Below are positions 1 through 64,000 of a stretch of DNA of 64,000 bases, piece after piece. The DNA lies in the NCBI RefSeq assembly GCF_900155545.1, contig NZ_LT732526.1, forward strand, positions 225,573-289,572, read 5' to 3'. The translations under genes and the position numbers were made by a program. Position 1 is the stretch's first letter. Every line of letters starts with the position of its first letter. This DNA is from Clostridium sp. Marseille-P2415 (GTDB lineage: Bacteria > Bacillota > Clostridia > Lachnospirales > Lachnospiraceae). Below the pieces are notes generated by a model. The model saw only the letters and a list, made by a program, of their open reading frames with translations. It was not told the origin of the DNA and searched no databases.

Positions 1-111
1 CTCGGCGGGGCCCTTTTTTGCGACCGCCGCTACGACACTGTCTTTGTGTACCACAATGGAGCAGAATCCTACTATGCTGCCAGGGGGTTCCGGGGCTCGC
101 TAAGGGTCTGA
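1..111 (+). CDS. DUF4256 family protein, C-terminal fragment (cut by window edge)
   Basis: Reading frame 1 is open from the first base to a TGA at 109-111 and gives 36 residues. They include LFCDRRYDTVFVYHNG and end in YYAARGFRGSLRV. From memory this matches the conserved C-terminus of the DUF4256 family, small cytoplasmic proteins of unknown function common in Firmicutes. The start lies left of the window. A different-frame ORF over the same bases looks like a shadow. The family assignment rests on recall of the terminal motif, so the frame is more certain than the name. Confidence 0.7.
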   Translation, partial: LGGALFCDRRYDTVFVYHNGAESYYAARGFRGSLRV

Positions 112-198
112 ATATTGTACGGATAATCAGTTACCAAGGGGAATACCATAATTCAAAGTGTATTTTATTCACCCCGACCGTAACGATTAAATTGGAAT

Positions 199-447
199 TT
201 AACTATTTAATTTTATATTTTTGAAAAGCTTTCTCAGCATCAGTATGAACATCCTTAAAAATAGGATCAGCCAAATAACGAATGTTGCGACTGCAATATA
301 CTGTGATACAAAATATGAAAGAACAGCACCTGCTGCCATAATTATTGACCATAACAGCATTGAATTTCTCCGTACAAACGCGGAATTTATACATTTGATT
401 AACAGTACCGCTCCAGGTGCTGAGAGCGGCGTGCAGCCAGATTTCAT
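199..447 (-). CDS. Small membrane protein, third gene of a spore-type operon
   Basis: This 82-residue protein has two hydrophobic stretches, about residues 30-46 and 50-70, and a basic tail, so it is probably a small two-helix membrane protein. Its ATG overlaps the TGA of the upstream gene in an ATGA arrangement (444-447), which implies translational coupling. It is the last of three leftward genes headed by a SASP gene. I do not recognise a family. If the operon is forespore-expressed it could sit in the spore inner membrane, but that is inference from position only. Confidence 0.6.
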   Translation of the reverse strand: MKSGCTPLSAPGAVLLIKCINSAFVRRNSMLLWSIIMAAGAVLSYFVSQYIAVATFVIWLILFLRMFILMLRKLFKNIKLNS

Positions 448-632
448 TTTGCAGCAACGATAGATTCAACATAAGCAAGCATTTCATTTTTCGACTGTAT
501 CGTATGAGTACGGTCAATAATCTGCTGTTGTGCCTGCGCAGGTAAGGCAAAAAAATAATCCATTGCATTATATTGTTCCAGTGCTAAACCAAGCCCTACC
601 GGTAATTCTGCCCCATTCGTATATTTTTTCAT
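444..632 (-). CDS. Conserved small protein of unknown function, linked to SASP
   Basis: This is a 62-residue soluble protein starting MKKYTNGAELPVGLG. An AAAGAGG ribosome binding site lies about six bases before the ATG. It starts 11 bases after the SASP gene and overlaps the following membrane-protein gene by four bases, so the three genes look like one transcript. The sequence has an FFALPAQAQQQIID segment and no signal peptide or membrane helix. I have no functional assignment; the context suggests a role in sporulation. Confidence 0.7.
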   Translation of the reverse strand: MKKYTNGAELPVGLGLALEQYNAMDYFFALPAQAQQQIIDRTHTIQSKNEMLAYVESIVAAK

Positions 633-643
633 TATAAACCTCT

Positions 644-838
644 TTATAAAATATGATTTTTTTCCGTCATTTGTTTTTCTTGTTCTTCAATCATTTTTTT
701 AACCATATAACCATATTGGTAAGACGTCATCTCGCTATAATCATTGTTTTTCACAGGTAAGCCAGTTTCATTAGCGATTTCATACTTAAACTGATTAAGA
801 GCTGCCTTTGCTTCCGGAATAATATTTTTTTTTGGCAT
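644..838 (-). CDS. Alpha/beta-type small acid-soluble spore protein
   Basis: The 64-residue product has the two hallmark segments of alpha/beta SASPs: an N-terminal AALNQFKYEIANETGLP and a C-terminal YGYMVKKMIEEQE. These proteins coat DNA in the dormant spore, force an A-like conformation and protect against UV and heat; the GPR protease normally cuts between the segments. The ATG at 838 is chosen over an upstream in-frame TTG because a run of six G (843-848 on the plus strand) sits four to five bases before it. The linker is diverged: the usual GG before the second segment is replaced by SYQYGY. A sigma-G-like promoter lies upstream. Confidence 0.85.
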   Translation of the reverse strand: MPKKNIIPEAKAALNQFKYEIANETGLPVKNNDYSEMTSYQYGYMVKKMIEEQEKQMTEKNHIL

Positions 839-858
839 ATAACCCCCCAATTGATTTT

Positions 859-872
859 ATAAGATATCTTAT
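859..872. repeat. Perfect 14-bp palindrome at the SASP promoter
   Basis: ATAAGATATCTTAT is a perfect dyad. It touches the downstream edge of the presumed -10 element, so it covers the likely transcription start of the SASP operon. It could bind a forespore regulator such as SpoVT or form a 5' mRNA hairpin; at this AT content chance is also possible. Confidence 0.4.
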
Positions 873-900
873 ATTATTTTGTTTTTTCTTAAAAATATTC
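872..900 (-). promoter_or_regulatory. Sigma-G-like promoter for the SASP operon
   Basis: On the minus strand GAATA (900-896) is followed after 17 bases by AATAATA (878-872). The sigma-G consensus is roughly GAATA, 17-18 bases, CATAATA, so only the leading C is missing. It lies about 35 bases before the SASP start, where forespore promoters of ssp genes normally are. Confidence 0.55.
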
Positions 901-1156
901 AGAAGCAGTGAAAATAAGTCCTTTGTAATTGTGGAAGCATAAGATGAATAGAAGGACAAAGTGCGTATAAAAATGACCTTTACTATACATCAGGAAGATA
1001 CTATAATTCAGTATAGGGCTCTTTTATGGAATTGAATCAGTTAAGATAAACCACAAGCTGATGGAGCTGATTAGAACCACATTGTCAGAAAAAGAAATTG
1101 GGGCCGATGGATTTATATCATGCTGCTGCGGCCGGAAGAAACAGACGGAGGAAGTT

Positions 1157-1861
1157 ATGGAAGAGTATGGAAACCAGGAAAAATCATATATGAAAGTAAT
1201 CAACTATATTAAAATGCAGATCCGCCATGGAGAATTAAGCATAGGCGGAAAGCTTCCGGCAGAACGGGAGTTATCGGAAATACTGGGAATCAGCCGTAAT
1301 TCTGTCAGGGAGGCGATCCGTACATTGGATAATATGGGGATCATTTCAAGCCAGCATGGAGCAGGTAATTTTCTGACCGGTAAATTCGAAAATAATCTGG
1401 TGGAATCCCTGTCCATGCTGTTTTTGCTTAATCAAATTGATTACAACCAGATCAGCCAGCTTCGCAGAGCCTTGGAAATGGAAGCATTGATGCTGGCTAT
1501 AGACAACATCACCGACGAGGAGATTCAGATATTGATCCATACCGTATCCCAATTAGAAACAGAAACCGAAGCCAATAATGTTGTTTTGGATAAAAAATTG
1601 CACTATCATATTGCCCTGGCATCAAAAAATACACTGATCGTCAGTATCCTTCAGGCGCTCTCCGAAGTAGTTGACAAGTTTATTGTTGATCTGAGAAGAG
1701 AGATACTGAGTCAGGAGGATAGCAGGAAGGTATTGATGGAAGCGCATAATGGAATGATTCAGAGCTTAATTACCAGGGATAAGAAGCTGGCTTATGAATC
1801 GATTAATAAACATTTTGGAGTAATTGACGAAGAACTAAAAGAGAAGGAATTGAAAATGTGA
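1157..1861 (+). CDS. GntR/FadR-family regulator of lactate oxidation (LldR-like)
   Basis: The 234-residue protein has an N-terminal GntR winged helix-turn-helix (about residues 8-75) with the signature LPAERELSEILGISRNSVREAIR. A C-terminal all-helical FCD domain follows, with histidines in HYHIAL, EAHNGM and NKHFG placed to bind metal or a carboxylate ligand. The ATG at 1157 is preferred over the earlier 1061 frame start because GGAGG lies five bases upstream. FadR-subfamily proteins bind TGGT..ACCA palindromes, and two such sites stand just downstream, before etfB. The simplest reading is a repressor of the lactate operon released by lactate, as for LldR; the ligand is inferred. Confidence 0.85.
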   Translation: MEEYGNQEKSYMKVINYIKMQIRHGELSIGGKLPAERELSEILGISRNSVREAIRTLDNMGIISSQHGAGNFLTGKFENNLVESLSMLFLLNQIDYNQISQLRRALEMEALMLAIDNITDEEIQILIHTVSQLETETEANNVVLDKKLHYHIALASKNTLIVSILQALSEVVDKFIVDLRREILSQEDSRKVLMEAHNGMIQSLITRDKKLAYESINKHFGVIDEELKEKELKM

Positions 1862-1918
1862 TAAGCAAACGAAAATGAGTGAAAACATACAAAGTGCTCG
1901 TTAAAAAAATGACGTCTA

Positions 1919-1947
1919 TTGACACATGCGATAAACCGACTTATAAT
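1919..1947 (+). promoter_or_regulatory. Consensus sigma-A promoter of the lactate operon
   Basis: TTGACA (1919-1924), exactly 17 bases, then TATAAT (1942-1947) is a perfect housekeeping promoter. The start should fall near 1954, giving a leader of about 150 bases before etfB. So strong a core promoter fits a gene set controlled by repression, with the operators just downstream. Confidence 0.88.
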
Positions 1948-1959
1948 GAAACTGCAAAG

Positions 1960-1970
1960 TGGTACTACCA
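1960..1970. promoter_or_regulatory. GntR operator O1
   Basis: TGGTACTACCA is a perfect inverted repeat around a central C and fits the FadR-subfamily operator pattern. It lies a few bases downstream of the predicted transcription start, a position where bound protein would block initiation. It is embedded in a roughly 20-base unit repeated with one mismatch at O2. Confidence 0.8.
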
Positions 1971-2037
1971 ATTTAAAAGAGGTAGTAAGGATAAGGCTGC
2001 GAAAACAAGTTTTTTGCAGCAATATATTTCGCCAAAG

Positions 2038-2048
2038 TGGTACTACCA
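2038..2048. promoter_or_regulatory. GntR operator O2
   Basis: This is a second identical TGGTACTACCA, centred 78 bases after O1 and before the etfB start. The flanks AAAG and TTTAA are also shared. Two spaced sites suggest cooperative binding or DNA looping by the neighbouring GntR protein. Confidence 0.78.
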
Positions 2049-2107
2049 GTTTAATGAAATATTACTTTGAAAGTTTATCCTGAACAAGGAAGAAAGGGAG
2101 TCATGAC

Positions 2108-2896
2108 ATGAATATTTTAGTATGCATGAAACAGGTACCGGACAGCAATCAGGTGGAAGTGGATCCGGTCACAGGAGTATTAAAGAGAAATGGTGTGGAA
2201 TCCAAGATGAATCCGTACGATTTATATGCTCTTGAAACGGCACTGAGAATCAGAGAAAAATGCGGAGGAAGCATCACTGCCCTGACCATGGGTCCGGGTC
2301 AGGCAGCAGGAATCATCCGGGAAGCCTTTGCCATGGGAGCGGATCATGGAGTATTGATATCCGACCGGAAATTCGGGGGAGCGGATGTCCTTGCAACCAG
2401 CTATACCCTTTCACAGGGAATTAAAAAATCCGGGAATTTTGATCTGATCCTTTGCGGAAAACAGACTACGGATGGCGATACCGCCCAGGTAGGACCGGAA
2501 TTGGCAGAATGGCTCCACGTCCCCAGTTTGTCCAATATTTCTAAAATCGCAGAAATAAAATCCCATTCTCTGGTAGTGGAAATGGATATGACACATGATA
2601 TCGAGGTAGCAGAGATTAAGTACCCCTGCCTGCTGGCAGTGGATAAGGATATATTTATTCCAAGACTTCCTTCCTACGTTAAAAAACAGGAGACCAAAGA
2701 CAGGGAAATCAAAGTCATAACCCTGGAGGATATGGAAGACAGGGAAGAAAAGCATTATGGCTTAAACGGCTCCCCGACGCAGGTACAGCGGATATTCCCG
2801 CCTCAGGTGAACAGGCACAGGGAAACCTGGAGCGGAGATGGAAAAGAACTGACGGATCAGCTGTTTCATAAATTGAAAGAATTGAAATTCGTCTGA
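2108..2896 (+). CDS. lctB: Electron transfer flavoprotein beta subunit (lactate-dehydrogenase type)
   Basis: The 262-residue protein opens MNILVCMKQVPDS, typical of EtfB, and carries CGKQTTDGDTAQVGPELAE (about residues 117-135), the FAD-binding signature seen in bifurcating EtfB proteins. With the next two genes it matches the LctBCD arrangement described in Acetobacterium woodii. There lactate oxidation with NAD is driven by simultaneous oxidation of reduced ferredoxin (electron confurcation). GGAAGAAAGGGAG precedes the start. EtfB should hold the bifurcating FAD and the NAD site. The symbol follows the A. woodii naming and is by analogy. Confidence 0.87.
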   Translation: MNILVCMKQVPDSNQVEVDPVTGVLKRNGVESKMNPYDLYALETALRIREKCGGSITALTMGPGQAAGIIREAFAMGADHGVLISDRKFGGADVLATSYTLSQGIKKSGNFDLILCGKQTTDGDTAQVGPELAEWLHVPSLSNISKIAEIKSHSLVVEMDMTHDIEVAEIKYPCLLAVDKDIFIPRLPSYVKKQETKDREIKVITLEDMEDREEKHYGLNGSPTQVQRIFPPQVNRHRETWSGDGKELTDQLFHKLKELKFV

Positions 2897-2909
2897 GGAG
2901 GAAGAAAAA

Positions 2910-4103
2910 ATGGGTAAATTAGTCATCAATCAGGAAAAGGTAGGTAATATAAAAGAGCTTATAAACATATGCCCTTTCGGAGCATTGGAGGAAAAAGATA
3001 ATCTTCTTCAAATCAACGCTGCCTGCAAAATGTGTAAACTGTGTGTGAAAAAAGGACCGAAAGGGGCCGTGGAATACATAGAGGAAGCGGTAGAATCCGT
3101 GGATAAGGATCAGTGGAAGGGAATTGCCGTATACGTGGACCACATTGACGGTGTGATTCACCCGGTTACCTTTGAACTGATCGGAAAGGCAAGAGAACTG
3201 GCGGATAAAATCGGTCACCCGGTATATGCCATCATGATGGGATATCATATTAAATCCCAGTGTGAGGAACTGCTTCATTACGATGTGGATAAAGTATTTG
3301 CTTATGATAAGGAAGAACTGGAACGTTTTAAAATGGAGCCCTATACAAAAGCCTTTGAGGATTTTGTCGGGAACAGAAAGCCCTGCGCTGTTTTGTTTGG
3401 GGCCACTCCGGTTGGCAGACAATTAGCTCCCAGGCTGGCAGCCAGATTAAAGACCGGACTTACGGCGGATTGTACCATTCTGGATATCAATGAAAATACG
3501 AACCTGGTGCAGATAAGACCTGCCTTTGGGGGAAATATCATGGCACAGATCTTAACGCCCAATCACAGGCCGCAGATGGCGACAGTCCGCTATAAGGTAA
3601 TGGATGCTCCGGAGAGAAGCGGGGCGGTTCACGGAGAAATCGTTCCTTGTGACATTGATTCAGAGAAATTAAGCAGCCGGGTATCTGTACTTGATATTAT
3701 TCCAAAAGAAAAAGAACAGTTTATTGAAGCAGCAGAAGTTCTCATAGTAGCAGGAAGAGGCGTGAAAAAAGCAGAAGATTTAGGCATGCTTAAAGAGCTG
3801 GCGGATTTATTAGGCGGACAGCTTGCCTGCACCAGGCCGGTGATGGAGGCCGGATGGCTGGAAGCCAAATGCCAGGTAGGCTTAAGCGGCCGGACCGTAA
3901 GGCCTAAATTGATCATTACCTGCGGGGTATCCGGTTCTGTCCAGTTTACAGCCGGCATGAATCATTCCGACCAGATCATTGCCATAAACAAAGATGAAAA
4001 TGCGCCCATATTCAAAACGGCCCATTATTGTCTGGTAGGTGACTTATATGAAATCATACCGGATTTGATCAGCCGGATCAAAGAAGGAAAAGATAGAAAT
4101 TAA
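2910..4103 (+). CDS. lctC: Electron transfer flavoprotein alpha subunit with N-terminal ferredoxin-like domain
   Basis: At 397 residues this is longer than a plain EtfA because of a roughly 60-residue N-terminal iron-sulfur region with ICPFGALEE and CKMCKLCVKKGPKGA. It is followed by the EtfA alpha/beta domain and the C-terminal FAD domain (GVSGSVQFTAGM, about 340-390). The cysteines make one CxxCxxC plus one lone CP, enough for one [4Fe-4S] cluster; the second CP is replaced by GP. It follows etfB by 13 bases with GAGGAGG before the ATG. Its role should be to pass electrons between ferredoxin, EtfB and the dehydrogenase. Confidence 0.88.
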   Translation: MGKLVINQEKVGNIKELINICPFGALEEKDNLLQINAACKMCKLCVKKGPKGAVEYIEEAVESVDKDQWKGIAVYVDHIDGVIHPVTFELIGKARELADKIGHPVYAIMMGYHIKSQCEELLHYDVDKVFAYDKEELERFKMEPYTKAFEDFVGNRKPCAVLFGATPVGRQLAPRLAARLKTGLTADCTILDINENTNLVQIRPAFGGNIMAQILTPNHRPQMATVRYKVMDAPERSGAVHGEIVPCDIDSEKLSSRVSVLDIIPKEKEQFIEAAEVLIVAGRGVKKAEDLGMLKELADLLGGQLACTRPVMEAGWLEAKCQVGLSGRTVRPKLIITCGVSGSVQFTAGMNHSDQIIAINKDENAPIFKTAHYCLVGDLYEIIPDLISRIKEGKDRN

Positions 4104-4145
4104 TAAGATTAACTGGTGGGCCAAGGCGCGCAGATAGGAGTTATT

Positions 4146-5549
4146 ATGGATTATAAAAAAATGGATACAGAAGATATAAATTATATAGGCAGTATCATTA
4201 AGGACAAAGACCGGATTCTTTGCGGAGAGAAAATAAATGAAGAATACAGCCACGATGAGTTAAGTGATACGGTCAGTTTTCCCGATGTGGTGGTGAAGGT
4301 AAAAACCACAGAAGAAGTTTCTGCGATCATGAAATATGCATATGAGAATACCATACCGGTGACTCCGAGAGGAGCCGGAACAGGTCTTGTCGGGGCTTCC
4401 GTAGCCATGGAACATGGCATTATGCTGGATACCGGCCTGATGAACCGCTTTCTGGAGCTTGATGAGGATAATCTGACCATAACCGTAGAGCCAGGAGTGC
4501 TTTTGATGGAACTGGCGGCATATGTAGAGGAAAGAGGCTTATTCTATCCTCCGGATCCGGGGGAAAAATCTGCGACCATAGGAGGTAATATCAGTACCAA
4601 TGCCGGAGGAATGAGGGCCGTAAAATACGGCGTTACCAGAGACTATGTAAGAGGTCTGGAAGTCGTACTGCCTGATGGCAAAGTCGTGGAATTTGGCGGA
4701 AAGGTAGTGAAAAACAGTACGGGATATGCCATGAAGGATTTAATGGTAGGTTCCGAAGGGACGCTGGGAATCATAACGAAAGCAACTCTTAAAATACTTC
4801 CCCTGCCGAAAAAAGCAATCAGCCTTTTGATTCCGTTTCCGACTCTGGAAAAGGCGATCGGTACCGTACCCCGGATCATTAAGTCCAGAGCCATACCCAC
4901 AGCCATAGAATTTATGCAGAGGGAAGTCATTATTGATGCGGAAAAATACCTGGGCAAAAAATTCCCCGATAACAGTGCGGACGCATACCTGCTGCTTAAG
5001 TTTGACGGAAATTCCACGGAAGAGATTGAACAGGATTATGAAAGTGTGGCCCGTATTTGTCTGGAACAGGGAGCGGTTGATATTTTAATTTCCGATACCA
5101 ATGAGAGAGAAGAATCCATCTGGAAGGCACGGGGGGCGTTCTTAGAGGCGATCAAAGGGTCCACCTCCTTTATGGATGAAGTGGATGTGGTGGTTCCGAG
5201 AAGCTCTGTGAATGAAATGGTGGAATATATCCACGGGCTGCATAAGGAAGTGGATATCCGGATCAAAAGCTTTGGTCATGCAGGGGATGGCAATCTTCAC
5301 GCTTACATTTTAAAGGATGATCTAAGCGAAGCGGAATGGGAAGAAAAACTGAAAGCTGCCATGGATAAGATTTATGGAAAAGCCAGAGAATTAAGCGGCC
5401 AGGTATCCGGGGAACACGGCATTGGATATGCAAAGAAATCCTATCTCATGGAGGCCATGGATCCTGCTGCGGTTGAAATTATGAGAGGAATCAAAAAGGC
5501 CTTTGATCCTAAAAATATATTAAATCCCCACAAGGTATGCCAGTTGTAA
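4146..5549 (+). CDS. lctD: FAD-dependent lactate dehydrogenase (GlcD/LctD family)
   Basis: The 467-residue protein has an N-terminal PCMH-type FAD domain with [13 protein letters not shown] and [19 protein letters not shown]. Its C-terminal FAD-oxidase domain carries the metal and substrate motifs [12 protein letters not shown] and [19 protein letters not shown] five bases upstream fixes the ATG at 4146 rather than an in-frame GTG at 4116. It is the third gene of the etf operon and should oxidise lactate to pyruvate, giving electrons to EtfAB. Glycolate or another 2-hydroxyacid remains possible because GlcD-family substrates are hard to tell apart. No lactate permease or racemase gene follows, unlike A. 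woodii. Confidence 0.87.
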
Positions 5550-5552
5550 ACA

Positions 5553-5603
5553 AAAAGGAGGAAATCCCCAAAGTCTTAAGGACTTGAGGGATTTCCTCCT
5601 TTT
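5553..5603. terminator. Bidirectional terminator between lctD and the permease
   Basis: A 16-bp perfect stem pairs 5553-5568 (AAAAGGAGGAAATCCC) with 5588-5603, with A-rich and T-rich flanks on both sides. The loop itself can form a small AAGTC/GACTT helix. It lies between convergent genes and should stop transcription from both sides. Confidence 0.85.
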
Positions 5604-5610
5604 CCTCCAT

Positions 5611-6960
5611 TCAGCGCTGTTCTGTCTTTCGTAAAAGCAGAGCACCGAGCGCCATGACAACAAAAAATACAATCAGATAAGCAGCCACAGCCATTCCGTG
5701 GGCAAACAAGGCGGCAATGATCATAAATATGCAGCCTGCAAGGGATATGCAGGGCATGAGGATCCGGTTAAAAAATTTAAGCTCTTTCCTTTTTACCATG
5801 AACATAATAAAAATAGGAATATACAGGGCATATATGGTGATAATGGGCAATTCCGAGGAATCAAAACTGAAGAATCCGAACCAGTTGGTGGTTAAGTTTG
5901 CCCCGTAAAAATAAAATAACCAGATGCCGCAGAGAAACAACCCCAGAATTGCGGAATTAACGGGCATATTGGTCGTCGGATCCACCTGGCTGAAAACCTG
6001 GGGTTTAGGACCAAGACCTCTTGCTGCAATGGAATAAATTCCCCGGGTACAGCCGAGCATCAGTCCGTTTAAGGTTCCCAGGCATGAAATAATGACAAAT
6101 ACAAACAACAGCGAGCCGCCCGCCGAGGTGAAAATCGTTTGGAATGCCAGCTTGGCACCGGTTTCGCCGCCAGCCATCATCACTTCATTTTTAATCGTTC
6201 CGGCTAAACCGATGTAATACAGGATATAAACGGACATGGTAATAAACGTTCCCGCGATCAAAGCCAAAGGAAGATTTTTCTTTGCATTTTTTAATTCTGC
6301 ATTAATGCAGGTTGCAATAATCCAGCCTTCATAAGCAAAGGATGCTGCGACAACAGCCGTAAATAATCCGTTGGAGGTGCTTTGAGACACGTAATGTGTG
6401 AAATTGTATGCGGTCATTCCGTTCCTTAGCCCGTGAAATGTTCCCACGGCTGCCATTAAAAAAAGCGGCACCAGTTTGATGACCGTAGTACTTACCTGGA
6501 ATTTTCCGGCCAGAACCGGAGATAAGGCATTCATTGTAAAGCTTGAAACCAGGTAAAGACAGGCAATGGTCATGCATTCCCCGCCTGTAATGGAAAAACC
6601 GAGGATCACGCAGGTATAACGGGCGGAAACCCATGCCAGTACCGATGTAATTGTCGGATAATAAATGAATGACATAAACCAGCCGACATAATAGGCATAC
6701 TTTTTCCCCATCGCGGCTTCTGCGTAATCCACTACACCATTAACATATTGATATTTGGTAGCCATAACAGAAAACGTATAAGCGCAGGAGATCATAATAA
6801 TACCGCCGATCACCCATGCCAGGATGCCCTGCTTTAAGTTGCCGCCGGTTGCGGTGAGGATCTTTTCTGCCTTAAAAAAAACACCGCTGCCGATGACGAT
6901 GCCTACAACCATGGCAATGGCTGTAAAAAGTCCATATTTTTTTTCTAGCTTCGGTTCCAT
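5611..6960 (-). CDS. APC-family amino acid permease
   Basis: The 449-residue protein has about 12 hydrophobic segments. It begins with the APC signature AMVVGIVIGSGVFFKAEKI in helix 1 and contains SFAYEGWIIATCINAELKN, which resembles the helix 6 region of LAT/SteT-type exchangers. It should move an amino acid across the membrane by symport or exchange. It lies 177 bases downstream of the amine oxidase on the same strand, so the two may be co-transcribed as an uptake-and-oxidation pair. The specific substrate cannot be read from the sequence. Confidence 0.85.
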   Translation of the reverse strand: MEPKLEKKYGLFTAIAMVVGIVIGSGVFFKAEKILTATGGNLKQGILAWVIGGIIMISCAYTFSVMATKYQYVNGVVDYAEAAMGKKYAYYVGWFMSFIYYPTITSVLAWVSARYTCVILGFSITGGECMTIACLYLVSSFTMNALSPVLAGKFQVSTTVIKLVPLFLMAAVGTFHGLRNGMTAYNFTHYVSQSTSNGLFTAVVAASFAYEGWIIATCINAELKNAKKNLPLALIAGTFITMSVYILYYIGLAGTIKNEVMMAGGETGAKLAFQTIFTSAGGSLLFVFVIISCLGTLNGLMLGCTRGIYSIAARGLGPKPQVFSQVDPTTNMPVNSAILGLFLCGIWLFYFYGANLTTNWFGFFSFDSSELPIITIYALYIPIFIMFMVKRKELKFFNRILMPCISLAGCIFMIIAALFAHGMAVAAYLIVFFVVMALGALLLRKTEQR

Positions 6961-7137
6961 AATTTAACCATTCCTGTTTTAACAGGATTCCTTTGTTTTT
7001 TTTATTCTCTCAACATCCATGAAAATAACATCTTATTATTTTATCATAAAATTTGATTTAATTCACTAAAATTTTTATTTCAGCGGACAATAAGGATGAG
7101 CGGATCTTTGAGACAGTCTCTCTGTGAAGGCATTATA

Positions 7138-8820
7138 TTATTGTATATAATTATGAAAATGATATGCAAGCTGGTTGGCAGCCGCCTTGCCGGTATATAA
7201 TGCGCCCTGCATCCAGGCATGTTTTGTGGATACGTGTTCGCCTGCAAAGTAGATCCGTTGGTTAAATTCCGGCTTCAGCATCTCATAGGCAAATAATTTT
7301 TTCTGGCCTGGGAGTGCCAGAGCAAAAGCGCCCCGGTTATTCGGTTGATTATTCCATACGACTGTCTTATGGTCTTCCACAATGGAATTTAAAAATCCCA
7401 CCGGCAATCCGTGGACTGCCTCCACATTCTCCCTGACCAGTTCATATCGGAGTGTTTCTTCCATGTTTCCCACCCGCGTTGCGTTTAAATGATAATTATA
7501 GGAAGCTGCCAGTACCCCGGGTTCATCCGGCGAACAGGCGGAAGCATCGGGACAAAGGATATGATCTCCCGGATAGAAGATATATTGAATGGGAAGGTCT
7601 GTCTGTGAAAATCCTCCAACCATTCGCCCGTAATTGGTATCTTGCTCCCAAAAACGATTATTACACAGAAAAAGAGTTTTTTGTGAATCGGAATAATTAA
7701 ACTCTAAAATTGCCTGCATCTTAAGGTTGCTGAAATATGGTTTGATCTCAATTTCCCTCAGAGTGGAGTAGGGAATTGCACATACGACATAATCAAAAAT
7801 ATCGGTAGTTTTCCTGAAATCTCTCATATCATGATATTTTAGAATTATTTTATTGCCGTATTGTGACTGATAAATACCGGTAACAGTCTGACCGGGATTA
7901 TAGGTAACAGTGCCCAGCTGGGAGATTGGAATATTTTGATACTGGGGCGGATTATCCGCGAGAAAGGATTGGATAAAAGCATATGGAAGATTTATAATTC
8001 CGCCGTTGATTGTATAGATATTGCGGTAATCCAGGGTGTATTCCTCATGGGTGATTTCATCATAACTGATATTCAGCAAAGAACCGGTACCGGAATCGAT
8101 ACCTGAGATCAAACTGATTGCCCCCTGACTGAATCCCAGATTTTCCAGGGTCTGCCGGATGGAGTAGTTTGTAAGAGTAAGGTATTCCGGGGAATATTCC
8201 GGTAAAATTTGTATTAGTTCTGACCGGACATCAGGTGGAAGCTGCTTCATCAGGTATAGAAAGGCATAATCATTCAGTTCTGTCCAGGGGGTACTTCTCT
8301 CCTGGGGGGTCAATTCGTATAAGGGATAGAGTAACTGCTCGATCGAATCGGAGGTTCTCAGACGGGTATTATGTACATATATAAAATTGTTGCGCCTTGT
8401 CACTGATAAAGGGCGGGTGTTTAAGCCAAATAAATTGATATAGTGCCAGGTGGTTTCATGGGTTGCCGGAATTCTATGAGCACCGAATTCATTGTAATAT
8501 TTGCCTTTCTGATCAAAGTAATAGGTATAAACTCTTCCCCCGATTCTGTCTTCATTGGCCTCCAGAACTGTAATATCTGCTCCCAGCTTACGAAGTTCAA
8601 ATGCAGCGGATAAACCGGCCAGGCCTCCTCCGATGACGCCGATCTTCAATCCCTGCAGTTCTCCCGGGGCTGCGTAATTTGTAATATCCAAAGGAGGACT
8701 TAGTAAATTAACAATATATTCATAATCTTCCGGCCGGCCTTCCGTTTCCAATAAATTTCTGGTCATTTCATGCCGCTGTTCATCCGTAGGATTCATTACT
8801 TGATTTAATGGAGCATCCAT
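7138..8820 (-). CDS. Flavin-containing amine / L-amino acid oxidase
   Basis: The 560-residue protein has an FAD-binding Rossmann motif at about residues 55-95 (IGVIGGGLAGLSAAFEL, then VLEANEDRIGGRVYTY), the two-part start of the MAO/LAAO superfamily. The C-terminal FAD segment IYFAGEHVSTKHAWMQGAL is also present. The roughly 50-residue leader is not a signal peptide, so the enzyme looks cytoplasmic. Members oxidise amines or amino acids to imines and normally reduce O2 to H2O2, which is notable in an apparent anaerobe. GAGGT lies before the ATG. The next gene downstream is an amino-acid permease. Oxidase rather than dehydrogenase activity is inferred from the family. Confidence 0.82.
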   Translation of the reverse strand: MDAPLNQVMNPTDEQRHEMTRNLLETEGRPEDYEYIVNLLSPPLDITNYAAPGELQGLKIGVIGGGLAGLSAAFELRKLGADITVLEANEDRIGGRVYTYYFDQKGKYYNEFGAHRIPATHETTWHYINLFGLNTRPLSVTRRNNFIYVHNTRLRTSDSIEQLLYPLYELTPQERSTPWTELNDYAFLYLMKQLPPDVRSELIQILPEYSPEYLTLTNYSIRQTLENLGFSQGAISLISGIDSGTGSLLNISYDEITHEEYTLDYRNIYTINGGIINLPYAFIQSFLADNPPQYQNIPISQLGTVTYNPGQTVTGIYQSQYGNKIILKYHDMRDFRKTTDIFDYVVCAIPYSTLREIEIKPYFSNLKMQAILEFNYSDSQKTLFLCNNRFWEQDTNYGRMVGGFSQTDLPIQYIFYPGDHILCPDASACSPDEPGVLAASYNYHLNATRVGNMEETLRYELVRENVEAVHGLPVGFLNSIVEDHKTVVWNNQPNNRGAFALALPGQKKLFAYEMLKPEFNQRIYFAGEHVSTKHAWMQGALYTGKAAANQLAYHFHNYIQ

Positions 8821-8835
8821 TCATGATACCTCGTG

Positions 8836-8856
8836 ATATTATTACGGTAGTAATAT
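8836..8856. promoter_or_regulatory. Imperfect 21-bp palindrome upstream of the amine oxidase
   Basis: ATATTATTAC-G-GTAGTAATAT pairs 9 of 10 positions per arm around a central G. It lies 16-36 bases before the amine oxidase start, inside the short gap to the decayed LysR gene. It may be an operator, possibly a leftover LysR-type site of T-N11-A style. Confidence 0.4.
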
Positions 8857-8869
8857 ATTGAAAAGTTTC

Positions 8870-9487
8870 TCAAAATATAACAAAGCAGCAGCCTGAGGCA
8901 GAACTTTTCAGAGTTATGACCCGTTTGGTTCTGTCACATCCCTGGAGACAGGCTAATTTTAAAAATTCAGACATAGCCCTTGTAATATATCTTGATTTAT
9001 TGTAATAAAAACTGATATTTCTGGTAACGGCGTTGAAGTCCAATTTATAGTAGCACAAGCGTGAATCCTTGGGCACCTGTTTAATGAGCGTATCAGAAAT
9101 AAAGGTAATACCCATTCCATAGCAGGCTACATGATAAGCGGTAACCTGCTGATCCAGTTCGAGAATAATGTTTGGAATAATATTGGCATTTTTTAAAAGC
9201 TGTTTTTCCAAAGATTTCGTATTAGCTTCTGCAATTTTTACGTTAACAAGAGGATATTTTTTAATAAACGCTGTAATGAAAGGAGGCAGAATATAAGAAG
9301 TAAATAAATTACTTCCGCCTATGACCAGGTTTCCGGTACGCAATGCAGCAAGGTCGTTTAATTCGTTTTCGAACTCATTTTCCATGTCGAAAATTCGTTC
9401 TGCTTCATAAATATATTCTTTCCCTTGAAAATTCAGGCATATGATTTGATCGATGCGACCCAGAATTTGGATGGATATGCGTTTGTT
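8870..9487 (-). pseudogene. Decayed LysR-type regulator
   Basis: An ORF of 171 residues from 9385 holds a LysR effector domain start (LVIGGSNLFTSYILPPF) and end (YHVACYGMGITFISDTLI). The middle of roughly 60 residues is missing between KNANIIP and NIILEL. The frame stays open upstream of the ATG to about 9487 and includes LNFQGKEYIYEAERIF, the normal end of the helix-turn-helix and the linker, but the DNA-binding helices are gone. Full LysR proteins are about 300 residues. It therefore looks like a remnant with N-terminal and internal deletions. It once probably controlled the adjacent oxidase and permease genes. Confidence 0.7.
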
Positions 9488-9568
9488 TCAGGAGTAGTAA
9501 AAGCGGTTGATTTTATTCGTTTCTGCGTATACACTAAGAACTATATACGTGTTATGGAGGAATGAAAA

Positions 9569-10276
9569 GTGGAACAATGTATTCTTTTAGTAGATGATGA
9601 AACCGGCATTTTAGATATGCTGGAAATTATTTTAAAAAAAGAAGGATTTCAGAATATTAAAAAAGCGCAGTCCGGTAAGGAGGCACTGCAAATGATCCGG
9701 GACTTTGCCCCCCAACTCATTGTAATGGATATCATGCTTCCGGATATCAGCGGGCTGGAACTCTGTATGGAGCTGCGTAAAGAAACGGATGTGCCGGTGC
9801 TCTTTTTAACCGCCAAGACTTCGGATTGCGACAAATTAACGGGCTTTGCCATGGGAGGGGACGATTATATTACAAAACCTTTCAATCCGTTGGAGGTCGT
9901 TGCACGGATCAGTGTTCAGCTTAGGCACCGGAGAATGCACTCACAAACGGATAGTGGAAATATTTTAGAATTTGAAGATTTCAGCATAAATAAGGATTCC
10001 TGCGAAGTGAGCAGGAATAAAAAAGCTTTGGAGCTCACAGCTCTGGAGTTTTCCCTTCTTCTATATTTTGCAGAACATCCTAATCGGATATTTACAACCG
10101 CACAGTTGTATGAAAATGTATGGGGACAAATGAATCTGGGCGATGAGAAGACGGTTGTTATGCATATTTCTAAAATCCGTAAAAAAATTGAACCGGAGGC
10201 GAATAAATCAAAATATATCCATAACATTCGGGGATTGGGTTATAAGTTTGTTCCTCATAAAAAAGGAGGCGCCTAA
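9569..10276 (+). CDS. OmpR/PhoB-family response regulator (antimicrobial-peptide sensing type)
   Basis: The 235-residue protein has a receiver domain (about 1-120) with the acidic pair DDE near the start, phospho-acceptor Asp in VMDIMLPDISG, conserved Thr in FLTAK and Lys in ITKPFNP. A winged-helix output domain (about 135-232) follows, ending HNIRGLGYKFVPH. The start is GTG with GGAGG nine bases upstream. It lies one base before the kinase gene and upstream of a three-gene ABC transporter, as in CprRK/NsrRK-type systems. Its probable operator is the TTTAC triple repeat before the ATPase gene. Confidence 0.9.
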   Translation: MEQCILLVDDETGILDMLEIILKKEGFQNIKKAQSGKEALQMIRDFAPQLIVMDIMLPDISGLELCMELRKETDVPVLFLTAKTSDCDKLTGFAMGGDDYITKPFNPLEVVARISVQLRHRRMHSQTDSGNILEFEDFSINKDSCEVSRNKKALELTALEFSLLLYFAEHPNRIFTTAQLYENVWGQMNLGDEKTVVMHISKIRKKIEPEANKSKYIHNIRGLGYKFVPHKKGGA

Positions 10277-10277
10277 G

Positions 10278-11369
10278 ATGAAAGTTCCTCTGAAAACGGT
10301 CATAAAAGTTCTTTCCCTTATGATCATCCCACTGGTGGTTTATCTGCTGAGTTACAGTGTACTTACTCTGTTATTTATATTGATGCAAAATGCCTTTCCT
10401 GTCCTGAAAACGGTGGAATGGGAGACATTCCGCCACACAGCCACAATACTTTCAGGAGTAATTGTCGCGTATCTGTTTTTTCTGTTCATTTTAAAGCCTG
10501 TTTTTTATATTATCCGCTGGATTCAATTGCTGGCGCAGGGAATCCTTCGCGAGCCTGCTGTGCGTGATCATGGCAGGAATTTCTTTTTTCATAAATGTTC
10601 CCGGTTCTTATATAAGGAACTTTTGATGCAAATGCAGATTCTGACTGACAAATTGAAGCAAAATGAAGCAGACCGAAGAGCTCTGGAGAAAAAACGCCGG
10701 GTATGGCTTGCCGGAATCACCCATGATTTGAAAACACCGCTTTCCTATATCCAAGGCTATGCTTCCATGATTTCTGCTGGGCAATATGGCTGGTCGAACA
10801 GTGAATTCATGGAGTTCGGCAACAAAATTGAGGAAAAATCCAGGCACATAAAAAATCTTATCGATGATTTGAATATTTCTTTTCAATCAGAAGACGGAAA
10901 GATCGCTGTTCAAAAAACGAAAACGGAAATGGTTGAATTTCTGCGGAATGCCGTACTGGATATTGCAAATTCTCCTCGTTGCGCCGAGCATATTTTTTCT
11001 TTTGATTCCAATATAGAAACATTCTTTCTGGAAGTAGACACGGTTCTGGTGCAGAGGGCATTACAAAATATTCTCATCAATGCGGTTGTACACAATCCGC
11101 CTGAGACAGAGGTGGCAGTATCGGTTCAAAGGAAGCAGGATACATTTTTTATACAAGTTTCAGATAATGGAAGCGGGATGGATGAGGAAACCCAGAGAAA
11201 TCTCTTTGAAAGTTATTACCGGGGAACGCCGACCGATCATCCGGTTGAGGGTTCCGGTCTTGGCATGGCGATTGCCAAACAATTTGTTGAATTACATGGC
11301 GGTTCCATCCATTTGGAAAGCCTGGCGGGGCAAGGAACTTCTATTTTCCTGGAATTGCCCATTCAATAA
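10278..11369 (+). CDS. Sensor histidine kinase, partner of the preceding regulator
   Basis: The 363-residue protein has two membrane helices near residues 10-38 and 55-78 with a short outside loop. A dimerisation domain with H-box GITHDLKTPLSYIQGY (His about 154) and an ATPase domain with N-box NILINAVVHNP and G-boxes DNGSGMDEE and GSGLGMAIA follow. An AAGGAGG site and the ATG at 10278 fix the start, one base after the regulator stop; a longer overlapping frame start is rejected. The small sensing loop is typical of kinases that detect peptide antibiotics in the membrane or through their ABC partner. Confidence 0.88.
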   Translation: MKVPLKTVIKVLSLMIIPLVVYLLSYSVLTLLFILMQNAFPVLKTVEWETFRHTATILSGVIVAYLFFLFILKPVFYIIRWIQLLAQGILREPAVRDHGRNFFFHKCSRFLYKELLMQMQILTDKLKQNEADRRALEKKRRVWLAGITHDLKTPLSYIQGYASMISAGQYGWSNSEFMEFGNKIEEKSRHIKNLIDDLNISFQSEDGKIAVQKTKTEMVEFLRNAVLDIANSPRCAEHIFSFDSNIETFFLEVDTVLVQRALQNILINAVVHNPPETEVAVSVQRKQDTFFIQVSDNGSGMDEETQRNLFESYYRGTPTDHPVEGSGLGMAIAKQFVELHGGSIHLESLAGQGTSIFLELPIQ

Positions 11370-11375
11370 TACGAT

Positions 11376-11401
11376 TTTACTAATCTTTTACTTTCGTTTA
11401 C
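11376..11401. promoter_or_regulatory. Triple TTTAC direct repeat (response-regulator operator) before the ABC genes
   Basis: TTTAC occurs at 11376-11380, 11387-11391 and 11397-11401, spaced 11 and 10 bases, so all copies face the same side of the helix. This is the usual layout for OmpR-family activator sites. A TATACT -10 lies at 11423-11428 with no good -35, as expected for an activated promoter. Confidence 0.6.
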
Positions 11402-11426
11402 CTGAAAATAAGATTCATGATTTATA

Positions 11427-11453
11427 CTCCTGTTATCTAACAGAATACAGGAG
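11427..11453 (+). promoter_or_regulatory. Hairpin that covers the ABC ATPase ribosome binding site
   Basis: CTCCTGT (11427-11433) can pair with ACAGGAG (11447-11453), extended by TCT with AGA inside. The right arm contains the AGGAG ribosome binding site of the ATPase gene. The hairpin can form only in RNA begun upstream of about 11427, such as read-through from the kinase gene, not in RNA begun at the local promoter near 11435. Confidence 0.4.
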
Positions 11454-11461
11454 GATTTGTT

Positions 11462-12370
11462 ATGTCTGAATATATAATTGAAACAAACGGGCTGACACGC
11501 TGTTTTGGCAGGCATGTTTCGGTAGATCACATGGATTTACGAGTTCCGGAGGGTAAAATTTACGGCTTTTTGGGTGCCAATGGTGCTGGTAAAACGACAA
11601 CCATTCGTATGCTGCTCAGTCTGATTCGTGCAGATGAGGGGGCTATTCAGATCATGGGACGCTCGCTGCAGCGTGATCGTGAAGGGATTTTGCGGAATGT
11701 CGGTTCCCTCGTGGAAGGGCCGTCTTACTATGGGCATTTATCTGCGTATAAAAACCTTAACATTATTTGCAAGCTTATGGATCTGCCTGAGAGAAGCATC
11801 CATGACGTCCTTGACATTGTCCGGCTGACTCCCTATGCCAAGCAAACCGTTAAGGGGTATTCCCTCGGAATGAAGCAGCGTTTGGGGATTGCGCAGGCAC
11901 TGATCCGCAAACCAAAGCTTTTGATTCTGGATGAACCGATCAATGGCCTTGATCCGGCCGGAATTCAGGAAATCCGCAGCTTAATGCTGTCGCTCTGCCA
12001 CGAACAGGGAATCACCATTTTTTTATCCAGCCATATTTTAAGCGAGATTCAGTCTATTTCTGATGAAATTGGCATTGTTCAAAAAGGCAGGCTTATATTT
12101 CAGGATAGCATCAGGGAGCTGGAAAAGAAAAGCGGTGCAAAGCTTTATGTCCGGACAGAAGATACCCAGGAGGCATGCCGTGCGCTTGCTTCTGCCGGGG
12201 CAGATGTGGTTCTGCAAGAAAATGAATTACGTATATCTCTGACGGAACAGATGGATCAGGCAAAAGTTTTCCATATCCTCCAACCCTTTTCCATAAAGAA
12301 AATGCGGGAATCTGTTCCTTCTTTGGAAGATATTTTTTTAAGCCTGACCGGAAAGGATGGGAGCTTATGA
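11462..12370 (+). CDS. ABC transporter ATPase, lantibiotic/bacitracin-resistance type
   Basis: The 302-residue protein has Walker A GANGAGKTTTIRM, signature YSLGMKQRLGIAQ, Walker B LLILDEPINGLDP and the H-loop SSHILSEI. A roughly 80-residue C-terminal extension follows, as in BcrA-type ATPases. AGGAGG precedes the ATG. It overlaps the first permease gene by four bases. With two unlike permeases and an upstream two-component system it fits an antimicrobial-peptide export or immunity transporter such as CprABC or EpiFEG. The substrate is inferred. Confidence 0.9.
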   Translation: MSEYIIETNGLTRCFGRHVSVDHMDLRVPEGKIYGFLGANGAGKTTTIRMLLSLIRADEGAIQIMGRSLQRDREGILRNVGSLVEGPSYYGHLSAYKNLNIICKLMDLPERSIHDVLDIVRLTPYAKQTVKGYSLGMKQRLGIAQALIRKPKLLILDEPINGLDPAGIQEIRSLMLSLCHEQGITIFLSSHILSEIQSISDEIGIVQKGRLIFQDSIRELEKKSGAKLYVRTEDTQEACRALASAGADVVLQENELRISLTEQMDQAKVFHILQPFSIKKMRESVPSLEDIFLSLTGKDGSL

Positions 12371-13074
12371 TAAAACGGTTATTCGCTGTGGAATGCCGGA
12401 AGGCGCGGAAGATATGCTATGCGGTTCCGGTCATCAGCTCTGTTATTCTGATTTTATTCACCTGCCTGGAGTGGTATTTATACTTTCGCCAGGGGAAGAC
12501 AGGCGTTTACGCAGGACTGAATGTCATTTATATGTTCCTTTCCTTTACGATGCTGCTTACGATTACTCTGCTGTGCAGCATGGTGTCCGAAACCGAGCAT
12601 CAGGCGCAGGGGCTCAAGCTTCTTTTTACCACCCCGGTGAGCCGTACCGCTTTTTACTACACCAAAGCAGCCTGGGTAGTTGTTTTGATGCTCGGCTGCA
12701 GTGCATTGATCTTAGGCGGATTTTGTACGGTATGGCTTTTATATTCTGATGAAATATTGCCGTTTGCATTTTTGGCAAAGCAAATTTTCGGGTGCCTGGC
12801 GGCATCATTTCCGATGCTTTCCATTCAGCTGTTTCTGTCTCTTTCCTTTTCCAACCAGACGCTTCCTCTGGCATTGGGCATGACCGGCGCAGTTTCCAGT
12901 CTTTTTCTGCCGAGAATTACGCAAAAAGTTCTGTATATCCTGCCCTGGTCCTATCCTTCCATGGCAAGTCCGTTCATTAAGGGATATACAACGTGGATTA
13001 TGCTGGGGACAGGACTCGGTTTCTTTCTGCTCATGGCAGGCGCTATGCGGTTTCGCACTTTGGAGATAAAATAG
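12367..13074 (+). CDS. ABC transporter permease 1 (lantibiotic immunity type)
   Basis: The 235-residue protein has six predicted helices beginning near residue 17. The pattern EHQAQGLKLLFTTPVSRTAFYYTKA in the first cytoplasmic loop is typical of ABC-2 permeases of the MutE/EpiE group. Its ATG overlaps the ATPase stop (ATGA). It pairs with the next permease to form the membrane channel. An overlapping ORF in another frame (12357-12749) is a shadow. Confidence 0.85.
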   Translation: MIKRLFAVECRKARKICYAVPVISSVILILFTCLEWYLYFRQGKTGVYAGLNVIYMFLSFTMLLTITLLCSMVSETEHQAQGLKLLFTTPVSRTAFYYTKAAWVVVLMLGCSALILGGFCTVWLLYSDEILPFAFLAKQIFGCLAASFPMLSIQLFLSLSFSNQTLPLALGMTGAVSSLFLPRITQKVLYILPWSYPSMASPFIKGYTTWIMLGTGLGFFLLMAGAMRFRTLEIK

Positions 13075-13085
13075 GAGGATAGGAT

Positions 13086-13820
13086 ATGTGTAAATTGTTT
13101 TTTTCAGAATGCAGAAAAATGAAATGGCCGCTTATTTTTCTACTGATTTTATTAGAGGCGGTTGGGACATGGCTTCTTGCGGCGGGCAGCGTAAAATCTT
13201 TGGCGTACTATTTTACGCCGAATTGGCTGACACTCTATTTTCAAGCGGTGTCTTTTCATGGCATGTTCTTCCTGCCGCTTTACACCGGGATTTTTGCGGC
13301 TTTTCTATGCTTTTATGAACACAAAAACGGAGCATGGAAGCAGCTGCTTACATTTCCCTATCCGCGCTGGAAAATCTTTTTGTCCAAATTCTCAGCGTTG
13401 ATTGCTTTAGTCGCGTTCATGCAGCTGATTTTTTTCGCAGGCTATCTCATTACGGGCAGGATTGCCGGTGTAGAAGACACCATTCCGTGGAAACCGGTTT
13501 TGCAGGGCATTTGGGGTGGCTGGCTGGCGTGCTTTCCTCTTGCCATGCTGCAGATCGGGCTGGCTTCCCGCTTCAAATCCTTTGGAATGGCCCTGCTGTT
13601 CAGTGTTTCTGCGGTGATTCCCAATATTGTCCTGAGTGGGCTTCCTGCTTCCCTGGGCGCGTGGCTCCCATTTATTCCCCCGTATTATGCCATGTTTCCG
13701 CAGGGATTAGATCTTTCTCCCAGACTGGAACCCGTATCGTTTGGATTGATTCTTGGAGTTGATTTTCTCATCTATCTTGCAATCGGCCTACGGTCTTTTA
13801 TCCGTAAAGACTGGATGTAA
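13086..13820 (+). CDS. ABC transporter permease 2 (lantibiotic immunity type)
   Basis: This 244-residue, six-helix protein carries FYEHKNGAWKQLLTFPYPRWKIFLSK, an ABC-2 permease loop close to that of permease 1, indicating an old duplication. It resembles MutG/EpiG subunits. It starts 11 bases after permease 1 with an AGGAGG site, completing the ABC operon. Confidence 0.85.
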   Translation: MCKLFFSECRKMKWPLIFLLILLEAVGTWLLAAGSVKSLAYYFTPNWLTLYFQAVSFHGMFFLPLYTGIFAAFLCFYEHKNGAWKQLLTFPYPRWKIFLSKFSALIALVAFMQLIFFAGYLITGRIAGVEDTIPWKPVLQGIWGGWLACFPLAMLQIGLASRFKSFGMALLFSVSAVIPNIVLSGLPASLGAWLPFIPPYYAMFPQGLDLSPRLEPVSFGLILGVDFLIYLAIGLRSFIRKDWM

Positions 13821-13828
13821 CTAAGGAA

Positions 13829-13872
13829 TAACAGCCTGGCAGCCAACAGAAGTTTCGTGCCAGACTGGCTCT
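13829..13872. terminator. Weak inverted repeat between convergent genes
   Basis: AGCCTGGC and GCCAGACTGGCT can form an imperfect stem across a loop of about 18 bases, followed by CTTTT. It lies between the permease stop and the convergent GH16 gene, so it is the only candidate terminator there. The stem is interrupted and the call is tentative. Confidence 0.35.
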
Positions 13873-13883
13873 TTTCCGCATAT

Positions 13884-15419
13884 TTACCGTACATCTCCTG
13901 CCTCCTGAAAGGGTGTGATCCTCACATAATCTACATACATATAATCCGTTGCAAAATTCGGATTTCCGCACCAGTTATTGGGAAACCATGCCCCCACCCA
14001 GAATTTGCCCGCATGAAAAGGCACCGTAGTTGTAATACTGCTTGTCAAAATGCCGTCACGGTAAAAATCTACCCTTTTTGGGTTGGTATGCCAGTCAAAA
14101 CGGTAAATATGCCATTTCCCGTCATCCTGTACGGTGGGGGTTTTCATAAGCTTTGATGTTCTGTATTCGTCACTTTCAATATCATCAATCCAGACCGTAT
14201 TGAGCACATTGGAAAAATCTACGGTAGTTCCCGGCATTTCAATATCAATTTCATGATTTATTTCGCCATCGTTATAATAGGTCCACATGGCGGATAATGC
14301 CCCCATTTCCGGCAGAACTTTCATCCTTACTTCATAGCTGCCGGAAGCATAGCTGTTGATCGTTTTCAGACATCCGCCGGTTCTCTTCCCATCTGCGCGT
14401 AAAGAGCCGTCACTGTTGATTCCCCTTATGGGTCCCTCATATCGATCGCCATTTCCCTGGATTATAAGCATACCGTTATTGACGGATATATTATCAGGAA
14501 GCACTCCGCCGTTTACATTTTCTCCGCCCCACTGCTGGTAAGCGATCTCCCATTTGGAAGTGTCTACGGAAGTGCCGGTAAAATCATCAAATAATTCATC
14601 GCCTAAAACAGAAGCGGTTTTGGCGCTTACCCCGGTACATTTAGCTGTTTCTCCGGATGAAGTAACTGCAGATACTTGATAGGAATGTGCCGTGCCCGGG
14701 GCCAGTCCGGTATCTGTAAAAGCATTAACAGAACCCGTATAGATCAATTGGCCATCCCTATACAGTTTATAAGTTTCTGTTCCGGCGAGTTCATTCCAGC
14801 TAAGCCCGATATAGGTTGAGTTTACCGTGACTGCTGCCAGTCCGGTCGGTGATGGCTGGCCTGTGCCCTTACCTTCAAGTTTTAAGGCATCCAGATATGC
14901 ATATCCTGAGCCGGAATTTTTATATGTAAATACCTGAACTTTTACCGTACCTTTAACCGGGGTGAAGGTAATTGCTTTTTGCGTATAGGAGGTTGTGTTA
15001 TACGACAGCTGGAATTTTCCGCCGGCAAGCTTCCTGCCATTGCTGTCCATACAATCAATGCCAAGATATGCTGCTTCGCCTGTAACGCTCACTCTGCCGA
15101 AACCGGAAAGCGTGTAGTAATTTTCTGATGAAATTCCGGTAATCAGCTGGCCCAGCCCTCCCTTGCCGGTGCCGATACATAACGCTTTGCCTGTACTGTC
15201 CGCTCCGGGAGTCACAATTTTAGTAGCTGTTGATTCCCCCAATTCATACCAGCTGCTCTTTGCTGATTCAAACCCGGGATTGGATATAAGATTTGCCGCT
15301 GCCGAAGCTTCAAGAGATCCGGAATTCATGGTCTGGGACGGATATCCATTGAATAATGCCATAAATAGAACCATGGAAATGAAAATGCCTGTTGCTTTTT
15401 TTAATTTAATACCCCTCAT
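13884..15419 (-). CDS. Secreted GH16 beta-glucanase with CBM and fibronectin III domains
   Basis: The 511-residue protein begins with a signal peptide (KKATGIFISMVLFMALFNGY, about residues 7-26). A carbohydrate-binding jelly-roll (about 42-183; NLISNPGFESAKSSWYE, CBM4/9-like) and a fibronectin type III domain (about 190-270) follow. The C-terminal GH16 domain (about 275-505) has the catalytic EIDIE motif in NHEIDIEMPG, with both glutamates in place. GH16 enzymes cut beta-1,3/1,4-glucans, laminarin, xyloglucan or galactans. There is no anchor, so it is probably released. The window does not show which glucan is the target. Confidence 0.9.
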   Translation of the reverse strand: MRGIKLKKATGIFISMVLFMALFNGYPSQTMNSGSLEASAAANLISNPGFESAKSSWYELGESTATKIVTPGADSTGKALCIGTGKGGLGQLITGISSENYYTLSGFGRVSVTGEAAYLGIDCMDSNGRKLAGGKFQLSYNTTSYTQKAITFTPVKGTVKVQVFTYKNSGSGYAYLDALKLEGKGTGQPSPTGLAAVTVNSTYIGLSWNELAGTETYKLYRDGQLIYTGSVNAFTDTGLAPGTAHSYQVSAVTSSGETAKCTGVSAKTASVLGDELFDDFTGTSVDTSKWEIAYQQWGGENVNGGVLPDNISVNNGMLIIQGNGDRYEGPIRGINSDGSLRADGKRTGGCLKTINSYASGSYEVRMKVLPEMGALSAMWTYYNDGEINHEIDIEMPGTTVDFSNVLNTVWIDDIESDEYRTSKLMKTPTVQDDGKWHIYRFDWHTNPKRVDFYRDGILTSSITTTVPFHAGKFWVGAWFPNNWCGNPNFATDYMYVDYVRITPFQEAGDVR

Positions 15420-15781
15420 CTTAATACTCCTTTTTATCTGCTTATAGTAGTTGTCCGTATTATTTTTATGGTATAAGGATGAAAAACGGTGTTATTTAAA
15501 TATCGGCAAAATTCATGATTGTTTTAAATTTATGAAAGAATTTCTTTTTCCTTTTTATGATAAAATTCCATTCAGTGGATGATTACAGGTACTTTTCCAT
15601 TTATGTTAATATTTAACAAGGAATCTGACGAATAAGGAACCATTGCCAAACGCATTCTGAATTTTAAACAGGGGCGGTGTGGAAAACGTTGATTTACAAC
15701 TTGCAGGCATAAGATCGCCGGATAAAGGAGGAAATTCCGGGTTTTATCAAATAAATGGAATCCGGATGCTTAGGAAGAGGT
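15420..15781. other. Intergenic region between GH16 and the TIM-barrel gene
   Basis: This 362-bp AT-rich stretch separates two divergent genes and must hold both promoters. I see no confident consensus promoter. A GGAGG at about 15727 has no start codon at the right distance. A TGGAAAACGTTGA sequence near 15678 is one base out of register with a CcpA cre site. Confidence 0.5.
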
Positions 15782-16600
15782 ATGAAAAAACTATTGTTTG
15801 GTATATCCGGTTTACCGTTATTCGATGGTATAAAACGTTATAATTATGTAACGGGCATTCATTATCTGAAATCTATAGGGCTTGATGCCATGGAACTGCT
15901 TTTTGTCCGGAATGTCAATGTAACGGATAACAATAAGGAGGCCATATTCGAGGCAAAGCAGAAGGAAAGCTTTTATCTTTCAGCCCATGCATCACATTAT
16001 ATAAATCTAAATGCCGATGATATCACGAAACAGGATCAATCAGTCAAAAGGATAATTGCTGCTGCAGAAGGGTTGATAAAGGTCAAAGGAAAGAGTTTGA
16101 TATTTCATCCAGGTTTTTACTTAAATGACTCTAAAGAGGAAGCTTATGCAACCATTAAGAGCAATCTGATGAAGCTTCCTGATTGTGGGGTGGATTACAG
16201 GCTTGAGACGACTGGAAAGGGATCGCAGTTCGGAACGCTGGAGGAATTGGTTTCGCTATGTAAAGAACTTTCTCTGTGCAAGCTTTGTATTGATTTCTCA
16301 CACATTCACGCGAGATCAAACGGTGGTCTTAGAAGCTATGATGATTTCGCCGGTATTCTAAAGTATGTTCTTGACAATCTGGGCAGAACCGCCATAGAAG
16401 ATCTGCATATTCACATGGGGGGAATAAAATACACTCTGAAAGGGGAAAGAAGTCATGCTCCATTAATGGAAAGCGACTTCAACTACAGAGAATGTCTAAG
16501 GGCTATAAAGGATTTTGGTGTACGGGGGTGTATAATTGCTGAAGGGCCTCTTTTGGAGAGGGATGCTTTGCTTCTAAAGGAAACCTATGAAAAATTATAA
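15782..16600 (+). CDS. Endonuclease IV-like TIM-barrel protein
   Basis: The 272-residue protein has the metal-ligand pattern of the AP endonuclease family 2 fold: HASHYINLN, IFHPGFY, RLETTGKGS, CIDFSHIHAR, DLHIHMGG and IIAEGP. In true endonuclease IV these His, Asp and Glu residues hold three zinc ions that cut at abasic sites; related barrels are sugar isomerases. AGGAAGAGG precedes the ATG at 15782, which I prefer to an in-frame ATG at 15755 lacking a site. The usual DxH motif is replaced by SHAPL. It may be a DNA-repair nuclease or an isomerase-like relative. Confidence 0.72.
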   Translation: MKKLLFGISGLPLFDGIKRYNYVTGIHYLKSIGLDAMELLFVRNVNVTDNNKEAIFEAKQKESFYLSAHASHYINLNADDITKQDQSVKRIIAAAEGLIKVKGKSLIFHPGFYLNDSKEEAYATIKSNLMKLPDCGVDYRLETTGKGSQFGTLEELVSLCKELSLCKLCIDFSHIHARSNGGLRSYDDFAGILKYVLDNLGRTAIEDLHIHMGGIKYTLKGERSHAPLMESDFNYRECLRAIKDFGVRGCIIAEGPLLERDALLLKETYEKL

Positions 16601-16705
16601 TGATATATAAGCTTTGGAAGGCTGTAAGCTATTGAGTCAAAGCGATATCTGTGATAAAATTTCAGGGAAGAGCAAAGATTGAATCCCCATAGGAGGAAAA
16701 AATAC

Positions 16706-17170
16706 ATGTCCAAAATGGTAGTATATCATGGCAGCTATACAATCGTAAAAGATCCATATGTAAAATCCGGACATTACACCAAAGATTTTGGAAATGGATT
16801 TTATTGTACCATTATGAAAGAACAGGCAGAGAGATGGGCTAAGCGCTATAATACGCCAATGGTGAATATTTATGAGGTAAAAATAGATGATTCACTTAGA
16901 ATACTGGAATTTAAAGAAATGACAGAAAAGTGGCTTGACTTTATTATTGATTGTAGACATGGAAAAGAGCATAATTATGATATCGTTATAGGAGCGATGG
17001 CAAATGATCAGATCTATAATTATATAGCAGATTACATGGAGGGTATCATTACTAGAGAACAGTTTTGGATTATGGCAAAGTTTAAATATCCGACACATCA
17101 GATCAATTTCTGTACAAAAGAGGCGATAAACTGTTTAAAATATCGTGACTGTCAGGAGGTAATAAGGTGA
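16706..17170 (+). CDS. DUF3990 protein, putative ADP-ribosyltransferase-like toxin
   Basis: The 154-residue protein starts at the ATG at 16706, ten bases after AGGAGG. It carries VVYHGSYTIV, YTKDFGNGFYCT, AERWAKRY, YDIVIGAMAND and HQINFCTKEAINCL, the pattern I recall for DUF3990. This family is thought to share the ART fold, with the H and Y of the first motifs at the NAD site. The next gene overlaps by four bases, and such pairs resemble toxin-antitoxin modules. Base use is more AT-rich than the flanking genes, suggesting acquisition. No activity is shown by the sequence alone. Confidence 0.72.
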   Translation: MSKMVVYHGSYTIVKDPYVKSGHYTKDFGNGFYCTIMKEQAERWAKRYNTPMVNIYEVKIDDSLRILEFKEMTEKWLDFIIDCRHGKEHNYDIVIGAMANDQIYNYIADYMEGIITREQFWIMAKFKYPTHQINFCTKEAINCLKYRDCQEVIR

Positions 17171-17625
17171 TAGGGAGAGAAGAGAAGAAGGATAATGATT
17201 TATTTTTTACATGTAGTTTCATTGACTATGTAGCAAGAAAAACAAAAAATAAAAGGAATATTGTTGTACAGAAACTTGGTAAAGATAGGATAGAAAAGAT
17301 ATATGACTTAGCAGATATTTATCATAGCTATAATATAGAACAGGTTGCTGCAGAGTTTATAGAAGAAGCGGAAATACCTATAGGTACTTTTGATAATGTG
17401 AAAGAATGTAACTATGCGATTCCTACACATTGGGATATTGGAAAAGTATATAAGCGGCTGATAATAGGCGTTGCCGCTGCAAAAAACATTGATATTATCG
17501 AAGCATTGTTTGAAGTATATGATTCCTTTATTTGTGAATTACTGGATGATTATAATGGTAGTTTTTATTATGAAAATCCTCAATTTATACTAGAAACTTA
17601 TTTATCAGGTAAGTTAGAAGATTAA
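17167..17625 (+). CDS. Partner of the DUF3990 protein, antitoxin-like, unknown family
   Basis: This 152-residue soluble protein starts with GTG, overlapping the DUF3990 stop as GTGA; GGAGG at 17155-17159 supports the start. It ends YENPQFILETYLSGKLED. A central YAIPTHWDIGKVYKRLI segment and an N-terminal FTCSFIDYVARKTKNKRN stand out. I do not recognise a DNA-binding domain. Coupling suggests the two proteins are made in fixed ratio, as toxin and antitoxin would be, although the order would be toxin first. Function is inferred from context only. Confidence 0.6.
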   Translation: MIGREEKKDNDLFFTCSFIDYVARKTKNKRNIVVQKLGKDRIEKIYDLADIYHSYNIEQVAAEFIEEAEIPIGTFDNVKECNYAIPTHWDIGKVYKRLIIGVAAAKNIDIIEALFEVYDSFICELLDDYNGSFYYENPQFILETYLSGKLED

Positions 17626-17731
17626 GTTTAATGAAGTAAATCCAAAATATTTATTTTACTACGTGACAAGCGAGGTTGGATAAAATCGGTTAGATGCTTA
17701 TACAGCCAAAGATATAAGAAAAGTTCTTACA

Positions 17732-17800
17732 CCGCTAACACCGAAACAATTACAAGATCAATTCATCATCTTCGTCCACCCAATCGGCAAATGTCAATTT
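17732..17800 (+). pseudogene. Possible remnant of a type I restriction specificity subunit (HsdS)
   Basis: One frame reads PLTPKQLQDQFIIFVHPIG then KCQF. This resembles the repeated HsdS segment (PPLxLQxQFxxFVxxIDKSKF) at the end of target-recognition domains. There is no start, and the surrounding frame is broken, so at most a fragment survives between the DUF3990 pair and the next small gene. Confidence 0.4.
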
Positions 17801-17867
17801 GTTTACCGGAGTATTCGCTTAAATGACCGTCTGTATAAAATTCGAAATATCAGTGAGGTGAATTTAT

Positions 17868-18092
17868 ATGTTAAAAAAAGCCTTGAAATCTGCGATAGGA
17901 GTAAGTATAGGAGTAACGATTGGCAGCGTTGTTTTGCCCCGGGTACTATTTTCCGAGCTTTATAACAATACATATCCGCCTATATTAAAACAGATACTGC
18001 TATATTTTATAATTTCCTATATTATTTGCTTTCTTGTTGCTCTGTTGGTCGAATGGATAAAAGCAAAGGTATTAAACGCCGATAATCGTTGA
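17868..18092 (+). CDS. Small two-helix membrane protein
   Basis: This 74-residue protein has hydrophobic segments at about 9-28 and 40-63, and a basic C-terminus. GAGGTG lies before the ATG. I do not recognise a family. The last codons lie inside the left arm of a 19-bp hairpin, so the coding end doubles as a likely terminator. Confidence 0.6.
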   Translation: MLKKALKSAIGVSIGVTIGSVVLPRVLFSELYNNTYPPILKQILLYFIISYIICFLVALLVEWIKAKVLNADNR

Positions 18093-18119
18093 TAAGATTG
18101 TCGGCGTTTAATACCTTTG
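18064..18119. terminator. 19-bp perfect hairpin at the end of the small membrane protein gene
   Basis: Bases 18064-18082 (CAAAGGTATTAAACGCCGA) pair perfectly with 18101-18119, around an 18-base loop that contains the stop codon. The T-run after it is short, so it may be a bidirectional terminator for the converging PL11 gene or an RNA-stability element. Confidence 0.6.
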
Positions 18120-18136
18120 TTGACTGCAAGGGTGTG

Positions 18137-19969
18137 CTAATGATTTCCTGTTAATTTAATTGCCGGCGTTGGTGGCTCAGACATGCCATTACCAAGGAAA
18201 AAGCTGGTATGGGGAGGCTGATTGTATGCAACATTTTGCCAGGCGACACCCAGGCGGTATACCGGATCATGCATGAGGGTATAAATACGCCGGGTGGTGA
18301 CGTCAGTCGTTGTATAAATACGCAGATAACGATTGTCGGATGTTCTGAAAACAACCTCTTCTCTCCAGTCACCAAAGAGGTCGGCCTGTAAACATGGGGT
18401 TGCCTTGGTCCCGTTATTGGAAGCGCAGCCGTCGGCACTGAGCAAGGTTTTGCCGCCATACTTGGTAATGGTTGTTCCGTCTAATAATTCTCTGAGTTCA
18501 TCCCCGTCCCACCAGATGGCGAAATTCACCTGAGAGGGGGCGGTGCCTATATTTTGCCCGGTACTGCTGTATAAGGGGGACCCGGAAGCCCATACTTCCT
18601 CTCCGGGATAGCTGGCTGTTATATCAGCAGAGCAGGCTCTGCCTATATCGCTTGAAGCGTTGAATTTAAATAGTACACTGCCTGTTTTCGCGTCACGCAT
18701 AGCAGCCCCGACTCCGCCGTTACTTTTCGTGGACTCAAAGCAGCTCCAGATTTCCAAACCGGGACGATTCGGGTTTAAGTCTCCTAAATGCATGGCGTCA
18801 CCGTGTTGTAAGCCGGTTGTATATAACCCTTTTCCGTTGTTGTCTATGGTACAGGCTCCATATACAATTTCATCCATGCCGTCACCATCTACATCAGCAA
18901 CACTGAGATTGTGGTTTCCCTGTCCCGCGTAACCGGAGTTACCACTGCTGTTACTGTCGAAAGTCCAGCGTTTTGTGAGTTTGGAACCGTTCCAGTCATA
19001 TGCTGTAAGAACTGCTCTTGTGTAATATCCGCGGCACATGACCAGACTTGGATGCACTCCGTCCAGATAAGCAATGCATGCAAGAAAACGGTCTACACGG
19101 TTCCCATAGGAATCTCCCCAATCTGATACCTTTCCTCTGCCCGGTTCATAATTCGCCGTATAGAGCGCTTTTCCGGTAAGCCCTTCAAATATAGTTAAAT
19201 ACTCTGGCCCTGACAATATATATCCGGAAGAATTTCTGTAATCTGCACTGGGGTTTCCAATGACGGTACCAAGACCGTCTTTGCTTCCATCCGCTGTTTT
19301 ACAGGCAACCTCGGCTTTTCCGTCGCCGTCTAAATCATATACCATAAACTGAGTATAGTGAGCGCCTGCCCGTATATTTTTGCCTAAGTCGATTCTCCAA
19401 AGGCGGGTTCCGTTCATTTTATAAGCATCCAGGTATACGTTGCCGGTGTATCCGCTTTGAGAATTGTCTTTCGCATTCGAGGGATCCCATTTCAATATAA
19501 TTTCATATTGTCCATCCCCATCTAAATCTCCTACGCTGCAATCATTCGCATTGTAGGTATAAGAAACTCCATCCGGTGTCGTACCTCCCGACGGTATCTG
19601 CAGAGGAATTTGCAGATAATTGCTGTTCCATACACGGACAGCAGATGATTTTTTCTGTTCTGCACCATTGACTACAGCGCTTACTTCATAAGAGGAACTG
19701 GTGTTTCCTGCCGTATCTAGGTAATTACTGGCTCCGGTAACAGTTGCTATTTTCGTTGATCCACGATAAAGGTTATAAGAAACGCCCGAGTTTTCAGTCC
19801 CTAAAACTCTCCAGCTGATAAAAACACCATTATTTACTTTAACGGCTGTTACACCGCGGTCTAAGTATTCCATCTGCCTTGTCGGGGCTGCTGTTGCCAT
19901 TCCCTGCGGAAGGTTCAATACAAAAACAATTGCAAAAATTAAAGTAATGAGAATTGATTTTTTAAACAT
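18137..19969 (-). CDS. Secreted rhamnogalacturonan lyase, family PL11
   Basis: The 610-residue protein has a signal peptide (about 1-28), a small fibronectin-like domain (about 30-110) and the PL11 eight-bladed propeller. Repeated calcium loops DLDGDGQYEI, DLDGDGKAEV and DVDGDGMDEI are present, as is the signature GNHNLSVADVDGDG. It resembles Bacillus YesW/YesX, which cut the rhamnose-galacturonate backbone of rhamnogalacturonan I by beta-elimination outside the cell. The unsaturated products are substrates for GH105 enzymes, and one is encoded at 29699 in this window. Length is normal for the family. Confidence 0.93.
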   Translation of the reverse strand: MFKKSILITLIFAIVFVLNLPQGMATAAPTRQMEYLDRGVTAVKVNNGVFISWRVLGTENSGVSYNLYRGSTKIATVTGASNYLDTAGNTSSSYEVSAVVNGAEQKKSSAVRVWNSNYLQIPLQIPSGGTTPDGVSYTYNANDCSVGDLDGDGQYEIILKWDPSNAKDNSQSGYTGNVYLDAYKMNGTRLWRIDLGKNIRAGAHYTQFMVYDLDGDGKAEVACKTADGSKDGLGTVIGNPSADYRNSSGYILSGPEYLTIFEGLTGKALYTANYEPGRGKVSDWGDSYGNRVDRFLACIAYLDGVHPSLVMCRGYYTRAVLTAYDWNGSKLTKRWTFDSNSSGNSGYAGQGNHNLSVADVDGDGMDEIVYGACTIDNNGKGLYTTGLQHGDAMHLGDLNPNRPGLEIWSCFESTKSNGGVGAAMRDAKTGSVLFKFNASSDIGRACSADITASYPGEEVWASGSPLYSSTGQNIGTAPSQVNFAIWWDGDELRELLDGTTITKYGGKTLLSADGCASNNGTKATPCLQADLFGDWREEVVFRTSDNRYLRIYTTTDVTTRRIYTLMHDPVYRLGVAWQNVAYNQPPHTSFFLGNGMSEPPTPAIKLTGNH

Positions 19970-20112
19970 CTCCTTACCTCCTTATTTTTATTTGGTTTTT
20001 GAAAAGCTTCCTTTCACGATTATTTTATTCACGTAATCAATATAATGATCTCTTGTAAAACATGCATGATGAAATTTGCACTCTTTTGTCAAAAAATGTG
20101 AACGGATAAAAA

Positions 20113-21009
20113 TCATTCCTCCAAAGAGTCCGTTTCCTTTTTACGATATTCAATTGCAGTCATTCCTGTGATACTTTTAAATAACTTGGAAAAATATGCT
20201 ATATCATAGTAGCCTACATTTTGTGCAATTATATTTACATGAAGATTTGTTGTTTTTAATAATTTTTTTGCCTCTTCCATTCGAATATGAATGAGCAATT
20301 GCAATGGGGTTTGTCCGTATTTTAATTTTGTACAGCGTATCATATATGCGGGATGAAAAGAAAATTTGTGTGCCAATTCCGTCAAATTAAAAGGTTCCGC
20401 ATAGGAAAGCTTTAAAAAACTGTAGATTTCCTCAGCAAGATCTTTCTCATGAGGCTTTTCACCGGATTCACAAATGTGAGCTATTATTTTCATAAAGAGA
20501 ATCTGGTAATCAATTTGTGAAGAGGCTGAATTGTAGAATAGTTTTTGCTGATTGTATTTATCAATCTTAACTTGGGATATCTGATCCAAATATTCCTCAA
20601 TATCTCTGTTATATTTGGGATTTACCGTTCCATATTGCGGGATGGAGATATAAAATTTGTCCTTTTGATAATATTTATTTTTATTCATCTTAGCCGGTAA
20701 ATAATGAGCCGGCTTCTCGGAGAATGTAAAATCACCGGTGGAATAAAAATGGATCCAGGAAAAGACAGTATCTTCATTACAGTGACGATAACCTGCATGG
20801 GTTCTGTCAGGCGCTAAAATCAAAAATTGTCCCTTGTTCACATCAAAGTGTTTTCCGTCTTCCTCCATATACATAGTCCCGCTGCGAACATAAATCAAAT
20901 CAAACGTGTTATGAATGACACGCCGCTCATGTTTGTCGCCTTTGCGAAAAATGGATATACCGCCAACGATTAAATGGGGCATAGGCGGGCTGATAAAATT
21001 TATAAACAT
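20113..21009 (-). CDS. AraC-family regulator (cupin plus HTH)
   Basis: The 298-residue protein has an N-terminal cupin sensing domain (about 1-100; YVRSGTMYMEEDGKHFDVNKGQFLIL) and a C-terminal double helix-turn-helix (about 200-295; NLTELAHKFSFHPAYMIRCTKLKYGQTP and NIIAQNVGYYDIAYFSKLFKSITGMT). GGAGGA seven bases upstream selects the ATG at 21009 over an earlier one. It is divergent from the symporter and DUF1680 genes and upstream of PL11, so it probably activates arabinan or pectin genes in response to a sugar. Confidence 0.88.
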   Translation of the reverse strand: MFINFISPPMPHLIVGGISIFRKGDKHERRVIHNTFDLIYVRSGTMYMEEDGKHFDVNKGQFLILAPDRTHAGYRHCNEDTVFSWIHFYSTGDFTFSEKPAHYLPAKMNKNKYYQKDKFYISIPQYGTVNPKYNRDIEEYLDQISQVKIDKYNQQKLFYNSASSQIDYQILFMKIIAHICESGEKPHEKDLAEEIYSFLKLSYAEPFNLTELAHKFSFHPAYMIRCTKLKYGQTPLQLLIHIRMEEAKKLLKTTNLHVNIIAQNVGYYDIAYFSKLFKSITGMTAIEYRKKETDSLEE

Positions 21010-21169
21010 TGTGCTATCCTCCAAATGAATCATGAAGTTTATTGTATTATTTTATCACTATTTCATAATTTATACAAGAAAAAATGCATTTTATTATATA
21101 AATTTAGCTAAAATCATCATATAATAAGTTTGTTTTCTTGATTATAAGATTTTGATTCCCCAATTATAA

Positions 21170-21190
21170 TGACCTTGTACAAGCAGGTCA
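21170..21190. promoter_or_regulatory. Inverted repeat TGACCT-N9-AGGTCA upstream of the symporter
   Basis: Six-base arms TGACCT and AGGTCA flank nine bases, just after a TATAAT (21165-21170). Another TGACCTGCC occurs at 21227. It lies in the divergent AraC-symporter region and could be a regulator site or a leader hairpin. AraC sites are usually direct repeats, which weakens the link to the neighbouring gene. Confidence 0.35.
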
Positions 21191-21275
21191 AATGTAAGGA
21201 CGGTCAGGAAGGAGGAAACCGATTCCATGACCTGCCGGAGAATTTCATCGAAAAAAACGATTGGGAGGGTTATTT

Positions 21276-22532
21276 ATGGGTTCATCTGATTCAAAAATAA
21301 AAAAGGTATTAAAAAACTATCAATTTTCATTTATTTTATTATCAGGCGTAGTAGCTGGCGCTCTTATTGGATTCATATTCGGCGAAAAGGCGTCCGTGTT
21401 ACAGCCATTTGCAGATGTGTTTCTCAATTTGGTGTTTTGTCTTATCGTTCCTGTTGTATTTGTATCAATTGCTAATTCAATTGCAAATATGGGGAATTTA
21501 AAAAAGCTGGGCAAAGTTTTAGGTATCTTTTTTGCTGTAATTGTTATTGGCGGTCTTATCACATCCTTGCTGGCTGTGAGCGCTGTTACCATTTTTAATC
21601 CGGCGAAAGGCGTAGCCGTTGAGTTTACGGAAGAAATTGACCCGGGAAATACTTCGCTGAATTTTGTTAATATGTTTACAACGTCTGATTTTGTAAATTT
21701 ATTATCGATTAAAAACATGATGGCATTAATTATTTTTGCGATTCTGTTTGGGATTGCGGTGGCAAGCATAGGTAAAAAAGGAGATCCGGTGGTAAACTTA
21801 TTTACCAGTTTAAGCGAAGCGCTTGGCAAAATGGTCTCTATCGTTATGTTATATGCTCCGGTGGGCATTGCCTGCTATTTTGCTACTCTCATTGGCAAAA
21901 TGGGCAGTCAGATTATTGGTTCTGTAGCCCGTATGTCCATTATTTATGCAGTATTCTGCAGCTTGTTTTTTATTGCCTTTGGCATTATAGTTCCTTTTCT
22001 CAGCGGTGGGAGAGAGGCTGTCCGGCGCTATTGGACGCATATCTGGTTACCGGCAACGACTGCGGCAGGTGCATGCAGCAGTACAGCATGTATTCCGGTC
22101 AATCTTTTAGCAGCTAAAAAAATGGGGATTTCAGATGAAATCAGCAGTTTAGTAATTCCGTTAGGTGCCAGTATGCATAAAAATGGTGTTGTTTCCGTTC
22201 AAATTGTTAAAATAGCTTTTTTATTTGGCGTTTTTAACATGGTTATGGGACCGGAGGATATTGTAAAGGCAGTTATTGTTGCACTTCTTAGCGGAATTAT
22301 AGTTGGAACCATTCCCAGCGGCGGATTTATTGGTGAAATATTTATCTGTACTGCATTTGGTTTTCCAACATCTGTAATTCCGGTTATTGTAATTATGGGA
22401 ACAATTACAGATCCTTTCTGCACCATGAATAATGTAACCGGGGATACAGCCATGGCAATGCTGATTACGCGGATTGTAGAAGGAAAGAACTGGATCATAA
22501 AAAAAGCAGAAAGCATTGCAGAACATGAATGA
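21276..22532 (+). CDS. Dicarboxylate/amino acid:cation symporter (DAACS family)
   Basis: The 418-residue protein has helical hairpins and the serine/glycine-rich signatures of GltP/DctA-type carriers, including AGACSSTACIPVN (HP1 region), GASMHKNGVVS (TM7 region) and GDTAMAMLITRIV (TM8). These couple Na+ or H+ to uptake of glutamate, aspartate, serine or C4-dicarboxylates. GGGAGGG precedes the ATG at 21276. The DUF1680 gene starts 16 bases after its stop, so the two form an operon. A DAACS carrier linked to a glycosidase is unusual. Confidence 0.87.
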   Translation: MGSSDSKIKKVLKNYQFSFILLSGVVAGALIGFIFGEKASVLQPFADVFLNLVFCLIVPVVFVSIANSIANMGNLKKLGKVLGIFFAVIVIGGLITSLLAVSAVTIFNPAKGVAVEFTEEIDPGNTSLNFVNMFTTSDFVNLLSIKNMMALIIFAILFGIAVASIGKKGDPVVNLFTSLSEALGKMVSIVMLYAPVGIACYFATLIGKMGSQIIGSVARMSIIYAVFCSLFFIAFGIIVPFLSGGREAVRRYWTHIWLPATTAAGACSSTACIPVNLLAAKKMGISDEISSLVIPLGASMHKNGVVSVQIVKIAFLFGVFNMVMGPEDIVKAVIVALLSGIIVGTIPSGGFIGEIFICTAFGFPTSVIPVIVIMGTITDPFCTMNNVTGDTAMAMLITRIVEGKNWIIKKAESIAEHE

Positions 22533-22548
22533 AACCGGAGGTATTGAC

Positions 22549-24807
22549 ATGACACCCGATGAGATTATTTTACAAGATCTTGAAGAAATATATATAGGAA
22601 ACTTAAATACAGTAGATGCAGATTTAGCATTACCGTGCAGGGGAAGACTCGGATCTGATTTTTGCTGGCAGTCAAAGGAAACACTCTTTTTAAGTCATGA
22701 TGGGAAAGTAACGCGGCCTTCCTATGGAGTTGGAAACCGGATCGTTCCGCTTATTGTTACCGCTCATTATAAAAATGCGTGCGCGCAGAAGGAATATAAA
22801 GTGACGGTATTGAAACAGCCCCGTGATACCGCGTTTACGGAAATTTTACCGGTAAACATACAAGCTGAAATGGGAGGTCCGGTAACCTTACCTCCTGTTG
22901 TAATTGCAACGGAAGACACAGGGGGCCGGGTTACGCTTCCTGTGGTCTGGGAAGTGTTTGAAATGCCATCCGATCCTTGCGTCATCCATATTACAGGCAT
23001 CATAGAAAAAATTGATTTAAGAGCAGAAGCGATTATAGAGTTTCAGGCAGATATTGAGGCAGAACAAGAAAGCGTTCCTGAGGTTAAGGCGGCTTTTTTC
23101 CCAACAGGGTCTGTAAACTTAAAAGACGGCACTCTGTTTTATGAAGCTCAGGAGCACATGATTCAATATCTGCTTCAAACGGATGATGATCAGATGTTAT
23201 ATAATTTTCGGGCTGCAGCTGGTTTGGATACAAAGAAAGCTCAGCCCATGACCGGCTGGGATGCGCCTGAATGCAGCTTAAAAGGACATACGACCGGACA
23301 TTACTTATCGGCTCTTGCATTAGGCTTGAATGCAGCCCACAATCCGGATTTAAGCAGGAAAACGGATTATATGATCCAGTCACTGGAAGAATGTCAGGAG
23401 GCCCTTGAAAAACGCGGCTGTCATTCCGGATTTCTGAGTGCTTACTCCGAGGAACAGTTTGATTTATTAGAAAAATATACAACATATCCAACGATATGGG
23501 CCCCTTATTATACCTTAGATAAAATCATGTCAGGACTATTGGACTGTTATTTGATTGGGAATAATCAAAAAGCCCTTAAAATAGTTACTAAAATGGGGGA
23601 TTGGGTCTTTGAACGGTTATCGAAGCTCTCCCAAAAACAGTTAAATAAAATGTGGTCTTTGTACATTGCCGGAGAATTTGGCGGGATGATTTCGGTAATG
23701 GTTCATCTGTATCATGTGACCCAAAATGAAAAGTACAGAAAAGCAGCATACTTTTTTGGCAATGAAAGGCTGTTTTATCCCATGCAGGAAAATATCGATA
23801 CATTAAAGGACATGCATGCAAACCAGCATATACCTCAGATCATTGGTGCTCTGGAATTATTTAAGGCCGGGGGCTCCGAAAGATATTTCCGCATTGCAGA
23901 AAATTTTTGGAATATGGTTACAGCTTCCCATGCTTATAATATTGGCGGTGTCGGGGAAACCGAGATGTTTCATGAACCTGGCAGGGCAGCTGAATATATC
24001 ACGGATAAGACGGCAGAAAGCTGTGCCAGCTATAATATGTTAAGGCTTACTTCCATGCTGTTTGAATGGTGCCCCTCCGGTTCTCTGATGGATTATTATG
24101 AATTGGTTTTATACAATCACATCATGGCATCCGGCAGCCACACAGATGATGGCGGGACCACCTATTTTATGCCATTACGGCCGGCGGGGCAAAAGGAATA
24201 CAATACCGATGAGAATACCTGCTGCCATGGTACGGGATTGGAAAGCCGCTTTCGCTACATTCAGGATATCTATTCCTATCATGAGAAAGAGCTGTATGTA
24301 AATCTGTATATCGCCTCTGTCCTGGATACAGGCGATATGAAGTTAGAGCAGAACTGGTCTGTTAAGAATCCGGGTTACTCATCATTGGTTATAAAAACTG
24401 CAGGGGAACGAACATTATGTTTACGGGTACCTGCCTGGACCAAAGACGATTTTACAGTCAAAGTCTGTGGGCAAGAACAGAAAAAAGATCCTTTTACCGA
24501 TGGATACATACGTATCTCCCGGGATTGGAGTATCGGAGACACCATTGAAGTATATATGCCATATCGTTTTCGGATCATACCGGAACCCGGCCGTACGGAC
24601 CTCGTAAGTATTGCCTGCGGACCATTTATTTTAGCGGCATTATCGGAAAGTGAAGATTATTTGCTGTGTCCCGATGATATTGAAAGCCTGAACAGCGGCA
24701 TGAAGACACAGGATTCCCCCTTGCATTTTAATTGGAATGGGATATGCTATATGCCAATTGCAGAGGTTAATAAGGAAAAATATCATGTTTATTTCCGGCG
24801 TAAATAA
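22549..24807 (+). CDS. DUF1680 glycosidase, GH127/GH146-type beta-L-arabinofuranosidase
   Basis: The 752-residue protein starts with one or two bacterial Ig-like domains (about 1-165), followed by an (alpha/alpha)6 barrel. ESCASYNMLRLTSMLF and NTCCHGTGLESRFRY (about 560) contain the Cys-Cys pair and acidic residues that hold the catalytic Zn in this superfamily; the CCxGTGxE form is closer to GH146. There is no signal peptide, so it acts in the cytoplasm on imported arabino-oligosaccharides. GGAGG seven bases upstream fixes the ATG at 22549. Loss of arabinose side chains would expose the rhamnogalacturonan backbone. Confidence 0.87.
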   Translation: MTPDEIILQDLEEIYIGNLNTVDADLALPCRGRLGSDFCWQSKETLFLSHDGKVTRPSYGVGNRIVPLIVTAHYKNACAQKEYKVTVLKQPRDTAFTEILPVNIQAEMGGPVTLPPVVIATEDTGGRVTLPVVWEVFEMPSDPCVIHITGIIEKIDLRAEAIIEFQADIEAEQESVPEVKAAFFPTGSVNLKDGTLFYEAQEHMIQYLLQTDDDQMLYNFRAAAGLDTKKAQPMTGWDAPECSLKGHTTGHYLSALALGLNAAHNPDLSRKTDYMIQSLEECQEALEKRGCHSGFLSAYSEEQFDLLEKYTTYPTIWAPYYTLDKIMSGLLDCYLIGNNQKALKIVTKMGDWVFERLSKLSQKQLNKMWSLYIAGEFGGMISVMVHLYHVTQNEKYRKAAYFFGNERLFYPMQENIDTLKDMHANQHIPQIIGALELFKAGGSERYFRIAENFWNMVTASHAYNIGGVGETEMFHEPGRAAEYITDKTAESCASYNMLRLTSMLFEWCPSGSLMDYYELVLYNHIMASGSHTDDGGTTYFMPLRPAGQKEYNTDENTCCHGTGLESRFRYIQDIYSYHEKELYVNLYIASVLDTGDMKLEQNWSVKNPGYSSLVIKTAGERTLCLRVPAWTKDDFTVKVCGQEQKKDPFTDGYIRISRDWSIGDTIEVYMPYRFRIIPEPGRTDLVSIACGPFILAALSESEDYLLCPDDIESLNSGMKTQDSPLHFNWNGICYMPIAEVNKEKYHVYFRRK

Positions 24808-24819
24808 AACTGTCTCATA

Positions 24820-24869
24820 AGCAAAAAATGGAGCCCCAAAACGAATTTTGGAGCTCTGTTTTTTGCTTT
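24820..24869 (+). terminator. Rho-independent terminator after the DUF1680 gene
   Basis: GAGCCCCAAAA pairs with TTTTGGAGCTC across a CGAA loop, extended outward by AGCAAAAAA with TTTTTTGCT. The right arm supplies the T-run. Confidence 0.85.
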
Positions 24870-25000
24870 TTATAGATAATACCGGATATTCAAGCCGGAA
24901 CGGATCAATGAATAATTATTGACATCAGTGGGATAATAAACCAAAAAGTAATTTTCGAAGCAGTGTAAAATCATGAGGAAACCAGAAAGAAGATGGAATA

Positions 25001-26260
25001 ATGGAAGTGAAAGAGAAGATTGTACATGACAAAGGCTTAGATCACACGCTTGGTTTAATGGGAGAAGGCTATCTTTTTATCAAAAATAGAATGGATTTTT
25101 ATAAATGCAACATATTTGAAACACATATAATGGGAGAAAAAGCAATTTGCATCAGCGGAGAAGAGGCTTGTAAGCTTTTTTACGATGAAGAGTTATTTCA
25201 GCGAAAAGGTGCAATGCCGATGAGGGTACAAAAAACCTTGTTAGGAGTCAATGCAATTCAGGGAATGGATCAGAACGCACATATTCAGCGGAAACTCTTT
25301 TTCATGTCGTTAATGACGGAAGCCCATCAAAAGAAGTTCGCGGAGATTTTCCTAAAAGAAATGGAAGCTTCTGTTACTAAATGGGAGAGTATGAATGAAA
25401 TTGTCCTTTTTCATGAAGCTAAGAATATTTTATGCAAGGCAGTATGTTTTTGGACCGGAGTTCCCTTGCCGGAATCTGAGGTGGAAAATCGGGCAGATGA
25501 TCTTAGTTCAATGATTGATGGATTTGGCGGAGTAGGGCCCCGATACTGGAAAGGAAAGTCGGCACGAAACAGAACCGAGGAATGGATAAGAGGAATTATA
25601 GAGGATGTGAGGAACGGAAAGCTGATAGTAAATGAGGATTCAGCGCTTTATTTGATGGCCTTTCACAGGGAACCGGATGGCATTCAGATGGATTTGCAAA
25701 TGGCGGCAATAGAGCTGATAAACATAATAAGGCCAATTGTCGCGATTTCAACATATATTACCTTTACGGCTTTGGCATTATATGAACATCCTGAGTGCAG
25801 AGAAGAACTGATGCGCGGCGATAATAATTATTCTGAAATGTTTGTACAGGAAGTCCGCCGATACTATCCGTTTACCCCTTTCATCGGAGCAAGAGTGCGG
25901 AAAGACTTTGTCTGGAATGAGTATGAGTTTAAAACAGGAGTACTTGTATTGCTGGATGTTTACGGGATGAATCATGATTCTAAAATATGGAATGATCCTG
26001 GTGAATTTAAGCCGGAGCGTTTTCAGGAACAAAAAGACAGAACCTTTAGCTTTATCCCGCAAGGCGGCGGTGACCCCGGAAAGGGACACCGCTGTCCTGG
26101 TGAAGGCATTACAATTGAAATAATGAAAGCAAGCTTAAATTTTCTTATTAACAATGTTGATTTTGAAGTTCCGGAACAGGACTTGAGCTACAGTCTTTCC
26201 AGAATTCCCACTTTGCCTGAAAGCGGGTTTATTATGAAAAACATGAAAAAGAAATTTTAA
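25001..26260 (+). CDS. Cytochrome P450 of the CYP152 peroxygenase family
   Basis: The 419-residue protein has the CYP152 heme loop GGGDPGKGHRCPGEG with Cys365 as thiolate ligand, and the diagnostic Arg244-Pro245 in NIIRPIVAIS. In BS-beta, OleT and CYP152A1 this Arg binds the fatty-acid carboxylate and makes the enzyme use H2O2 directly, with no reductase. Members hydroxylate fatty acids at the alpha or beta carbon or decarboxylate them. Length matches the family (about 415). The two genes that follow encode a GMC oxidoreductase and its small subunit, a possible source of H2O2. It appears cytoplasmic. Confidence 0.93.
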   Translation: MEVKEKIVHDKGLDHTLGLMGEGYLFIKNRMDFYKCNIFETHIMGEKAICISGEEACKLFYDEELFQRKGAMPMRVQKTLLGVNAIQGMDQNAHIQRKLFFMSLMTEAHQKKFAEIFLKEMEASVTKWESMNEIVLFHEAKNILCKAVCFWTGVPLPESEVENRADDLSSMIDGFGGVGPRYWKGKSARNRTEEWIRGIIEDVRNGKLIVNEDSALYLMAFHREPDGIQMDLQMAAIELINIIRPIVAISTYITFTALALYEHPECREELMRGDNNYSEMFVQEVRRYYPFTPFIGARVRKDFVWNEYEFKTGVLVLLDVYGMNHDSKIWNDPGEFKPERFQEQKDRTFSFIPQGGGDPGKGHRCPGEGITIEIMKASLNFLINNVDFEVPEQDLSYSLSRIPTLPESGFIMKNMKKKF

Positions 26261-26337
26261 GGGATAGACTCCGCAGAACGGTCATACTATTTTATGAGCA
26301 TAGCATAACTGCGAATAAAAAGGGGCGGATCATCGGA

Positions 26338-26922
26338 TTGGACAATTATGATTCAGATAACAGGATGTGGAATGAGAATGAAATATATGATTATGTAGCG
26401 GATACCTTGAAAGCCTTTGCGGATGCCATAATACCCAGGTCACCGGGATTAGCGGAGCTATACGGCAGGGTACAGTATTACGGTGCGCTGGATTTGTATA
26501 CGGCTGAGTACCTTATTATGTCACTTGACAGTTTAGCGGTGCCTTCGGCAATACCGGCAGCGGAAATATTAAATATGGCAGCGGAACAGTTCCGTGGTCC
26601 ATTTTCTTCTGACGGGAAATTCTTTTTAAACCTGACACCGGCCGAACGGTTTCAGGTGATCGGTCTGCTGCTTCAGCCGGAGGTCATCGCTTATTTCCCG
26701 GCGCTTAAGCAGATGGGCCCGGAATATGTTATTTCTGTCATCTCTTCTTTAAATAGATTGATCATGATGGGGTATTATTCGGAATGGCCGGGATACGGTT
26801 CGACACGCCTGGCCCCTCCTGAACAGCGTATATTGGAGCATTACCCGGTCAGTTGGGAGCAAATCGGATATCCGGGTCCTTCTCTGGGGTATCGTGTTGC
26901 TAAGTCCTACAGCTATACATGA
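26338..26922 (+). CDS. Gluconate 2-dehydrogenase subunit 3-like protein, GMC partner
   Basis: The 194-residue protein contains FADAIIPRSPG near the start and a C-terminal GYYSEWPGYGSTRL and GYPGPSLGYR, motifs I recall in the small subunit that accompanies membrane-type GMC dehydrogenases. Unlike the usual form it has no twin-arginine signal, so the complex is expected inside the cell. It starts 77 bases after the P450 and is followed by the GMC oxidoreductase, so the three probably form one operon. No clear ribosome binding site precedes the assigned start, which may be a TTG. Confidence 0.7.
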   Translation: MDNYDSDNRMWNENEIYDYVADTLKAFADAIIPRSPGLAELYGRVQYYGALDLYTAEYLIMSLDSLAVPSAIPAAEILNMAAEQFRGPFSSDGKFFLNLTPAERFQVIGLLLQPEVIAYFPALKQMGPEYVISVISSLNRLIMMGYYSEWPGYGSTRLAPPEQRILEHYPVSWEQIGYPGPSLGYRVAKSYSYT

Positions 26923-26956
26923 AAGCAGGCAAATGATTGCTGGAATGGAGGAATGT

Positions 26957-28672
26957 ATGAATAACGAATATGATGCAGATGTTATCGTAATAGGCGCGGG
27001 CGGAGGCGGTGCCGTTGCTGCAAAAGAACTTGGTGAAAAAGGAGTAAAGGTGCTGTTAATTGAGGCCGGACCCTGGTACGGCAATAAAAAATGGCCGGAG
27101 CCAAACACAGAGGCCGGTGCGGGAAGCAGTTCCAGCTATGATGATCTTGACATTAACCTGTTAAAGAAAAGCTTTACGGATCTGGAAGATGATATGAATG
27201 ACGGCATATCCGGCAAATTCCGCTGGGGCTCTGCCGACAGAAGCGTAAGTCCCTGGCAGAGAATCAATGTGCAGGGAGGTTTTGTCTGGCAGAGTGCAGG
27301 GGTAGGCGGAACCACGCTTCTATATTTTGCAAATTCGCCGCGTGCTTATCCAAAAGCCTTTGAAAAGGAATGGCCGATCACTTACGAAGATATGATTCCA
27401 TATTATGAAAAAGTGGAGAATACACTGCCTGTGCATTCGGCAACAGGGACAGCAAAGGAAGATTTATTTTACTATGGTGCAAAAAAAATGGGGTGGCAAT
27501 ACATAGATGCCAAAGATATGACCGAACCGGGGTACCGCCCCCAGCCAAATGCTATTTTACGCATAAATCCGCTTCTTAATGACCCGGACTTTGACATAAA
27601 CAACAACCGGTCCGTTGGCTGCACCTTAAGGGGACATTGTGTGAATGGCTGCCATATCGGGCCGAGTGTGGACGGAGTAGCAAAACGGTCTGCTCTGGTA
27701 AGCTATGTACCTCTTGCGCTCAGCACCGGAAATGTGGAAGTCAGGCCAAACACCTTTGTTACAAAAATTAATGCAGCAGAGGATGAGGAAGAAGGACTGC
27801 ATGCAGCCGGCGTCTCCTGCAGGAACACATGGACAGGCGAAACCAGCGAATTAAAGGCAAAGGTCATTGTTATGGCCGGAGGTGCCATTGAGACCCCCAG
27901 GCTTTGGTTAAATTCCGGCCTGCCGGAAAATGAATGGATCGGAAAAGGTCTGACGACTCACGTTATCGATTGTGTATCCGGTATTTTTGAGGAAGAGGAT
28001 TTGATGAATGTTTTAGGAATGTCTGATGTAAAGCCCTATGTGGGCCAGAATTCCGCCGCCAGATTTGATTATCCGGGACTTGGGGCATTTGAACCCTTTG
28101 GAACAAGTCCCGGTGTCTATTCGACCATGATATACGGAACCAGCCAGAAGGGATATTATTTTCAAAATCAGCCAGGAGAGGAAGAGCCCTGGGACAGGGA
28201 AGGTATTGTTGCCGGAGAATTGCTGAAAGAATTTATGAGAAACTATAAAAGAACATTAAGCATCGTTATATTTTCAGATGATGATGTAAATCAAGAAAAC
28301 GGTGTCACTCTGGATCCGTCGTTAAGGGATGAGAATGGGTATATTCCGGTTATTACATACCGAATGAGTGAAGCAGATACCGCAAGGAGAGATCAATTAG
28401 CCAGGATTGCCTGCGGAATATTAAGAAATGCAGGAGCAAAAACCATTACCCGTGCAAATTGGCCGCCGGATGTCTGTGCTCATATTATGAGTACAATGCG
28501 CATGGGATATGTGACGGATACAAATTGTGAAGCGTACCAGGTCAAACGGTTATTTATTGCGGATAACAGTGTTCTGAGCAATGGGCTGGGAGGTCCGAAT
28601 CCGACACTCACCACGCAGGCGCTGGCAACGCGTACGGCGGAGAAAATAGTGGAAAAGTATTTTATGGCCTGA
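26957..28672 (+). CDS. GMC-family FAD oxidoreductase
   Basis: The 571-residue protein opens with an FAD Rossmann motif (VIVIGAGGGGAVAAKEL, then LLIEAGPWYG). It carries the GMC middle motif VGGTTLLYFANSPRAYP and ends with CAHIMSTMRMG and GGPNPTLTTQALATRTAE, which hold the catalytic His and the partner His/Asn position. A Cys-rich GCTLRGHCVNGCH lies near residue 220, as in gluconate/fructose dehydrogenase subunits. GGAGGA precedes the ATG at 26957. It should oxidise an alcohol or sugar; whether electrons go to O2 or to a carrier is not visible. Its end overlaps the convergent AraC gene by 11 bases. Confidence 0.85.
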   Translation: MNNEYDADVIVIGAGGGGAVAAKELGEKGVKVLLIEAGPWYGNKKWPEPNTEAGAGSSSSYDDLDINLLKKSFTDLEDDMNDGISGKFRWGSADRSVSPWQRINVQGGFVWQSAGVGGTTLLYFANSPRAYPKAFEKEWPITYEDMIPYYEKVENTLPVHSATGTAKEDLFYYGAKKMGWQYIDAKDMTEPGYRPQPNAILRINPLLNDPDFDINNNRSVGCTLRGHCVNGCHIGPSVDGVAKRSALVSYVPLALSTGNVEVRPNTFVTKINAAEDEEEGLHAAGVSCRNTWTGETSELKAKVIVMAGGAIETPRLWLNSGLPENEWIGKGLTTHVIDCVSGIFEEEDLMNVLGMSDVKPYVGQNSAARFDYPGLGAFEPFGTSPGVYSTMIYGTSQKGYYFQNQPGEEEPWDREGIVAGELLKEFMRNYKRTLSIVIFSDDDVNQENGVTLDPSLRDENGYIPVITYRMSEADTARRDQLARIACGILRNAGAKTITRANWPPDVCAHIMSTMRMGYVTDTNCEAYQVKRLFIADNSVLSNGLGGPNPTLTTQALATRTAEKIVEKYFMA

Positions 28673-29516
28673 GCTGTTTCCTTTTCCGGAAGTACAGTGG
28701 TGTACGCCCTGTTATTTCCTTGAACACCCTTTCAAAATGAGTGATGCTGCCATACCCGGTTTTTGCGGCAATGAGATAGACTTTTAAGTCCGTTTCTTCT
28801 AACAGTGCAATTGCTTCTTTGATCCGGACGCTGTTTACATACTCCACAAAATTAAAACCGGTTACTTCTTTGAAAGCACGGCTCAGATAATAGGGACTGA
28901 CATAAAATTTATCTGCCACATATGGCAATGTCAGTTCATTTTTGTAATGCGCGTTGATGTAACGAACCACTTCGGATATCCGTTCGTGCATCGGATTTAA
29001 ATACTCAAGCGGTTTGCTGTCATGCTCCTCCATAAATCTGGAGCAGTAAATCAATAGCTGCATGATCAGTGTCTGAATGACTGTTTCATAAATGGATTTT
29101 TTTTCTTTTGCTTCTTCAACAATCCGCTGCAGTAAGTCTTCTACATACATTTTATTCTGCAGGGGAAACGAGATCACAACATAGTCATTTTGAAACTGCG
29201 GATGCAGCGTTTCAAAAAATCCCCCTTTTGAGGCAGAGAGAAATTCTTCTTTGAAATTGAGGATGATTTTTTCGTGCTGCGGCTGATTTCCGTTGGCGGT
29301 CCGGTGCAGGACATTCGGGTGCAGGATCATCAAATCCCCCGCTTTCAGTACAACAGTTCTGTCCTTGATAAAAAACAGCCTCTCTCCCTCCAATAGATAA
29401 TACACTTCGTATGAGCTGTGAAAATGATTGTTGGGCATAATATGATTTCGCTGTTTTTTCTTTGAAACTGCAAAAATATCCTCCATATTGTTGAATACAA
29501 AGTTACTCCTCTCCAT
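28662..29516 (-). CDS. AraC-family regulator next to GH105
   Basis: The 284-residue protein has a cupin domain (about 20-110; YEVYYLLEGERLFFIKDRTV, LHPNVLHRT) and an AraC helix-turn-helix pair (about 185-282; LPYVADKFYVSPYYLSRAFKEVTGF and IAAKTGYGSITHFERVFKEITGRTP). AAGGAG before the ATG at 29516 is chosen over a longer frame. It is divergent from the GH105 gene and likely activates it when unsaturated rhamnogalacturonan products are present. Confidence 0.88.
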   Translation of the reverse strand: MERSNFVFNNMEDIFAVSKKKQRNHIMPNNHFHSSYEVYYLLEGERLFFIKDRTVVLKAGDLMILHPNVLHRTANGNQPQHEKIILNFKEEFLSASKGGFFETLHPQFQNDYVVISFPLQNKMYVEDLLQRIVEEAKEKKSIYETVIQTLIMQLLIYCSRFMEEHDSKPLEYLNPMHERISEVVRYINAHYKNELTLPYVADKFYVSPYYLSRAFKEVTGFNFVEYVNSVRIKEAIALLEETDLKVYLIAAKTGYGSITHFERVFKEITGRTPLYFRKRKQLRP

Positions 29517-29698
29517 CCTTCTCCTTTCTGAAAATGCCTTAACTGCTTGTTTTTTTGTTCCTGCTCCTATTATAAATAAAATCCGGGAAAAAGGATAGCA
29601 AAAATTAAGAAGAAATCCGGCATTTTGGCAAAAATTGTACATATTGATGCGTTATTATTAAAGAAAGAAATTATATTTTATGATGAAGGAGAGGTACA

Positions 29699-30799
29699 AT
29701 GAATACGGAAAATAACAAAACCCCGCTTCAGTGGGGCGAACTCGCATGCGACACTTTAATGGCAAAATTTCAGGCGAAGGATCTGCCGCCTGCCGGACGG
29801 TTCCACTATCATCAGGGAGTGTTCCTGCTGGGTATGGAGAAATGTTATGATCAGAATGGGGAAGAAAAGTACTTTCAGTACAGAAAGGACTGGGTGGACA
29901 GCATCTGCAATGAAAAGGGTGAGATCAGCTGTTATGATCCGACCCAGCTTGACGACATACAGCCAGGCATCCTGCTTTTTCAATTGTATGAAAAAACCGG
30001 AGATGAGCGGTATAAAAAAGCACTGTTCACTTTGGTTCCATTAATCAAAAACTGGAAGACCAATCAAAAAGGCGGATTTTGGCATAAGGAAGTTCATCCG
30101 AACCAAATGTGGCTGGATGGACTTTTTATGGGAGGCCCCATTGCCGTTAAGTTTGGAAAAACGTTCCATGAGCCACTTTATTTTGATCTGATTGCCCGCC
30201 AGGCCCTTCTGATGGATCAATATACCAAAGACGGAAAAACCGGTCTTCTTTATCATGGCTGGGATGAAAGCAAAGAAGCAGAATGGGCCGATCCGGTTAC
30301 AGGCCGGTCCCAGGAATTCTGGGGGCGCGCGGTTGGGTGGGTTCCGGTGGCTCTGCTTGAGATTTTTGATGATTTACCGGAGGATCACGAAAAGAAGCCG
30401 GAGCTGGTACAGATGCTTTGTAACATCATGAAGTCTCTGATTCCTTTTCAGGATGAAAGGACCGGGTTGTGGTATGAGGTGCTGGATAAAGGAGATGACC
30501 CGAAAAACTGGCTGGAAACTTCCTGTACCTGCCTCTTTGTCTATGCAATTGCAAAGGCGGTGCGGATGGGATACCTTCATGCGGTTTACTTAAAATATGC
30601 ATGGAAAGGCTATAACGGTGTCATCAGCCGTTTGAAGCTGGATGAAAAGGGAGGAATTATAATTGATGGAGTCTGCATCGGAACTGGAATCGGAGACTAT
30701 GAACATTATTTAAACCGTCCAACTTCTGTAAACGATTTACACGGTGCCGGCGCATTTATTCTGATGTGTGCAGAAATGAATCTTGCTGAAGAAATTTAA
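29699..30799 (+). CDS. GH105 unsaturated rhamnogalacturonyl hydrolase (YteR/YesR-like)
   Basis: The 366-residue cytoplasmic protein has the (alpha/alpha)6-barrel motifs of GH105: DDIQPGILLFQLYEKTGDERYKKAL, HPNQMWLDGLFMGGP with the catalytic Asp, and FWGRAVGWVPVALLEI. It removes the unsaturated galacturonic acid from rhamnogalacturonan disaccharides left by PL11 lyases. The substrate enzyme (PL11) is encoded at 18137. GGAGAGG precedes the ATG. Confidence 0.93.
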   Translation: MNTENNKTPLQWGELACDTLMAKFQAKDLPPAGRFHYHQGVFLLGMEKCYDQNGEEKYFQYRKDWVDSICNEKGEISCYDPTQLDDIQPGILLFQLYEKTGDERYKKALFTLVPLIKNWKTNQKGGFWHKEVHPNQMWLDGLFMGGPIAVKFGKTFHEPLYFDLIARQALLMDQYTKDGKTGLLYHGWDESKEAEWADPVTGRSQEFWGRAVGWVPVALLEIFDDLPEDHEKKPELVQMLCNIMKSLIPFQDERTGLWYEVLDKGDDPKNWLETSCTCLFVYAIAKAVRMGYLHAVYLKYAWKGYNGVISRLKLDEKGGIIIDGVCIGTGIGDYEHYLNRPTSVNDLHGAGAFILMCAEMNLAEEI

Positions 30800-30803
30800 G
30801 TAG

Positions 30804-30841
30804 AGACCAGACCGGATTTGCTGACTAATCCGGTCTGGTCT
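30804..30841. terminator. Hairpin after GH105
   Basis: A 15-bp perfect stem pairs AGACCAGACCGGATT (30804-30818) with 30827-30841 around an eight-base loop. There is no clear T-run after it, but position and strength suggest a terminator. Confidence 0.7.
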
Positions 30842-30941
30842 GCTGTAGTTATGAATAATAAAATTGTTATTATTCTGATATTGGTGTAGAATAAATGTAG
30901 CAGGATCCGATTGTTTCATAAATCCTAAGGAGGCTAATATT

Positions 30942-31553
30942 TTGGAGAAAGAACAATTTTCAAATCGGCGGCCCGGAATCATTGGAGAAGAAAAATTCAG
31001 GCAATATGCGGTATTAATTCCCATGATCGACAGTTCGGATATTACTTATCTATTATTTGAAAAGAGATCCGATAAATTGAGACGCCAGCCTGGAGAAATC
31101 TGCTTTCCCGGCGGAAAACTTGAAGCAGGGGAATCCTTACAGGCGTGTGCGGTCCGTGAAACAATCGAAGAATTAAGGGTCCTCCGGCAGCAAATTGAGG
31201 TGACTGGCCCCGGAGATATTTATATATCGCCGTTTAATTTAATGATCCATCCATTTATCGGTATAATAAAAGATTATCAGGATACCTTTAGTACTGATGA
31301 AGTAGATGAAATCATAAAAGTGCCGTTGGACTTCTTTCGGAATCATCAGCCAGAGAAATTTGAGAGTAAACTGATAACCGAGCCGCCTGAGGATTTTCCC
31401 TACGAGTGGATTCCGGGCGGCATAAAATATCCATGGGCAAAAGGCACTTACGACATTTTGTTTTACCAATATGAGAACTGGATCATATGGGGGATGACAG
31501 CGCAGATCGTAAAGTCAGCGGTAAACTTAATTGATCAGTATCATTTAAAGTAA
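30942..31553 (+). CDS. Nudix hydrolase, coenzyme A pyrophosphatase-like
   Basis: The 203-residue protein starts at a TTG with AAGGAGG seven bases upstream. It has RRQPGEICFPGGKLEAGE and the Nudix box ending RETIEELRV; the PGxxxFPGGK preface is typical of CoA pyrophosphatases such as NudL. The Nudix box Gly is replaced by Arg (EELRV instead of EExGx). These enzymes cleave CoA and its oxidised forms, which fits the neighbouring methionine sulfoxide reductase gene. It may be a stand-alone gene. Confidence 0.82.
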   Translation: MEKEQFSNRRPGIIGEEKFRQYAVLIPMIDSSDITYLLFEKRSDKLRRQPGEICFPGGKLEAGESLQACAVRETIEELRVLRQQIEVTGPGDIYISPFNLMIHPFIGIIKDYQDTFSTDEVDEIIKVPLDFFRNHQPEKFESKLITEPPEDFPYEWIPGGIKYPWAKGTYDILFYQYENWIIWGMTAQIVKSAVNLIDQYHLK

Positions 31554-31602
31554 ATGTGATGTATTTCATTCAAACAGATATTTTTAAAGAGAGGTGATTC
31601 CG

Positions 31603-32553
31603 ATGAAAAAAGAAATTTATCTGGCAGGCGGATGCTTTTGGGGAACAGAAAAGTACCTGGAAAACATTCCGGGCGTCCTGTCTACGGAGGTTGGATATGC
31701 CAATGGCAATACGGAGAATCCGACTTACAAAGAGGTTTGTTACAATAATACCGGACATGCGGAAACGGTAAAGGTGGAATATGATGATGCCGTAATAGGT
31801 CTGCCATATATATTACAGCTTTATTATGATGTGATTAATCCGGTAAGCGTCAATCGTCAGGGGGGAGATGTTGGTTCCCAGTACAGAACCGGAATCTATT
31901 TTACGGACGGCAGGGATGAAGCAGTTATTCGTGATTCCATAAACGAGCTGCAGAAAAAATACAAAGAAAAAATCGCAATCGAAGAAAAGCCTCTTGATAA
32001 TTATTACAAAGCGGAGGAATATCATCAGAAATACCTGGACAAAAATCCCGGCGGATACTGCCATATTGGGGCTGATAAGTTTGAAAAGGCCAGGAAGGCA
32101 GTGGATATAAGCAGAAAGTACGGGAAAAAATCACTGGATGAACTGAAAAACAGCTTAACAGAAACCCAGTTTGAGGTAACACAAAACAGCGCGACAGAGC
32201 CCCCGTTTAGAAATGAGTATTACAATGAATTTAAAGAAGGAATTTATGTGGATATTACGACAGGCGAACCGCTTTTTCTGTCAACGGATAAATTTGAGTC
32301 CGGATGCGGCTGGCCAAGCTTTTCGAAACCGATCGACCAGGCATTGATCGCAAATGTTGCCGATAGAAGCCATGGTCTGCAGCGGACGGAGGTGAGAAGC
32401 AGGAATGGTGATGCACATCTGGGGCACGTATTTGAAGATGGCCCGGAGGATAGAGGAGGATTGCGGTATTGCATTAATAGTGCTTCCCTAAAATTTATTC
32501 CCAGAGAAAAGATGGAACAGGAAGGATATGGTGATTATCTTAAGTTACTGTAA
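31603..32553 (+). CDS. msrAB: Peptide methionine sulfoxide reductase MsrA-MsrB fusion
   Basis: The 316-residue protein joins MsrA (about 1-155; catalytic Cys in [11 protein letters not shown]) and MsrB (about 175-312; GCGWPSF and the catalytic Cys in [11 protein letters not shown]). It repairs both S- and R-methionine sulfoxide in oxidised proteins. The MsrB part has only one of the usual two CxxC zinc pairs, so it may be a zinc-free type. GAGGTG supports the ATG at 31603. There is no signal peptide. Confidence 0.95.
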
Positions 32554-32638
32554 ACGGCGGGAATGAACTGCCTGGTTTCATCGTATAATTTAAATAAAAC
32601 TGAATATAATGTAGTAAAAAAAATTCTTGGTGAAGTTA

Positions 32639-34009
32639 ATGTTTCAAGATAAAAATCGTAGAGGAATTCTCTCTTGTAACCAAGTCGATCCCTTAACAGA
32701 ACGGTATATAAATCCTGAGGATATTTATATCGTCAAAGGCTATCGTATTGAAGCATTTATTAATAATATAGATTCTCCAATTGGAATGGTTTTTAATGAA
32801 GATGGAAATATTTTGATTGCTGATTCCGGTTTAGCTACTGGAAATCCCAGAGTGCTGCAGCTGGTTGACGGTCAATTTGAAACGATTGCGGAAGGTTTTG
32901 TTGTTCCTATATCGGGTATTAATTATTTAAACGGCGTAATCTATGTGTCTCATAGAGGTTATGTTACAAAAATATACAGAGATGGTACAAGACAGAATAT
33001 CATTATGGGGCTGCCCAGTAATGGTGATAATTATAATAGTCCGGTTACCTTTTCACCTGATAATAAATTGTATTTTGGGCAGGGAACTGTCACCAATAGC
33101 GGCGTTGTCGGGAATGATAACAAGTGGGTGACAGTTTCTCCATTGTTATGTGATTATTCCGGTGATTATATCATGCTTTATGGACAAAACTTCGCGACCA
33201 ATAATATTCTGGCAGAGGCTTTGCCCAATGATATTGCAATGACGGGCGCCTTTTCTCCTTACGGCATACCCAATATTGAATATGAAATCAGAAAGAGATA
33301 TATTAAAGCTTCCGGCAGCATACTAAGGGCAAATCTCGATGGTTCAAATCTCGAACAAGTAGCCTGGGGATTCCGAAATCCTTCGTACTTAAAATTTGAT
33401 GTAAGCGGTCAGCTGTATGCAGCCAATAATGGCTATAATCCAATCGGGAGCAGGCCGATTGAAAATGCGACAGACGATTTTTATTATATTACACCTAATT
33501 TATGGTATGGATGGCCGGATTATTCCGGAGGGGAAGCGGTAAACTCCCCCCGGTTCACCCCAAGAGGCGGGGTCCAGCCTACGCTTCTTCTAAAAAATCA
33601 ACCGAATGTTCCGCCAAGACCTTATGTTACATTTCCTCCGAATTCAACGATAAGAGGGTTTGATTTTAATTATAATGTGGAATTTGGCCCCTATGGGGAT
33701 GTGTATATCGCGGAATATGGCAGCATCATTCATACCCAGATCGGTGATTCGGTTTCCTATGCCAGTGCAGGGCATAGAATATCTAAAATTGATATGAGAT
33801 CCAGAACGATCAGTACGTTTGCAATTAATACAACCGGCTTTCCGGCCTCTTTATCAAATGGAGGAGGGTTTGAGAGACCGTCACATCTTATATTTGGGCC
33901 TGATGGAGCAATGTATATTGTGGATACCGGGTTAAATGTCATGGGAAATTCAGATGCCTTTATACCTAATACCGGAGTAATATGGAGAATATTCAGAACT
34001 GATTCATAA
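32639..34009 (+). CDS. Six-bladed beta-propeller, sorbosone/glucose dehydrogenase-like
   Basis: The 456-residue protein has repeated blade motifs SPIGMVFNEDGNILIADSG, GFRNPSYLKFDVSGQLYAANNG, YGDVYIAEYG and PSHLIFGPDGAMYIVDTG. This is the PQQ-type soluble dehydrogenase/NHL propeller pattern. PQQ enzymes of this kind are normally exported, but there is no signal peptide here, and no PQQ synthesis genes are seen. It could be a dehydrogenase with another cofactor, a lactonase or a binding protein. A weak GGTGA lies before the chosen ATG at 32639; upstream in-frame TTG/GTG starts are possible. Confidence 0.7.
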   Translation: MFQDKNRRGILSCNQVDPLTERYINPEDIYIVKGYRIEAFINNIDSPIGMVFNEDGNILIADSGLATGNPRVLQLVDGQFETIAEGFVVPISGINYLNGVIYVSHRGYVTKIYRDGTRQNIIMGLPSNGDNYNSPVTFSPDNKLYFGQGTVTNSGVVGNDNKWVTVSPLLCDYSGDYIMLYGQNFATNNILAEALPNDIAMTGAFSPYGIPNIEYEIRKRYIKASGSILRANLDGSNLEQVAWGFRNPSYLKFDVSGQLYAANNGYNPIGSRPIENATDDFYYITPNLWYGWPDYSGGEAVNSPRFTPRGGVQPTLLLKNQPNVPPRPYVTFPPNSTIRGFDFNYNVEFGPYGDVYIAEYGSIIHTQIGDSVSYASAGHRISKIDMRSRTISTFAINTTGFPASLSNGGGFERPSHLIFGPDGAMYIVDTGLNVMGNSDAFIPNTGVIWRIFRTDS

Positions 34010-34025
34010 AACCAGTTGAAATCTA

Positions 34026-34054
34026 TTGACAATCCCTGCCCCTTGTGCTATTAT
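34026..34054 (+). promoter_or_regulatory. Sigma-A promoter of the T-box leader
   Basis: TTGACA (34026-34031), 17 bases, TATTAT (34049-34054). The start should be near 34061, immediately before stem I of the T-box. Confidence 0.8.
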
Positions 34055-34060
34055 TGCATG

Positions 34061-34350
34061 AAATAGTGAAAAAGCAATGAAGAGAAATAGTACATATACA
34101 GGAAATTTCAGAGAGAAGATGGATGGTGCGAATCTTCATTTTAGTATATCGAAGCAGTCTCGGAGCTTTGAACCGAACGATGATTTACCTGATCCGGAGC
34201 GGTAGATGGTTTAGTAGGCTTCAACGTATTCCCACGTTACAGGGACACGATATGATGGTATCGTAGAGAGTGCAGAGATTTCTCTGAATTTAGGTGGTAA
34301 CACGGATTGTACATTCGCCCTAAACGTTTCGACGTTTAGGGCTTTTTTGT
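34061..34350 (+). promoter_or_regulatory. T-box riboswitch, probable alanine specifier
   Basis: The conserved T-box AGGTGGTAACACGG lies at 34292-34305. Stem I carries an AGTA (loop E) near 34090 opposite GAA-GCA at 34151-34156, so the specifier reads GCA (Ala). The antiterminator bulge TGGT (34295-34298) would pair with a tRNA ending ACCA, which fits tRNA-Ala with A73. A terminator GCCCTAAACGT/ACGTTTAGGGC plus six T (34317-34348) follows. Uncharged tRNA-Ala should allow transcription of the alanine aminotransferase gene downstream. The specifier assignment is by eye. Confidence 0.9.
34317..34348 (+). terminator. T-box attenuator terminator
   Basis: An 11-bp stem GCCCTAAACGT/ACGTTTAGGGC with a TTCG loop is followed by TTTTTT. 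The left arm is close enough to the T-box to compete with the antiterminator. Confidence 0.92.
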
Positions 34351-34392
34351 TACTTTCACTTTTTAAATCATACAGAAAGAGGGTACATAATT

Positions 34393-35610
34393 ATGAGAAA
34401 TTTTGAAAAGTCAAGTAAGCTTAATAATGTTTGCTATGATATCAGAGGGCCGGTCATGGACGAGGCCAATCGAATGATCGGTCAGGGCATTGATATTTTA
34501 AAATTAAACATCGGGAATCCCGCACCATTTGGTTTTCGGGCACCGGAAGAGCTTTTAAAACAGATGAATGAAAATTTATCGGATACAGAGGGGTATTCAG
34601 ACTCCAAAGGTCTGCCGTCTGCCAGAATGGCGGTCGTAAAGTATTGCAGGAAAAAAGGGATCGAACATGTTTCGGCGGACGATGTGTATACGGGAAATGG
34701 CGTAAGTGAGCTGATTACATTATCCATGCAGGGGCTTTTAAATTATGGGGATGAAATCCTGGTCCCTTCTCCGGATTATCCTTTATGGACAGCATCGGTG
34801 ACTCTTGCAGGCGGTACCGCCGTACATTATGTTTGCGATGAGGGTGCGGAATGGTATCCGGACATCCATGATATAAAGAGCAAAATTACGGACAGGACAA
34901 AAGGAATTGTCATCATCAATCCCAATAACCCTACCGGTACCTTATACCCCAAAGCTATACTGGAGGAAATTGTGGAGCTTTCCCGTCAAAACGGACTCAT
35001 TATTTTTGCCGATGAAATTTATGACAGACTTGTGTTAGACGGTTTGGAGCATGTTTCAATCGCCTCCCTCGCACCGGATTTATTAACAATTACATTCAAT
35101 GGTCTGTCAAAATCGCATTTGATCGCAGGATACCGCTGCGGCTGGATGAGCCTCTGCGGTGATAAATCCTTTGCAAAGGGTTATGTGGAAGGAATCAATC
35201 TGCTTTCCTCTATGAGACTTTGCTCCAATGTTCCCGCCCAGTCGGTGATCGGTATGGCATTGGAGATGGAAGAGGAAACCAGGAAGCTGCTGATCCCAGG
35301 CGGAAGGATATACGACCAAAGAGAATATATTTATCAGGCGTTAAATGAAATACCGGGAATTTCAGTGATAAAACCCAAAGCAGCTTTTTACATGTTCCCT
35401 AAAATTGATGTTGACAGATTTCACATATACGATGACGAAAAATTTGTCCTGGACTTTTTAAAGGATAAGAAGATCCTGTTGACTCATGGCGGCGGTTTCC
35501 ACTGGGAAAAACCGGATCATTTCAGAGTTGTCTATCTGCCGGAGCTGGATCAGCTAAAAACGGCATGTGATAAGCTGGCGGATTTCATGTCATACTACAG
35601 GCAAATGTAA
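34393..35610 (+). CDS. alaA: Alanine aminotransferase (AlaA-like)
   Basis: The 405-residue fold-type I PLP enzyme is very close to E. coli AlaA by motif: EKSSKLNNVCYDIRGPV, LKLNIGNPAPFGF, DVYTGNGVSELI, DYPLWTASVTLAGG, INPNNPTGT and ADEIYDRL. The PLP lysine is in FNGLSKSHLIAGYRCGW. It interconverts pyruvate and alanine with glutamate. The upstream T-box that seems to read tRNA-Ala supports a role in alanine synthesis. The stretch after the PLP lysine (SHLIAGYR) differs from the common TYRVAGFR. The nitroreductase gene follows by 32 bases. Confidence 0.92.
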   Translation: MRNFEKSSKLNNVCYDIRGPVMDEANRMIGQGIDILKLNIGNPAPFGFRAPEELLKQMNENLSDTEGYSDSKGLPSARMAVVKYCRKKGIEHVSADDVYTGNGVSELITLSMQGLLNYGDEILVPSPDYPLWTASVTLAGGTAVHYVCDEGAEWYPDIHDIKSKITDRTKGIVIINPNNPTGTLYPKAILEEIVELSRQNGLIIFADEIYDRLVLDGLEHVSIASLAPDLLTITFNGLSKSHLIAGYRCGWMSLCGDKSFAKGYVEGINLLSSMRLCSNVPAQSVIGMALEMEEETRKLLIPGGRIYDQREYIYQALNEIPGISVIKPKAAFYMFPKIDVDRFHIYDDEKFVLDFLKDKKILLTHGGGFHWEKPDHFRVVYLPELDQLKTACDKLADFMSYYRQM

Positions 35611-35642
35611 AGAGCAGATTCCAGAAAGAAAGGAGTGTTTCC

Positions 35643-36185
35643 ATGTTGAAACAAATTGAAAACAGAAGAAGTATCCGGAAATATTTAGAAAAACAAGTGG
35701 AAGAAGAAAAGCTGTTCCATATTTTAGAAAGTGCTAGATTGGCGCCTTCCGGAAGCAATACCCAGCCATGGCATTTTATTATCGTGAAATCGGAAGAAAC
35801 CAGAAGGAAGTTATCCCTTGCTGATCATGATCAAAAATGGATGATGACGGCTCCGGTGTTCATCGTGTGCGTAGCAGATATTCGCTGCCGTGTTGATAAA
35901 GACGCGGATATTTGTCTGGATGAGAACAGTCCGGAACCAGAGCTGAAACAAATTATAAGAGATACGGCCATTGCCATAGAACATATGCTGCTGGAAGCGG
36001 AATATCTGGGTTTATCCACCTGTTGGACCGCCTGGTACGATCAAAAGGATATCAGGCCGGTTTTAAACATACCGGAAGATAAATACGTATGCGGCATCGT
36101 TACATTAGGGTACGGAAATGAAGCTCCCAAGCAGCGGCCAAGAAAAAATCCGGAGGAAATCGTCAGATACGAAAAATGGCAGTAA
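35643..36185 (+). CDS. Nitroreductase-family flavoprotein
   Basis: The 180-residue protein shows the FMN-binding pattern RRSIRKYLEKQVEEEKL, ARLAPSGSNTQPWHFIIV and GIVTLGYGNEAPKQRPRK of the nitroreductase family. It should be a dimeric cytoplasmic FMN enzyme using NAD(P)H; natural substrates may be quinones, enones or nitro compounds. GAAAGGAGTG precedes the ATG. It probably shares the alaA transcript and thus the T-box control, though no metabolic link is evident. Confidence 0.88.
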   Translation: MLKQIENRRSIRKYLEKQVEEEKLFHILESARLAPSGSNTQPWHFIIVKSEETRRKLSLADHDQKWMMTAPVFIVCVADIRCRVDKDADICLDENSPEPELKQIIRDTAIAIEHMLLEAEYLGLSTCWTAWYDQKDIRPVLNIPEDKYVCGIVTLGYGNEAPKQRPRKNPEEIVRYEKWQ

Positions 36186-36210
36186 TATTGGCATAAGTCC
36201 ATGGGACATG

Positions 36211-37464
36211 CTACTTAAGGATCCCCAGTCTGAGTTTCCATACAAGGATCCGGATTACCGAAGCGTCGATCCGTTCTTCTTTTAGAGTCCCGTTATTCAG
36301 GGCATTTAAGACCGCAGGAATCTGTGTATCAAAGTCAGTAGCAACCAGTAAATCGTTTCCGGCAGTAATGGCAAGGACGGCAGAATCAACATCCGGGGTT
36401 TCATTCTTAATGGCATCCATGCTAAGGTCATCGGTCATAATGACTCCTTCAAAGTGAAAAGATTCCCTTAAAATTTCATGAACAGCGGGGGAAAGAGAGG
36501 CCGGATATTTCTCATCCATGGAAGTTACAATATTATGGGATACCAGTACACTGTCAGCACCGGCTTCCATACCGGCCCGGAAGGGAAGGAAATCACTCCG
36601 GACAAACTGGTCATAATCTCTGTTATCCGTAGCAGCTCCCGTATGGGTATCCGCATTGCTGCCATAGCCTGGGAAATGTTTCAGCGTGCTGCCGATCCGC
36701 TCCTTTTTCATTTCTTCAATGACTGTTCTGACGTAATCAGCCGTAGCCCCGGCCTCCCGGCCAAAGGACCGGCGGTAGATAAAATCATTGGGATCGGTAG
36801 AGACATCACAGACCGGAGCCAGGTTCACATTGATGCCAAGTCCAAGCAGGAGGGCAGCCTTTTCCCTGGTATCGGCCTGAATGGCTTCAAAGCCGCCCTG
36901 CTTATACAGATCCTGGGGGGACTTAAATGGTTCATTTCGGAAGGCTGTATATTTGCTGACGCGGCACACTGTTCCGCCTTCCTCATCCACTCCAATGAGC
37001 AGGGGGATGGGAGAGGAAATCTGGTAGCTTTTGATGAGCTCCCGGATGCTGGTTTTTGTCTCATCCTTAAAATCATCCCCGAACAGGATATAACCGCCCG
37101 GATGATAATTCTTAATATCCTCGATGGCGCTGTTCTTACGCAGGCGGACAAAAAACATCTGGCCAACTTTTTCCTCCGGAGTCATGCCGGAGAGCAGCTC
37201 TCTGGCTCTGGCCTTATAGGAATCACCGCCCGAGGCAGAATCCGTCTGTCCGGCGGTTTCGATAGCGGAGGTCTCTGCAGAAGAGGGTTCTGTTATGGTT
37301 TCTGCGGGATTTGGAGCAGCGGCTGCACCGGTTCCGTTGGCAGTCTGTCCGGAGTCCTCCGTGATCCGGTTATCTGATTGATTAGAATCCGGAAAGGACT
37401 TCGTGCAGCCTGTCAAAAGGAGCGGCACAAGGAAAAGTATAAATAGATAGTTGTATGATTTCAT
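36211..37464 (-). CDS. GH3 beta-N-acetylhexosaminidase-like lipoprotein (NagZ family)
   Basis: The 417-residue protein has a lipoprotein signal with lipobox LLTGC (about residues 14-20), a Ser/Thr/Ala/Glu-rich linker and a GH3 domain. KHFPGYGSNADTH and the nucleophile region VIMTDDLSMDAI are present. NagZ-type enzymes remove GlcNAc from peptidoglycan pieces; lipid-anchored forms act outside Gram-positive cells. The ATG at 37464 fits the signal peptide. It lies 84 bases after the SGNH gene on the same strand and may be the last gene of that cell-surface operon. Confidence 0.88.
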   Translation of the reverse strand: MKSYNYLFILFLVPLLLTGCTKSFPDSNQSDNRITEDSGQTANGTGAAAAPNPAETITEPSSAETSAIETAGQTDSASGGDSYKARARELLSGMTPEEKVGQMFFVRLRKNSAIEDIKNYHPGGYILFGDDFKDETKTSIRELIKSYQISSPIPLLIGVDEEGGTVCRVSKYTAFRNEPFKSPQDLYKQGGFEAIQADTREKAALLLGLGINVNLAPVCDVSTDPNDFIYRRSFGREAGATADYVRTVIEEMKKERIGSTLKHFPGYGSNADTHTGAATDNRDYDQFVRSDFLPFRAGMEAGADSVLVSHNIVTSMDEKYPASLSPAVHEILRESFHFEGVIMTDDLSMDAIKNETPDVDSAVLAITAGNDLLVATDFDTQIPAVLNALNNGTLKEERIDASVIRILVWKLRLGILK

Positions 37465-37548
37465 GAAATTCCTCTCTGACCGATCTGATGCTGGAAGCAA
37501 TCTGTTTTTGTTTCATTATATAGTTTCAGGAAGCAATGGTCAAGGGAA

Positions 37549-38514
37549 TCAATTCCGGCCTGTCAGAGTTAAATAATTTTTCAGTTCCCGGTTCCAGGAA
37601 GCATATTGTTCTTCTTTGCGGCGGTCTTTCAGATCCGTGTGTTCGGTCAGGCAGGTTCCTATATAGTCCGATACTTTTCTGGCTCCAAAGTAGTTCAAAT
37701 GGTCCCCCTCATCCCGGGAATCTTTTGCCCAGTCGATATTCAGGGCATCAATATTTAAATTCAGGTCAATATAAGTCAGCTGATGTTCTTTCGCAAAGGA
37801 AGCGGCAGCATTATGCTTGGAATAGGTCCAGCACTTTGGTGAGGGAGCACTGTAAAGGATCAATTGAATGTGTTTCTCCCCGCAGAGTTCCGCGATCTTA
37901 TTGAGATAGAATAAAGGCTGTTCTCCGATTTGGCAGATATCATCTGTTTTATTTACATAAGGCCCGCTTTTGTATGGCTTAACAATGGCACTGTATTCAT
38001 ATCCTTTATAAACAGTTACCGGTCCCTGCTTTGCTTTCCGGCCCAGATTTTTTAACATATAAAAGTGAAAATATTTCCAGCTGTTATGGTATTTATAGAT
38101 AGGAAAGATTTTTTTTGCTGCTTCATCGGCAGTAGTCTCAAGGGCATTGATGTATTTGAAATCCCGGTAAAATGCATTGGTTTCCAATAATACTACCTTT
38201 GGCGATTGATTTTGCAGCAGCCGTTCAAGCAGATAATAAGTGTCCTGCAGCCGTTGCCCCGGAACGCCGCAGTTATAGCCCGCATAGCCGTAAGCTTGAT
38301 AGATTTCCAGGGGAGATATGCTGACACTGCATTCACTGTCCCCGATTGCTATGTAATCAATGGTGTCTTTTGGCTCATTTAAGATGCCGTTTGCCTTTTT
38401 ATAAAAGCCGTTTTCCATGCTGTTATATGGAAGAAGCAGATAGGATCCTGCGTACAATAAAAGGAAAAGGCCTGCTAAAAATAATGTTGTTTTTATAAGA
38501 TTTCCGGTTCGCAT
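37549..38514 (-). CDS. SGNH-like membrane-anchored acyltransferase/esterase (AlgJ/DltD-like role)
   Basis: The 321-residue protein has one N-terminal membrane helix (about 8-28) and then an extracytoplasmic SGNH-type domain. The GDS motif is in YIAIGDSECSVSISPLEIY and the Asp/His block in DEGDHLNYFGA. SGNH proteins paired with MBOAT acyltransferases (AlgI-AlgJ/X, PatA-PatB, DltB-DltD) complete transfer of an acyl group to an outside polymer. It begins 11 bases after the MBOAT gene. An AGAGGTGA site precedes the ATG. Confidence 0.8.
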   Translation of the reverse strand: MRTGNLIKTTLFLAGLFLLLYAGSYLLLPYNSMENGFYKKANGILNEPKDTIDYIAIGDSECSVSISPLEIYQAYGYAGYNCGVPGQRLQDTYYLLERLLQNQSPKVVLLETNAFYRDFKYINALETTADEAAKKIFPIYKYHNSWKYFHFYMLKNLGRKAKQGPVTVYKGYEYSAIVKPYKSGPYVNKTDDICQIGEQPLFYLNKIAELCGEKHIQLILYSAPSPKCWTYSKHNAAASFAKEHQLTYIDLNLNIDALNIDWAKDSRDEGDHLNYFGARKVSDYIGTCLTEHTDLKDRRKEEQYASWNRELKNYLTLTGRN

Positions 38515-38525
38515 CCATTCACCTC

Positions 38526-40109
38526 TTAAAATCCGGCATAAATCAATTTTGCCGGTAAATATCCATCCCCATAAGCGCCCAGAATAATGACTGTCAGAAT
38601 GGCAGCATAAAGAAAGCCCCAGCGGGCAAACAGATTCCAGCCGGAAATTTTCCCGCGTATGGAGATCCCTTTTTCGTGTATCACTCCGACCGCATATACC
38701 ACAAGGAAGCCAAACAGCACGGCAGTAAAATCCTGCAGGGACAGACCCAGCTTTAATAAGGATCCGTCTGTGGCCGCAGACCAGCTGAATCCGGTAAAAA
38801 TGGACCGGAACATGAGCAGACCGCTTTTTAAGCTGTCCGCTCTGAAAAATAATTCTCCGGTAAATATGATCGGAAGCATTTTCAAGGTCTGAAAGCCGCG
38901 GTACAGGGTGTTTCGACGGTCAATCTTCAGCAAGTCCGTTATCTTCTGAACCAGCGGTTCGGACAGATTGCCAAGCATGATCAAGACAAAGTAATACATG
39001 CCGAAGAAAATATAATTCCACCCGGTTCCGTGCCATAATCCGTTGCAGATCCATACCCCAAACAAAGCGATGGAAGAGGCAAGAACCTGTCCCATATGTT
39101 TCCCGAATTTCGCTCTTGAACTCTTCCCCAGTTTCTTAGCAAACCGGGTCAGGGAAATGGGATAAAAGACATAATCCTTCAGCCAGGTGCCAAGCGTGAT
39201 ATGCCAGCGTCTCCAGAATTCCGAGGCGGTTTTGGAGAAAAAGGGCTGGCGGAAGTTTTCGGGAATGATTATCCCGAACATCTCACCGGTACCGATCGTC
39301 ATATCGATGCAGCCTGAAAAATCAGCATACAGCTGGAAGGTATACAAAACAGCAGCCACAAGGATGGGAATCCCGCTATATTGGCCGGGATTGCCAAAAA
39401 CCGTTTCTGCAAGCATGTTCAGACGGTCAGCGATAACGAGCTTTTTAAATAATCCCCATAGCATTCTCTGTATTCCGAAGGTAACATTTTTATATTCCAG
39501 GGGCCTTCCCTGATGCAGAACCGCCGCCGTCTGGGAATACCGGCAGATCGGCCCTTCCATGATCGCCGGGAAAAATGACAGGTATAAGGCCAGCCTGCCT
39601 AAATGGTCATCTGCCTCTATTTTCTCATAATAGACATCGATCAGGTACGAGACGGCCTGCAGGGTATAAAAGGATATGCCGATCGGTAAGGCAAATTTCA
39701 TTTCCGGCAATAGCTTTGGGAAAGATGCCGCTTTTAATAGCAGATTCATATTTTCGCAAAAGAAACCGGAGTATTTTAGAAGCAGTAAAATACCAAGCTG
39801 CAATCCGATCCCAAACCATAATATCCTGCGCTGCTTCTTTGAACAGGCTGATTTCAGTGCCTTTTTGTCATCCCAGTCCGGTTCCTTTAACCCATAGTCT
39901 TTTTTACAGGAAGAAAGCCAAAGTCCTGTGTGATGAATGGAAAGGGTAGAAAAAAGTAAGTATACCAGGAGCTTTCCGCTTATGGAGAGGAAAAAAACAT
40001 AACTGGCAAGCAGCAGTACTTTATAACGGTGACGCATGGGCGCAAGCTGATATGCCAGAAGTACGGCCGGCAAAAAGATAAAAAGGTACAATATTGAATC
40101 GTAAGCCAT
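38526..40109 (-). CDS. MBOAT acyltransferase, AlgI-type
   Basis: The 527-residue protein has about 11 membrane helices and the MBOAT core: LPIGISFYTLQAVSYLIDVYY, SEFWRRWHITLGTWLKDYVFYP and the catalytic His in CNGLWHGTGWNYIFFG. AlgI/DltB-type proteins pass an acyl group from a cytoplasmic carrier across the membrane to a surface polymer. By motif and length it is nearer AlgI than DltB. The carrier protein gene ends four bases upstream and its coding end carries this gene's ribosome binding site (AGAGGAC). The donor is presumably the acyl or aminoacyl group loaded on that carrier. Confidence 0.88.
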   Translation of the reverse strand: MAYDSILYLFIFLPAVLLAYQLAPMRHRYKVLLLASYVFFLSISGKLLVYLLFSTLSIHHTGLWLSSCKKDYGLKEPDWDDKKALKSACSKKQRRILWFGIGLQLGILLLLKYSGFFCENMNLLLKAASFPKLLPEMKFALPIGISFYTLQAVSYLIDVYYEKIEADDHLGRLALYLSFFPAIMEGPICRYSQTAAVLHQGRPLEYKNVTFGIQRMLWGLFKKLVIADRLNMLAETVFGNPGQYSGIPILVAAVLYTFQLYADFSGCIDMTIGTGEMFGIIIPENFRQPFFSKTASEFWRRWHITLGTWLKDYVFYPISLTRFAKKLGKSSRAKFGKHMGQVLASSIALFGVWICNGLWHGTGWNYIFFGMYYFVLIMLGNLSEPLVQKITDLLKIDRRNTLYRGFQTLKMLPIIFTGELFFRADSLKSGLLMFRSIFTGFSWSAATDGSLLKLGLSLQDFTAVLFGFLVVYAVGVIHEKGISIRGKISGWNLFARWGFLYAAILTVIILGAYGDGYLPAKLIYAGF

Positions 40110-40113
40110 CTTT

Positions 40114-40341
40114 TTAGTCCTCTTGCAATCGATTGATCATACTCCATATGGCTTTTGCAGAATTGAAGTTAACAGGTACCATGTCCATGGGAGTGATTTC
40201 GATGCAAAAAGCATCTTCTAACTCCGGTATGAGAGATAGTATGGAAAATGAATCCAGAAGACCTCCGTCAATCAGCCTGGTCTCTGTTTCATAATCAATG
40301 CTCGGGTTAATTTCCTTTAAGATATTTAATAATTGCTCCAT
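40114..40341 (-). CDS. Acyl/aminoacyl carrier protein (DltC-like)
   Basis: This is a 75-residue acidic helical protein with the phosphopantetheine serine in GGLLDSFSILSLIPELEDAF. Its size and motif are like DltC. AAGGAG nine bases before the ATG at 40341 is preferred to an in-frame start at 40362. It lies between the decarboxylase and MBOAT genes, so it is likely the shuttle loaded by the adenylating ligase. Confidence 0.87.
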   Translation of the reverse strand: MEQLLNILKEINPSIDYETETRLIDGGLLDSFSILSLIPELEDAFCIEITPMDMVPVNFNSAKAIWSMINRLQED

Positions 40342-40365
40342 ATTTATAATCTCCTTTATCATTTC

Positions 40366-41583
40366 TTATGCCTGAAAGTAATTTAAGACATCCGTCTGCA
40401 GATTGGGTCTGGCTATACGGAATTTATCATGCTCTGAATACAATAGTACTTTTGGCAATTCGCGGCTTAAAAATAAGGACATGCCTTCTGTGACCGAATA
40501 AGCGCCTGCCTTTTGAAAGATCAGTTTATCCCCCGGTTTAAGGCCGGTAAAAGGGTATTGCTTCACCAGGACATCATTTACCGTGCATAAAGAGCCGCAG
40601 ACCGTCCATTCCTTTGTTTCTCCGTCACGGGAATTGAAATGAAGGATGGGAGGCTTTTTCATAGCCAGCATCTGCCCATAATAGTTTAAATGGTGAATGC
40701 CGCCGTCAACGATGCAATAGGGCTGACCGTCATTTATCTTCATATCTGCCACGCTCGTGACATATGAGCCGCAGGAAGCGGCGATGAACCTTCCCATTTC
40801 CAATGTGATCTTCCCTCCGAATGTAAGCTGTTTTAAGAGCGCTGCAAGGGTATTCAGCATAAAATCCTCCTCATTTTTATAGCCGGATGAATCAGGCGGA
40901 TCTTCCGCCTTATCCTCTTTAAAATAACACACAGGAAGGCCGGGGCCATACTCGATTTTCTTAACAGTAAAATCATATTGATTTTTTAAATCAGAACAAA
41001 GCTGATCCAGCATATTCAGTTCTTTTTCCAGTTTTGCTGCGGATTTTTTCTGTGTGCCTGAAAAGAACTGAATGCCTTCCAGGCTTATGAAATCATAAGG
41101 ACTTTTCTCCGCAATCTGACGTATCGATGTCTCATCCATGCCAAATTGATTTCCCGATGTCAGCCGCAGGAGTACCCGGACAGGCAGGCGGTGTTTTTGG
41201 GCATAACCTTTAATATGCTGCCATTGGGAGAGAGATTCAATGGTATAGATGATCTGATTTCCGTACCGGTCAAGGGCATATTCCATATCTTTCGGATTTT
41301 TATGTACACCGGACATGACGATCTTATTCATATTTATATGGGCTCTCTCACAGATATGGAATTCTCCGGGAGAGCAGACTTCAAAAGAATCAGCCAATTC
41401 CTCCAGTTCTTTGATTACAAAGGGATTGGCTTTCATGGCATAGCATAATTCCACGTCCCTGCCAAGAGCTGTTCTGATCTTACGGATCTGCCGGGCCAGG
41501 ATATCCGTATCAAAAATATAGAAGGGAGTCTGGTACTGACTGATTGCATCAGCAAATTTTTTTTCGTTCCAGATTGTTTTCAT
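40366..41583 (-). CDS. Fold-type III PLP-dependent amino acid decarboxylase
   Basis: The 405-residue protein has the alanine-racemase-type barrel with PLP lysine in LCYAMKANPFVI, the phosphate region EMGRFIAASCG and the C-terminal catalytic Cys/Asp block CGSLCTVNDVL. Relatives include diaminopimelate, ornithine and arginine decarboxylases and BtrK, which decarboxylates glutamate bound to a carrier protein. The start overlaps the ligase stop by four bases (ATGA). The specificity helix cannot be assigned by eye. Being between a ligase and a carrier protein, it may make the amino acid or amine to be loaded, or act on the loaded carrier. Confidence 0.85.
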   Translation of the reverse strand: MKTIWNEKKFADAISQYQTPFYIFDTDILARQIRKIRTALGRDVELCYAMKANPFVIKELEELADSFEVCSPGEFHICERAHINMNKIVMSGVHKNPKDMEYALDRYGNQIIYTIESLSQWQHIKGYAQKHRLPVRVLLRLTSGNQFGMDETSIRQIAEKSPYDFISLEGIQFFSGTQKKSAAKLEKELNMLDQLCSDLKNQYDFTVKKIEYGPGLPVCYFKEDKAEDPPDSSGYKNEEDFMLNTLAALLKQLTFGGKITLEMGRFIAASCGSYVTSVADMKINDGQPYCIVDGGIHHLNYYGQMLAMKKPPILHFNSRDGETKEWTVCGSLCTVNDVLVKQYPFTGLKPGDKLIFQKAGAYSVTEGMSLFLSRELPKVLLYSEHDKFRIARPNLQTDVLNYFQA

Positions 41584-43085
41584 CCGCGCATCTCCAATAG
41601 TTTTTTTCTGTCGATCTTTCCGTTTGCAGTCAGAGGTAATTCAGGCAGGGGAAAGAATGCGGACGGAATCATATAGGAAGGCAATGACTCCTTCATCCTG
41701 CCTGCAATTTGTTTCCCCTCCATACTTCCCACATAAAACGCAGTGATCCTGTTTTTCGCTGTATCAAAAACGCAGCATGCTCTTTGGATGTCCGGATAGC
41801 TGTTCAGGGTGAGTTCAATTTCTTCCAGTTCAATGCGGTGTCCCATATGCTTGATCTGAAAGTCCTTCCGGCCTGCAAAACACAGCTCTCCCTTCTCATT
41901 GTAAAAGGCAAGATCACCGGTCCGGTAAACCGTCTCAAGGTAATGCGTGTTCAGCGGATTTTGCACAAAAGCCTGTCTGGTTTGTTCCGGGTTGTTGTAA
42001 TACCCCAAAGCCAAGGCTGTGCCGGATACACAAATTTCGCCAATCGTTTCTTTCTCTGTAACCAGTTTGTCCTCCTGGTTCAACAGGAAGACTTTTTCAT
42101 TGGGAAACGCTTTTCCGATGGGCAGCATTTCATCCGGATCCAATTCCCGGCCGATGCGGTAATAGGTGCAGTTGCAGGTGATTTCCGTCGGGCCGTATAA
42201 ATTCACGTACTCTGCATGGGGGAGGTACGACTGCCAGAGCTTTAAATGCTTGATTGGCATTGCCTCACCGCTGAATAATATTTTGTTTACTGCGGAAGGC
42301 ACTTTATAAGTGAGCCCCTTTAACTGCGTTACCATGCATAGTGCGGAAACCGCCCATATCAAGGTTGTTACCCTGTATTCACAGATGTAGTCGAGCAGCT
42401 GCGTGGGGATGGAAAAAAGCCTTTTGGGTATGATGACCATGGCTGCCCCTGTTTTAAGGGCTGCATAAATATCCTTTACGGATACATCAAAATCAAAGGG
42501 GGCCTGATTTCCGATGATGTCGTCCTCAGTAATATGAAACATGGAAGGAAAGTACTCCATAAAATCAATGACAGAACGGTGGCTGACTAAAACCCCTTTT
42601 GGTACGCCGGTGGAACCCGAAGTAAAATTGCAGTATAAAGGATCGATATCCTGAGACAAGTTACGGATAAGCCGTAATGTTTCTTCTGATATACCGCTTT
42701 TCACAATGTCATAATAGGAAAGCACTCTCCCGGTAAATCCAATGTCCGGCAGCGCGGTTTTTAAATCGCCAGGCGTAATGATGCAGTCTGTATCTGCAAT
42801 GTTTAATATCTGCCGGATCCGGTCTGCCGGCTGATCCGGGTTTATTAAGATATAAAAGCATCCGGCGTAAACAATTCCCATGAATGCAGTCAATGCCTCT
42901 ACGCTTTTATCCATAAAGACAGCCACCGGACGGCCGGGAGATACTGAGGAAGCAAGAAAACTGCCGATTCGCTTGGCATTTGACAGCAGGTCTTTATAAG
43001 AACAGCTTTTTTCCGGGTCTGTCACGGCTGTTTTATCCGGAAATTTTCGGGCGGAATGTTCTAAATATTCCAAAACATTTCTCAT
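41580..43085 (-). CDS. Amino acid adenylating ligase (DltA-like)
   Basis: The 501-residue protein is a stand-alone adenylation domain. The P-loop is CNFTSGSTGVPKGVLVSH, A4 is FDFDVSVKDIY, A5 NLYGPTEITCN, A7 YRTGDLA and A10 LPLTANGKIDRK with the catalytic Lys. It activates a carboxylate with ATP and loads the carrier protein. The overall pattern is like DltA, but residues in its D-alanine pocket differ (Lys in FDVSVKDIY where DltA has Met, Ser in ILFSGEAMP where DltA has Cys), so the substrate may not be D-Ala. It overlaps both neighbours by four bases. Confidence 0.87.
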   Translation of the reverse strand: MRNVLEYLEHSARKFPDKTAVTDPEKSCSYKDLLSNAKRIGSFLASSVSPGRPVAVFMDKSVEALTAFMGIVYAGCFYILINPDQPADRIRQILNIADTDCIITPGDLKTALPDIGFTGRVLSYYDIVKSGISEETLRLIRNLSQDIDPLYCNFTSGSTGVPKGVLVSHRSVIDFMEYFPSMFHITEDDIIGNQAPFDFDVSVKDIYAALKTGAAMVIIPKRLFSIPTQLLDYICEYRVTTLIWAVSALCMVTQLKGLTYKVPSAVNKILFSGEAMPIKHLKLWQSYLPHAEYVNLYGPTEITCNCTYYRIGRELDPDEMLPIGKAFPNEKVFLLNQEDKLVTEKETIGEICVSGTALALGYYNNPEQTRQAFVQNPLNTHYLETVYRTGDLAFYNEKGELCFAGRKDFQIKHMGHRIELEEIELTLNSYPDIQRACCVFDTAKNRITAFYVGSMEGKQIAGRMKESLPSYMIPSAFFPLPELPLTANGKIDRKKLLEMRG

Positions 43086-44419
43086 GGCTTTTCCTCCTCT
43101 CTGATTGGTTTTGTCGGAAACGTTATGCGGGCTTCAAAATGGGTCTGGTTTTTTGAGATTTCAAAGGTACCGTTCATCTGTTCCACTATTTTCCGGCAGG
43201 TCTTTAATCCGATATTGGTGCGATCCAGGAATACGCTGTCTTTCCGGATCGCATTGGAAATGCGGATGGTCAAATCATTGCCTTCCATATATCCGGTAAC
43301 AATGACCGGCCCGTTTAAGCTGGCATATTTACTCACATTGGAAAATAAATTGTCGAACAGCCTTTTTAAATATTGTATATCAGCCGTTATGATACAGGAC
43401 TGCGCTGCAAATTCTGTTTTTACATCAAAACCCAGATTGCTCAAATCAAAAACATGTTCGCTGATCAGCTGCTGGAGTAGGATTTTTGCATCAAATGTTT
43501 CCATCTGCATCAATATCTTTTCCTTGCCGAATACAAGAAAATACTGGAATAATTCGTCGGATAGATCCTTTAATTGAATGGACTTTTCTTTGCAGCTTTT
43601 CATGTATTTATCAAACTGTTCCTCCGAATAACAGCTCTTTGAATCCAGAATTTCCAGATAGCCGATGAGCGAGGTCAGCGGGGTACGGATATCATGGGAT
43701 ATGGAAGTGATCAGTTCGCTGTTTGCTTCCCATGCTTCCTTTTCGCTTTTATATCTTGCGATAATGGAATTTCTCATGTTATCCGCGTTCTTTGCAAGCA
43801 AAGAAATCTCATCGTTTCCTTTATGGAAAATCGGCTGCTCCAAATCCCCTTTTTCGATTAAGGATACTTCTTTTGATAAGAGGACGATCCGGGCTATGAT
43901 CCGGCGGTTATAGAGGATCAGGATCGCAAACAGGAACAGGAAAAGGATTCCCCATGATATATACAATACCAGGTTATACCATTTTATATCCGAAGAATCG
44001 ATGATGGATACGGAATAGGTCCCATCGCTGAATGCGACATCGCGGATGGATTGTTCATTGGTTTCCATGATGGTTCCTGCGGTTTCATAAGAAGCGTACT
44101 CATCATTCCAGTAACCGGATTCATAAACGATTTCGTTTCCGTCATATATGGTCAGATAAATATACTTATGGTATTTTACCCATTTTGAGATGGACCTTAC
44201 ATTTTTAACGGATATGTGATTTTTATGGATATATTTTTCAAACGAATTCTGATAAGTGCTTAATCTTTTTAATACGGCATCTTCATTCAGGTGATTTCTT
44301 GTGACCAGATAATCCCCCAGATTTAGTGCGATAAGGTACATGCCAAAGCTGATCACCGCTCCGAATATCAATACAAATATTTGTTTATACCGTAAAGATG
44401 ATATCCATTTATGCTTCAT
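43082..44419 (-). CDS. Sensor histidine kinase of the surface-modification operon
   Basis: The 445-residue protein has helices at about 12-35 and 148-170 flanking an outside domain of about 115 residues. A HAMP domain (about 170-222), H-box SISHDIRTPLTSLIGY (His about 240), N-box LFDNLFSNVSKYAS and G-box region IGLKTCRKIVEQMNG follow. The outside domain is large enough to bind a ligand or sense wall damage. It overlaps the regulator gene by 11 bases and the ligase gene by four, so kinase and biosynthetic genes are on one mRNA. Confidence 0.9.
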   Translation of the reverse strand: MKHKWISSLRYKQIFVLIFGAVISFGMYLIALNLGDYLVTRNHLNEDAVLKRLSTYQNSFEKYIHKNHISVKNVRSISKWVKYHKYIYLTIYDGNEIVYESGYWNDEYASYETAGTIMETNEQSIRDVAFSDGTYSVSIIDSSDIKWYNLVLYISWGILFLFLFAILILYNRRIIARIVLLSKEVSLIEKGDLEQPIFHKGNDEISLLAKNADNMRNSIIARYKSEKEAWEANSELITSISHDIRTPLTSLIGYLEILDSKSCYSEEQFDKYMKSCKEKSIQLKDLSDELFQYFLVFGKEKILMQMETFDAKILLQQLISEHVFDLSNLGFDVKTEFAAQSCIITADIQYLKRLFDNLFSNVSKYASLNGPVIVTGYMEGNDLTIRISNAIRKDSVFLDRTNIGLKTCRKIVEQMNGTFEISKNQTHFEARITFPTKPIREEEKP

Positions 44420-45122
44420 CGATCTGATAGCCCTTTCCCCAGACGGTGCGAATGATTGCAGGGTTATTGAAATCCAGTTCCAGTTTTTTTCGAAGCTTTA
44501 AAATGTGGACCATAATCGTATTGGTAGAAGAGGGAAGAAACTTATCGTTCCATACGCCTTCGTAAATTGCCTGTGCATCTTTTGCCTTTCCCCGATTCTT
44601 AACCAGATACATCAAAATCTGGAATTCTGTGTCGGTAAGATCGATTTTTTGATTTTCGCGGGTAACCGAATGGCTTGCAGCATCGATCAAAATATCCTGC
44701 AGACGTATTTCCGAACTGTTTGAGGCGGATTCTGTTTTCCCTTTGTAGACAACATATCTTCTTAAAAGAGACCGGACCTTCATGAGAAGTTCGGCCTGTG
44801 AAAATGGTTTTACCAGGTAGTCATCGCCGCCATTTTCATATGCCGCTGTTTTATCATTTTCTTTTGACCTGGCAGTCAAAAAAAGGACGGGAGCAGAAGA
44901 CCTTTTACGGATTTCCGCGCAGGCACCGATACCGGATAATTCAGGCATCATGATATCTAAAATGATCAGGTCGATGTCAGGATTTTCTGCGACCGCCAGA
45001 ACCGCCTCTTTTCCGTTTGCCGCCTCCAATACGAAGTAGCCTTTCCGCTCCAGCTGAATGCGAAGGACTTCCCGGATATCGGCGTCATCATCCACCACCA
45101 GTATCTGCTGTACTGTACTCAT
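44409..45122 (-). CDS. OmpR-family response regulator of the surface-modification operon
   Basis: The 237-residue protein has a receiver domain (VDDDADIREVL, phospho-Asp in IILDIMMPELSG, FLTARS, DDYLVKPFSQAEL). A winged-helix domain ending IRTVWGKGYQIDEA follows, most like VanR/YycF-type regulators. AGGAGG lies before the ATG. It is the first gene of the operon, so the system probably regulates itself through the direct repeats upstream of its promoter. Confidence 0.92.
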   Translation of the reverse strand: MSTVQQILVVDDDADIREVLRIQLERKGYFVLEAANGKEAVLAVAENPDIDLIILDIMMPELSGIGACAEIRKRSSAPVLFLTARSKENDKTAAYENGGDDYLVKPFSQAELLMKVRSLLRRYVVYKGKTESASNSSEIRLQDILIDAASHSVTRENQKIDLTDTEFQILMYLVKNRGKAKDAQAIYEGVWNDKFLPSSTNTIMVHILKLRKKLELDFNNPAIIRTVWGKGYQIDEA

Positions 45123-45163
45123 GAATCCGGCAACCTCCTTTTGTTATTATTTTAATATGAAAA

Positions 45164-45191
45164 ATTATAACATTTATCGATGGAATAACAA
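45164..45191 (-). promoter_or_regulatory. Promoter of the surface-modification operon
   Basis: On the minus strand TTGTTA (45191-45186), 16 bases, TATAAT (45169-45164). It lies about 40 bases before the response regulator start. Confidence 0.65.
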
Positions 45192-45198
45192 TTAAATT

Positions 45199-45223
45199 TC
45201 GGGGAATTAAGAATTATTAAGAA
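45199..45223 (-). promoter_or_regulatory. Direct repeat TTCTTAAT upstream of the operon promoter
   Basis: On the minus strand TTCTTAAT occurs at 45223-45216 and again at 45213-45206, exactly ten bases apart, just upstream of the -35. A related ATTTAAT follows, overlapping the -35 edge. A ten-base period is the usual layout for OmpR-family binding sites, so this is a likely autoregulation site. Confidence 0.55.
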
Positions 45224-45449
45224 ATGGTATGGGGATCCCTTTTTGTTTTATTAATACTTTTTAAACAATTCAGAAGCAAATCATTAACATAAGGGTGATA
45301 GGATAAATCCGCTTTATAAAACGACAGGGAATGTAAAAAATAGATTTTGCGAAGCTGGGAGGTGTTGCAACTGTAAAAGCTGTATGTTATAAGCGGAGGA
45401 ATCGAAGGATTTAGAAATTGTAAGGATTTATGTTCTAAGGAGTGAAAAT
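45224..45449. other. Divergent region before the RND genes
   Basis: This AT-rich stretch should hold the promoter and leader of the RND operon. I see a likely leader with GGAGGTG and GCGGAGG segments but no convincing consensus promoter and no recognised riboswitch. The repeats at 45199-45223 might also act on this side. Confidence 0.4.
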
Positions 45450-46529
45450 ATGAGAAAGAAAATTTTATTATTAGGGATAATTGCAGTTTTCGTGATTGTG
45501 GTGATTATTATTCGGATTAACGGGGGAAAGAAGGCCGTGGAGGGGGATGCGATCCCCGTAGTGGAAACCGCTAATCCGGAAGTCGGAACGATAGAGCTGT
45601 ATACCAGTCTGGTTGGTACCGTGGAGCCGGAAACGGTTGCCAGGATTTATCCGGAGACAGCGGGAACGGTGACCCAGGTTCTTGTGAAAGCCGGAGATAT
45701 GGTGAATGAGGGACAGCTTCTATGTGTCATTGATACAAAAAAAGTGGAGAGTTCAAAAAGCTCCATGGATAATGCAGAGGTTACATACAAAGAGGCCCGG
45801 GATACCCTGGGGCGGATGGCGGTTCTGTTTCAGAGCGGAGACATCGCAGAGCAGGAATATCAGGGCTATGTAAATTCGGCGAAAAAGGCCGAGATCGCTT
45901 ATAAACAGGCGAAGGAGGAATATGACAACCAGCTTTCTTACAGCAATATCGTGTCTCCGATCGGCGGTAAAATAGAAAGCTGCGGTATCGAAGTTTTTGA
46001 CAAGGTATCTGTGAGCGATCAGATCTGTGTTGTTTCCGGAGAAGGGAATAAGGTGATAACCACAGGCCTGACGGAGACATTGAAGCATCAGGTAAAGTCC
46101 GGAGATACGGTGAAGGCGGAGAAGGGCGGAGAGGTTCTGGAAGGGATCATTTCTGAAATGAGTGAAATGGTGGATGAACAGACCGGGCTCTATAAGATCA
46201 AGATACAGTTAAAAGGGGCAACAGACTTATCTACCGGGACGAATGTCAAGCTGTCGGTCTGTTCCGAGCGGGCGGAGCAGGTGGTTACGGTTCCCGTGGA
46301 TTCCGTCTATTACGAGAACAGCAAGCCCTATGTGTTCACTTATGACCAGGGAATTGTACATAAAATTTTTATTGAAGCAGGAATTTATGATTTAGACCGG
46401 ATGGAGGTAAAGGAAGGAATCACGGAGGATATGTCAGTCATTACCACCTGGAGTCCGGAGCTTTATGAAGGAGCAAAGGTATTGGAGATGAGCGCGGAAG
46501 GGGAAACAAAAGGAGAATCTGAAGTATGA
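45450..46529 (+). CDS. RND efflux periplasmic adaptor-like (membrane fusion) protein
   Basis: The 359-residue protein has one N-terminal membrane helix (about 4-22). A split lipoyl domain (TVEPETVARIYPETAGTVTQVLVKAGDMVNEGQLL and SNIVSPIGGKIESCGI), a short coiled-coil hairpin (about 90-150) and a beta-barrel follow. In Gram-negatives such proteins link pump and outer membrane; here it would extend into the wall side. AAGGAG precedes the ATG. It overlaps the pump gene by four bases. Confidence 0.9.
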   Translation: MRKKILLLGIIAVFVIVVIIIRINGGKKAVEGDAIPVVETANPEVGTIELYTSLVGTVEPETVARIYPETAGTVTQVLVKAGDMVNEGQLLCVIDTKKVESSKSSMDNAEVTYKEARDTLGRMAVLFQSGDIAEQEYQGYVNSAKKAEIAYKQAKEEYDNQLSYSNIVSPIGGKIESCGIEVFDKVSVSDQICVVSGEGNKVITTGLTETLKHQVKSGDTVKAEKGGEVLEGIISEMSEMVDEQTGLYKIKIQLKGATDLSTGTNVKLSVCSERAEQVVTVPVDSVYYENSKPYVFTYDQGIVHKIFIEAGIYDLDRMEVKEGITEDMSVITTWSPELYEGAKVLEMSAEGETKGESEV

Positions 46530-49500
46530 AAAATTTAACCAGAATCGTTTTAAAACGGCCCATTACAATTATCATGTGCCTTTTGTGTCTGGTTGTTTTT
46601 GGTGTTTCTTCTGTGAAAAACTCCAGGCAGGAGCTGACTCCGGAGATGAACATGCCAATGCTGATGGTCGTGACGGCGTATCCCGGGGCACAGCCGAAAG
46701 ATGTGGATGAACTGATCAGTAAAAAAATCGAAAACGCGGTCGGTTCCTTGAGCGGAATTAAAAAGGTGGCCTCCAAATCCTCGGAAAACCGTTCCACAGT
46801 TACACTGCAATATGAGTACGGGACCGATCTGGATAAGGCGTATGATGATTTAAAGAAAAAAATCGATGTTGTGGCATCGGATCTGCCGGAGGATTCCAAT
46901 GCACCTGTTGTGATGGAGCTGGATACCGGTTCCACTGCCGATTTTACATTAACGGTCAGCAAGAACGGGATGGAGAATCAGTATGGCTATGTAAAACATG
47001 AGATTGTTCCGGAACTTGAGAAGCTGTCCGATGTGGCAGAGGTATCGATTGCAGGCGGCAGCGATGACTATATCAAGGTAGAATTGATTCCGGAGCGGCT
47101 GGAGCAGTATAAGCTTTCCATGTCATCCATTGCCAATGATATTGCCGGGGCGGATGTAAAGATGCCGGGAGGGACCATTGGTGTAGGCAGAAAAATGGCT
47201 GCCATTTCTTCACGGCTGGGTTTTGATACGGAGGAATCCTTAAAGGAAATTCCGCTGACTGTTCCAGGCAACAATATCGTTTATCTGGGGGATGTAGCGG
47301 CTATTTATACAACAAGAGAAAAGGAAGGAAGTATCGCCCATTATAATGGAGAGGATACGGTCTCTCTTTCCATCAGCAAACAGCAGAGTTCCACTGCGGC
47401 AGAGCTTTCGAAGGAAGTAAGGAAAGCGGTTCAGTCAATGGAAGCGGCGGATCCGGATTTAAGTGTGCATATTGTCAATGACAGCTCGGAAGATATCCTG
47501 GCTTCCTTATTATCCATCGCCGAAACGATTCTTCTCGGCATGGTGATTTCCATGGTGGTCATCTGGTTGTTTTTTGGCGATTTAAAGGCTTCCCTGATCG
47601 TTGGGAGCTCCATACCGGTTTCGATCCTGACGGCACTTATTTTAATGAAGTTCATGGATTTCTCTTTGAATATGCTGACACTGGCAGCCCTGTCCATGGG
47701 AGTCGGGATGATGGTGGATAATTCCATTGTTGTGATGGAAAGCTGTTTCCGGGTGACGGATCAGGGAAAAGGGGAGTTCATCGATTATTTTCACGATGCA
47801 TTGGAAGGAACGGGAATCGTGGGGGCCTCGGTTTTGGGATCTACATTGACTACCTGTGTGGTATTCCTTCCGTTGGCTTTCTTAAACGGTATGGCAGGAC
47901 AGATGTTTATGCCCTTGGGATTTACCATCGTGTTCTGTATGGGAGCTTCCCTGATATCTGCAATAACGGTCGTACCTCTGTGTTACCTTTTGTATAAGCC
48001 GGTGGAAAATACCCGGGCACCTTTATCCACACCGATTCAAAAGCTTCAGGACATATACAGAGGTGTTATGAGGCACATCCTTCCCAAAAAGAAAACAGTT
48101 ATGGGAATTTCGGTCCTTCTTCTTGTGGTATCCTTCCTTATGGCAGGCCAGCTGAATGTCAGCCTGATTACCGCAGATGACCAGGGGCAGATCGCCGTCA
48201 AGGTGGAAATGGTTCCGGGTCTTAAGGCAAAGGAAGCGGATGAGGTGCTGAGAAAAGTAGAAGCCGCCTTTTCCGATTATGACGAAATGGATTCCTATAT
48301 CACAAGCTATGGGGGAAGCGGAGTCAGTGCAGGCAGTTCGGCTTCAATCATTGTGTATCTGGACGAGGACAGAAAAATACCTACAAAGAAGGCTGTGGAT
48401 ATTTTTAAAGAGAAATTAAGCAATGTAACGGACTGCAAGATCACTGTGGAAGAAAATTCCTATGCCAACATGGGCAGCTCCACCGACAGCTATGAGCTGA
48501 TTTTAAGAAGTGCCGATTATGACCGGCTGAAAGAGGCTTCGGAACAGATCACATCGGAATTGATGAACAGAACGGAGCTGACCCGCGTCCATTCTTCCCT
48601 TGAAAACTCGGCTCCTGTTGTTGAAGTGACTGTGGATCCGGTGAAGGCGAAGGCGGAAGGCATCAGCCCTTCTTCCATCGGACACAGCGTGTACCAGGCC
48701 ATCAATGGCGTGACTGCGACGACTTTAGAGGTGGATGGCGATGATGTGGATGTGAAAGTCCGGTATGCGGAAGGTGAATACCAGGCTGTGGATCAGATCC
48801 GGAATATGACCCTGAACCTTTCAAACGGAGGCTTTGTGGCCTTAAATGATGTGGCAGAATTGAGCTTTCAGGACAGTCCGGCCACCATCACGAGAGAAGA
48901 TAAGCAGTATATTGTAACTATAACGGGAGATTACACATCATCAGCGGATAAAAATACGAAAAAGACCATTAATAATGAAATTGTAGCACCGAAATTAAAT
49001 GCGCAGGTCAGCTTAGGCACCAGTTCTATGGATGAAACTACGACGGAAGAGCTTTCTTCACTTCTTTCGGCGATCATTCTGGCAGTTTTTCTTGTATTTG
49101 TAGTGATGGCCGCCCAGTTTGAGTCACCAAGGTTCTCTTTCATGGTCATGACTACGATTCCTTTCAGCCTGATCGGGGCCTTTGGTCTGATGTTCTTTGC
49201 AGGCTGTGATCTGAGTATGGTTGTAATGCTGGGATTTTTGATGCTCATTGGTACGGTTGTAAACAGCGGGATTCTTTATGTAGATACGGTAAACCAGTAT
49301 AAAGAAGAAATGAGCCCGGAGGAAGCCATGATCGAGGCAGGAGCCACCAGGCTCCGTCCGATCCTTATGACAACCCTGACTACGGTGCTGTCCATGATCC
49401 CGATGGCGCTTGCACTGGGCCATTCAGGAGAAATGATGCAGGGACTTGCCATTGTCAATATCGGCGGCCTGACCGCGTCAACGGTTTTAAGCCTTCTGAT

Positions 49501-49576
49501 GCTTCCGGTATATTACGGCCTTATGAGTAAAAAGGGAGAGAAAGTGAAAAAGAAGCGAAGGAAAAATAAAGAATAA
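46526..49576 (+). CDS. RND-superfamily efflux transporter (AcrB/SwrC type)
   Basis: The 1016-residue protein shows the duplicated RND layout: helix 1 near 10-30, outside loops of about 300 residues each, and helix blocks near 335-540 and 850-1005. GVGMMVDNSIVVMESCF in helix 4 holds the proton-relay acidic residues, and GTVVNSGILYVD is in the second half. Full-length RND pumps are uncommon in Gram-positives; SwrC of Bacillus exports surfactin and other amphipathic compounds. The start overlaps the adaptor stop as ATGA. Confidence 0.92.
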   Translation: MKNLTRIVLKRPITIIMCLLCLVVFGVSSVKNSRQELTPEMNMPMLMVVTAYPGAQPKDVDELISKKIENAVGSLSGIKKVASKSSENRSTVTLQYEYGTDLDKAYDDLKKKIDVVASDLPEDSNAPVVMELDTGSTADFTLTVSKNGMENQYGYVKHEIVPELEKLSDVAEVSIAGGSDDYIKVELIPERLEQYKLSMSSIANDIAGADVKMPGGTIGVGRKMAAISSRLGFDTEESLKEIPLTVPGNNIVYLGDVAAIYTTREKEGSIAHYNGEDTVSLSISKQQSSTAAELSKEVRKAVQSMEAADPDLSVHIVNDSSEDILASLLSIAETILLGMVISMVVIWLFFGDLKASLIVGSSIPVSILTALILMKFMDFSLNMLTLAALSMGVGMMVDNSIVVMESCFRVTDQGKGEFIDYFHDALEGTGIVGASVLGSTLTTCVVFLPLAFLNGMAGQMFMPLGFTIVFCMGASLISAITVVPLCYLLYKPVENTRAPLSTPIQKLQDIYRGVMRHILPKKKTVMGISVLLLVVSFLMAGQLNVSLITADDQGQIAVKVEMVPGLKAKEADEVLRKVEAAFSDYDEMDSYITSYGGSGVSAGSSASIIVYLDEDRKIPTKKAVDIFKEKLSNVTDCKITVEENSYANMGSSTDSYELILRSADYDRLKEASEQITSELMNRTELTRVHSSLENSAPVVEVTVDPVKAKAEGISPSSIGHSVYQAINGVTATTLEVDGDDVDVKVRYAEGEYQAVDQIRNMTLNLSNGGFVALNDVAELSFQDSPATITREDKQYIVTITGDYTSSADKNTKKTINNEIVAPKLNAQVSLGTSSMDETTTEELSSLLSAIILAVFLVFVVMAAQFESPRFSFMVMTTIPFSLIGAFGLMFFAGCDLSMVVMLGFLMLIGTVVNSGILYVDTVNQYKEEMSPEEAMIEAGATRLRPILMTTLTTVLSMIPMALALGHSGEMMQGLAIVNIGGLTASTVLSLLMLPVYYGLMSKKGEKVKKKRRKNKE

Positions 49577-49590
49577 GATGGTAAGACTAT

Positions 49591-49635
49591 AGGCAACCGT
49601 CCTCCTCTGGAGGCGGTTGTCTATTTCCTTTTTTG
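49591..49635 (+). terminator. Terminator after the RND genes
   Basis: AGGCAACCG-CCTCC pairs with GGAGG-CGGTTGTCT in an imperfect stem with a short TCT loop, followed by ATTTCCTTTTTT. Confidence 0.75.
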
Positions 49636-49750
49636 CCTGAAGGACCGGATTTTGCTGTAAAATGTATCGGTTATATGGTATATTGAGATAATAATGTTAT
49701 TTCAAAGTCATTTAAATCTAAGGATTCATGGAAAGGAGAAGCTGATATAT

Positions 49751-50545
49751 ATGAGCCGGCAATTCGACAAGCAAGTGAAACAGATAAAAAGAGAGGAACA
49801 TAAATTGCTTAACAAAAAGGAAAATCCATTATTGAAAGCTTCCATAGAGCCTGTTGCGGATAAAATTCAAAGTTATATTCCCGGCAAACTGAAAACAGCC
49901 CTGGAGACGGCATTCTATAAAGGTTTCCGGCTGGTCTTTGAAAAAGGAAATATTTATATAGAGAAAACTTATGATAAAGATAAGATACAGTTGGAATATG
50001 ATTTAAATAATTATGCCATCGGCAAAAGAAGCGATAAAAAGTACAGGAAGCGTTTGGACCAGTATTCCAGGCAGTCCCAGATAGTTAATTCTTCTATTTC
50101 CGTGATAGAAGGGGGAGTTTTGGGAGCATTTGGAATCGGCTTACCCGATATTCCTCTTTTTTTATCTTTAGTCATGAAATCTGTTTACGAAATTGCTTTA
50201 AGCTATGGGTATCATTATGAAACAGAGGAAGAAAAAGCATATATCCTGCTTTTGATCTGTACAGCCATGACGAAACAGGAGCGGCAGAAAGAATTTTATC
50301 AAAAACTTGAAAGCTTAGGCGATAGCATCGATCATAATATTATTCCGGAAATTAATTTGGAAGAGCATATAAAAACCACAGCGGGTATTCTGTCGGAGTC
50401 ATTATTAACCGCAAAATTCATACAGGGGATCCCGTTGGTAGGAGCAGTGGGCGGCATTGTAAATTATAACATCATCCGTAAAATAAGCAGGTTTGCCGGT
50501 GTGAAATATAAAAAGAGATATTACATGAATAAACAAAGGATATGA
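49751..50545 (+). CDS. EcsC-family protein
   Basis: The 264-residue protein carries the EcsC pattern: KTALETAFYKGFRLVFEKGNIYIEKTYDK, then two hydrophobic glycine-rich segments GGVLGAFGIGLPDIPLFLSLVMKS and IPLVGAVGGIVNYNII. EcsC proteins are linked to ABC exporters and membrane proteolysis in Bacillus, but their activity is unknown. The ATG at 49751 is about 12 bases from AAGGAG, a long gap, so a nearby upstream start is possible. Confidence 0.78.
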   Translation: MSRQFDKQVKQIKREEHKLLNKKENPLLKASIEPVADKIQSYIPGKLKTALETAFYKGFRLVFEKGNIYIEKTYDKDKIQLEYDLNNYAIGKRSDKKYRKRLDQYSRQSQIVNSSISVIEGGVLGAFGIGLPDIPLFLSLVMKSVYEIALSYGYHYETEEEKAYILLLICTAMTKQERQKEFYQKLESLGDSIDHNIIPEINLEEHIKTTAGILSESLLTAKFIQGIPLVGAVGGIVNYNIIRKISRFAGVKYKKRYYMNKQRI

Positions 50546-50553
50546 AATTTAAA

Positions 50554-50580
50554 CAGGCCGGCTTAACATAAGCCGGCCTG
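50554..50580. terminator. Bidirectional hairpin between EcsC and TrkH genes
   Basis: A 12-bp GC-rich perfect stem CAGGCCGGCTTA/TAAGCCGGCCTG has a three-base loop between convergent genes. T-runs are weak on both sides. Confidence 0.75.
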
Positions 50581-50591
50581 ATGCTGTTAAC

Positions 50592-52076
50592 CTATTTCCC
50601 TATCCTCTCAAGTTTTTGCCTCAGTAAAGAGCCTGCAGAATAAACCCCTGTAAACACAATAAAAATTTCCAGTCTTCCGAGGATCATTCCAAACATTTCC
50701 ACAATCAGCGTGGCATTACCGGTAGCAGGTGAGGTAAGACCAATAGACAGTCCTACGGTACCAAGCGCAGACGCAAATTCAAACATAGCTTCAGTCAGCG
50801 AACAGTCTGCGGTTATTGTGAGCAGCAATGTACCTATTATATAAAGACAAAAATAAGTTGCTATAAAACCGGCTGTATCCATAGCCAGTGCGGAATCGAT
50901 TGTTGTTTTTCCCTGTGCTCTGAAATAATATGGCGATTCTACGCTTCTTGGTGACGAAAGGCGTTTGCGTATATTCTGTATGGTGGTGCGAAGCATGAGG
51001 TAAACGCGGGTCAGCTTGATCCCGCCGGCCGTTGACCCTATCCCGCCTCCGATCAGCATGGTCAGGATCAGCATGCTGATTGCAAGCGGCGGCCAGGTGG
51101 TATAGCTCATGCTGGAGTAGCCTGTGGTTGAAAGGGCGGATGAAACATCGAACAAAGCCCTGCGGAATCCTTCCCCAATGCTCATATTCAGGCCGCTCAT
51201 AAGCGAAAACGCCGCAATTGGCACAGTGACCAGAAGCACAAGGAACATGAACCGGACTTCGCTGACTCTGATAACCTGCCGCCACTTCCTTCTTGTTAAA
51301 AGCAGCAGTACGGCAAAGTTTGTTGTACCTATGAGCATTTGGATGATTGTAATGATTTCTATAGGAAAGCTGTTATATTCCCCGATGCTGTTCAGCCTGG
51401 TTGAAAAACCGCCGGTAGATAATGAGCACATCGTATGGTTTACTGCGTCAAACAAATTCATTCCCGCAATCACATAAGCTGCCGTGCCGATAATCAAAAA
51501 ACCGTTATACATCAGACAGATCGTCTGAGCTGTCTTTTTTAAATTAGGCATGAGTTTATCGGGATGACCCTCGGCGTTATACAGATTCATGGATTGCTTA
51601 TCCTGCACAAGCATGACCATCATCGTCACAAAGCCCAAACCGCCGCAAAATTGCATAAAGCTCCGGTGAAACAGAAAGATATGCGGAGTAACCGTCACAT
51701 CTATGACGGAAAGGCCGGTAGTCGTCCAGCCGCTGACAGCTTCGAACAGCGCCTGAACGAATGTGAGCTGTCCGCTTAGTACGAATGGGATGGCACCAAC
51801 CAGAACGCCCCACCCCCATGCGAACAGGACAGTCAGGCTGCTGCGCTGCATGGAGGAACGCCATTCAAACGTCGAGTCATCCCTTTTTCTGAATAAACAT
51901 ACAATACTGCCCAATATTATGGAGCCAAGTGAAGGAATAATAAATGAAACGGTATAAACCGCGTCCTGAGGATAGAATGGTACGATCACCAGGGGTACAG
52001 CTACCAGAATGCCGATCAGCAGCATGAGTTTTCCTATATTACTACGATTTGAAAATTTACGAGTCAATGTCATCAC
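50592..52076 (-). CDS. trkH: TrkH/KtrB-family potassium transporter
   Basis: The 494-residue membrane protein has four pore-loop filters: SGWTTTGLSV, LSTGGFST, LSTTGYSS and LGTVGLSI. The flexible gate region GGGIGSTAGGIK precedes helix M4. It takes up K+, controlled by the TrkA-type proteins encoded just upstream. It overlaps trkA by four bases and ends the operon. Confidence 0.93.
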   Translation of the reverse strand: MMTLTRKFSNRSNIGKLMLLIGILVAVPLVIVPFYPQDAVYTVSFIIPSLGSIILGSIVCLFRKRDDSTFEWRSSMQRSSLTVLFAWGWGVLVGAIPFVLSGQLTFVQALFEAVSGWTTTGLSVIDVTVTPHIFLFHRSFMQFCGGLGFVTMMVMLVQDKQSMNLYNAEGHPDKLMPNLKKTAQTICLMYNGFLIIGTAAYVIAGMNLFDAVNHTMCSLSTGGFSTRLNSIGEYNSFPIEIITIIQMLIGTTNFAVLLLLTRRKWRQVIRVSEVRFMFLVLLVTVPIAAFSLMSGLNMSIGEGFRRALFDVSSALSTTGYSSMSYTTWPPLAISMLILTMLIGGGIGSTAGGIKLTRVYLMLRTTIQNIRKRLSSPRSVESPYYFRAQGKTTIDSALAMDTAGFIATYFCLYIIGTLLLTITADCSLTEAMFEFASALGTVGLSIGLTSPATGNATLIVEMFGMILGRLEIFIVFTGVYSAGSLLRQKLERIGK

Positions 52077-52738
52077 CGTCCTGTCAATTCCTGAATGGCT
52101 GCCATTTCCTGCTGGTCGGAGGATATAAGGACAAGCATGTCACCCGCCAGAATACGGGTGTCGCCTCTTGGCACCATGGCCGTATCACCGCGTAGAATAC
52201 AACCGACAACAACTTCCTTTGGAAGGTTGATTTCCCATAGTTTTTTCCCTAAAACCGGGGAAGTACCGGGAATAGGAACCTCAGCAATATTGACACGTCC
52301 TTCCCCGATAGGAACTAAGGTCGTAATTTTATCTACAAAGGCCTGCTGTTCAATAATGCCGGTGATAGCGGTGATCGCACAGACAACACTGTCTATTCCC
52401 ATTTTATGAAAGAAATCCGTTTTCTTCGGGTCTGTTAAAAGGGCTACGGTTTTTGCCACGTGGAATTTCTTTTTACATAATTCGCAGATAACCAGATTAT
52501 CCTCATCTTTTGCGGTCATTGCGATCGCTATATTCACATCGCCGGCACTTGCGTCTTCCAGGACAAACGGTCTTGTCCCGTCTCCGTTAATGACGGTAAG
52601 CTTATCGATTTCAGCCAGCTTTAAACAATCCTCATATGAATCATTTATTACAGTCACATGGTAACCTTTTTTAATGAGAGAGGTTGCAAGGGATTTTGCT
52701 TTGCTTCTCCCTCCAACCAGCAGTACCTTCGTTTTCAT
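52073..52738 (-). CDS. trkA: TrkA-type K+ uptake regulatory protein (RCK_N plus RCK_C)
   Basis: The 221-residue protein has a nucleotide-binding Rossmann half (KVLLVGGRSKAKSLATSLIKKGY, about 1-130) and a C-terminal RCK_C domain (about 135-220; LGKKLWEINLPKEVVVGCILRG). It should bind ADP/ATP or NAD(H) and gate TrkH. The first glycine motif is modified (GGRSKA). It overlaps genes on both sides by four bases. Confidence 0.9.
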   Translation of the reverse strand: MKTKVLLVGGRSKAKSLATSLIKKGYHVTVINDSYEDCLKLAEIDKLTVINGDGTRPFVLEDASAGDVNIAIAMTAKDEDNLVICELCKKKFHVAKTVALLTDPKKTDFFHKMGIDSVVCAITAITGIIEQQAFVDKITTLVPIGEGRVNIAEVPIPGTSPVLGKKLWEINLPKEVVVGCILRGDTAMVPRGDTRILAGDMLVLISSDQQEMAAIQELTGR

Positions 52739-53211
52739 TGCTTTTCCTCCTGTACCATATCATTTGATATACCTGTTTTGGATAGAATTTTATCTATTTC
52801 TTTTACGGATAAAATTGCCGGACATATGGTGTCTATACCAAATTCACGATAAACATACTCTCTGTCCGGGTCATAAAGTCTGGCGATTACACGCTCAATA
52901 TGGAACATTTCGCGGGCAATCTGCGCCACCATAATGTTAGCGTTATCATTATTCGTAACGGCTATAACTGCACTTGCATCGCTGATCTGCGCTTCCTGCA
53001 GCACATCAAAGTCCGTGGCATCGCCAATAATGGAAAGTCCTCCAAAGGATGGGGACAGCTTTCGGAAGGCTTCCTTATTTTTGTCGATGATCAGGACGTC
53101 TTCTCCGCCATCGGATAGTGTGTTCGCAAGGTTAGCCCCCAATCTGCCACAACCAATGATGATTGTGTAGTTTCCTTTCTCTTGTCTGTCTGTTAATAGT
53201 TTCATCTTCAA
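52735..53211 (-). CDS. TrkA N-terminal domain protein
   Basis: The 158-residue protein is a single RCK_N Rossmann domain (TIIIGCGRLGANLANTLSDGGEDVLIIDKN) with no RCK_C domain. With the next gene it may form a mixed ring on TrkH, replacing the two-repeat TrkA of enterobacteria. Four-base overlaps on both sides imply coupled translation. Confidence 0.88.
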   Translation of the reverse strand: MKMKLLTDRQEKGNYTIIIGCGRLGANLANTLSDGGEDVLIIDKNKEAFRKLSPSFGGLSIIGDATDFDVLQEAQISDASAVIAVTNNDNANIMVAQIAREMFHIERVIARLYDPDREYVYREFGIDTICPAILSVKEIDKILSKTGISNDMVQEEKQ

Positions 53212-53612
53212 TCCCTCCTGACCGCACGGCCGATCCCTTGTGAGCCATATTCGTCTTTATATTTCGTGTAATTATCTGTTTTTTCTTCCGCCTGGCAATC
53301 ACTTTCGTCATATGCACACTTTCCGTTTGAAAAAAATGTACCATAGCATTCAAGATTCTGCCGAGCAGGTATATAAGTGGGGTCAAGCGACCAGGCTGCA
53401 CGAAAATGCTTCATGGCTGCAGGGTGATCTCCCTTTTTTTCAAACAGTATTCCAACCAGATTATGAGGTTCCGGTGCGTGAGGATATTTACTCATGGCAC
53501 TGTAGATTATGTTTTCACATGTTTCATAATCCTGAATACGGATAAGTTCTCTGACAGAATTGCAGAGTTCGTTTAAACCTTCTTTATTCCCACATATTTC
53601 TTTACTCTTCAT
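53208..53612 (-). CDS. TPR-containing protein, first gene of the Trk operon
   Basis: The 134-residue protein has about two tetratricopeptide repeats (about 15-95; HNLVGILFEKKGDHPAAMKHFRAAWSLDPTYIPARQNLE). A charged, Lys/Glu/Asp-rich tail follows. It is translated just before the RCK proteins with a four-base overlap, so it may be a scaffold or regulator of potassium uptake. I know of no named homologue. Confidence 0.72.
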   Translation of the reverse strand: MKSKEICGNKEGLNELCNSVRELIRIQDYETCENIIYSAMSKYPHAPEPHNLVGILFEKKGDHPAAMKHFRAAWSLDPTYIPARQNLECYGTFFSNGKCAYDESDCQAEEKTDNYTKYKDEYGSQGIGRAVRRD

Positions 53613-53884
53613 TGATCTTACCTCCTTATCGTTCTTAGCATGTTTATTGTATCAAGAGACCTGTGAGTATTGTGTGAGATACGGCTGATTCCTGTGAGAA
53701 TGCTGTGAGAATGTAATGGATTTTCCGGGATTTTATTATATAAATAAATGAAAATATGAAATTTAATTTTTATAATCAAAAATAAAGCTTTAAAAATGAA
53801 ATGATATGTGTTATGATTAGTAAATGAAATCATTAGGGCCATAGCTCTTGATTTTTAATCAGTCATAAAAAGGAGGAATACAGG
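53613..53884. other. Divergent promoter region between Trk operon and garR-like gene
   Basis: This AT-rich 272-bp stretch must hold two promoters. An ORF on the minus strand here (53618-53842) lacks a ribosome binding site and looks like chance. No confident operator was seen. Confidence 0.5.
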
Positions 53885-54769
53885 ATGAAAGTAGGATTTA
53901 TTGGACTTGGGATCATGGGAAAGCCTATGTGTAAAAATCTCATAAAGGCAGGACATGAACTGGTAGTGTTTGATTTTAACGAAGAGGCAGTTGCAGAGCT
54001 TGCAGCAATGGGAGCCAGGGGAGTAAAAAGCGGTGCACAAATGGCAGAAGAGTGCGATACTATTATTACGATGGTGCCGAATTCTCCTCATGTACGTTCG
54101 GCCTGTTTAGGAGAAAACGGAATTGCAGAGACAGCAAAGGCGGGAACGGTTATCATTGATATGAGTTCCATTGATCCCATGGAATCCAAAGCAATTGGGG
54201 CGGAACTTGCACAAAAGGGAATTGAATTAATGGATGCGCCTGTTTCCGGAGGAGAGCCAAAGGCAATTGACGGAACGCTGTCCGTGATGGCCGGCGGTAA
54301 AAAGGAAACGTTTGACCGATACTATGATCTGCTGATGTCGATGTCCGCTTCGGTTGTGTATGTAGGTGAGCTTGGCTCCGGTAATGTTGCGAAGCTGGCG
54401 AACCAGATTATTGTTGCACTGAATATAGCGGCTGTTTCGGAAGCTCTTACCCTTGCTAAGAAGGCAGGAACGGATCCGGAACTGGTATATCAGGCAATTC
54501 GGGGGGGACTGGCAGGTTCTACCGTACTGGATGCAAAAGCTCCGATGATGCTGGAACATAATTTTAAGCCGGGATTTCGCATTGAACTCCATATTAAGGA
54601 TTTAACCAACGCGTTGAATGCTTCTCACTCTGTAAATGCATCTTTGCCGTTAACTGCACAGATCATGGAGATTATGCAGAGCTTAAAGGCAGATGGCTGT
54701 GAGAAAGAAGACCACAGTGCAATTGTTAAGTATTATGAAAAAGTATCGGAAGTATCGGTAGAGCGATAG
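53885..54769 (+). CDS. garR: 2-hydroxy-3-oxopropionate (tartronate semialdehyde) reductase-like
   Basis: The 294-residue protein belongs to the 3-hydroxyisobutyrate dehydrogenase family. It has the NAD(P) motif GFIGLGIMGKPMCKNLIKAG, substrate motif DAPVSGGEPKAIDGTLSVMAGG and catalytic Lys in GSGNVAKLANQIIVALN. GarR/GlxR members reduce tartronate semialdehyde to D-glycerate in glucarate/glyoxylate breakdown; related enzymes act on other beta-hydroxyacids. AAGGAGG precedes the ATG. The symbol is by family resemblance. Confidence 0.83.
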   Translation: MKVGFIGLGIMGKPMCKNLIKAGHELVVFDFNEEAVAELAAMGARGVKSGAQMAEECDTIITMVPNSPHVRSACLGENGIAETAKAGTVIIDMSSIDPMESKAIGAELAQKGIELMDAPVSGGEPKAIDGTLSVMAGGKKETFDRYYDLLMSMSASVVYVGELGSGNVAKLANQIIVALNIAAVSEALTLAKKAGTDPELVYQAIRGGLAGSTVLDAKAPMMLEHNFKPGFRIELHIKDLTNALNASHSVNASLPLTAQIMEIMQSLKADGCEKEDHSAIVKYYEKVSEVSVER

Positions 54770-54790
54770 GAACAAAATAATATAAAAAAT

Positions 54791-54843
54791 AAAGGCATTG
54801 CAAAATCCACTGGATTTTTTTCCCGGAATTTTGCAATGCCTTT
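54791..54843. terminator. Bidirectional terminator between two hydroxyacid dehydrogenase genes
   Basis: A 16-bp stem AAAGGCATTGCAAAAT (54791-54806) pairs with 54828-54843, with A-rich and T-rich flanks, between convergent genes. Confidence 0.87.
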
Positions 54844-54893
54844 TATAGAATTCTTCTATTACACGGATGCTGTATTTTTGATGTAAATGCGGG

Positions 54894-55883
54894 TTATTTT
54901 ACCCCTGAGCAGGCATCTTCAGCATGTACCTGGTTTAACAGTTCTTCCTCTGACTTATAACGGCGTACATTTTCCCGCAGGATGTCCAGACAGCGCCCGG
55001 CACGGTGAGGTACCTGCGGAGTGACATGGGGAGTGATATAAACATCACGCCGTTTCCATAGAGGGCTGTCGGCAGGGAGCGGCTCCTGTTCGAATACATC
55101 CAGACCGGCACAGGCGATCAGCTTTTCATCCAGTGCCCGGATTAAATCTTCCGTGCACACGATGCCTCCACGTGCCATATTCACCAGAATTGCTCCGGGC
55201 TTCATTTTCTGAAAGGCCTGATAGTTCATCATGTGGTGAGTCTGATCAGACAACTGAATGCACAGGATAACAAAATCCGACTGCTCCAACAGCGGGCCGA
55301 CCGTATCCCCCTTTGTGGAAACCAGCTGTTTGCGGATATAGTCAAACCCCTCAATATAATTACGGTCATAGGTAATCAGATCCATACCAAAGGCATGCAG
55401 CCGTTCCGCTAACATTTGACCATTATGTCCCATTCCTATAATACCTGCAGTACGGCCAAACAATCCCCTCCAGGTCTCCTGGCCGGGTACGCCCCAGCTG
55501 CAGGCTTCCTGTGCTTTCAGTAATTCCCATGTGTGGTAGCAGGCATTCAGCATAAAGTAGACACAATGTTCAGCCAAAACTGGTGAAGAACGTCCGGCAG
55601 ACCCACTTAGCAGGATACCGTGTTCAAATACTTCCGGACGCGCTGAGCGGTTAAGACCTGCATGATCACAGTGAATCCATTGCAGATGATTATCACCTAA
55701 AAAGCGGTCATCCAGGTCTCCGGCTAATACAGCCACATCTGCGTCCTTTACTTCCCGCAATATAGCCTCTGTATCGTGCTTGTTAACATGCACAAATTCG
55801 GAGCCGGTAAAAATTTCCCGCAATGCAAGCAAATCTTCAGGTACATAATCAACGGTTGCCAGAACTTTTTTGATTTCTCTCAT
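54894..55883 (-). CDS. D-isomer-specific 2-hydroxyacid dehydrogenase
   Basis: The 329-residue protein has the NAD motif GIIGMGHNGQMLAERL, and the catalytic Arg in VNMARGGIV, Glu in DVFEQEPLP and His in YITPHVTPQ. Such enzymes reduce 2-keto acids to D-2-hydroxyacids (glyoxylate, hydroxypyruvate, phenylpyruvate and others). It is divergent from the importer operon and convergent with the garR-like gene. Substrate is not evident; the neighbours suggest glyoxylate or hydroxypyruvate from uronate breakdown. Confidence 0.87.
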   Translation of the reverse strand: MREIKKVLATVDYVPEDLLALREIFTGSEFVHVNKHDTEAILREVKDADVAVLAGDLDDRFLGDNHLQWIHCDHAGLNRSARPEVFEHGILLSGSAGRSSPVLAEHCVYFMLNACYHTWELLKAQEACSWGVPGQETWRGLFGRTAGIIGMGHNGQMLAERLHAFGMDLITYDRNYIEGFDYIRKQLVSTKGDTVGPLLEQSDFVILCIQLSDQTHHMMNYQAFQKMKPGAILVNMARGGIVCTEDLIRALDEKLIACAGLDVFEQEPLPADSPLWKRRDVYITPHVTPQVPHRAGRCLDILRENVRRYKSEEELLNQVHAEDACSGVK

Positions 55884-56171
55884 ACGAATCTCCTTATTGT
55901 TTTACGGTTGTCTGATTTGGTGCAGCGCAGACTTTTCTATGTATGCACGAATCTGTTTTAAAAGGCTGATAACTGCAATCAAATCATAAATACATTATCA
56001 TAACTTAGATGCATTTGCAATATCATATTACGAAATTACTTTTTAATTATCAAAAACTACATTTAATAATGAAAAAGTTTGTTGCTTACTGGTCACAATG
56101 AATCATAAATTCATGAAATCAACTGTTAAAAATAAGTAAATGTGATATTCGATCTCGCTGAATACAAATAA

Positions 56172-56187
56172 ATTAAAATGTTTTAAT
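56172..56187. promoter_or_regulatory. LacI-like operator copy 1
   Basis: ATTAAAATGTTTTAAT is a palindrome with only the central TG unpaired. It resembles the perfect copy at 56392. Confidence 0.5.
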
Positions 56188-56301
56188 AATAATAACAAAC
56201 GTATTTAGAAAAATATATATGCAAATTGCACATATATCTTTTTGTTTTATGTAATATATGACGGTTGATTTTTGTTGAAAAATGAAATAAACTATTCATG
56301 A

Positions 56302-56317
56302 ATTAAAACGTATTAAT
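56302..56317. promoter_or_regulatory. LacI-like operator copy 2
   Basis: ATTAAAACGTATTAAT keeps the central ACGT and outer ATTAA/TTAAT arms, with one pair of mismatches. Centre to centre it is 130 bases from copy 1 and 89 from copy 3. Confidence 0.5.
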
Positions 56318-56391
56318 AAAAATGTGAATTAATTAAAAATAATACATAAAAGGAGGGGGCATTTTCCTATATATACTAGTTTACACGGTAG

Positions 56392-56405
56392 TTAAAACGT
56401 TTTAA
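56392..56405. promoter_or_regulatory. LacI-like operator copy 3 (perfect palindrome)
   Basis: TTAAAACGTTTTAA is a perfect 14-bp palindrome with a central CG, the form typical of LacI/GalR-family operators. It lies just downstream of TATACT and 36 bases before the binding-protein start, where a repressor would block transcription. Confidence 0.65.
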
Positions 56406-56440
56406 TATTTGGGTTAAAATAAAAGAGGAGGCATCGTATT

Positions 56441-58072
56441 ATGAGGAAAAAAGTATATCAAAGAGCAGCAGCATTTTTCATGGCGGCGGCTGTGGTCATT
56501 GCTACTGCTGGCTGCGGCGGAGGGAATAACGCTAATAAAGGCACGGAAGCCGGTCAATCGTCCGGTAACACGGAAGCCGGAACAAAAGCAGGAACGAAAA
56601 CAGGGGACCATGATAAGACAAAACTGGTGGTCGGAAGTGCCGAGGAACCATCCTGCTTCTATCCGACTCATTCATCCCTGTCTCCTAATATGAAGGATGT
56701 TCCGATTCTTGCAAATGTTTACGAGACACTGGTTAAACTGATGCCGGATGGATCCCGGGAGCCTCTGCTGGCAGAATCTTGGGAAGTTTCTGAAGATGGC
56801 AAAGACTATACCATGCATTTGAGAAAAAATGTCACATTCCATAACGGTAATGAATTTAATGCGGAAGATGTGAAATACACCCTGGATACAGAAGCGCCTT
56901 TATCGGGCGGACAGTCCATGCTCGTTAATTATGAAAGTACGGAAATTATTGATGATCATACCGTTGTGATTCATTTATCAGATCCTTATGGAGCGTTTTT
57001 AAATGGTCTTGCATCAAGATGGGCATTGATTGTTGATAAAGAGACTGCTGAGGAAATCGGTGAAGAGGCATATAATGAATCGCCCATAGGAACAGGGCCT
57101 TATAAGCTGGTTAACCGCGTAGCAGGAGACCACATGGAATTGGAGGCTTATGACGGGTATTGGGGAGGCGTTCCTTCTATTACAAGTGTTACTTATAAAA
57201 TATTGAGCGATCCAAACAGTCAGATCCTTGCACTTGAGAATGGCGAGATCGATGCGCTTTTAGATGCCAGTCTTTCCCCTCTTTTAAAATTAAGCCCGGA
57301 CAGCGGAATTACATATAAAACGACTAATGCCGCAAATATTCAGGCATTATCTCTTGACTGCAGCAACGGTCCTGCCAAGGATCTTAATTTCCGTAAGGCT
57401 CTGCAGTGCGGAATCAACAAGGATGATATCGTCCAGGCGATCTATTCCGGTCAGGCCAGCACAGCAGATAGTTATGTAGCACCTGAGTTTTCTGGTCATC
57501 CGGATGAAGGAACTTATCCAAATGTAACATATGATCCGGAAAAAGCAAAGAAATATCTGGAAGAATCCAATTATAACGGAGAAGAATTTAAGCTTCTTAC
57601 AGTTGCCGGTACAAAAAATGAAGTAGCTGCTCAGGTCGTACAGGGGCAATTGACGGAATTGGGGATTAATTGCAGCTTGAATGCAGTGGATTCTCCCACT
57701 TACTTTAATGTATATATGGAAGGTGACGGGTCAGGATTTGACGGTGCGCTCCGTGCAGGTGCAGTATCCAGTCTGGATGCAGACTGCTTATACCGTATGT
57801 TTTCTACGGAAGTGGCAGCTTCAGGAGGCCGTTACAATGCAGGGATTTCCTCTCCTGAACTTGATGAATTGTTATTGGCAGGCCGTACGGAGCCAGACGA
57901 AACGAAGCGAAAAGAAATTTATGGGAAAATATTAACCGTGATTTCGGATAATGCATTACAGGTTCCGTTGTACTATGATTTAAGTATTGTGGCTTATAAT
58001 TCAGATTTAAACGGTGTTGTGCCCAGACCGTTAACCGGGCTGTATTTTTATAATGAATGGAGCTGGAATTAA
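56441..58072 (+). CDS. Family 5 solute-binding lipoprotein of an oligopeptide-type ABC importer
   Basis: The 543-residue protein has a lipoprotein signal with lipobox ATAGC (Cys about 25) and a Gly/Asn/Thr-rich linker. An extracellular DppA/OppA-type binding domain follows, with PLLAESWEVSEDGKDYTMHLRKNVTFHNG and FRKALQCGINKDDIVQAIYSG. It captures the substrate for the four genes downstream. Family 5 proteins bind peptides, nickel or, in some groups, oligosaccharides; the downstream glycoside hydrolase favours a sugar. Confidence 0.9.
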   Translation: MRKKVYQRAAAFFMAAAVVIATAGCGGGNNANKGTEAGQSSGNTEAGTKAGTKTGDHDKTKLVVGSAEEPSCFYPTHSSLSPNMKDVPILANVYETLVKLMPDGSREPLLAESWEVSEDGKDYTMHLRKNVTFHNGNEFNAEDVKYTLDTEAPLSGGQSMLVNYESTEIIDDHTVVIHLSDPYGAFLNGLASRWALIVDKETAEEIGEEAYNESPIGTGPYKLVNRVAGDHMELEAYDGYWGGVPSITSVTYKILSDPNSQILALENGEIDALLDASLSPLLKLSPDSGITYKTTNAANIQALSLDCSNGPAKDLNFRKALQCGINKDDIVQAIYSGQASTADSYVAPEFSGHPDEGTYPNVTYDPEKAKKYLEESNYNGEEFKLLTVAGTKNEVAAQVVQGQLTELGINCSLNAVDSPTYFNVYMEGDGSGFDGALRAGAVSSLDADCLYRMFSTEVAASGGRYNAGISSPELDELLLAGRTEPDETKRKEIYGKILTVISDNALQVPLYYDLSIVAYNSDLNGVVPRPLTGLYFYNEWSWN

Positions 58073-58158
58073 TCCATAGTGCCTAAGTGATATTTCACGG
58101 AAGGGGGGATTTAAGTTGCATACCCCCCTTCAATTTTTGACAGGGAAAGGTTTTAACA

Positions 58159-59082
58159 ATGGGAAAATATATTTTAAAACGTATTTTGCTGCTGATACCG
58201 GTAGTCATTGGCATTACATTTTTTATTTTTTTGATTATGAGCTTAGCACCGGGTGATCCTGCAACCCTGATCCTGGGGATAGATGCAAGTCCGGAGCAGC
58301 TGGAAGCAAAGCGTATCGAATTGGGACTCCGGGATCCCATTATTATCCGTTATATCCATTATATGATCAATGTGCTGCATGGCGATTTCGGAGACTCCTG
58401 GTATAATCACTACAATGTTTTAACTGAATTTCTTACACGCCTTCCCAATACCATGAAACTTGGGATGCTTGCAATGCTTTTGTCTTCTCTGGTCGGGATA
58501 CCGCTCGGTATTTTAACGGCGGTACGGCAGAACGGTTTTGTTGATTATACGGCATTAGCAGCTGCGATGGTTTTTTCATCCATGCCGATTTTCTGGTTTG
58601 GTTTAATGGCTCAAATGTATATTGCATTGAAATGGAAGCTTTTACCGGCTACCGGAGCCGAATCTTTTAAATATTTCATTTTGCCGGCTATTACGTTGGC
58701 TGCCGGACAGCTGGCAGGCCAGGTGCGCGGGACCAGAACCGCAATGCTTGATGTAATTAAACAGGACTATGTGAGAACAGCGCGTTCCAAAGGCGCATCA
58801 GAAAAACGTGTTATTTTTAAACATGTTGTAAGAAACGGTATGCTTCCGGTTGTTACGCACCTGGGAGTAAGTTTTGCAACATTAATAGGCGGAACTACCG
58901 TAACGGAATCTGTATTCGCAGTTCCAGGAGTATCAACGCTCCTGATCAATGCGGTAAAAATCCGTGATGTACCCGTGGTGATGGGGATCATATTGATCAT
59001 TGCCTGCTTTGTAGGCATCGTGAATCTGCTGGTTGATTTGCTGTACGCTTATATTGATCCGCGGGTGAAGCTGGGATACTAG
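58159..59082 (+). CDS. Oligopeptide-type ABC importer permease (DppB-like)
   Basis: The 307-residue protein has six helices, the N-terminal KYILKRILLLIPVVIGITFFIFLIM of DppB/OppB proteins, and the EAA loop in VRTARSKGASEKRVIFKHVVRNG. It lies 86 bases after the binding protein gene. Confidence 0.92.
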   Translation: MGKYILKRILLLIPVVIGITFFIFLIMSLAPGDPATLILGIDASPEQLEAKRIELGLRDPIIIRYIHYMINVLHGDFGDSWYNHYNVLTEFLTRLPNTMKLGMLAMLLSSLVGIPLGILTAVRQNGFVDYTALAAAMVFSSMPIFWFGLMAQMYIALKWKLLPATGAESFKYFILPAITLAAGQLAGQVRGTRTAMLDVIKQDYVRTARSKGASEKRVIFKHVVRNGMLPVVTHLGVSFATLIGGTTVTESVFAVPGVSTLLINAVKIRDVPVVMGIILIIACFVGIVNLLVDLLYAYIDPRVKLGY

Positions 59083-59099
59083 ATGGAGAAGGTGACTTT

Positions 59100-59972
59100 A
59101 TGAGTAAAAATAATAAAATGAGGAAGAACGGAAGCCAGTGGGGACTTATATGGTTCCGTTTTTCCAAGAATAAACTTGCTATGTTCGGGTTGGTTATGTT
59201 GTGCATTTTGACGGTATCTTGTCTTTCCTCATCCCTGTACATCGATTATAAACGGGTATACCAGCAGAATATCATAAATGCTTTTACAAGTCCCGGGTCC
59301 GGGCATTGGTTTGGCACGGATCAATTTGGCAGGGATTTATTTGCCCGGATTATGTATGGAGGCCGGATCTCTTTGTTAGCCGGTTTGGTGGTTGTTGCGA
59401 TCGCATTGACGATAGGTTTGGTGCTGGGCGGTTTTTCCGGATATTTCGGCGGTAAGGTAGATATTATTTTAATGCGTATCTGTGATATTTTTATGGCAGT
59501 TCCCAGACTGCTTCTGGCAATGGCTGTGGTTTCTGCATTGGGGCAGGGAACATTTAAAATGCTGATTGCTCTTTCCATCGCCCAGTTTCCCGGCCTTGCC
59601 CGGACAGTCCGGGCGTCGATTATGACGATCCGGAATCAGGAGTTTGTGGAAGCGGCCAAGTGCTACGGCAGCAATCCTGTACGCATTATATTTAAGCATG
59701 TGATTCCAAATGGGATCGGACCTGTGATCGTAAATGCTACTTTAAGCTTGGGAGGAACCATCCTTACCATAGCTTCTCTGGGCTTTCTGGGGATCGGTGT
59801 CGCATCTCCGACGCCTGAATGGGGAACCATTTTGTCGGAAAACCGTACCAATATCCGATATTATCCATATTTGGGTATGATACCGGGTATCTTTATCATT
59901 ATTTCCGTCATGTGTTTAAACTTTGTTGGAGATGGTCTTCGTGATGCCATTGATCCAAGATCAAAGACTTGA
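59100..59972 (+). CDS. Oligopeptide-type ABC importer permease (DppC-like)
   Basis: The 290-residue protein has the DppC hallmark HWFGTDQFGRDLFARIMYGGRISL after helix 1 and the EAA loop FVEAAKCYGSNPVRIIFKHVIPN. It forms the channel with the preceding permease. The gap between genes is 17 bases with GAGAAGG before the ATG. Confidence 0.92.
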   Translation: MSKNNKMRKNGSQWGLIWFRFSKNKLAMFGLVMLCILTVSCLSSSLYIDYKRVYQQNIINAFTSPGSGHWFGTDQFGRDLFARIMYGGRISLLAGLVVVAIALTIGLVLGGFSGYFGGKVDIILMRICDIFMAVPRLLLAMAVVSALGQGTFKMLIALSIAQFPGLARTVRASIMTIRNQEFVEAAKCYGSNPVRIIFKHVIPNGIGPVIVNATLSLGGTILTIASLGFLGIGVASPTPEWGTILSENRTNIRYYPYLGMIPGIFIIISVMCLNFVGDGLRDAIDPRSKT

Positions 59973-59988
59973 GAAGGAGTAAGTACTG

Positions 59989-60966
59989 ATGAACGACATT
60001 TTACTAAATATAACGGATCTGCATGCTCAGTATAATACGGATGATGGAGTGGTCTGCGCTCTGAATGGCGTTGATATCAGCCTCAGACGGGGGGAAGTCA
60101 TGGGAATCGTGGGAGAGACCGGAGCAGGCAAATCCACTCTTGCACTCAGTATTCTTAAATTACTTCCGGACAAGGTCGGACAGATCACCAAAGGCAGTAT
60201 CACCTATGATGGGATTGATATTTTAAAAGCAGGGAAAAAAAAGATGCATCAGCTGCGCGGGGCAAAGATGTCCATGATTTTTCAGGACCCCATGAGCAGC
60301 TTGAATCCCATTATTACAGTGGGCGATCAGATTAAAGAAGTTTTAGATCTCCATTTTCCGGATATGCACTCCGGAGAAAAGGAAAAGCGTGTGGACCAGA
60401 TGCTGGAATTGGTAGGAATACAAAAAAGCAGAAAAAATGATTACCCTCATCAATTCAGCGGCGGAATGAAGCAGCGTATTGGAATTGCCATGTCCCTGAT
60501 CGCAGAGCCTGAGCTGCTCCTTGCGGATGAACCGACAACAGCCCTGGATGTAACCATACAGGCGCAGATATTGAAGCTGATGCAGGAGTTAAAAGAACAG
60601 TTTAATTCCGCTATGATCATGATTACCCATGATCTGGGAGTGGTAGCGGAATTCTGCGAGACTGTGGCTGTGGTTTACGCGGGAGAAATCATTGAACAGG
60701 GGACTGTGGAGGAACTGTTTTCCAAGGAGAAAAACCATCCCTATACGGTTGGATTATTCAACAGTATACCTGACCTCACATCGGATGCGGTACGCCTGGT
60801 GCCCATACCGGGCTTCATGGCAGACCCTATGGACTTACCAAAAGGCTGCAAGTTTGCACAGCGCTGTGAGCATTGTGAGAATGCCTGCAAAGAGAAGAAA
60901 CCGGATCTGTATGGCACCGGCTCTCACAAAATCCGCTGTTTCCGATATAAAGGGGAGGAGGTCTAG
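59989..60966 (+). CDS. Oligopeptide-type ABC importer ATPase (DppD-like)
   Basis: The 325-residue protein has Walker [13 protein letters not shown], signature [15 protein letters not shown] and Walker [17 protein letters not shown]-terminal oligopeptide-transporter extension follows with cysteines in [19 protein letters not shown], which in related proteins can bind an Fe-S cluster. Confidence 0.92.
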
Positions 60967-60969
60967 AAG

Positions 60970-61923
60970 ATGGCAGCATTGATAGAAACAAAGAACTTAA
61001 AGAAGTATTTTGATACACCGAGAGGATTGCTCCATGCAGTTGATGATGTTTCCATTCAAATTAATGAAGGAGAGACACTGGGAGTTGTAGGAGAATCCGG
61101 CTGCGGAAAATCAACTCTTGGCAGAACCATTCTCCGGCTTCTGGAGGCAACAGACGGTGAAATCTGCTATAGGGGTGAAAATATACTTAGTTATGATAAA
61201 CGCCGTATGAAGGCCATCCGTAACCATATGCAGATGATTTTTCAGGATCCGTTTACATCCTTAAATCCGAGGCTTTCTGTTGGAGACATTATAGCTGATC
61301 CCATGAGAGTTATGAAGACTGGTCATAATAAACAGGAAATGCGCAGGAAAATCTATGAAACGATGGAACTGTGCGGACTGCCGGAGCGGTATTATAATAC
61401 ATATCCCCATGAATTGGATGGGGGAAGAAGACAGAGGGTGGGGCTGGCCCGTGCATTGGCTTTAAATCCGGATTTTATTGTCTGCGATGAACCGGTTTCT
61501 GCTCTTGATGTGTCCATTCAGGCACAGATCTTAAATTTGCTCATGGATTTGCAGGAACAGAGAAAACTGGCTTATATGTTCATAACCCATGATTTGTGCG
61601 TGGTACGGCATATCAGCAATTATATTGCAGTTATGTATCTGGGGCAGGTTGTTGAGTATGCACCAAAGAATGAGCTGTTTACCCATCAGCTTCATCCGTA
61701 TACCAAAGCTCTGCTGTCTGCAATTCCGACTACCGATATATCAAGAAGAAACCGGGAACGTCATCTGCTGGAAGGTGAGGTTGGAAATCCGATCAATCCG
61801 GAGCCGGGGTGCCGTTTTGCTTCCAGATGTAAGTATGTTTGTGAAAAGTGTAAGGAACCGCAGGAACTGAAGGATTGCGGCGGGGGACATTACGTTCGGT
61901 GTGTATTAGCGCATAACAGTTAA
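60970..61923 (+). CDS. Oligopeptide-type ABC importer ATPase (DppF-like)
   Basis: The 317-residue protein has Walker A GESGCGKSTLGRTI, Walker B FIVCDEPVSALDVS and a signature altered to ELDGGRRQRVGLARA (usually LSGGQRQR). It ends with the Cys-rich extension CRFASRCKYVCEKCKEP. It starts three bases after the first ATPase gene. Confidence 0.92.
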   Translation: MAALIETKNLKKYFDTPRGLLHAVDDVSIQINEGETLGVVGESGCGKSTLGRTILRLLEATDGEICYRGENILSYDKRRMKAIRNHMQMIFQDPFTSLNPRLSVGDIIADPMRVMKTGHNKQEMRRKIYETMELCGLPERYYNTYPHELDGGRRQRVGLARALALNPDFIVCDEPVSALDVSIQAQILNLLMDLQEQRKLAYMFITHDLCVVRHISNYIAVMYLGQVVEYAPKNELFTHQLHPYTKALLSAIPTTDISRRNRERHLLEGEVGNPINPEPGCRFASRCKYVCEKCKEPQELKDCGGGHYVRCVLAHNS

Positions 61924-61945
61924 AGAGATAAGAGAGGACGACAAC

Positions 61946-63955
61946 ATGGGACATTGGTGGAATGAAGAGCCGTGGCGGCTGATACAGACAAATATGCGTC
62001 AGATTGATATGGAGGATATTGATTCAGAACGTTACGTCAGCAAATTAAAGGAATTTGGTGCGACAGTAGCCATGATTAATACCGGAGGAATCATGGCCAG
62101 TTACAGGACGGGGATAGAAGATCATACCGTCAGCGAATACCTTGCAGGAGATTCCTTAAAACAGATAATGGAAGCGTGCAAAAAAGAAGGCATCCGGGTC
62201 ATCGCCCGGATGGATTTTTCAAAAGTGAGGAGAGAGGTTTATGAAAAGCACCCGGACTGGGCCTATCGGACTCAGGCTGGGGAGATTGTGGACTTTAACG
62301 GTGATGTACATATGTGTATCTGCGGGGGATTCCAACAGGAAAAATCTTTTGAAATTATGAAGGAAGCCGCTGAGACATTGCCGATTGACGGTGTATTTAT
62401 CAACATGGGCGGATTCCAGGAAAAAGATTATAGTTACCGTCATTACGGGTTATGCCATTGCGATAATTGTAAAAGAAAATTCAAAGAGCAATTTGGCCTG
62501 GAGCTTCCGGAAAGTGAATCTATGGATGATGTTGTATTTCGTAAATACAAATTATTCCAGAAAAGGGTGATTTCAGATTATAAAAACCGAATGAAGGATA
62601 TGCTGCGTAGCATAAATCCTGAAATTGCAATCGACGGTGTGGATTTTGCAAGGATTGAATCCAATACAGAATATAAGCGGGTAGGACCTCAGTGGCAGTA
62701 TGGTTCCTCATCCACAGTCCGCGGTGTGCAGTCGTTAAGACCGGGATACATCTGCAGCAATGCAGCAGTCGATTTTATTGGATATTTTTACCGCCATGTT
62801 GCTGTGAGCCCGGCTATGCAGTCTTTGCGGATGTGGCAGGATGTGGCAAACTTTGGTGTGCTGGACTATTATATGATCGGAAGGCTGGATAATCATAAAG
62901 ACAGATCCGGCTTTGAGAAGGTAAAAAAAGCGTTTGCCTATATGGCTGCTCATGAAGAAGATTACAGAGGTATGGCTTTAAAGGCAGATGCGCTCCTGAT
63001 CCGTCAAGGCGGATATCACGTGACAGGAGAAAGCTGCGGCTGGGTTCGTGCGTTTACGGAAAGTCATATTATGCTGGAAGAGACGGAGCCGGAATTTGTA
63101 AAGGCGGAAACAGATTTATCACATTACAAAGCGATTATCGTCGCAGATATTCATACAATACCAGAGGAAACAGCTCAGAAACTGGATGATTATGTAAATA
63201 AGGGCGGCTGCCTGATTATAACCGGAGAGACTGGAAAATATGATGAAAATGGAAACGAACGGACAAATATGCCATTTGAAAGTATCGGGGCAAACAGGGT
63301 CCTTTATCATCGGAATGATATGGTATCAGCTATGTTTGAGCTGCAAAAGAGCGATAAGCTGCTGCTGCCATCCTTTACGGATATAGATGTTATTTATTTT
63401 GGAGATGATTACTTATTTGCAGAGTATAAGGATCAGGTAGAAACGTATTTACATCTGATCCCGCCGCATCCCTATGGACCGCCGGAACGCTGCTATTATA
63501 CAAAGGTTACGGATCTGCCGGGATTTACGGTTCATCGTTATGGAGAAGGCAAGGCAGTGCAGATTCCCTGGAAACCGGGTCTTGTATACGCCAGAGATGG
63601 TTATCAGAATACTTTCTTATTCATGAAAGACGTGTTAGGGTCTGTTGCCGGGCTGAATTGTGTGGAGGATGAGCCATTTTCCCCAATGGTAGAGGTAACA
63701 CTCGGCTGGGAAAAAGATAAGAAATATGCAATGGTGCATCTCGTGAATGGAACAGGACACTTTGGAACCTCTTTCTTTGAACCGGTTGCAGTAAACGGTA
63801 TCAAATTAAAACTTCCGATGGACAGGTGTCCGTCAAAAGTCTGCCAGCTTGTGAAAGGGGAGGAAGTTCCCTTCCGGTGGAATGAGGGTAATTTATATGT
63901 GACAGTGGATACTCTGGAAGAGATGGAATGCATTAAAATTATGTTTGAAAGGTAA
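61946..63955 (+). CDS. Putative glycoside hydrolase (GHL6-like barrel plus trimerisation-like domain)
   Basis: The 669-residue protein has no signal peptide. Residues about 1-330 look like a glycosidase barrel: WWNEEPWRLIQTNMRQID, VIARMDFSKVRREVYEKHPDW and a CHCDNCKRKFKEQFG segment, which I recall from the 'hypothetical glycosyl hydrolase 6' family. Residues about 370-520 resemble the GH42 trimerisation domain (LSHYKAIIVADIHTIPEETAQKLDDYV). A beta-rich C-terminus follows. It begins 22 bases after the importer ATPase gene, so it probably acts on the imported compound in the cytoplasm. The substrate is unknown. Confidence 0.72.
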   Translation: MGHWWNEEPWRLIQTNMRQIDMEDIDSERYVSKLKEFGATVAMINTGGIMASYRTGIEDHTVSEYLAGDSLKQIMEACKKEGIRVIARMDFSKVRREVYEKHPDWAYRTQAGEIVDFNGDVHMCICGGFQQEKSFEIMKEAAETLPIDGVFINMGGFQEKDYSYRHYGLCHCDNCKRKFKEQFGLELPESESMDDVVFRKYKLFQKRVISDYKNRMKDMLRSINPEIAIDGVDFARIESNTEYKRVGPQWQYGSSSTVRGVQSLRPGYICSNAAVDFIGYFYRHVAVSPAMQSLRMWQDVANFGVLDYYMIGRLDNHKDRSGFEKVKKAFAYMAAHEEDYRGMALKADALLIRQGGYHVTGESCGWVRAFTESHIMLEETEPEFVKAETDLSHYKAIIVADIHTIPEETAQKLDDYVNKGGCLIITGETGKYDENGNERTNMPFESIGANRVLYHRNDMVSAMFELQKSDKLLLPSFTDIDVIYFGDDYLFAEYKDQVETYLHLIPPHPYGPPERCYYTKVTDLPGFTVHRYGEGKAVQIPWKPGLVYARDGYQNTFLFMKDVLGSVAGLNCVEDEPFSPMVEVTLGWEKDKKYAMVHLVNGTGHFGTSFFEPVAVNGIKLKLPMDRCPSKVCQLVKGEEVPFRWNEGNLYVTVDTLEEMECIKIMFER

Positions 63956-63956
63956 T

Positions 63957-64000
63957 ATGGAACAGCCCCATATCAACTTCCCCGGCTTAGATGTGATGAG
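63957..64000 (+). CDS. Start of the next operon gene (cut by window edge)
   Basis: An ATG two bases after the previous stop, with AAAGG four bases upstream, opens a frame MEQPHINFPGLDVM that stays open to the last base. It is likely the next gene of the importer operon. Too little remains to name it. Confidence 0.55.
   Translation, partial: MEQPHINFPGLDVM

Follow-up and report, generated by a model that had tools for sequence, protein, structure and literature searches.

Organization of the operon

The window, meaning the whole stretch of DNA that was analyzed, comprises 64,000 nt of Clostridium sp. Marseille-P2415 (NZ_LT732526.1, positions 225,573–289,572) and harbors at 37549..45122 an operon of seven ORFs, all on the minus strand. 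It begins with an OmpR-type response regulator (44409..45122; PF00072, Response_reg, and PF00486, Trans_reg_C) whose gene overlaps by 11 bp that of a sensor histidine kinase with the Pfam domains HAMP-HisKA-HATPase_c (43082..44419); the top NCBIfam model of the kinase is VanS-like, at 105.1 bits and far under the cut-off of 400. Overlaps of 4 bp link the kinase gene to a stand-alone adenylating ligase (41580..43085; AMP-binding, TIGR01733), which holds a DltA-like position with a different pocket, and the ligase gene to a fold III PLP decarboxylase (40366..41583; PF02784, Orn_Arg_deC_N, and PF00278, Orn_DAP_Arg_deC). The later junctions are gaps of 3 bp before an acyl carrier protein (40114..40362), 4 bp before a long MBOAT acyltransferase (38526..40109; PF03062, 73.9 bits) and 11 bp before a membrane-anchored SGNH-fold protein (37549..38514; predicted helix at residues 3–27). 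The sequence-only reading had described a seven-gene operon, and each of its ORFs was recovered in place on the minus strand. Upstream of the response regulator lies a promoter-like site (45164..45191, minus strand; TTGTTA-16-TATAAT with TG ahead of the second hexamer, 10 of 12 consensus letters), which is weak evidence because the scan gave 22 such sites against 19.5 in shuffled sequence. A GH3 gene is found downstream of the operon (36211–37500); just 5' of it the same scan, which gave about as many sites as chance would, placed a promoter-like site of 11 of 12 letters (37543–37515).

The two-component system probably controls the operon in the lineage of this strain. Of the 51 homologous loci with enough flank, only 16 have both the regulator and the kinase gene nearby on the same strand, which places the pair in the version of this lineage and outside the core. 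The proposal that the operon responds to cationic peptides was not upheld, as adjacency was all that lay behind it and the sensor genes are missing from most homologous loci.

Distribution and conservation of the gene set

Through the decarboxylase, 80 loci were fetched; 51 had a flank of 4.5 kb or more on either side and were kept, and 29 were left out for too little flank or lack of a decarboxylase ORF. In 48 of the 51, genes for all four partners (ligase, carrier, MBOAT and SGNH) lie on the decarboxylase strand no more than 5 kb away. The exceptions are L068, where a carrier was not found, L073, which has no MBOAT in that range, and L093, which lacks both MBOAT and SGNH; the co-location of the five core genes is more than chance. 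Among 299 genomes of the family, own genome counted, 60 have a decarboxylase match at E ≤ 1e-30 and 164 a relative of the operon MBOAT, and only 8 have a canonical DltA above cut-off. For residue conservation, proteins shorter than 85% of the window protein were left out, and the resulting 105 ligases and 110 decarboxylases pool two locus sets (from the family genome search and from the decarboxylase fetch). These rows are not independent since some genomes entered twice (L006 and L052; L013 and L055), with 105 of 105 ligases and 105 of 110 decarboxylases being distinct in sequence. Downstream of the cassette in L052 lie genes for a nucleotidyltransferase, a sulfatase-domain protein and a choline-binding-repeat protein. 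Among the matches listed in literature searches, none was a homologous cluster to which a product had been assigned, and the operon is apparently a variant of the D-alanine (Dlt) system that is undescribed so far.

The adenylating ligase and its binding pocket

The ligase scores 333.5 bits against the model TIGR01733, above its cut-off of 317.4, and also matches two DltA models, with 302.6 bits for TIGR01734 (below the cut-off of 559.85) and 319.1 bits for the second. Its pocket, DVKILSLCNK (residues 200, 201, 204, 243, 270, 272, 296, 304, 305 and 490), is conserved as DVK..S.CNK in 104 of the 105 ligases, whereas the 11 DltA-type loci show DLMVLCTV[AC]K in 10 cases and DLFVICTGAK in one; only 3 of 10 positions are identical between the operon pocket and that of DltA. 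The amine-binding Asp is retained and a Lys is gained that could hold a second carboxylate; by analogy with NRPS codes, Lys239 would be the binder of that carboxylate. The pocket code does not separate Asp from Glu as substrate, and it makes the loading of D-alanine alone a disfavored reading. A VinN-like ligase adjoining a methylaspartate mutase (L211) has the pocket DYYPTTQRIK, so the operon ligase is not of the VinN kind. The ligase of one decarboxylase cassette (L108) carries an unrelated pocket.

The matches to the DltA models, the weak match of the carrier to DltC and the scarcity of canonical DltA in the family, which leaves room for a replacement, speak for ordinary D-alanylation genes among which an unrelated lysA-like gene has become lodged. 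This is very improbable given the few pocket positions shared with DltA, the steady presence of the other four genes beside the decarboxylase, two genomes (G082 and G152) that have a DltA above cut-off alongside this decarboxylase, and an MBOAT tail missing from all DltBs compared (see below).

The PLP decarboxylase

Residues K51, E262, R265, C333 and D337 are present in all 110 decarboxylase rows (105 distinct). In PDB searches BtrK, named there a glutamyl-carrier decarboxylase, came first both with the single sequence (113.3 against 82.4 bits) and with a profile (192.8 bits, the next different protein reaching 165.5); VinO was absent from the PDB matches. The top NCBIfam model is the exosortase-A-associated TIGR03099, at 183 bits and below its cut-off of 478.45. 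This family carries LCT..D (108 of 110 rows have the Thr) where the lysA homologs of the same genome have LCE..D; a decarboxylase from a siderophore cluster (L209) also has LCT..D, and the motif is thus no proof of carrier dependence. In the tree, the decarboxylase clade is separate from the own-genome lysA homologs (100/100) and lies nearer to VinO-like and Streptomyces rows than to lysA, on long branches and with a support of only 45/31 at the deep fork by which it would group with carrier-type enzymes. Eight plasmid regions were compared, three of which (L206, L212 and L213) carry no annotation.

A diaminopimelate decarboxylase that makes lysine, with lysyl as the transferred group, is conceivable in that one end of meso-diaminopimelate could form the thioester while the other loses its carboxyl, and the protein does match the lysA model TIGR01048 (162.9 bits, below the cut-off of 297.9). 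Two other homologs fit that model better in a comparison within the genome (265.9 and 264.3 against 158.6 bits, all under cut-off), and together with the Thr-for-Glu difference and the separate clade they render a lysyl group highly unlikely. The same two homologs dispose of the possibility, raised by the sequence-only reading, that the decarboxylase is the only lysA of the cell.

Three known systems come close to this part of the operon. The BtrI-BtrK pair of butirosin converts an L-glutamyl-carrier into a GABA-carrier, and BtrK is the solved protein nearest to the operon decarboxylase; the butirosin pathway, whose product is an antibiotic, uses another kind of ligase. VinN-VinL-VinO and FlvN/FlvO (3-MeAsp or Asp to a beta-aminoacyl carrier) likewise combine an AMP-binding ligase, a carrier and a PLP decarboxylase, but the pocket of the VinN-like ligase differs and the Vin/Flv trio feeds a polyketide synthase. 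The exosortase-A-associated trio shares the gene order ligase-decarboxylase-carrier (L208), unlike the operon has the ligase pocket DASTATMRSK, and no MBOAT is annotated in the 10 kb stretch around it; the operon ligase reaches 200.0 bits against the corresponding model TIGR03098, below the cut-off of 592.35.

The carrier, MBOAT and SGNH proteins

No Pfam family matches the carrier, whose score against the DltC model is 33.1 bits (cut-off 68); the phosphopantetheine-bearing Ser38 is conserved in 97% or more of 103 rows. In the MBOAT, H303, H360 and Y524 are invariant in 26 aligned sequences and conserved in at least 97% of 70. It ends in the putative acyl-shuttle motif LIYAGF, and a C-terminal xxYxx[F/Y] tail was found in 69 of 69 complete MBOATs against none of 11 DltBs (incomplete proteins were left out, as were short ones, with the limit set at 400 aa for decarboxylase cassettes among the 80 loci and at 350 aa elsewhere). 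The only curated model matched is the DltB model TIGR04091, with 150.6 bits against a cut-off of 375. The earlier assertion that this MBOAT is not a DltB is supported by both tail and profile score; the four generic MBOATs included in the profile comparison are biased to score well because the operon MBOAT was itself the query that found them.

In the SGNH protein, G58, S60, D268 and H272 are invariant in 26 aligned sequences. No Pfam or NCBIfam model matched, and a sequence search of the PDB gave nothing convincing (best E 0.17). The predicted structure (mean pLDDT 84.2) matched SGNH/GDSL hydrolases in Foldseek (best E 8.7e-6; PatB 2.2e-4), with no DltD among the best 50 matches, and hhalign against 11 DltDs assigned by position gave a probability of 20 (local) or 65 (global).

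Compared with DltXABCD, the operon shares a stand-alone adenylating ligase, a small carrier whose thioester would be the donor, an MBOAT and a membrane-anchored SGNH-fold protein. The Dlt-like logic first proposed is supported by such comparison. It differs in the ligase pocket, in the added decarboxylase, in a long MBOAT whose own C-terminal Tyr would take the part played by DltX, and in an SGNH protein that is not recognizably DltD. The donor of PatA is acetyl-CoA. The resemblance to PatA-PatB and AlgI-type O-acetylation lies in an MBOAT with invariant H360 and a C-terminal Tyr, adjoined by an SGNH-fold protein; unlike PatA-PatB, ligase and carrier are inside the operon, which argues for a carrier-bound donor and not an acyl-CoA. 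According to one study, the C-terminal Tyr of PatA-type MBOATs is an acyl shuttle, such an MBOAT together with an SGNH protein is a described polymer-acylation pair, and the MBOAT/SGNH pathways other than Dlt are without a similar carrier protein (PMC12148441).

That pair bears on whether the operon yields a small secreted or lipid-linked aminoacyl product in place of a polymer ester. Similar trios do occur in natural-product pathways, namely that of vicenistatin (PMC11284099) and a Streptomyces plasmid polyketide cluster (L211), and no recurring polymer gene was seen in the operon among the clustered neighbors, ten of which were annotated. Yet beyond the core set no further gene recurs in most loci, and the MBOAT-SGNH pair is of the polymer-acylating type, so that a small product is unlikely. 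As for the polymer itself, lipoteichoic acid is only a plausible acceptor; the genome has no match to PF04464 and nine to PF00884, three of about LtaS length.

Proposed pathway

Comparison of sequences or folds shows the gene set and its conservation, how the pocket differs from that of DltA, the kinship of the decarboxylase, the shuttle motif and the SGNH fold; the substrate, decarboxylation on the carrier, the acceptor and the purpose are inferred. The reading that we favor, at a probability of roughly 0.6, is that the operon makes and exports an aminoacyl group onto a surface polymer, with an acidic amino acid being loaded, decarboxylated on the carrier and transferred. The ligase would adenylate an amino acid with two carboxyls, the likeliest being L-aspartate at its beta-carboxyl and the alternative L-glutamate at its gamma-carboxyl, and load the carrier, whereupon the PLP decarboxylase would take off the alpha-carboxyl to give beta-alanyl- (or GABA-) carrier. 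The MBOAT would then shift the group to the tyrosine in the xxYxxF motif at its own C-terminus, and the SGNH serine would pick it up outside and form an ester with a hydroxyl on an envelope polymer, for which lipoteichoic acid is plausible. The product would be a primary-amine ester like that of D-alanine, but its amine would sit farther out by one or two carbons. Of the surface groups suggested beforehand, beta-alanine and GABA agree with this scheme; a diamine is ruled out on chemistry, because with no carboxyl remaining it could form no thioester.

The order of loading and decarboxylation can be examined in related cassettes. Among the matches listed, 40 regions with stand-alone ligases away from a decarboxylase were picked; one (L145) turned out to be a contig-end copy of the decarboxylase type, and an MBOAT was present in 27. 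Six of the 27 MBOAT cassettes without an adjacent decarboxylase (L147, L148, L150, L155, L158 and L163) have the decarboxylase-type pocket, and in the ligase tree these six join the decarboxylase type (95/98, L145 included) at 93/94, just outside it. At E ≤ 1e-30, the decarboxylase finds no match in five of the six genomes. Having been chosen by their pocket, the six indicate that this pocket exists without a decarboxylase, and not that loss of the enzyme never alters it. The same pocket in decarboxylase-free cassettes implies that loading probably comes first and that the decarboxylase then works on the carrier, as BtrK does. Decarboxylation on the carrier, which the sequence-only reading had put forward by analogy with BtrK, thereby gains backing from these ligases and from BtrK being the nearest solved relative.

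If the decarboxylase instead acted first, on the free amino acid, the ligase would load free GABA or beta-alanine. Most solved profile relatives are indeed named for free substrates (e.g., diaminopimelate and ornithine decarboxylases), and the siderophore-cluster relative bears the same LCT..D mark. The shared pocket of the six cassettes, a Lys that would be superfluous for a mono-acid and the glutamyl-carrier name of BtrK all count against this order, which we regard as unlikely, though the least so of the alternatives. In the vicenistatin pathway, decarboxylation comes after loading, and VinN loads 3-methylaspartate and not its decarboxylated product (PMC11284099).

D-alanine is the textbook group on Gram-positive teichoic acids. 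If loading followed by on-carrier decarboxylation is right, many Clostridia would coat their surface with amino acids other than D-alanine, using machinery that is Dlt-like at the front end and PatA/AlgI-like at the back end, and this would matter for host immunity, tolerance of peptides and phage binding. Ester-linked beta-alanine or GABA is a sharp prediction, testable with few purified proteins.

A possible modular family of cassettes

The decarboxylase-bearing cassettes, together with racemase- and formyltransferase-bearing ones, suggest a modular family. The next ligase clade (84/94) holds ten ligases with a Lys at the same place (DAKC[AC]GLGMK), and the cassettes of 8 of the ten include a racemase-cluster gene, one of which was scanned and is an aspartate-type racemase. 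A formyltransferase cassette has the same ligase pocket as the decarboxylase type. It appears an even bet that the family's Clostridia hold modular carrier-fed MBOAT-SGNH cassettes, each with its own pocket and tailoring enzyme, that amount to a surface-ester code. Under such a code, the decarboxylase cassette would yield beta-alanyl or GABA esters, the formyltransferase cassette N-formyl aminoacyl esters and the racemase cassette (DAKCAGLGMK pocket) D-aspartyl or D-glutamyl esters; surface charge would be shifted from cationic to zwitterionic or anionic. Cassettes with the pocket SM[LT]YLALDIK, in which Ser stands in place of the amine-binding Asp, would by the same logic transfer a group other than an alpha-amino acid.

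Gene set and conservation

Seven genes on the minus strand (37549-45122) encode, in this order, a response regulator, a kinase, a ligase, a decarboxylase, a carrier protein, an MBOAT and an SGNH protein, with overlaps of 11, 4 and 4 bp followed by gaps of 3, 4 and 11 bp; the ORFs thus confirm the set proposed in the sequence-only reading. The regulator, kinase, ligase, decarboxylase and MBOAT have Pfam matches, and the carrier matches the DltC model weakly (33.1 bits, cut-off 68). Directly upstream, a divergent RND-type efflux adaptor gene and a gene for a 1016-aa pump-like protein occupy 45450-49576 on the plus strand. A GH3-family gene (36211-37500, minus strand) lies 48 bp past the SGNH gene and has a separate promoter-like site with 11 of 12 consensus letters; its product matched a beta-N-acetylhexosaminidase model below cut-off.

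Within the family, 60 of 299 genomes have a decarboxylase match (E<=1e-30), as do 4 of 398 sampled across the phylum (E<=1e-50), both tallies counting the cassette's own genome. A scan of named genomes, in which 80 of 112 loci were kept, showed that the closest loci belong mostly to Anaerocolumna and Lacrimispora, other labels being Oscillospiraceae, Erysipelotrichaceae and Christensenella. Flanks of 4.5 kb or more are available on either side for 51 of these 80 loci, and in 48 of the 51 the ligase, carrier, MBOAT and SGNH genes all lie no more than 5 kb from the decarboxylase and on its strand, mainly in two arrangements (ligase-decarboxylase-carrier-MBOAT-SGNH and MBOAT-SGNH-ligase-decarboxylase-carrier). 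Both regulator and kinase genes are found at this distance and on that strand in 16 of the 51; 12 of the 16 come from the loci closest to the window (L034-L046, L064). One locus, L108, has the order ligase-carrier-decarboxylase. Another, L070, recorded as Streptococcus suis SSHP-D scaffold1, has the five core genes with regulator and kinase; this label may be wrong, the remaining loci found being from Clostridia or Erysipelotrichaceae. No description of the gene set was found among the matches listed (titles and abstract openings, subscription papers and preprints being outside the search), in line with the earlier statement that no described system with exactly this set was known.

The transfer half

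DltB is described as handing D-Ala to a tyrosine of the microprotein DltX; other MBOATs of such pathways are said to have a comparable motif at the C-terminus, carried by two additional helices, and the non-Dlt MBOAT/SGNH pathways to have no similar carrier protein (PMC12148441). The MBOAT of the window ends in LIYAGF. A C-terminal tyrosine is present in all 69 complete MBOATs of the 80 named loci (last residue F in 65, Y in 4) and in all 26 from 40 other regions, compared with none of 11 DltBs. With the family MBOAT profile, four long MBOATs of plasmid origin reach 263-396 bits and the 11 DltBs 129-158, a difference biased upward because the four were retrieved with the window's MBOAT. On the other hand, in the PDB this profile matches DltBs only, and in NCBIfam the window's MBOAT matches only the DltB model, below cut-off. 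The tyrosine tail and the separation by profile agree with the earlier view that the MBOAT is not of DltB type.

Neither Pfam nor NCBIfam contains a model that matches the SGNH protein. Its AlphaFold model (mean pLDDT 84.2, N-terminal helix 3-27) resembles SGNH/GDSL hydrolases (best Foldseek E 8.7e-6) and PatB, a peptidoglycan O-acetyltransferase (E 2.2e-4), with modest TM-scores by query length of about 0.4; an alignment of 26 sequences shows no variation at Ser60, Asp268 and His272. In composition, the cassette is a Dlt-like front (ligase, carrier) and a PatA-like back (an MBOAT with a putative fused shuttle, and SGNH), with the decarboxylase in the middle.

Ligase pocket and order of events

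In GrsA numbering, the ten pocket positions of the ligase are occupied by DVKILSLCNK. Among 105 ligases, the window's included, Ser301 and Lys517 are invariant and Asp235, Val236, Lys239, Cys330 and Asn331 each occur in 104, the sole outlier being L108 (IARGCSQASK), which lacks the pocket residues. In the family's 11 DltA-type loci the pocket is DLMVLCTVAK (7), DLMVLCTVCK (3) or DLFVICTGAK (1). A DltA above cut-off is present in 8 of the 299 genomes, and since two of them (G082, G152) also hold the decarboxylase, the cassette is not a simple Dlt replacement. In its own genome, no DltA over cut-off and one MBOAT match were found.

Among solved structures in the PDB, the decarboxylase is nearest to BtrK, an entry titled L-glutamyl-[BtrI acyl-carrier protein] decarboxylase, whether compared by single sequence (113.3 bits against 82.4 for the runner-up) or by profile (192.8 bits against 165.5 for the next different protein). 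That the enzyme is the cell's sole lysA is contradicted by two other genes of the genome, which score 265.9 and 264.3 bits with the lysA model against 158.6, all below cut-off. These two homologues carry LCE..D, and the operon's family carries LCT..D, a mark shared with BtrK and with relatives in an AMP-binding/carrier neighbourhood (L207), an exosortase-type trio (L208) and a locus beside methylaspartate mutase and polyketide synthase (L211); a siderophore-cluster relative (L209) has it too, which cautions against over-reading it, and L213 has LLT..D. The family forms a single clade (100/100), but the deep fork that would place it with carrier-type enzymes has a support of 45/31.

If the decarboxylase supplied the substrate, ligases without it would be expected to load another one. 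Of 40 stand-alone family ligases not adjoining a decarboxylase, which we chose among the matches listed, 27 have an MBOAT nearby, and 6 of these 27 (L147, L148, L150, L155, L158, L163) have the DVK..S.CNK pocket, although their recognition by the pocket itself limits the test. Five of the six genomes lack a decarboxylase match and the sixth, G082, has one in a different cassette. A formyltransferase gene (PF00551) adjoins ligase and carrier in L147, L150, L155 and L163; none was seen there in L148 and L158. In the ligase tree, the node that unites these six with the decarboxylase type has a support of 93/94; five of them make up one clade (100/99) and L150 adjoins the decarboxylase type (89/82), itself supported at 95/98 and containing a contig-end copy, L145. 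Because the pocket is the same without the decarboxylase, these comparisons suggest that the acid is still undecarboxylated when the ligase loads it and that decarboxylation takes place on the carrier. Together with the kinship to BtrK, they support the BtrK-like step considered earlier.

By analogy, vicenistatin biosynthesis is a precedent: VinN loads 3-methylaspartate and not the decarboxylated acid, VinO decarboxylates on the carrier, and FlvN recognises Asp (PMC11284099). The ligases differ in kind, that of L211, of the VinN kind, reading DYYPTTQRIK and two of exosortase-type trios DASTATMRSK, compared with DVKILSLCNK in the window, so the same trio logic occurs with different ligases.

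Substrate, acceptor and related cassettes

An acidic amino acid is the likely substrate, since two carboxyls would be required, one left free beside the amine for a PLP decarboxylase and a second for the thioester. The amine-binding Asp235 is retained, and Lys239 may bind the second carboxylate, as in glutamate-specific NRPS codes. The next ligase clade (84/94) includes ten members with Lys239 (DAKCAGLGMK or DAKCCGLGMK), and the lysine is absent from the sister ligases L152 and L170. For 8 of the ten (L157, L159, L164-L168, L171) one racemase cluster is represented in the cassette; the member scanned scored 204.4 bits with TIGR00035, 'amino acid racemase' (asp_race; cut-off 93.1), and narrowly passed cysteate racemase NF052483 (196.1 bits, cut-off 190). 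Because this racemase is of asp_race type, aspartate is favoured as the substrate, with glutamate and cysteate as alternatives. The eight cassettes (ligase-MBOAT-SGNH) could possibly D-aspartylate a surface polymer.

No recurring polymer gene was seen beside the cassette among ten annotated neighbours. Lipoteichoic acid as acceptor is a guess, because no PF04464 match was found in the genome, which does encode nine proteins with a sulfatase domain, three of them roughly as long as LtaS. Eight further ligases forming one clade (99/88) have the pocket SM[LT]YLALDIK, with Ser for Asp235, and an MBOAT lies near seven of them (L144, L146, L149, L161, L169, L173, L174); judged from the pocket, these cassettes probably load something other than an alpha-amino acid. 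A carrier-fed MBOAT cassette is also plasmid-borne in Bacilli: Metabacillus plasmid pB218 (L214) encodes at 2126-6454 a carrier, an AMP-binding ligase (pocket SYSGTAMARK), an MBOAT ending in FIYGGF and a 304-aa hypothetical protein.
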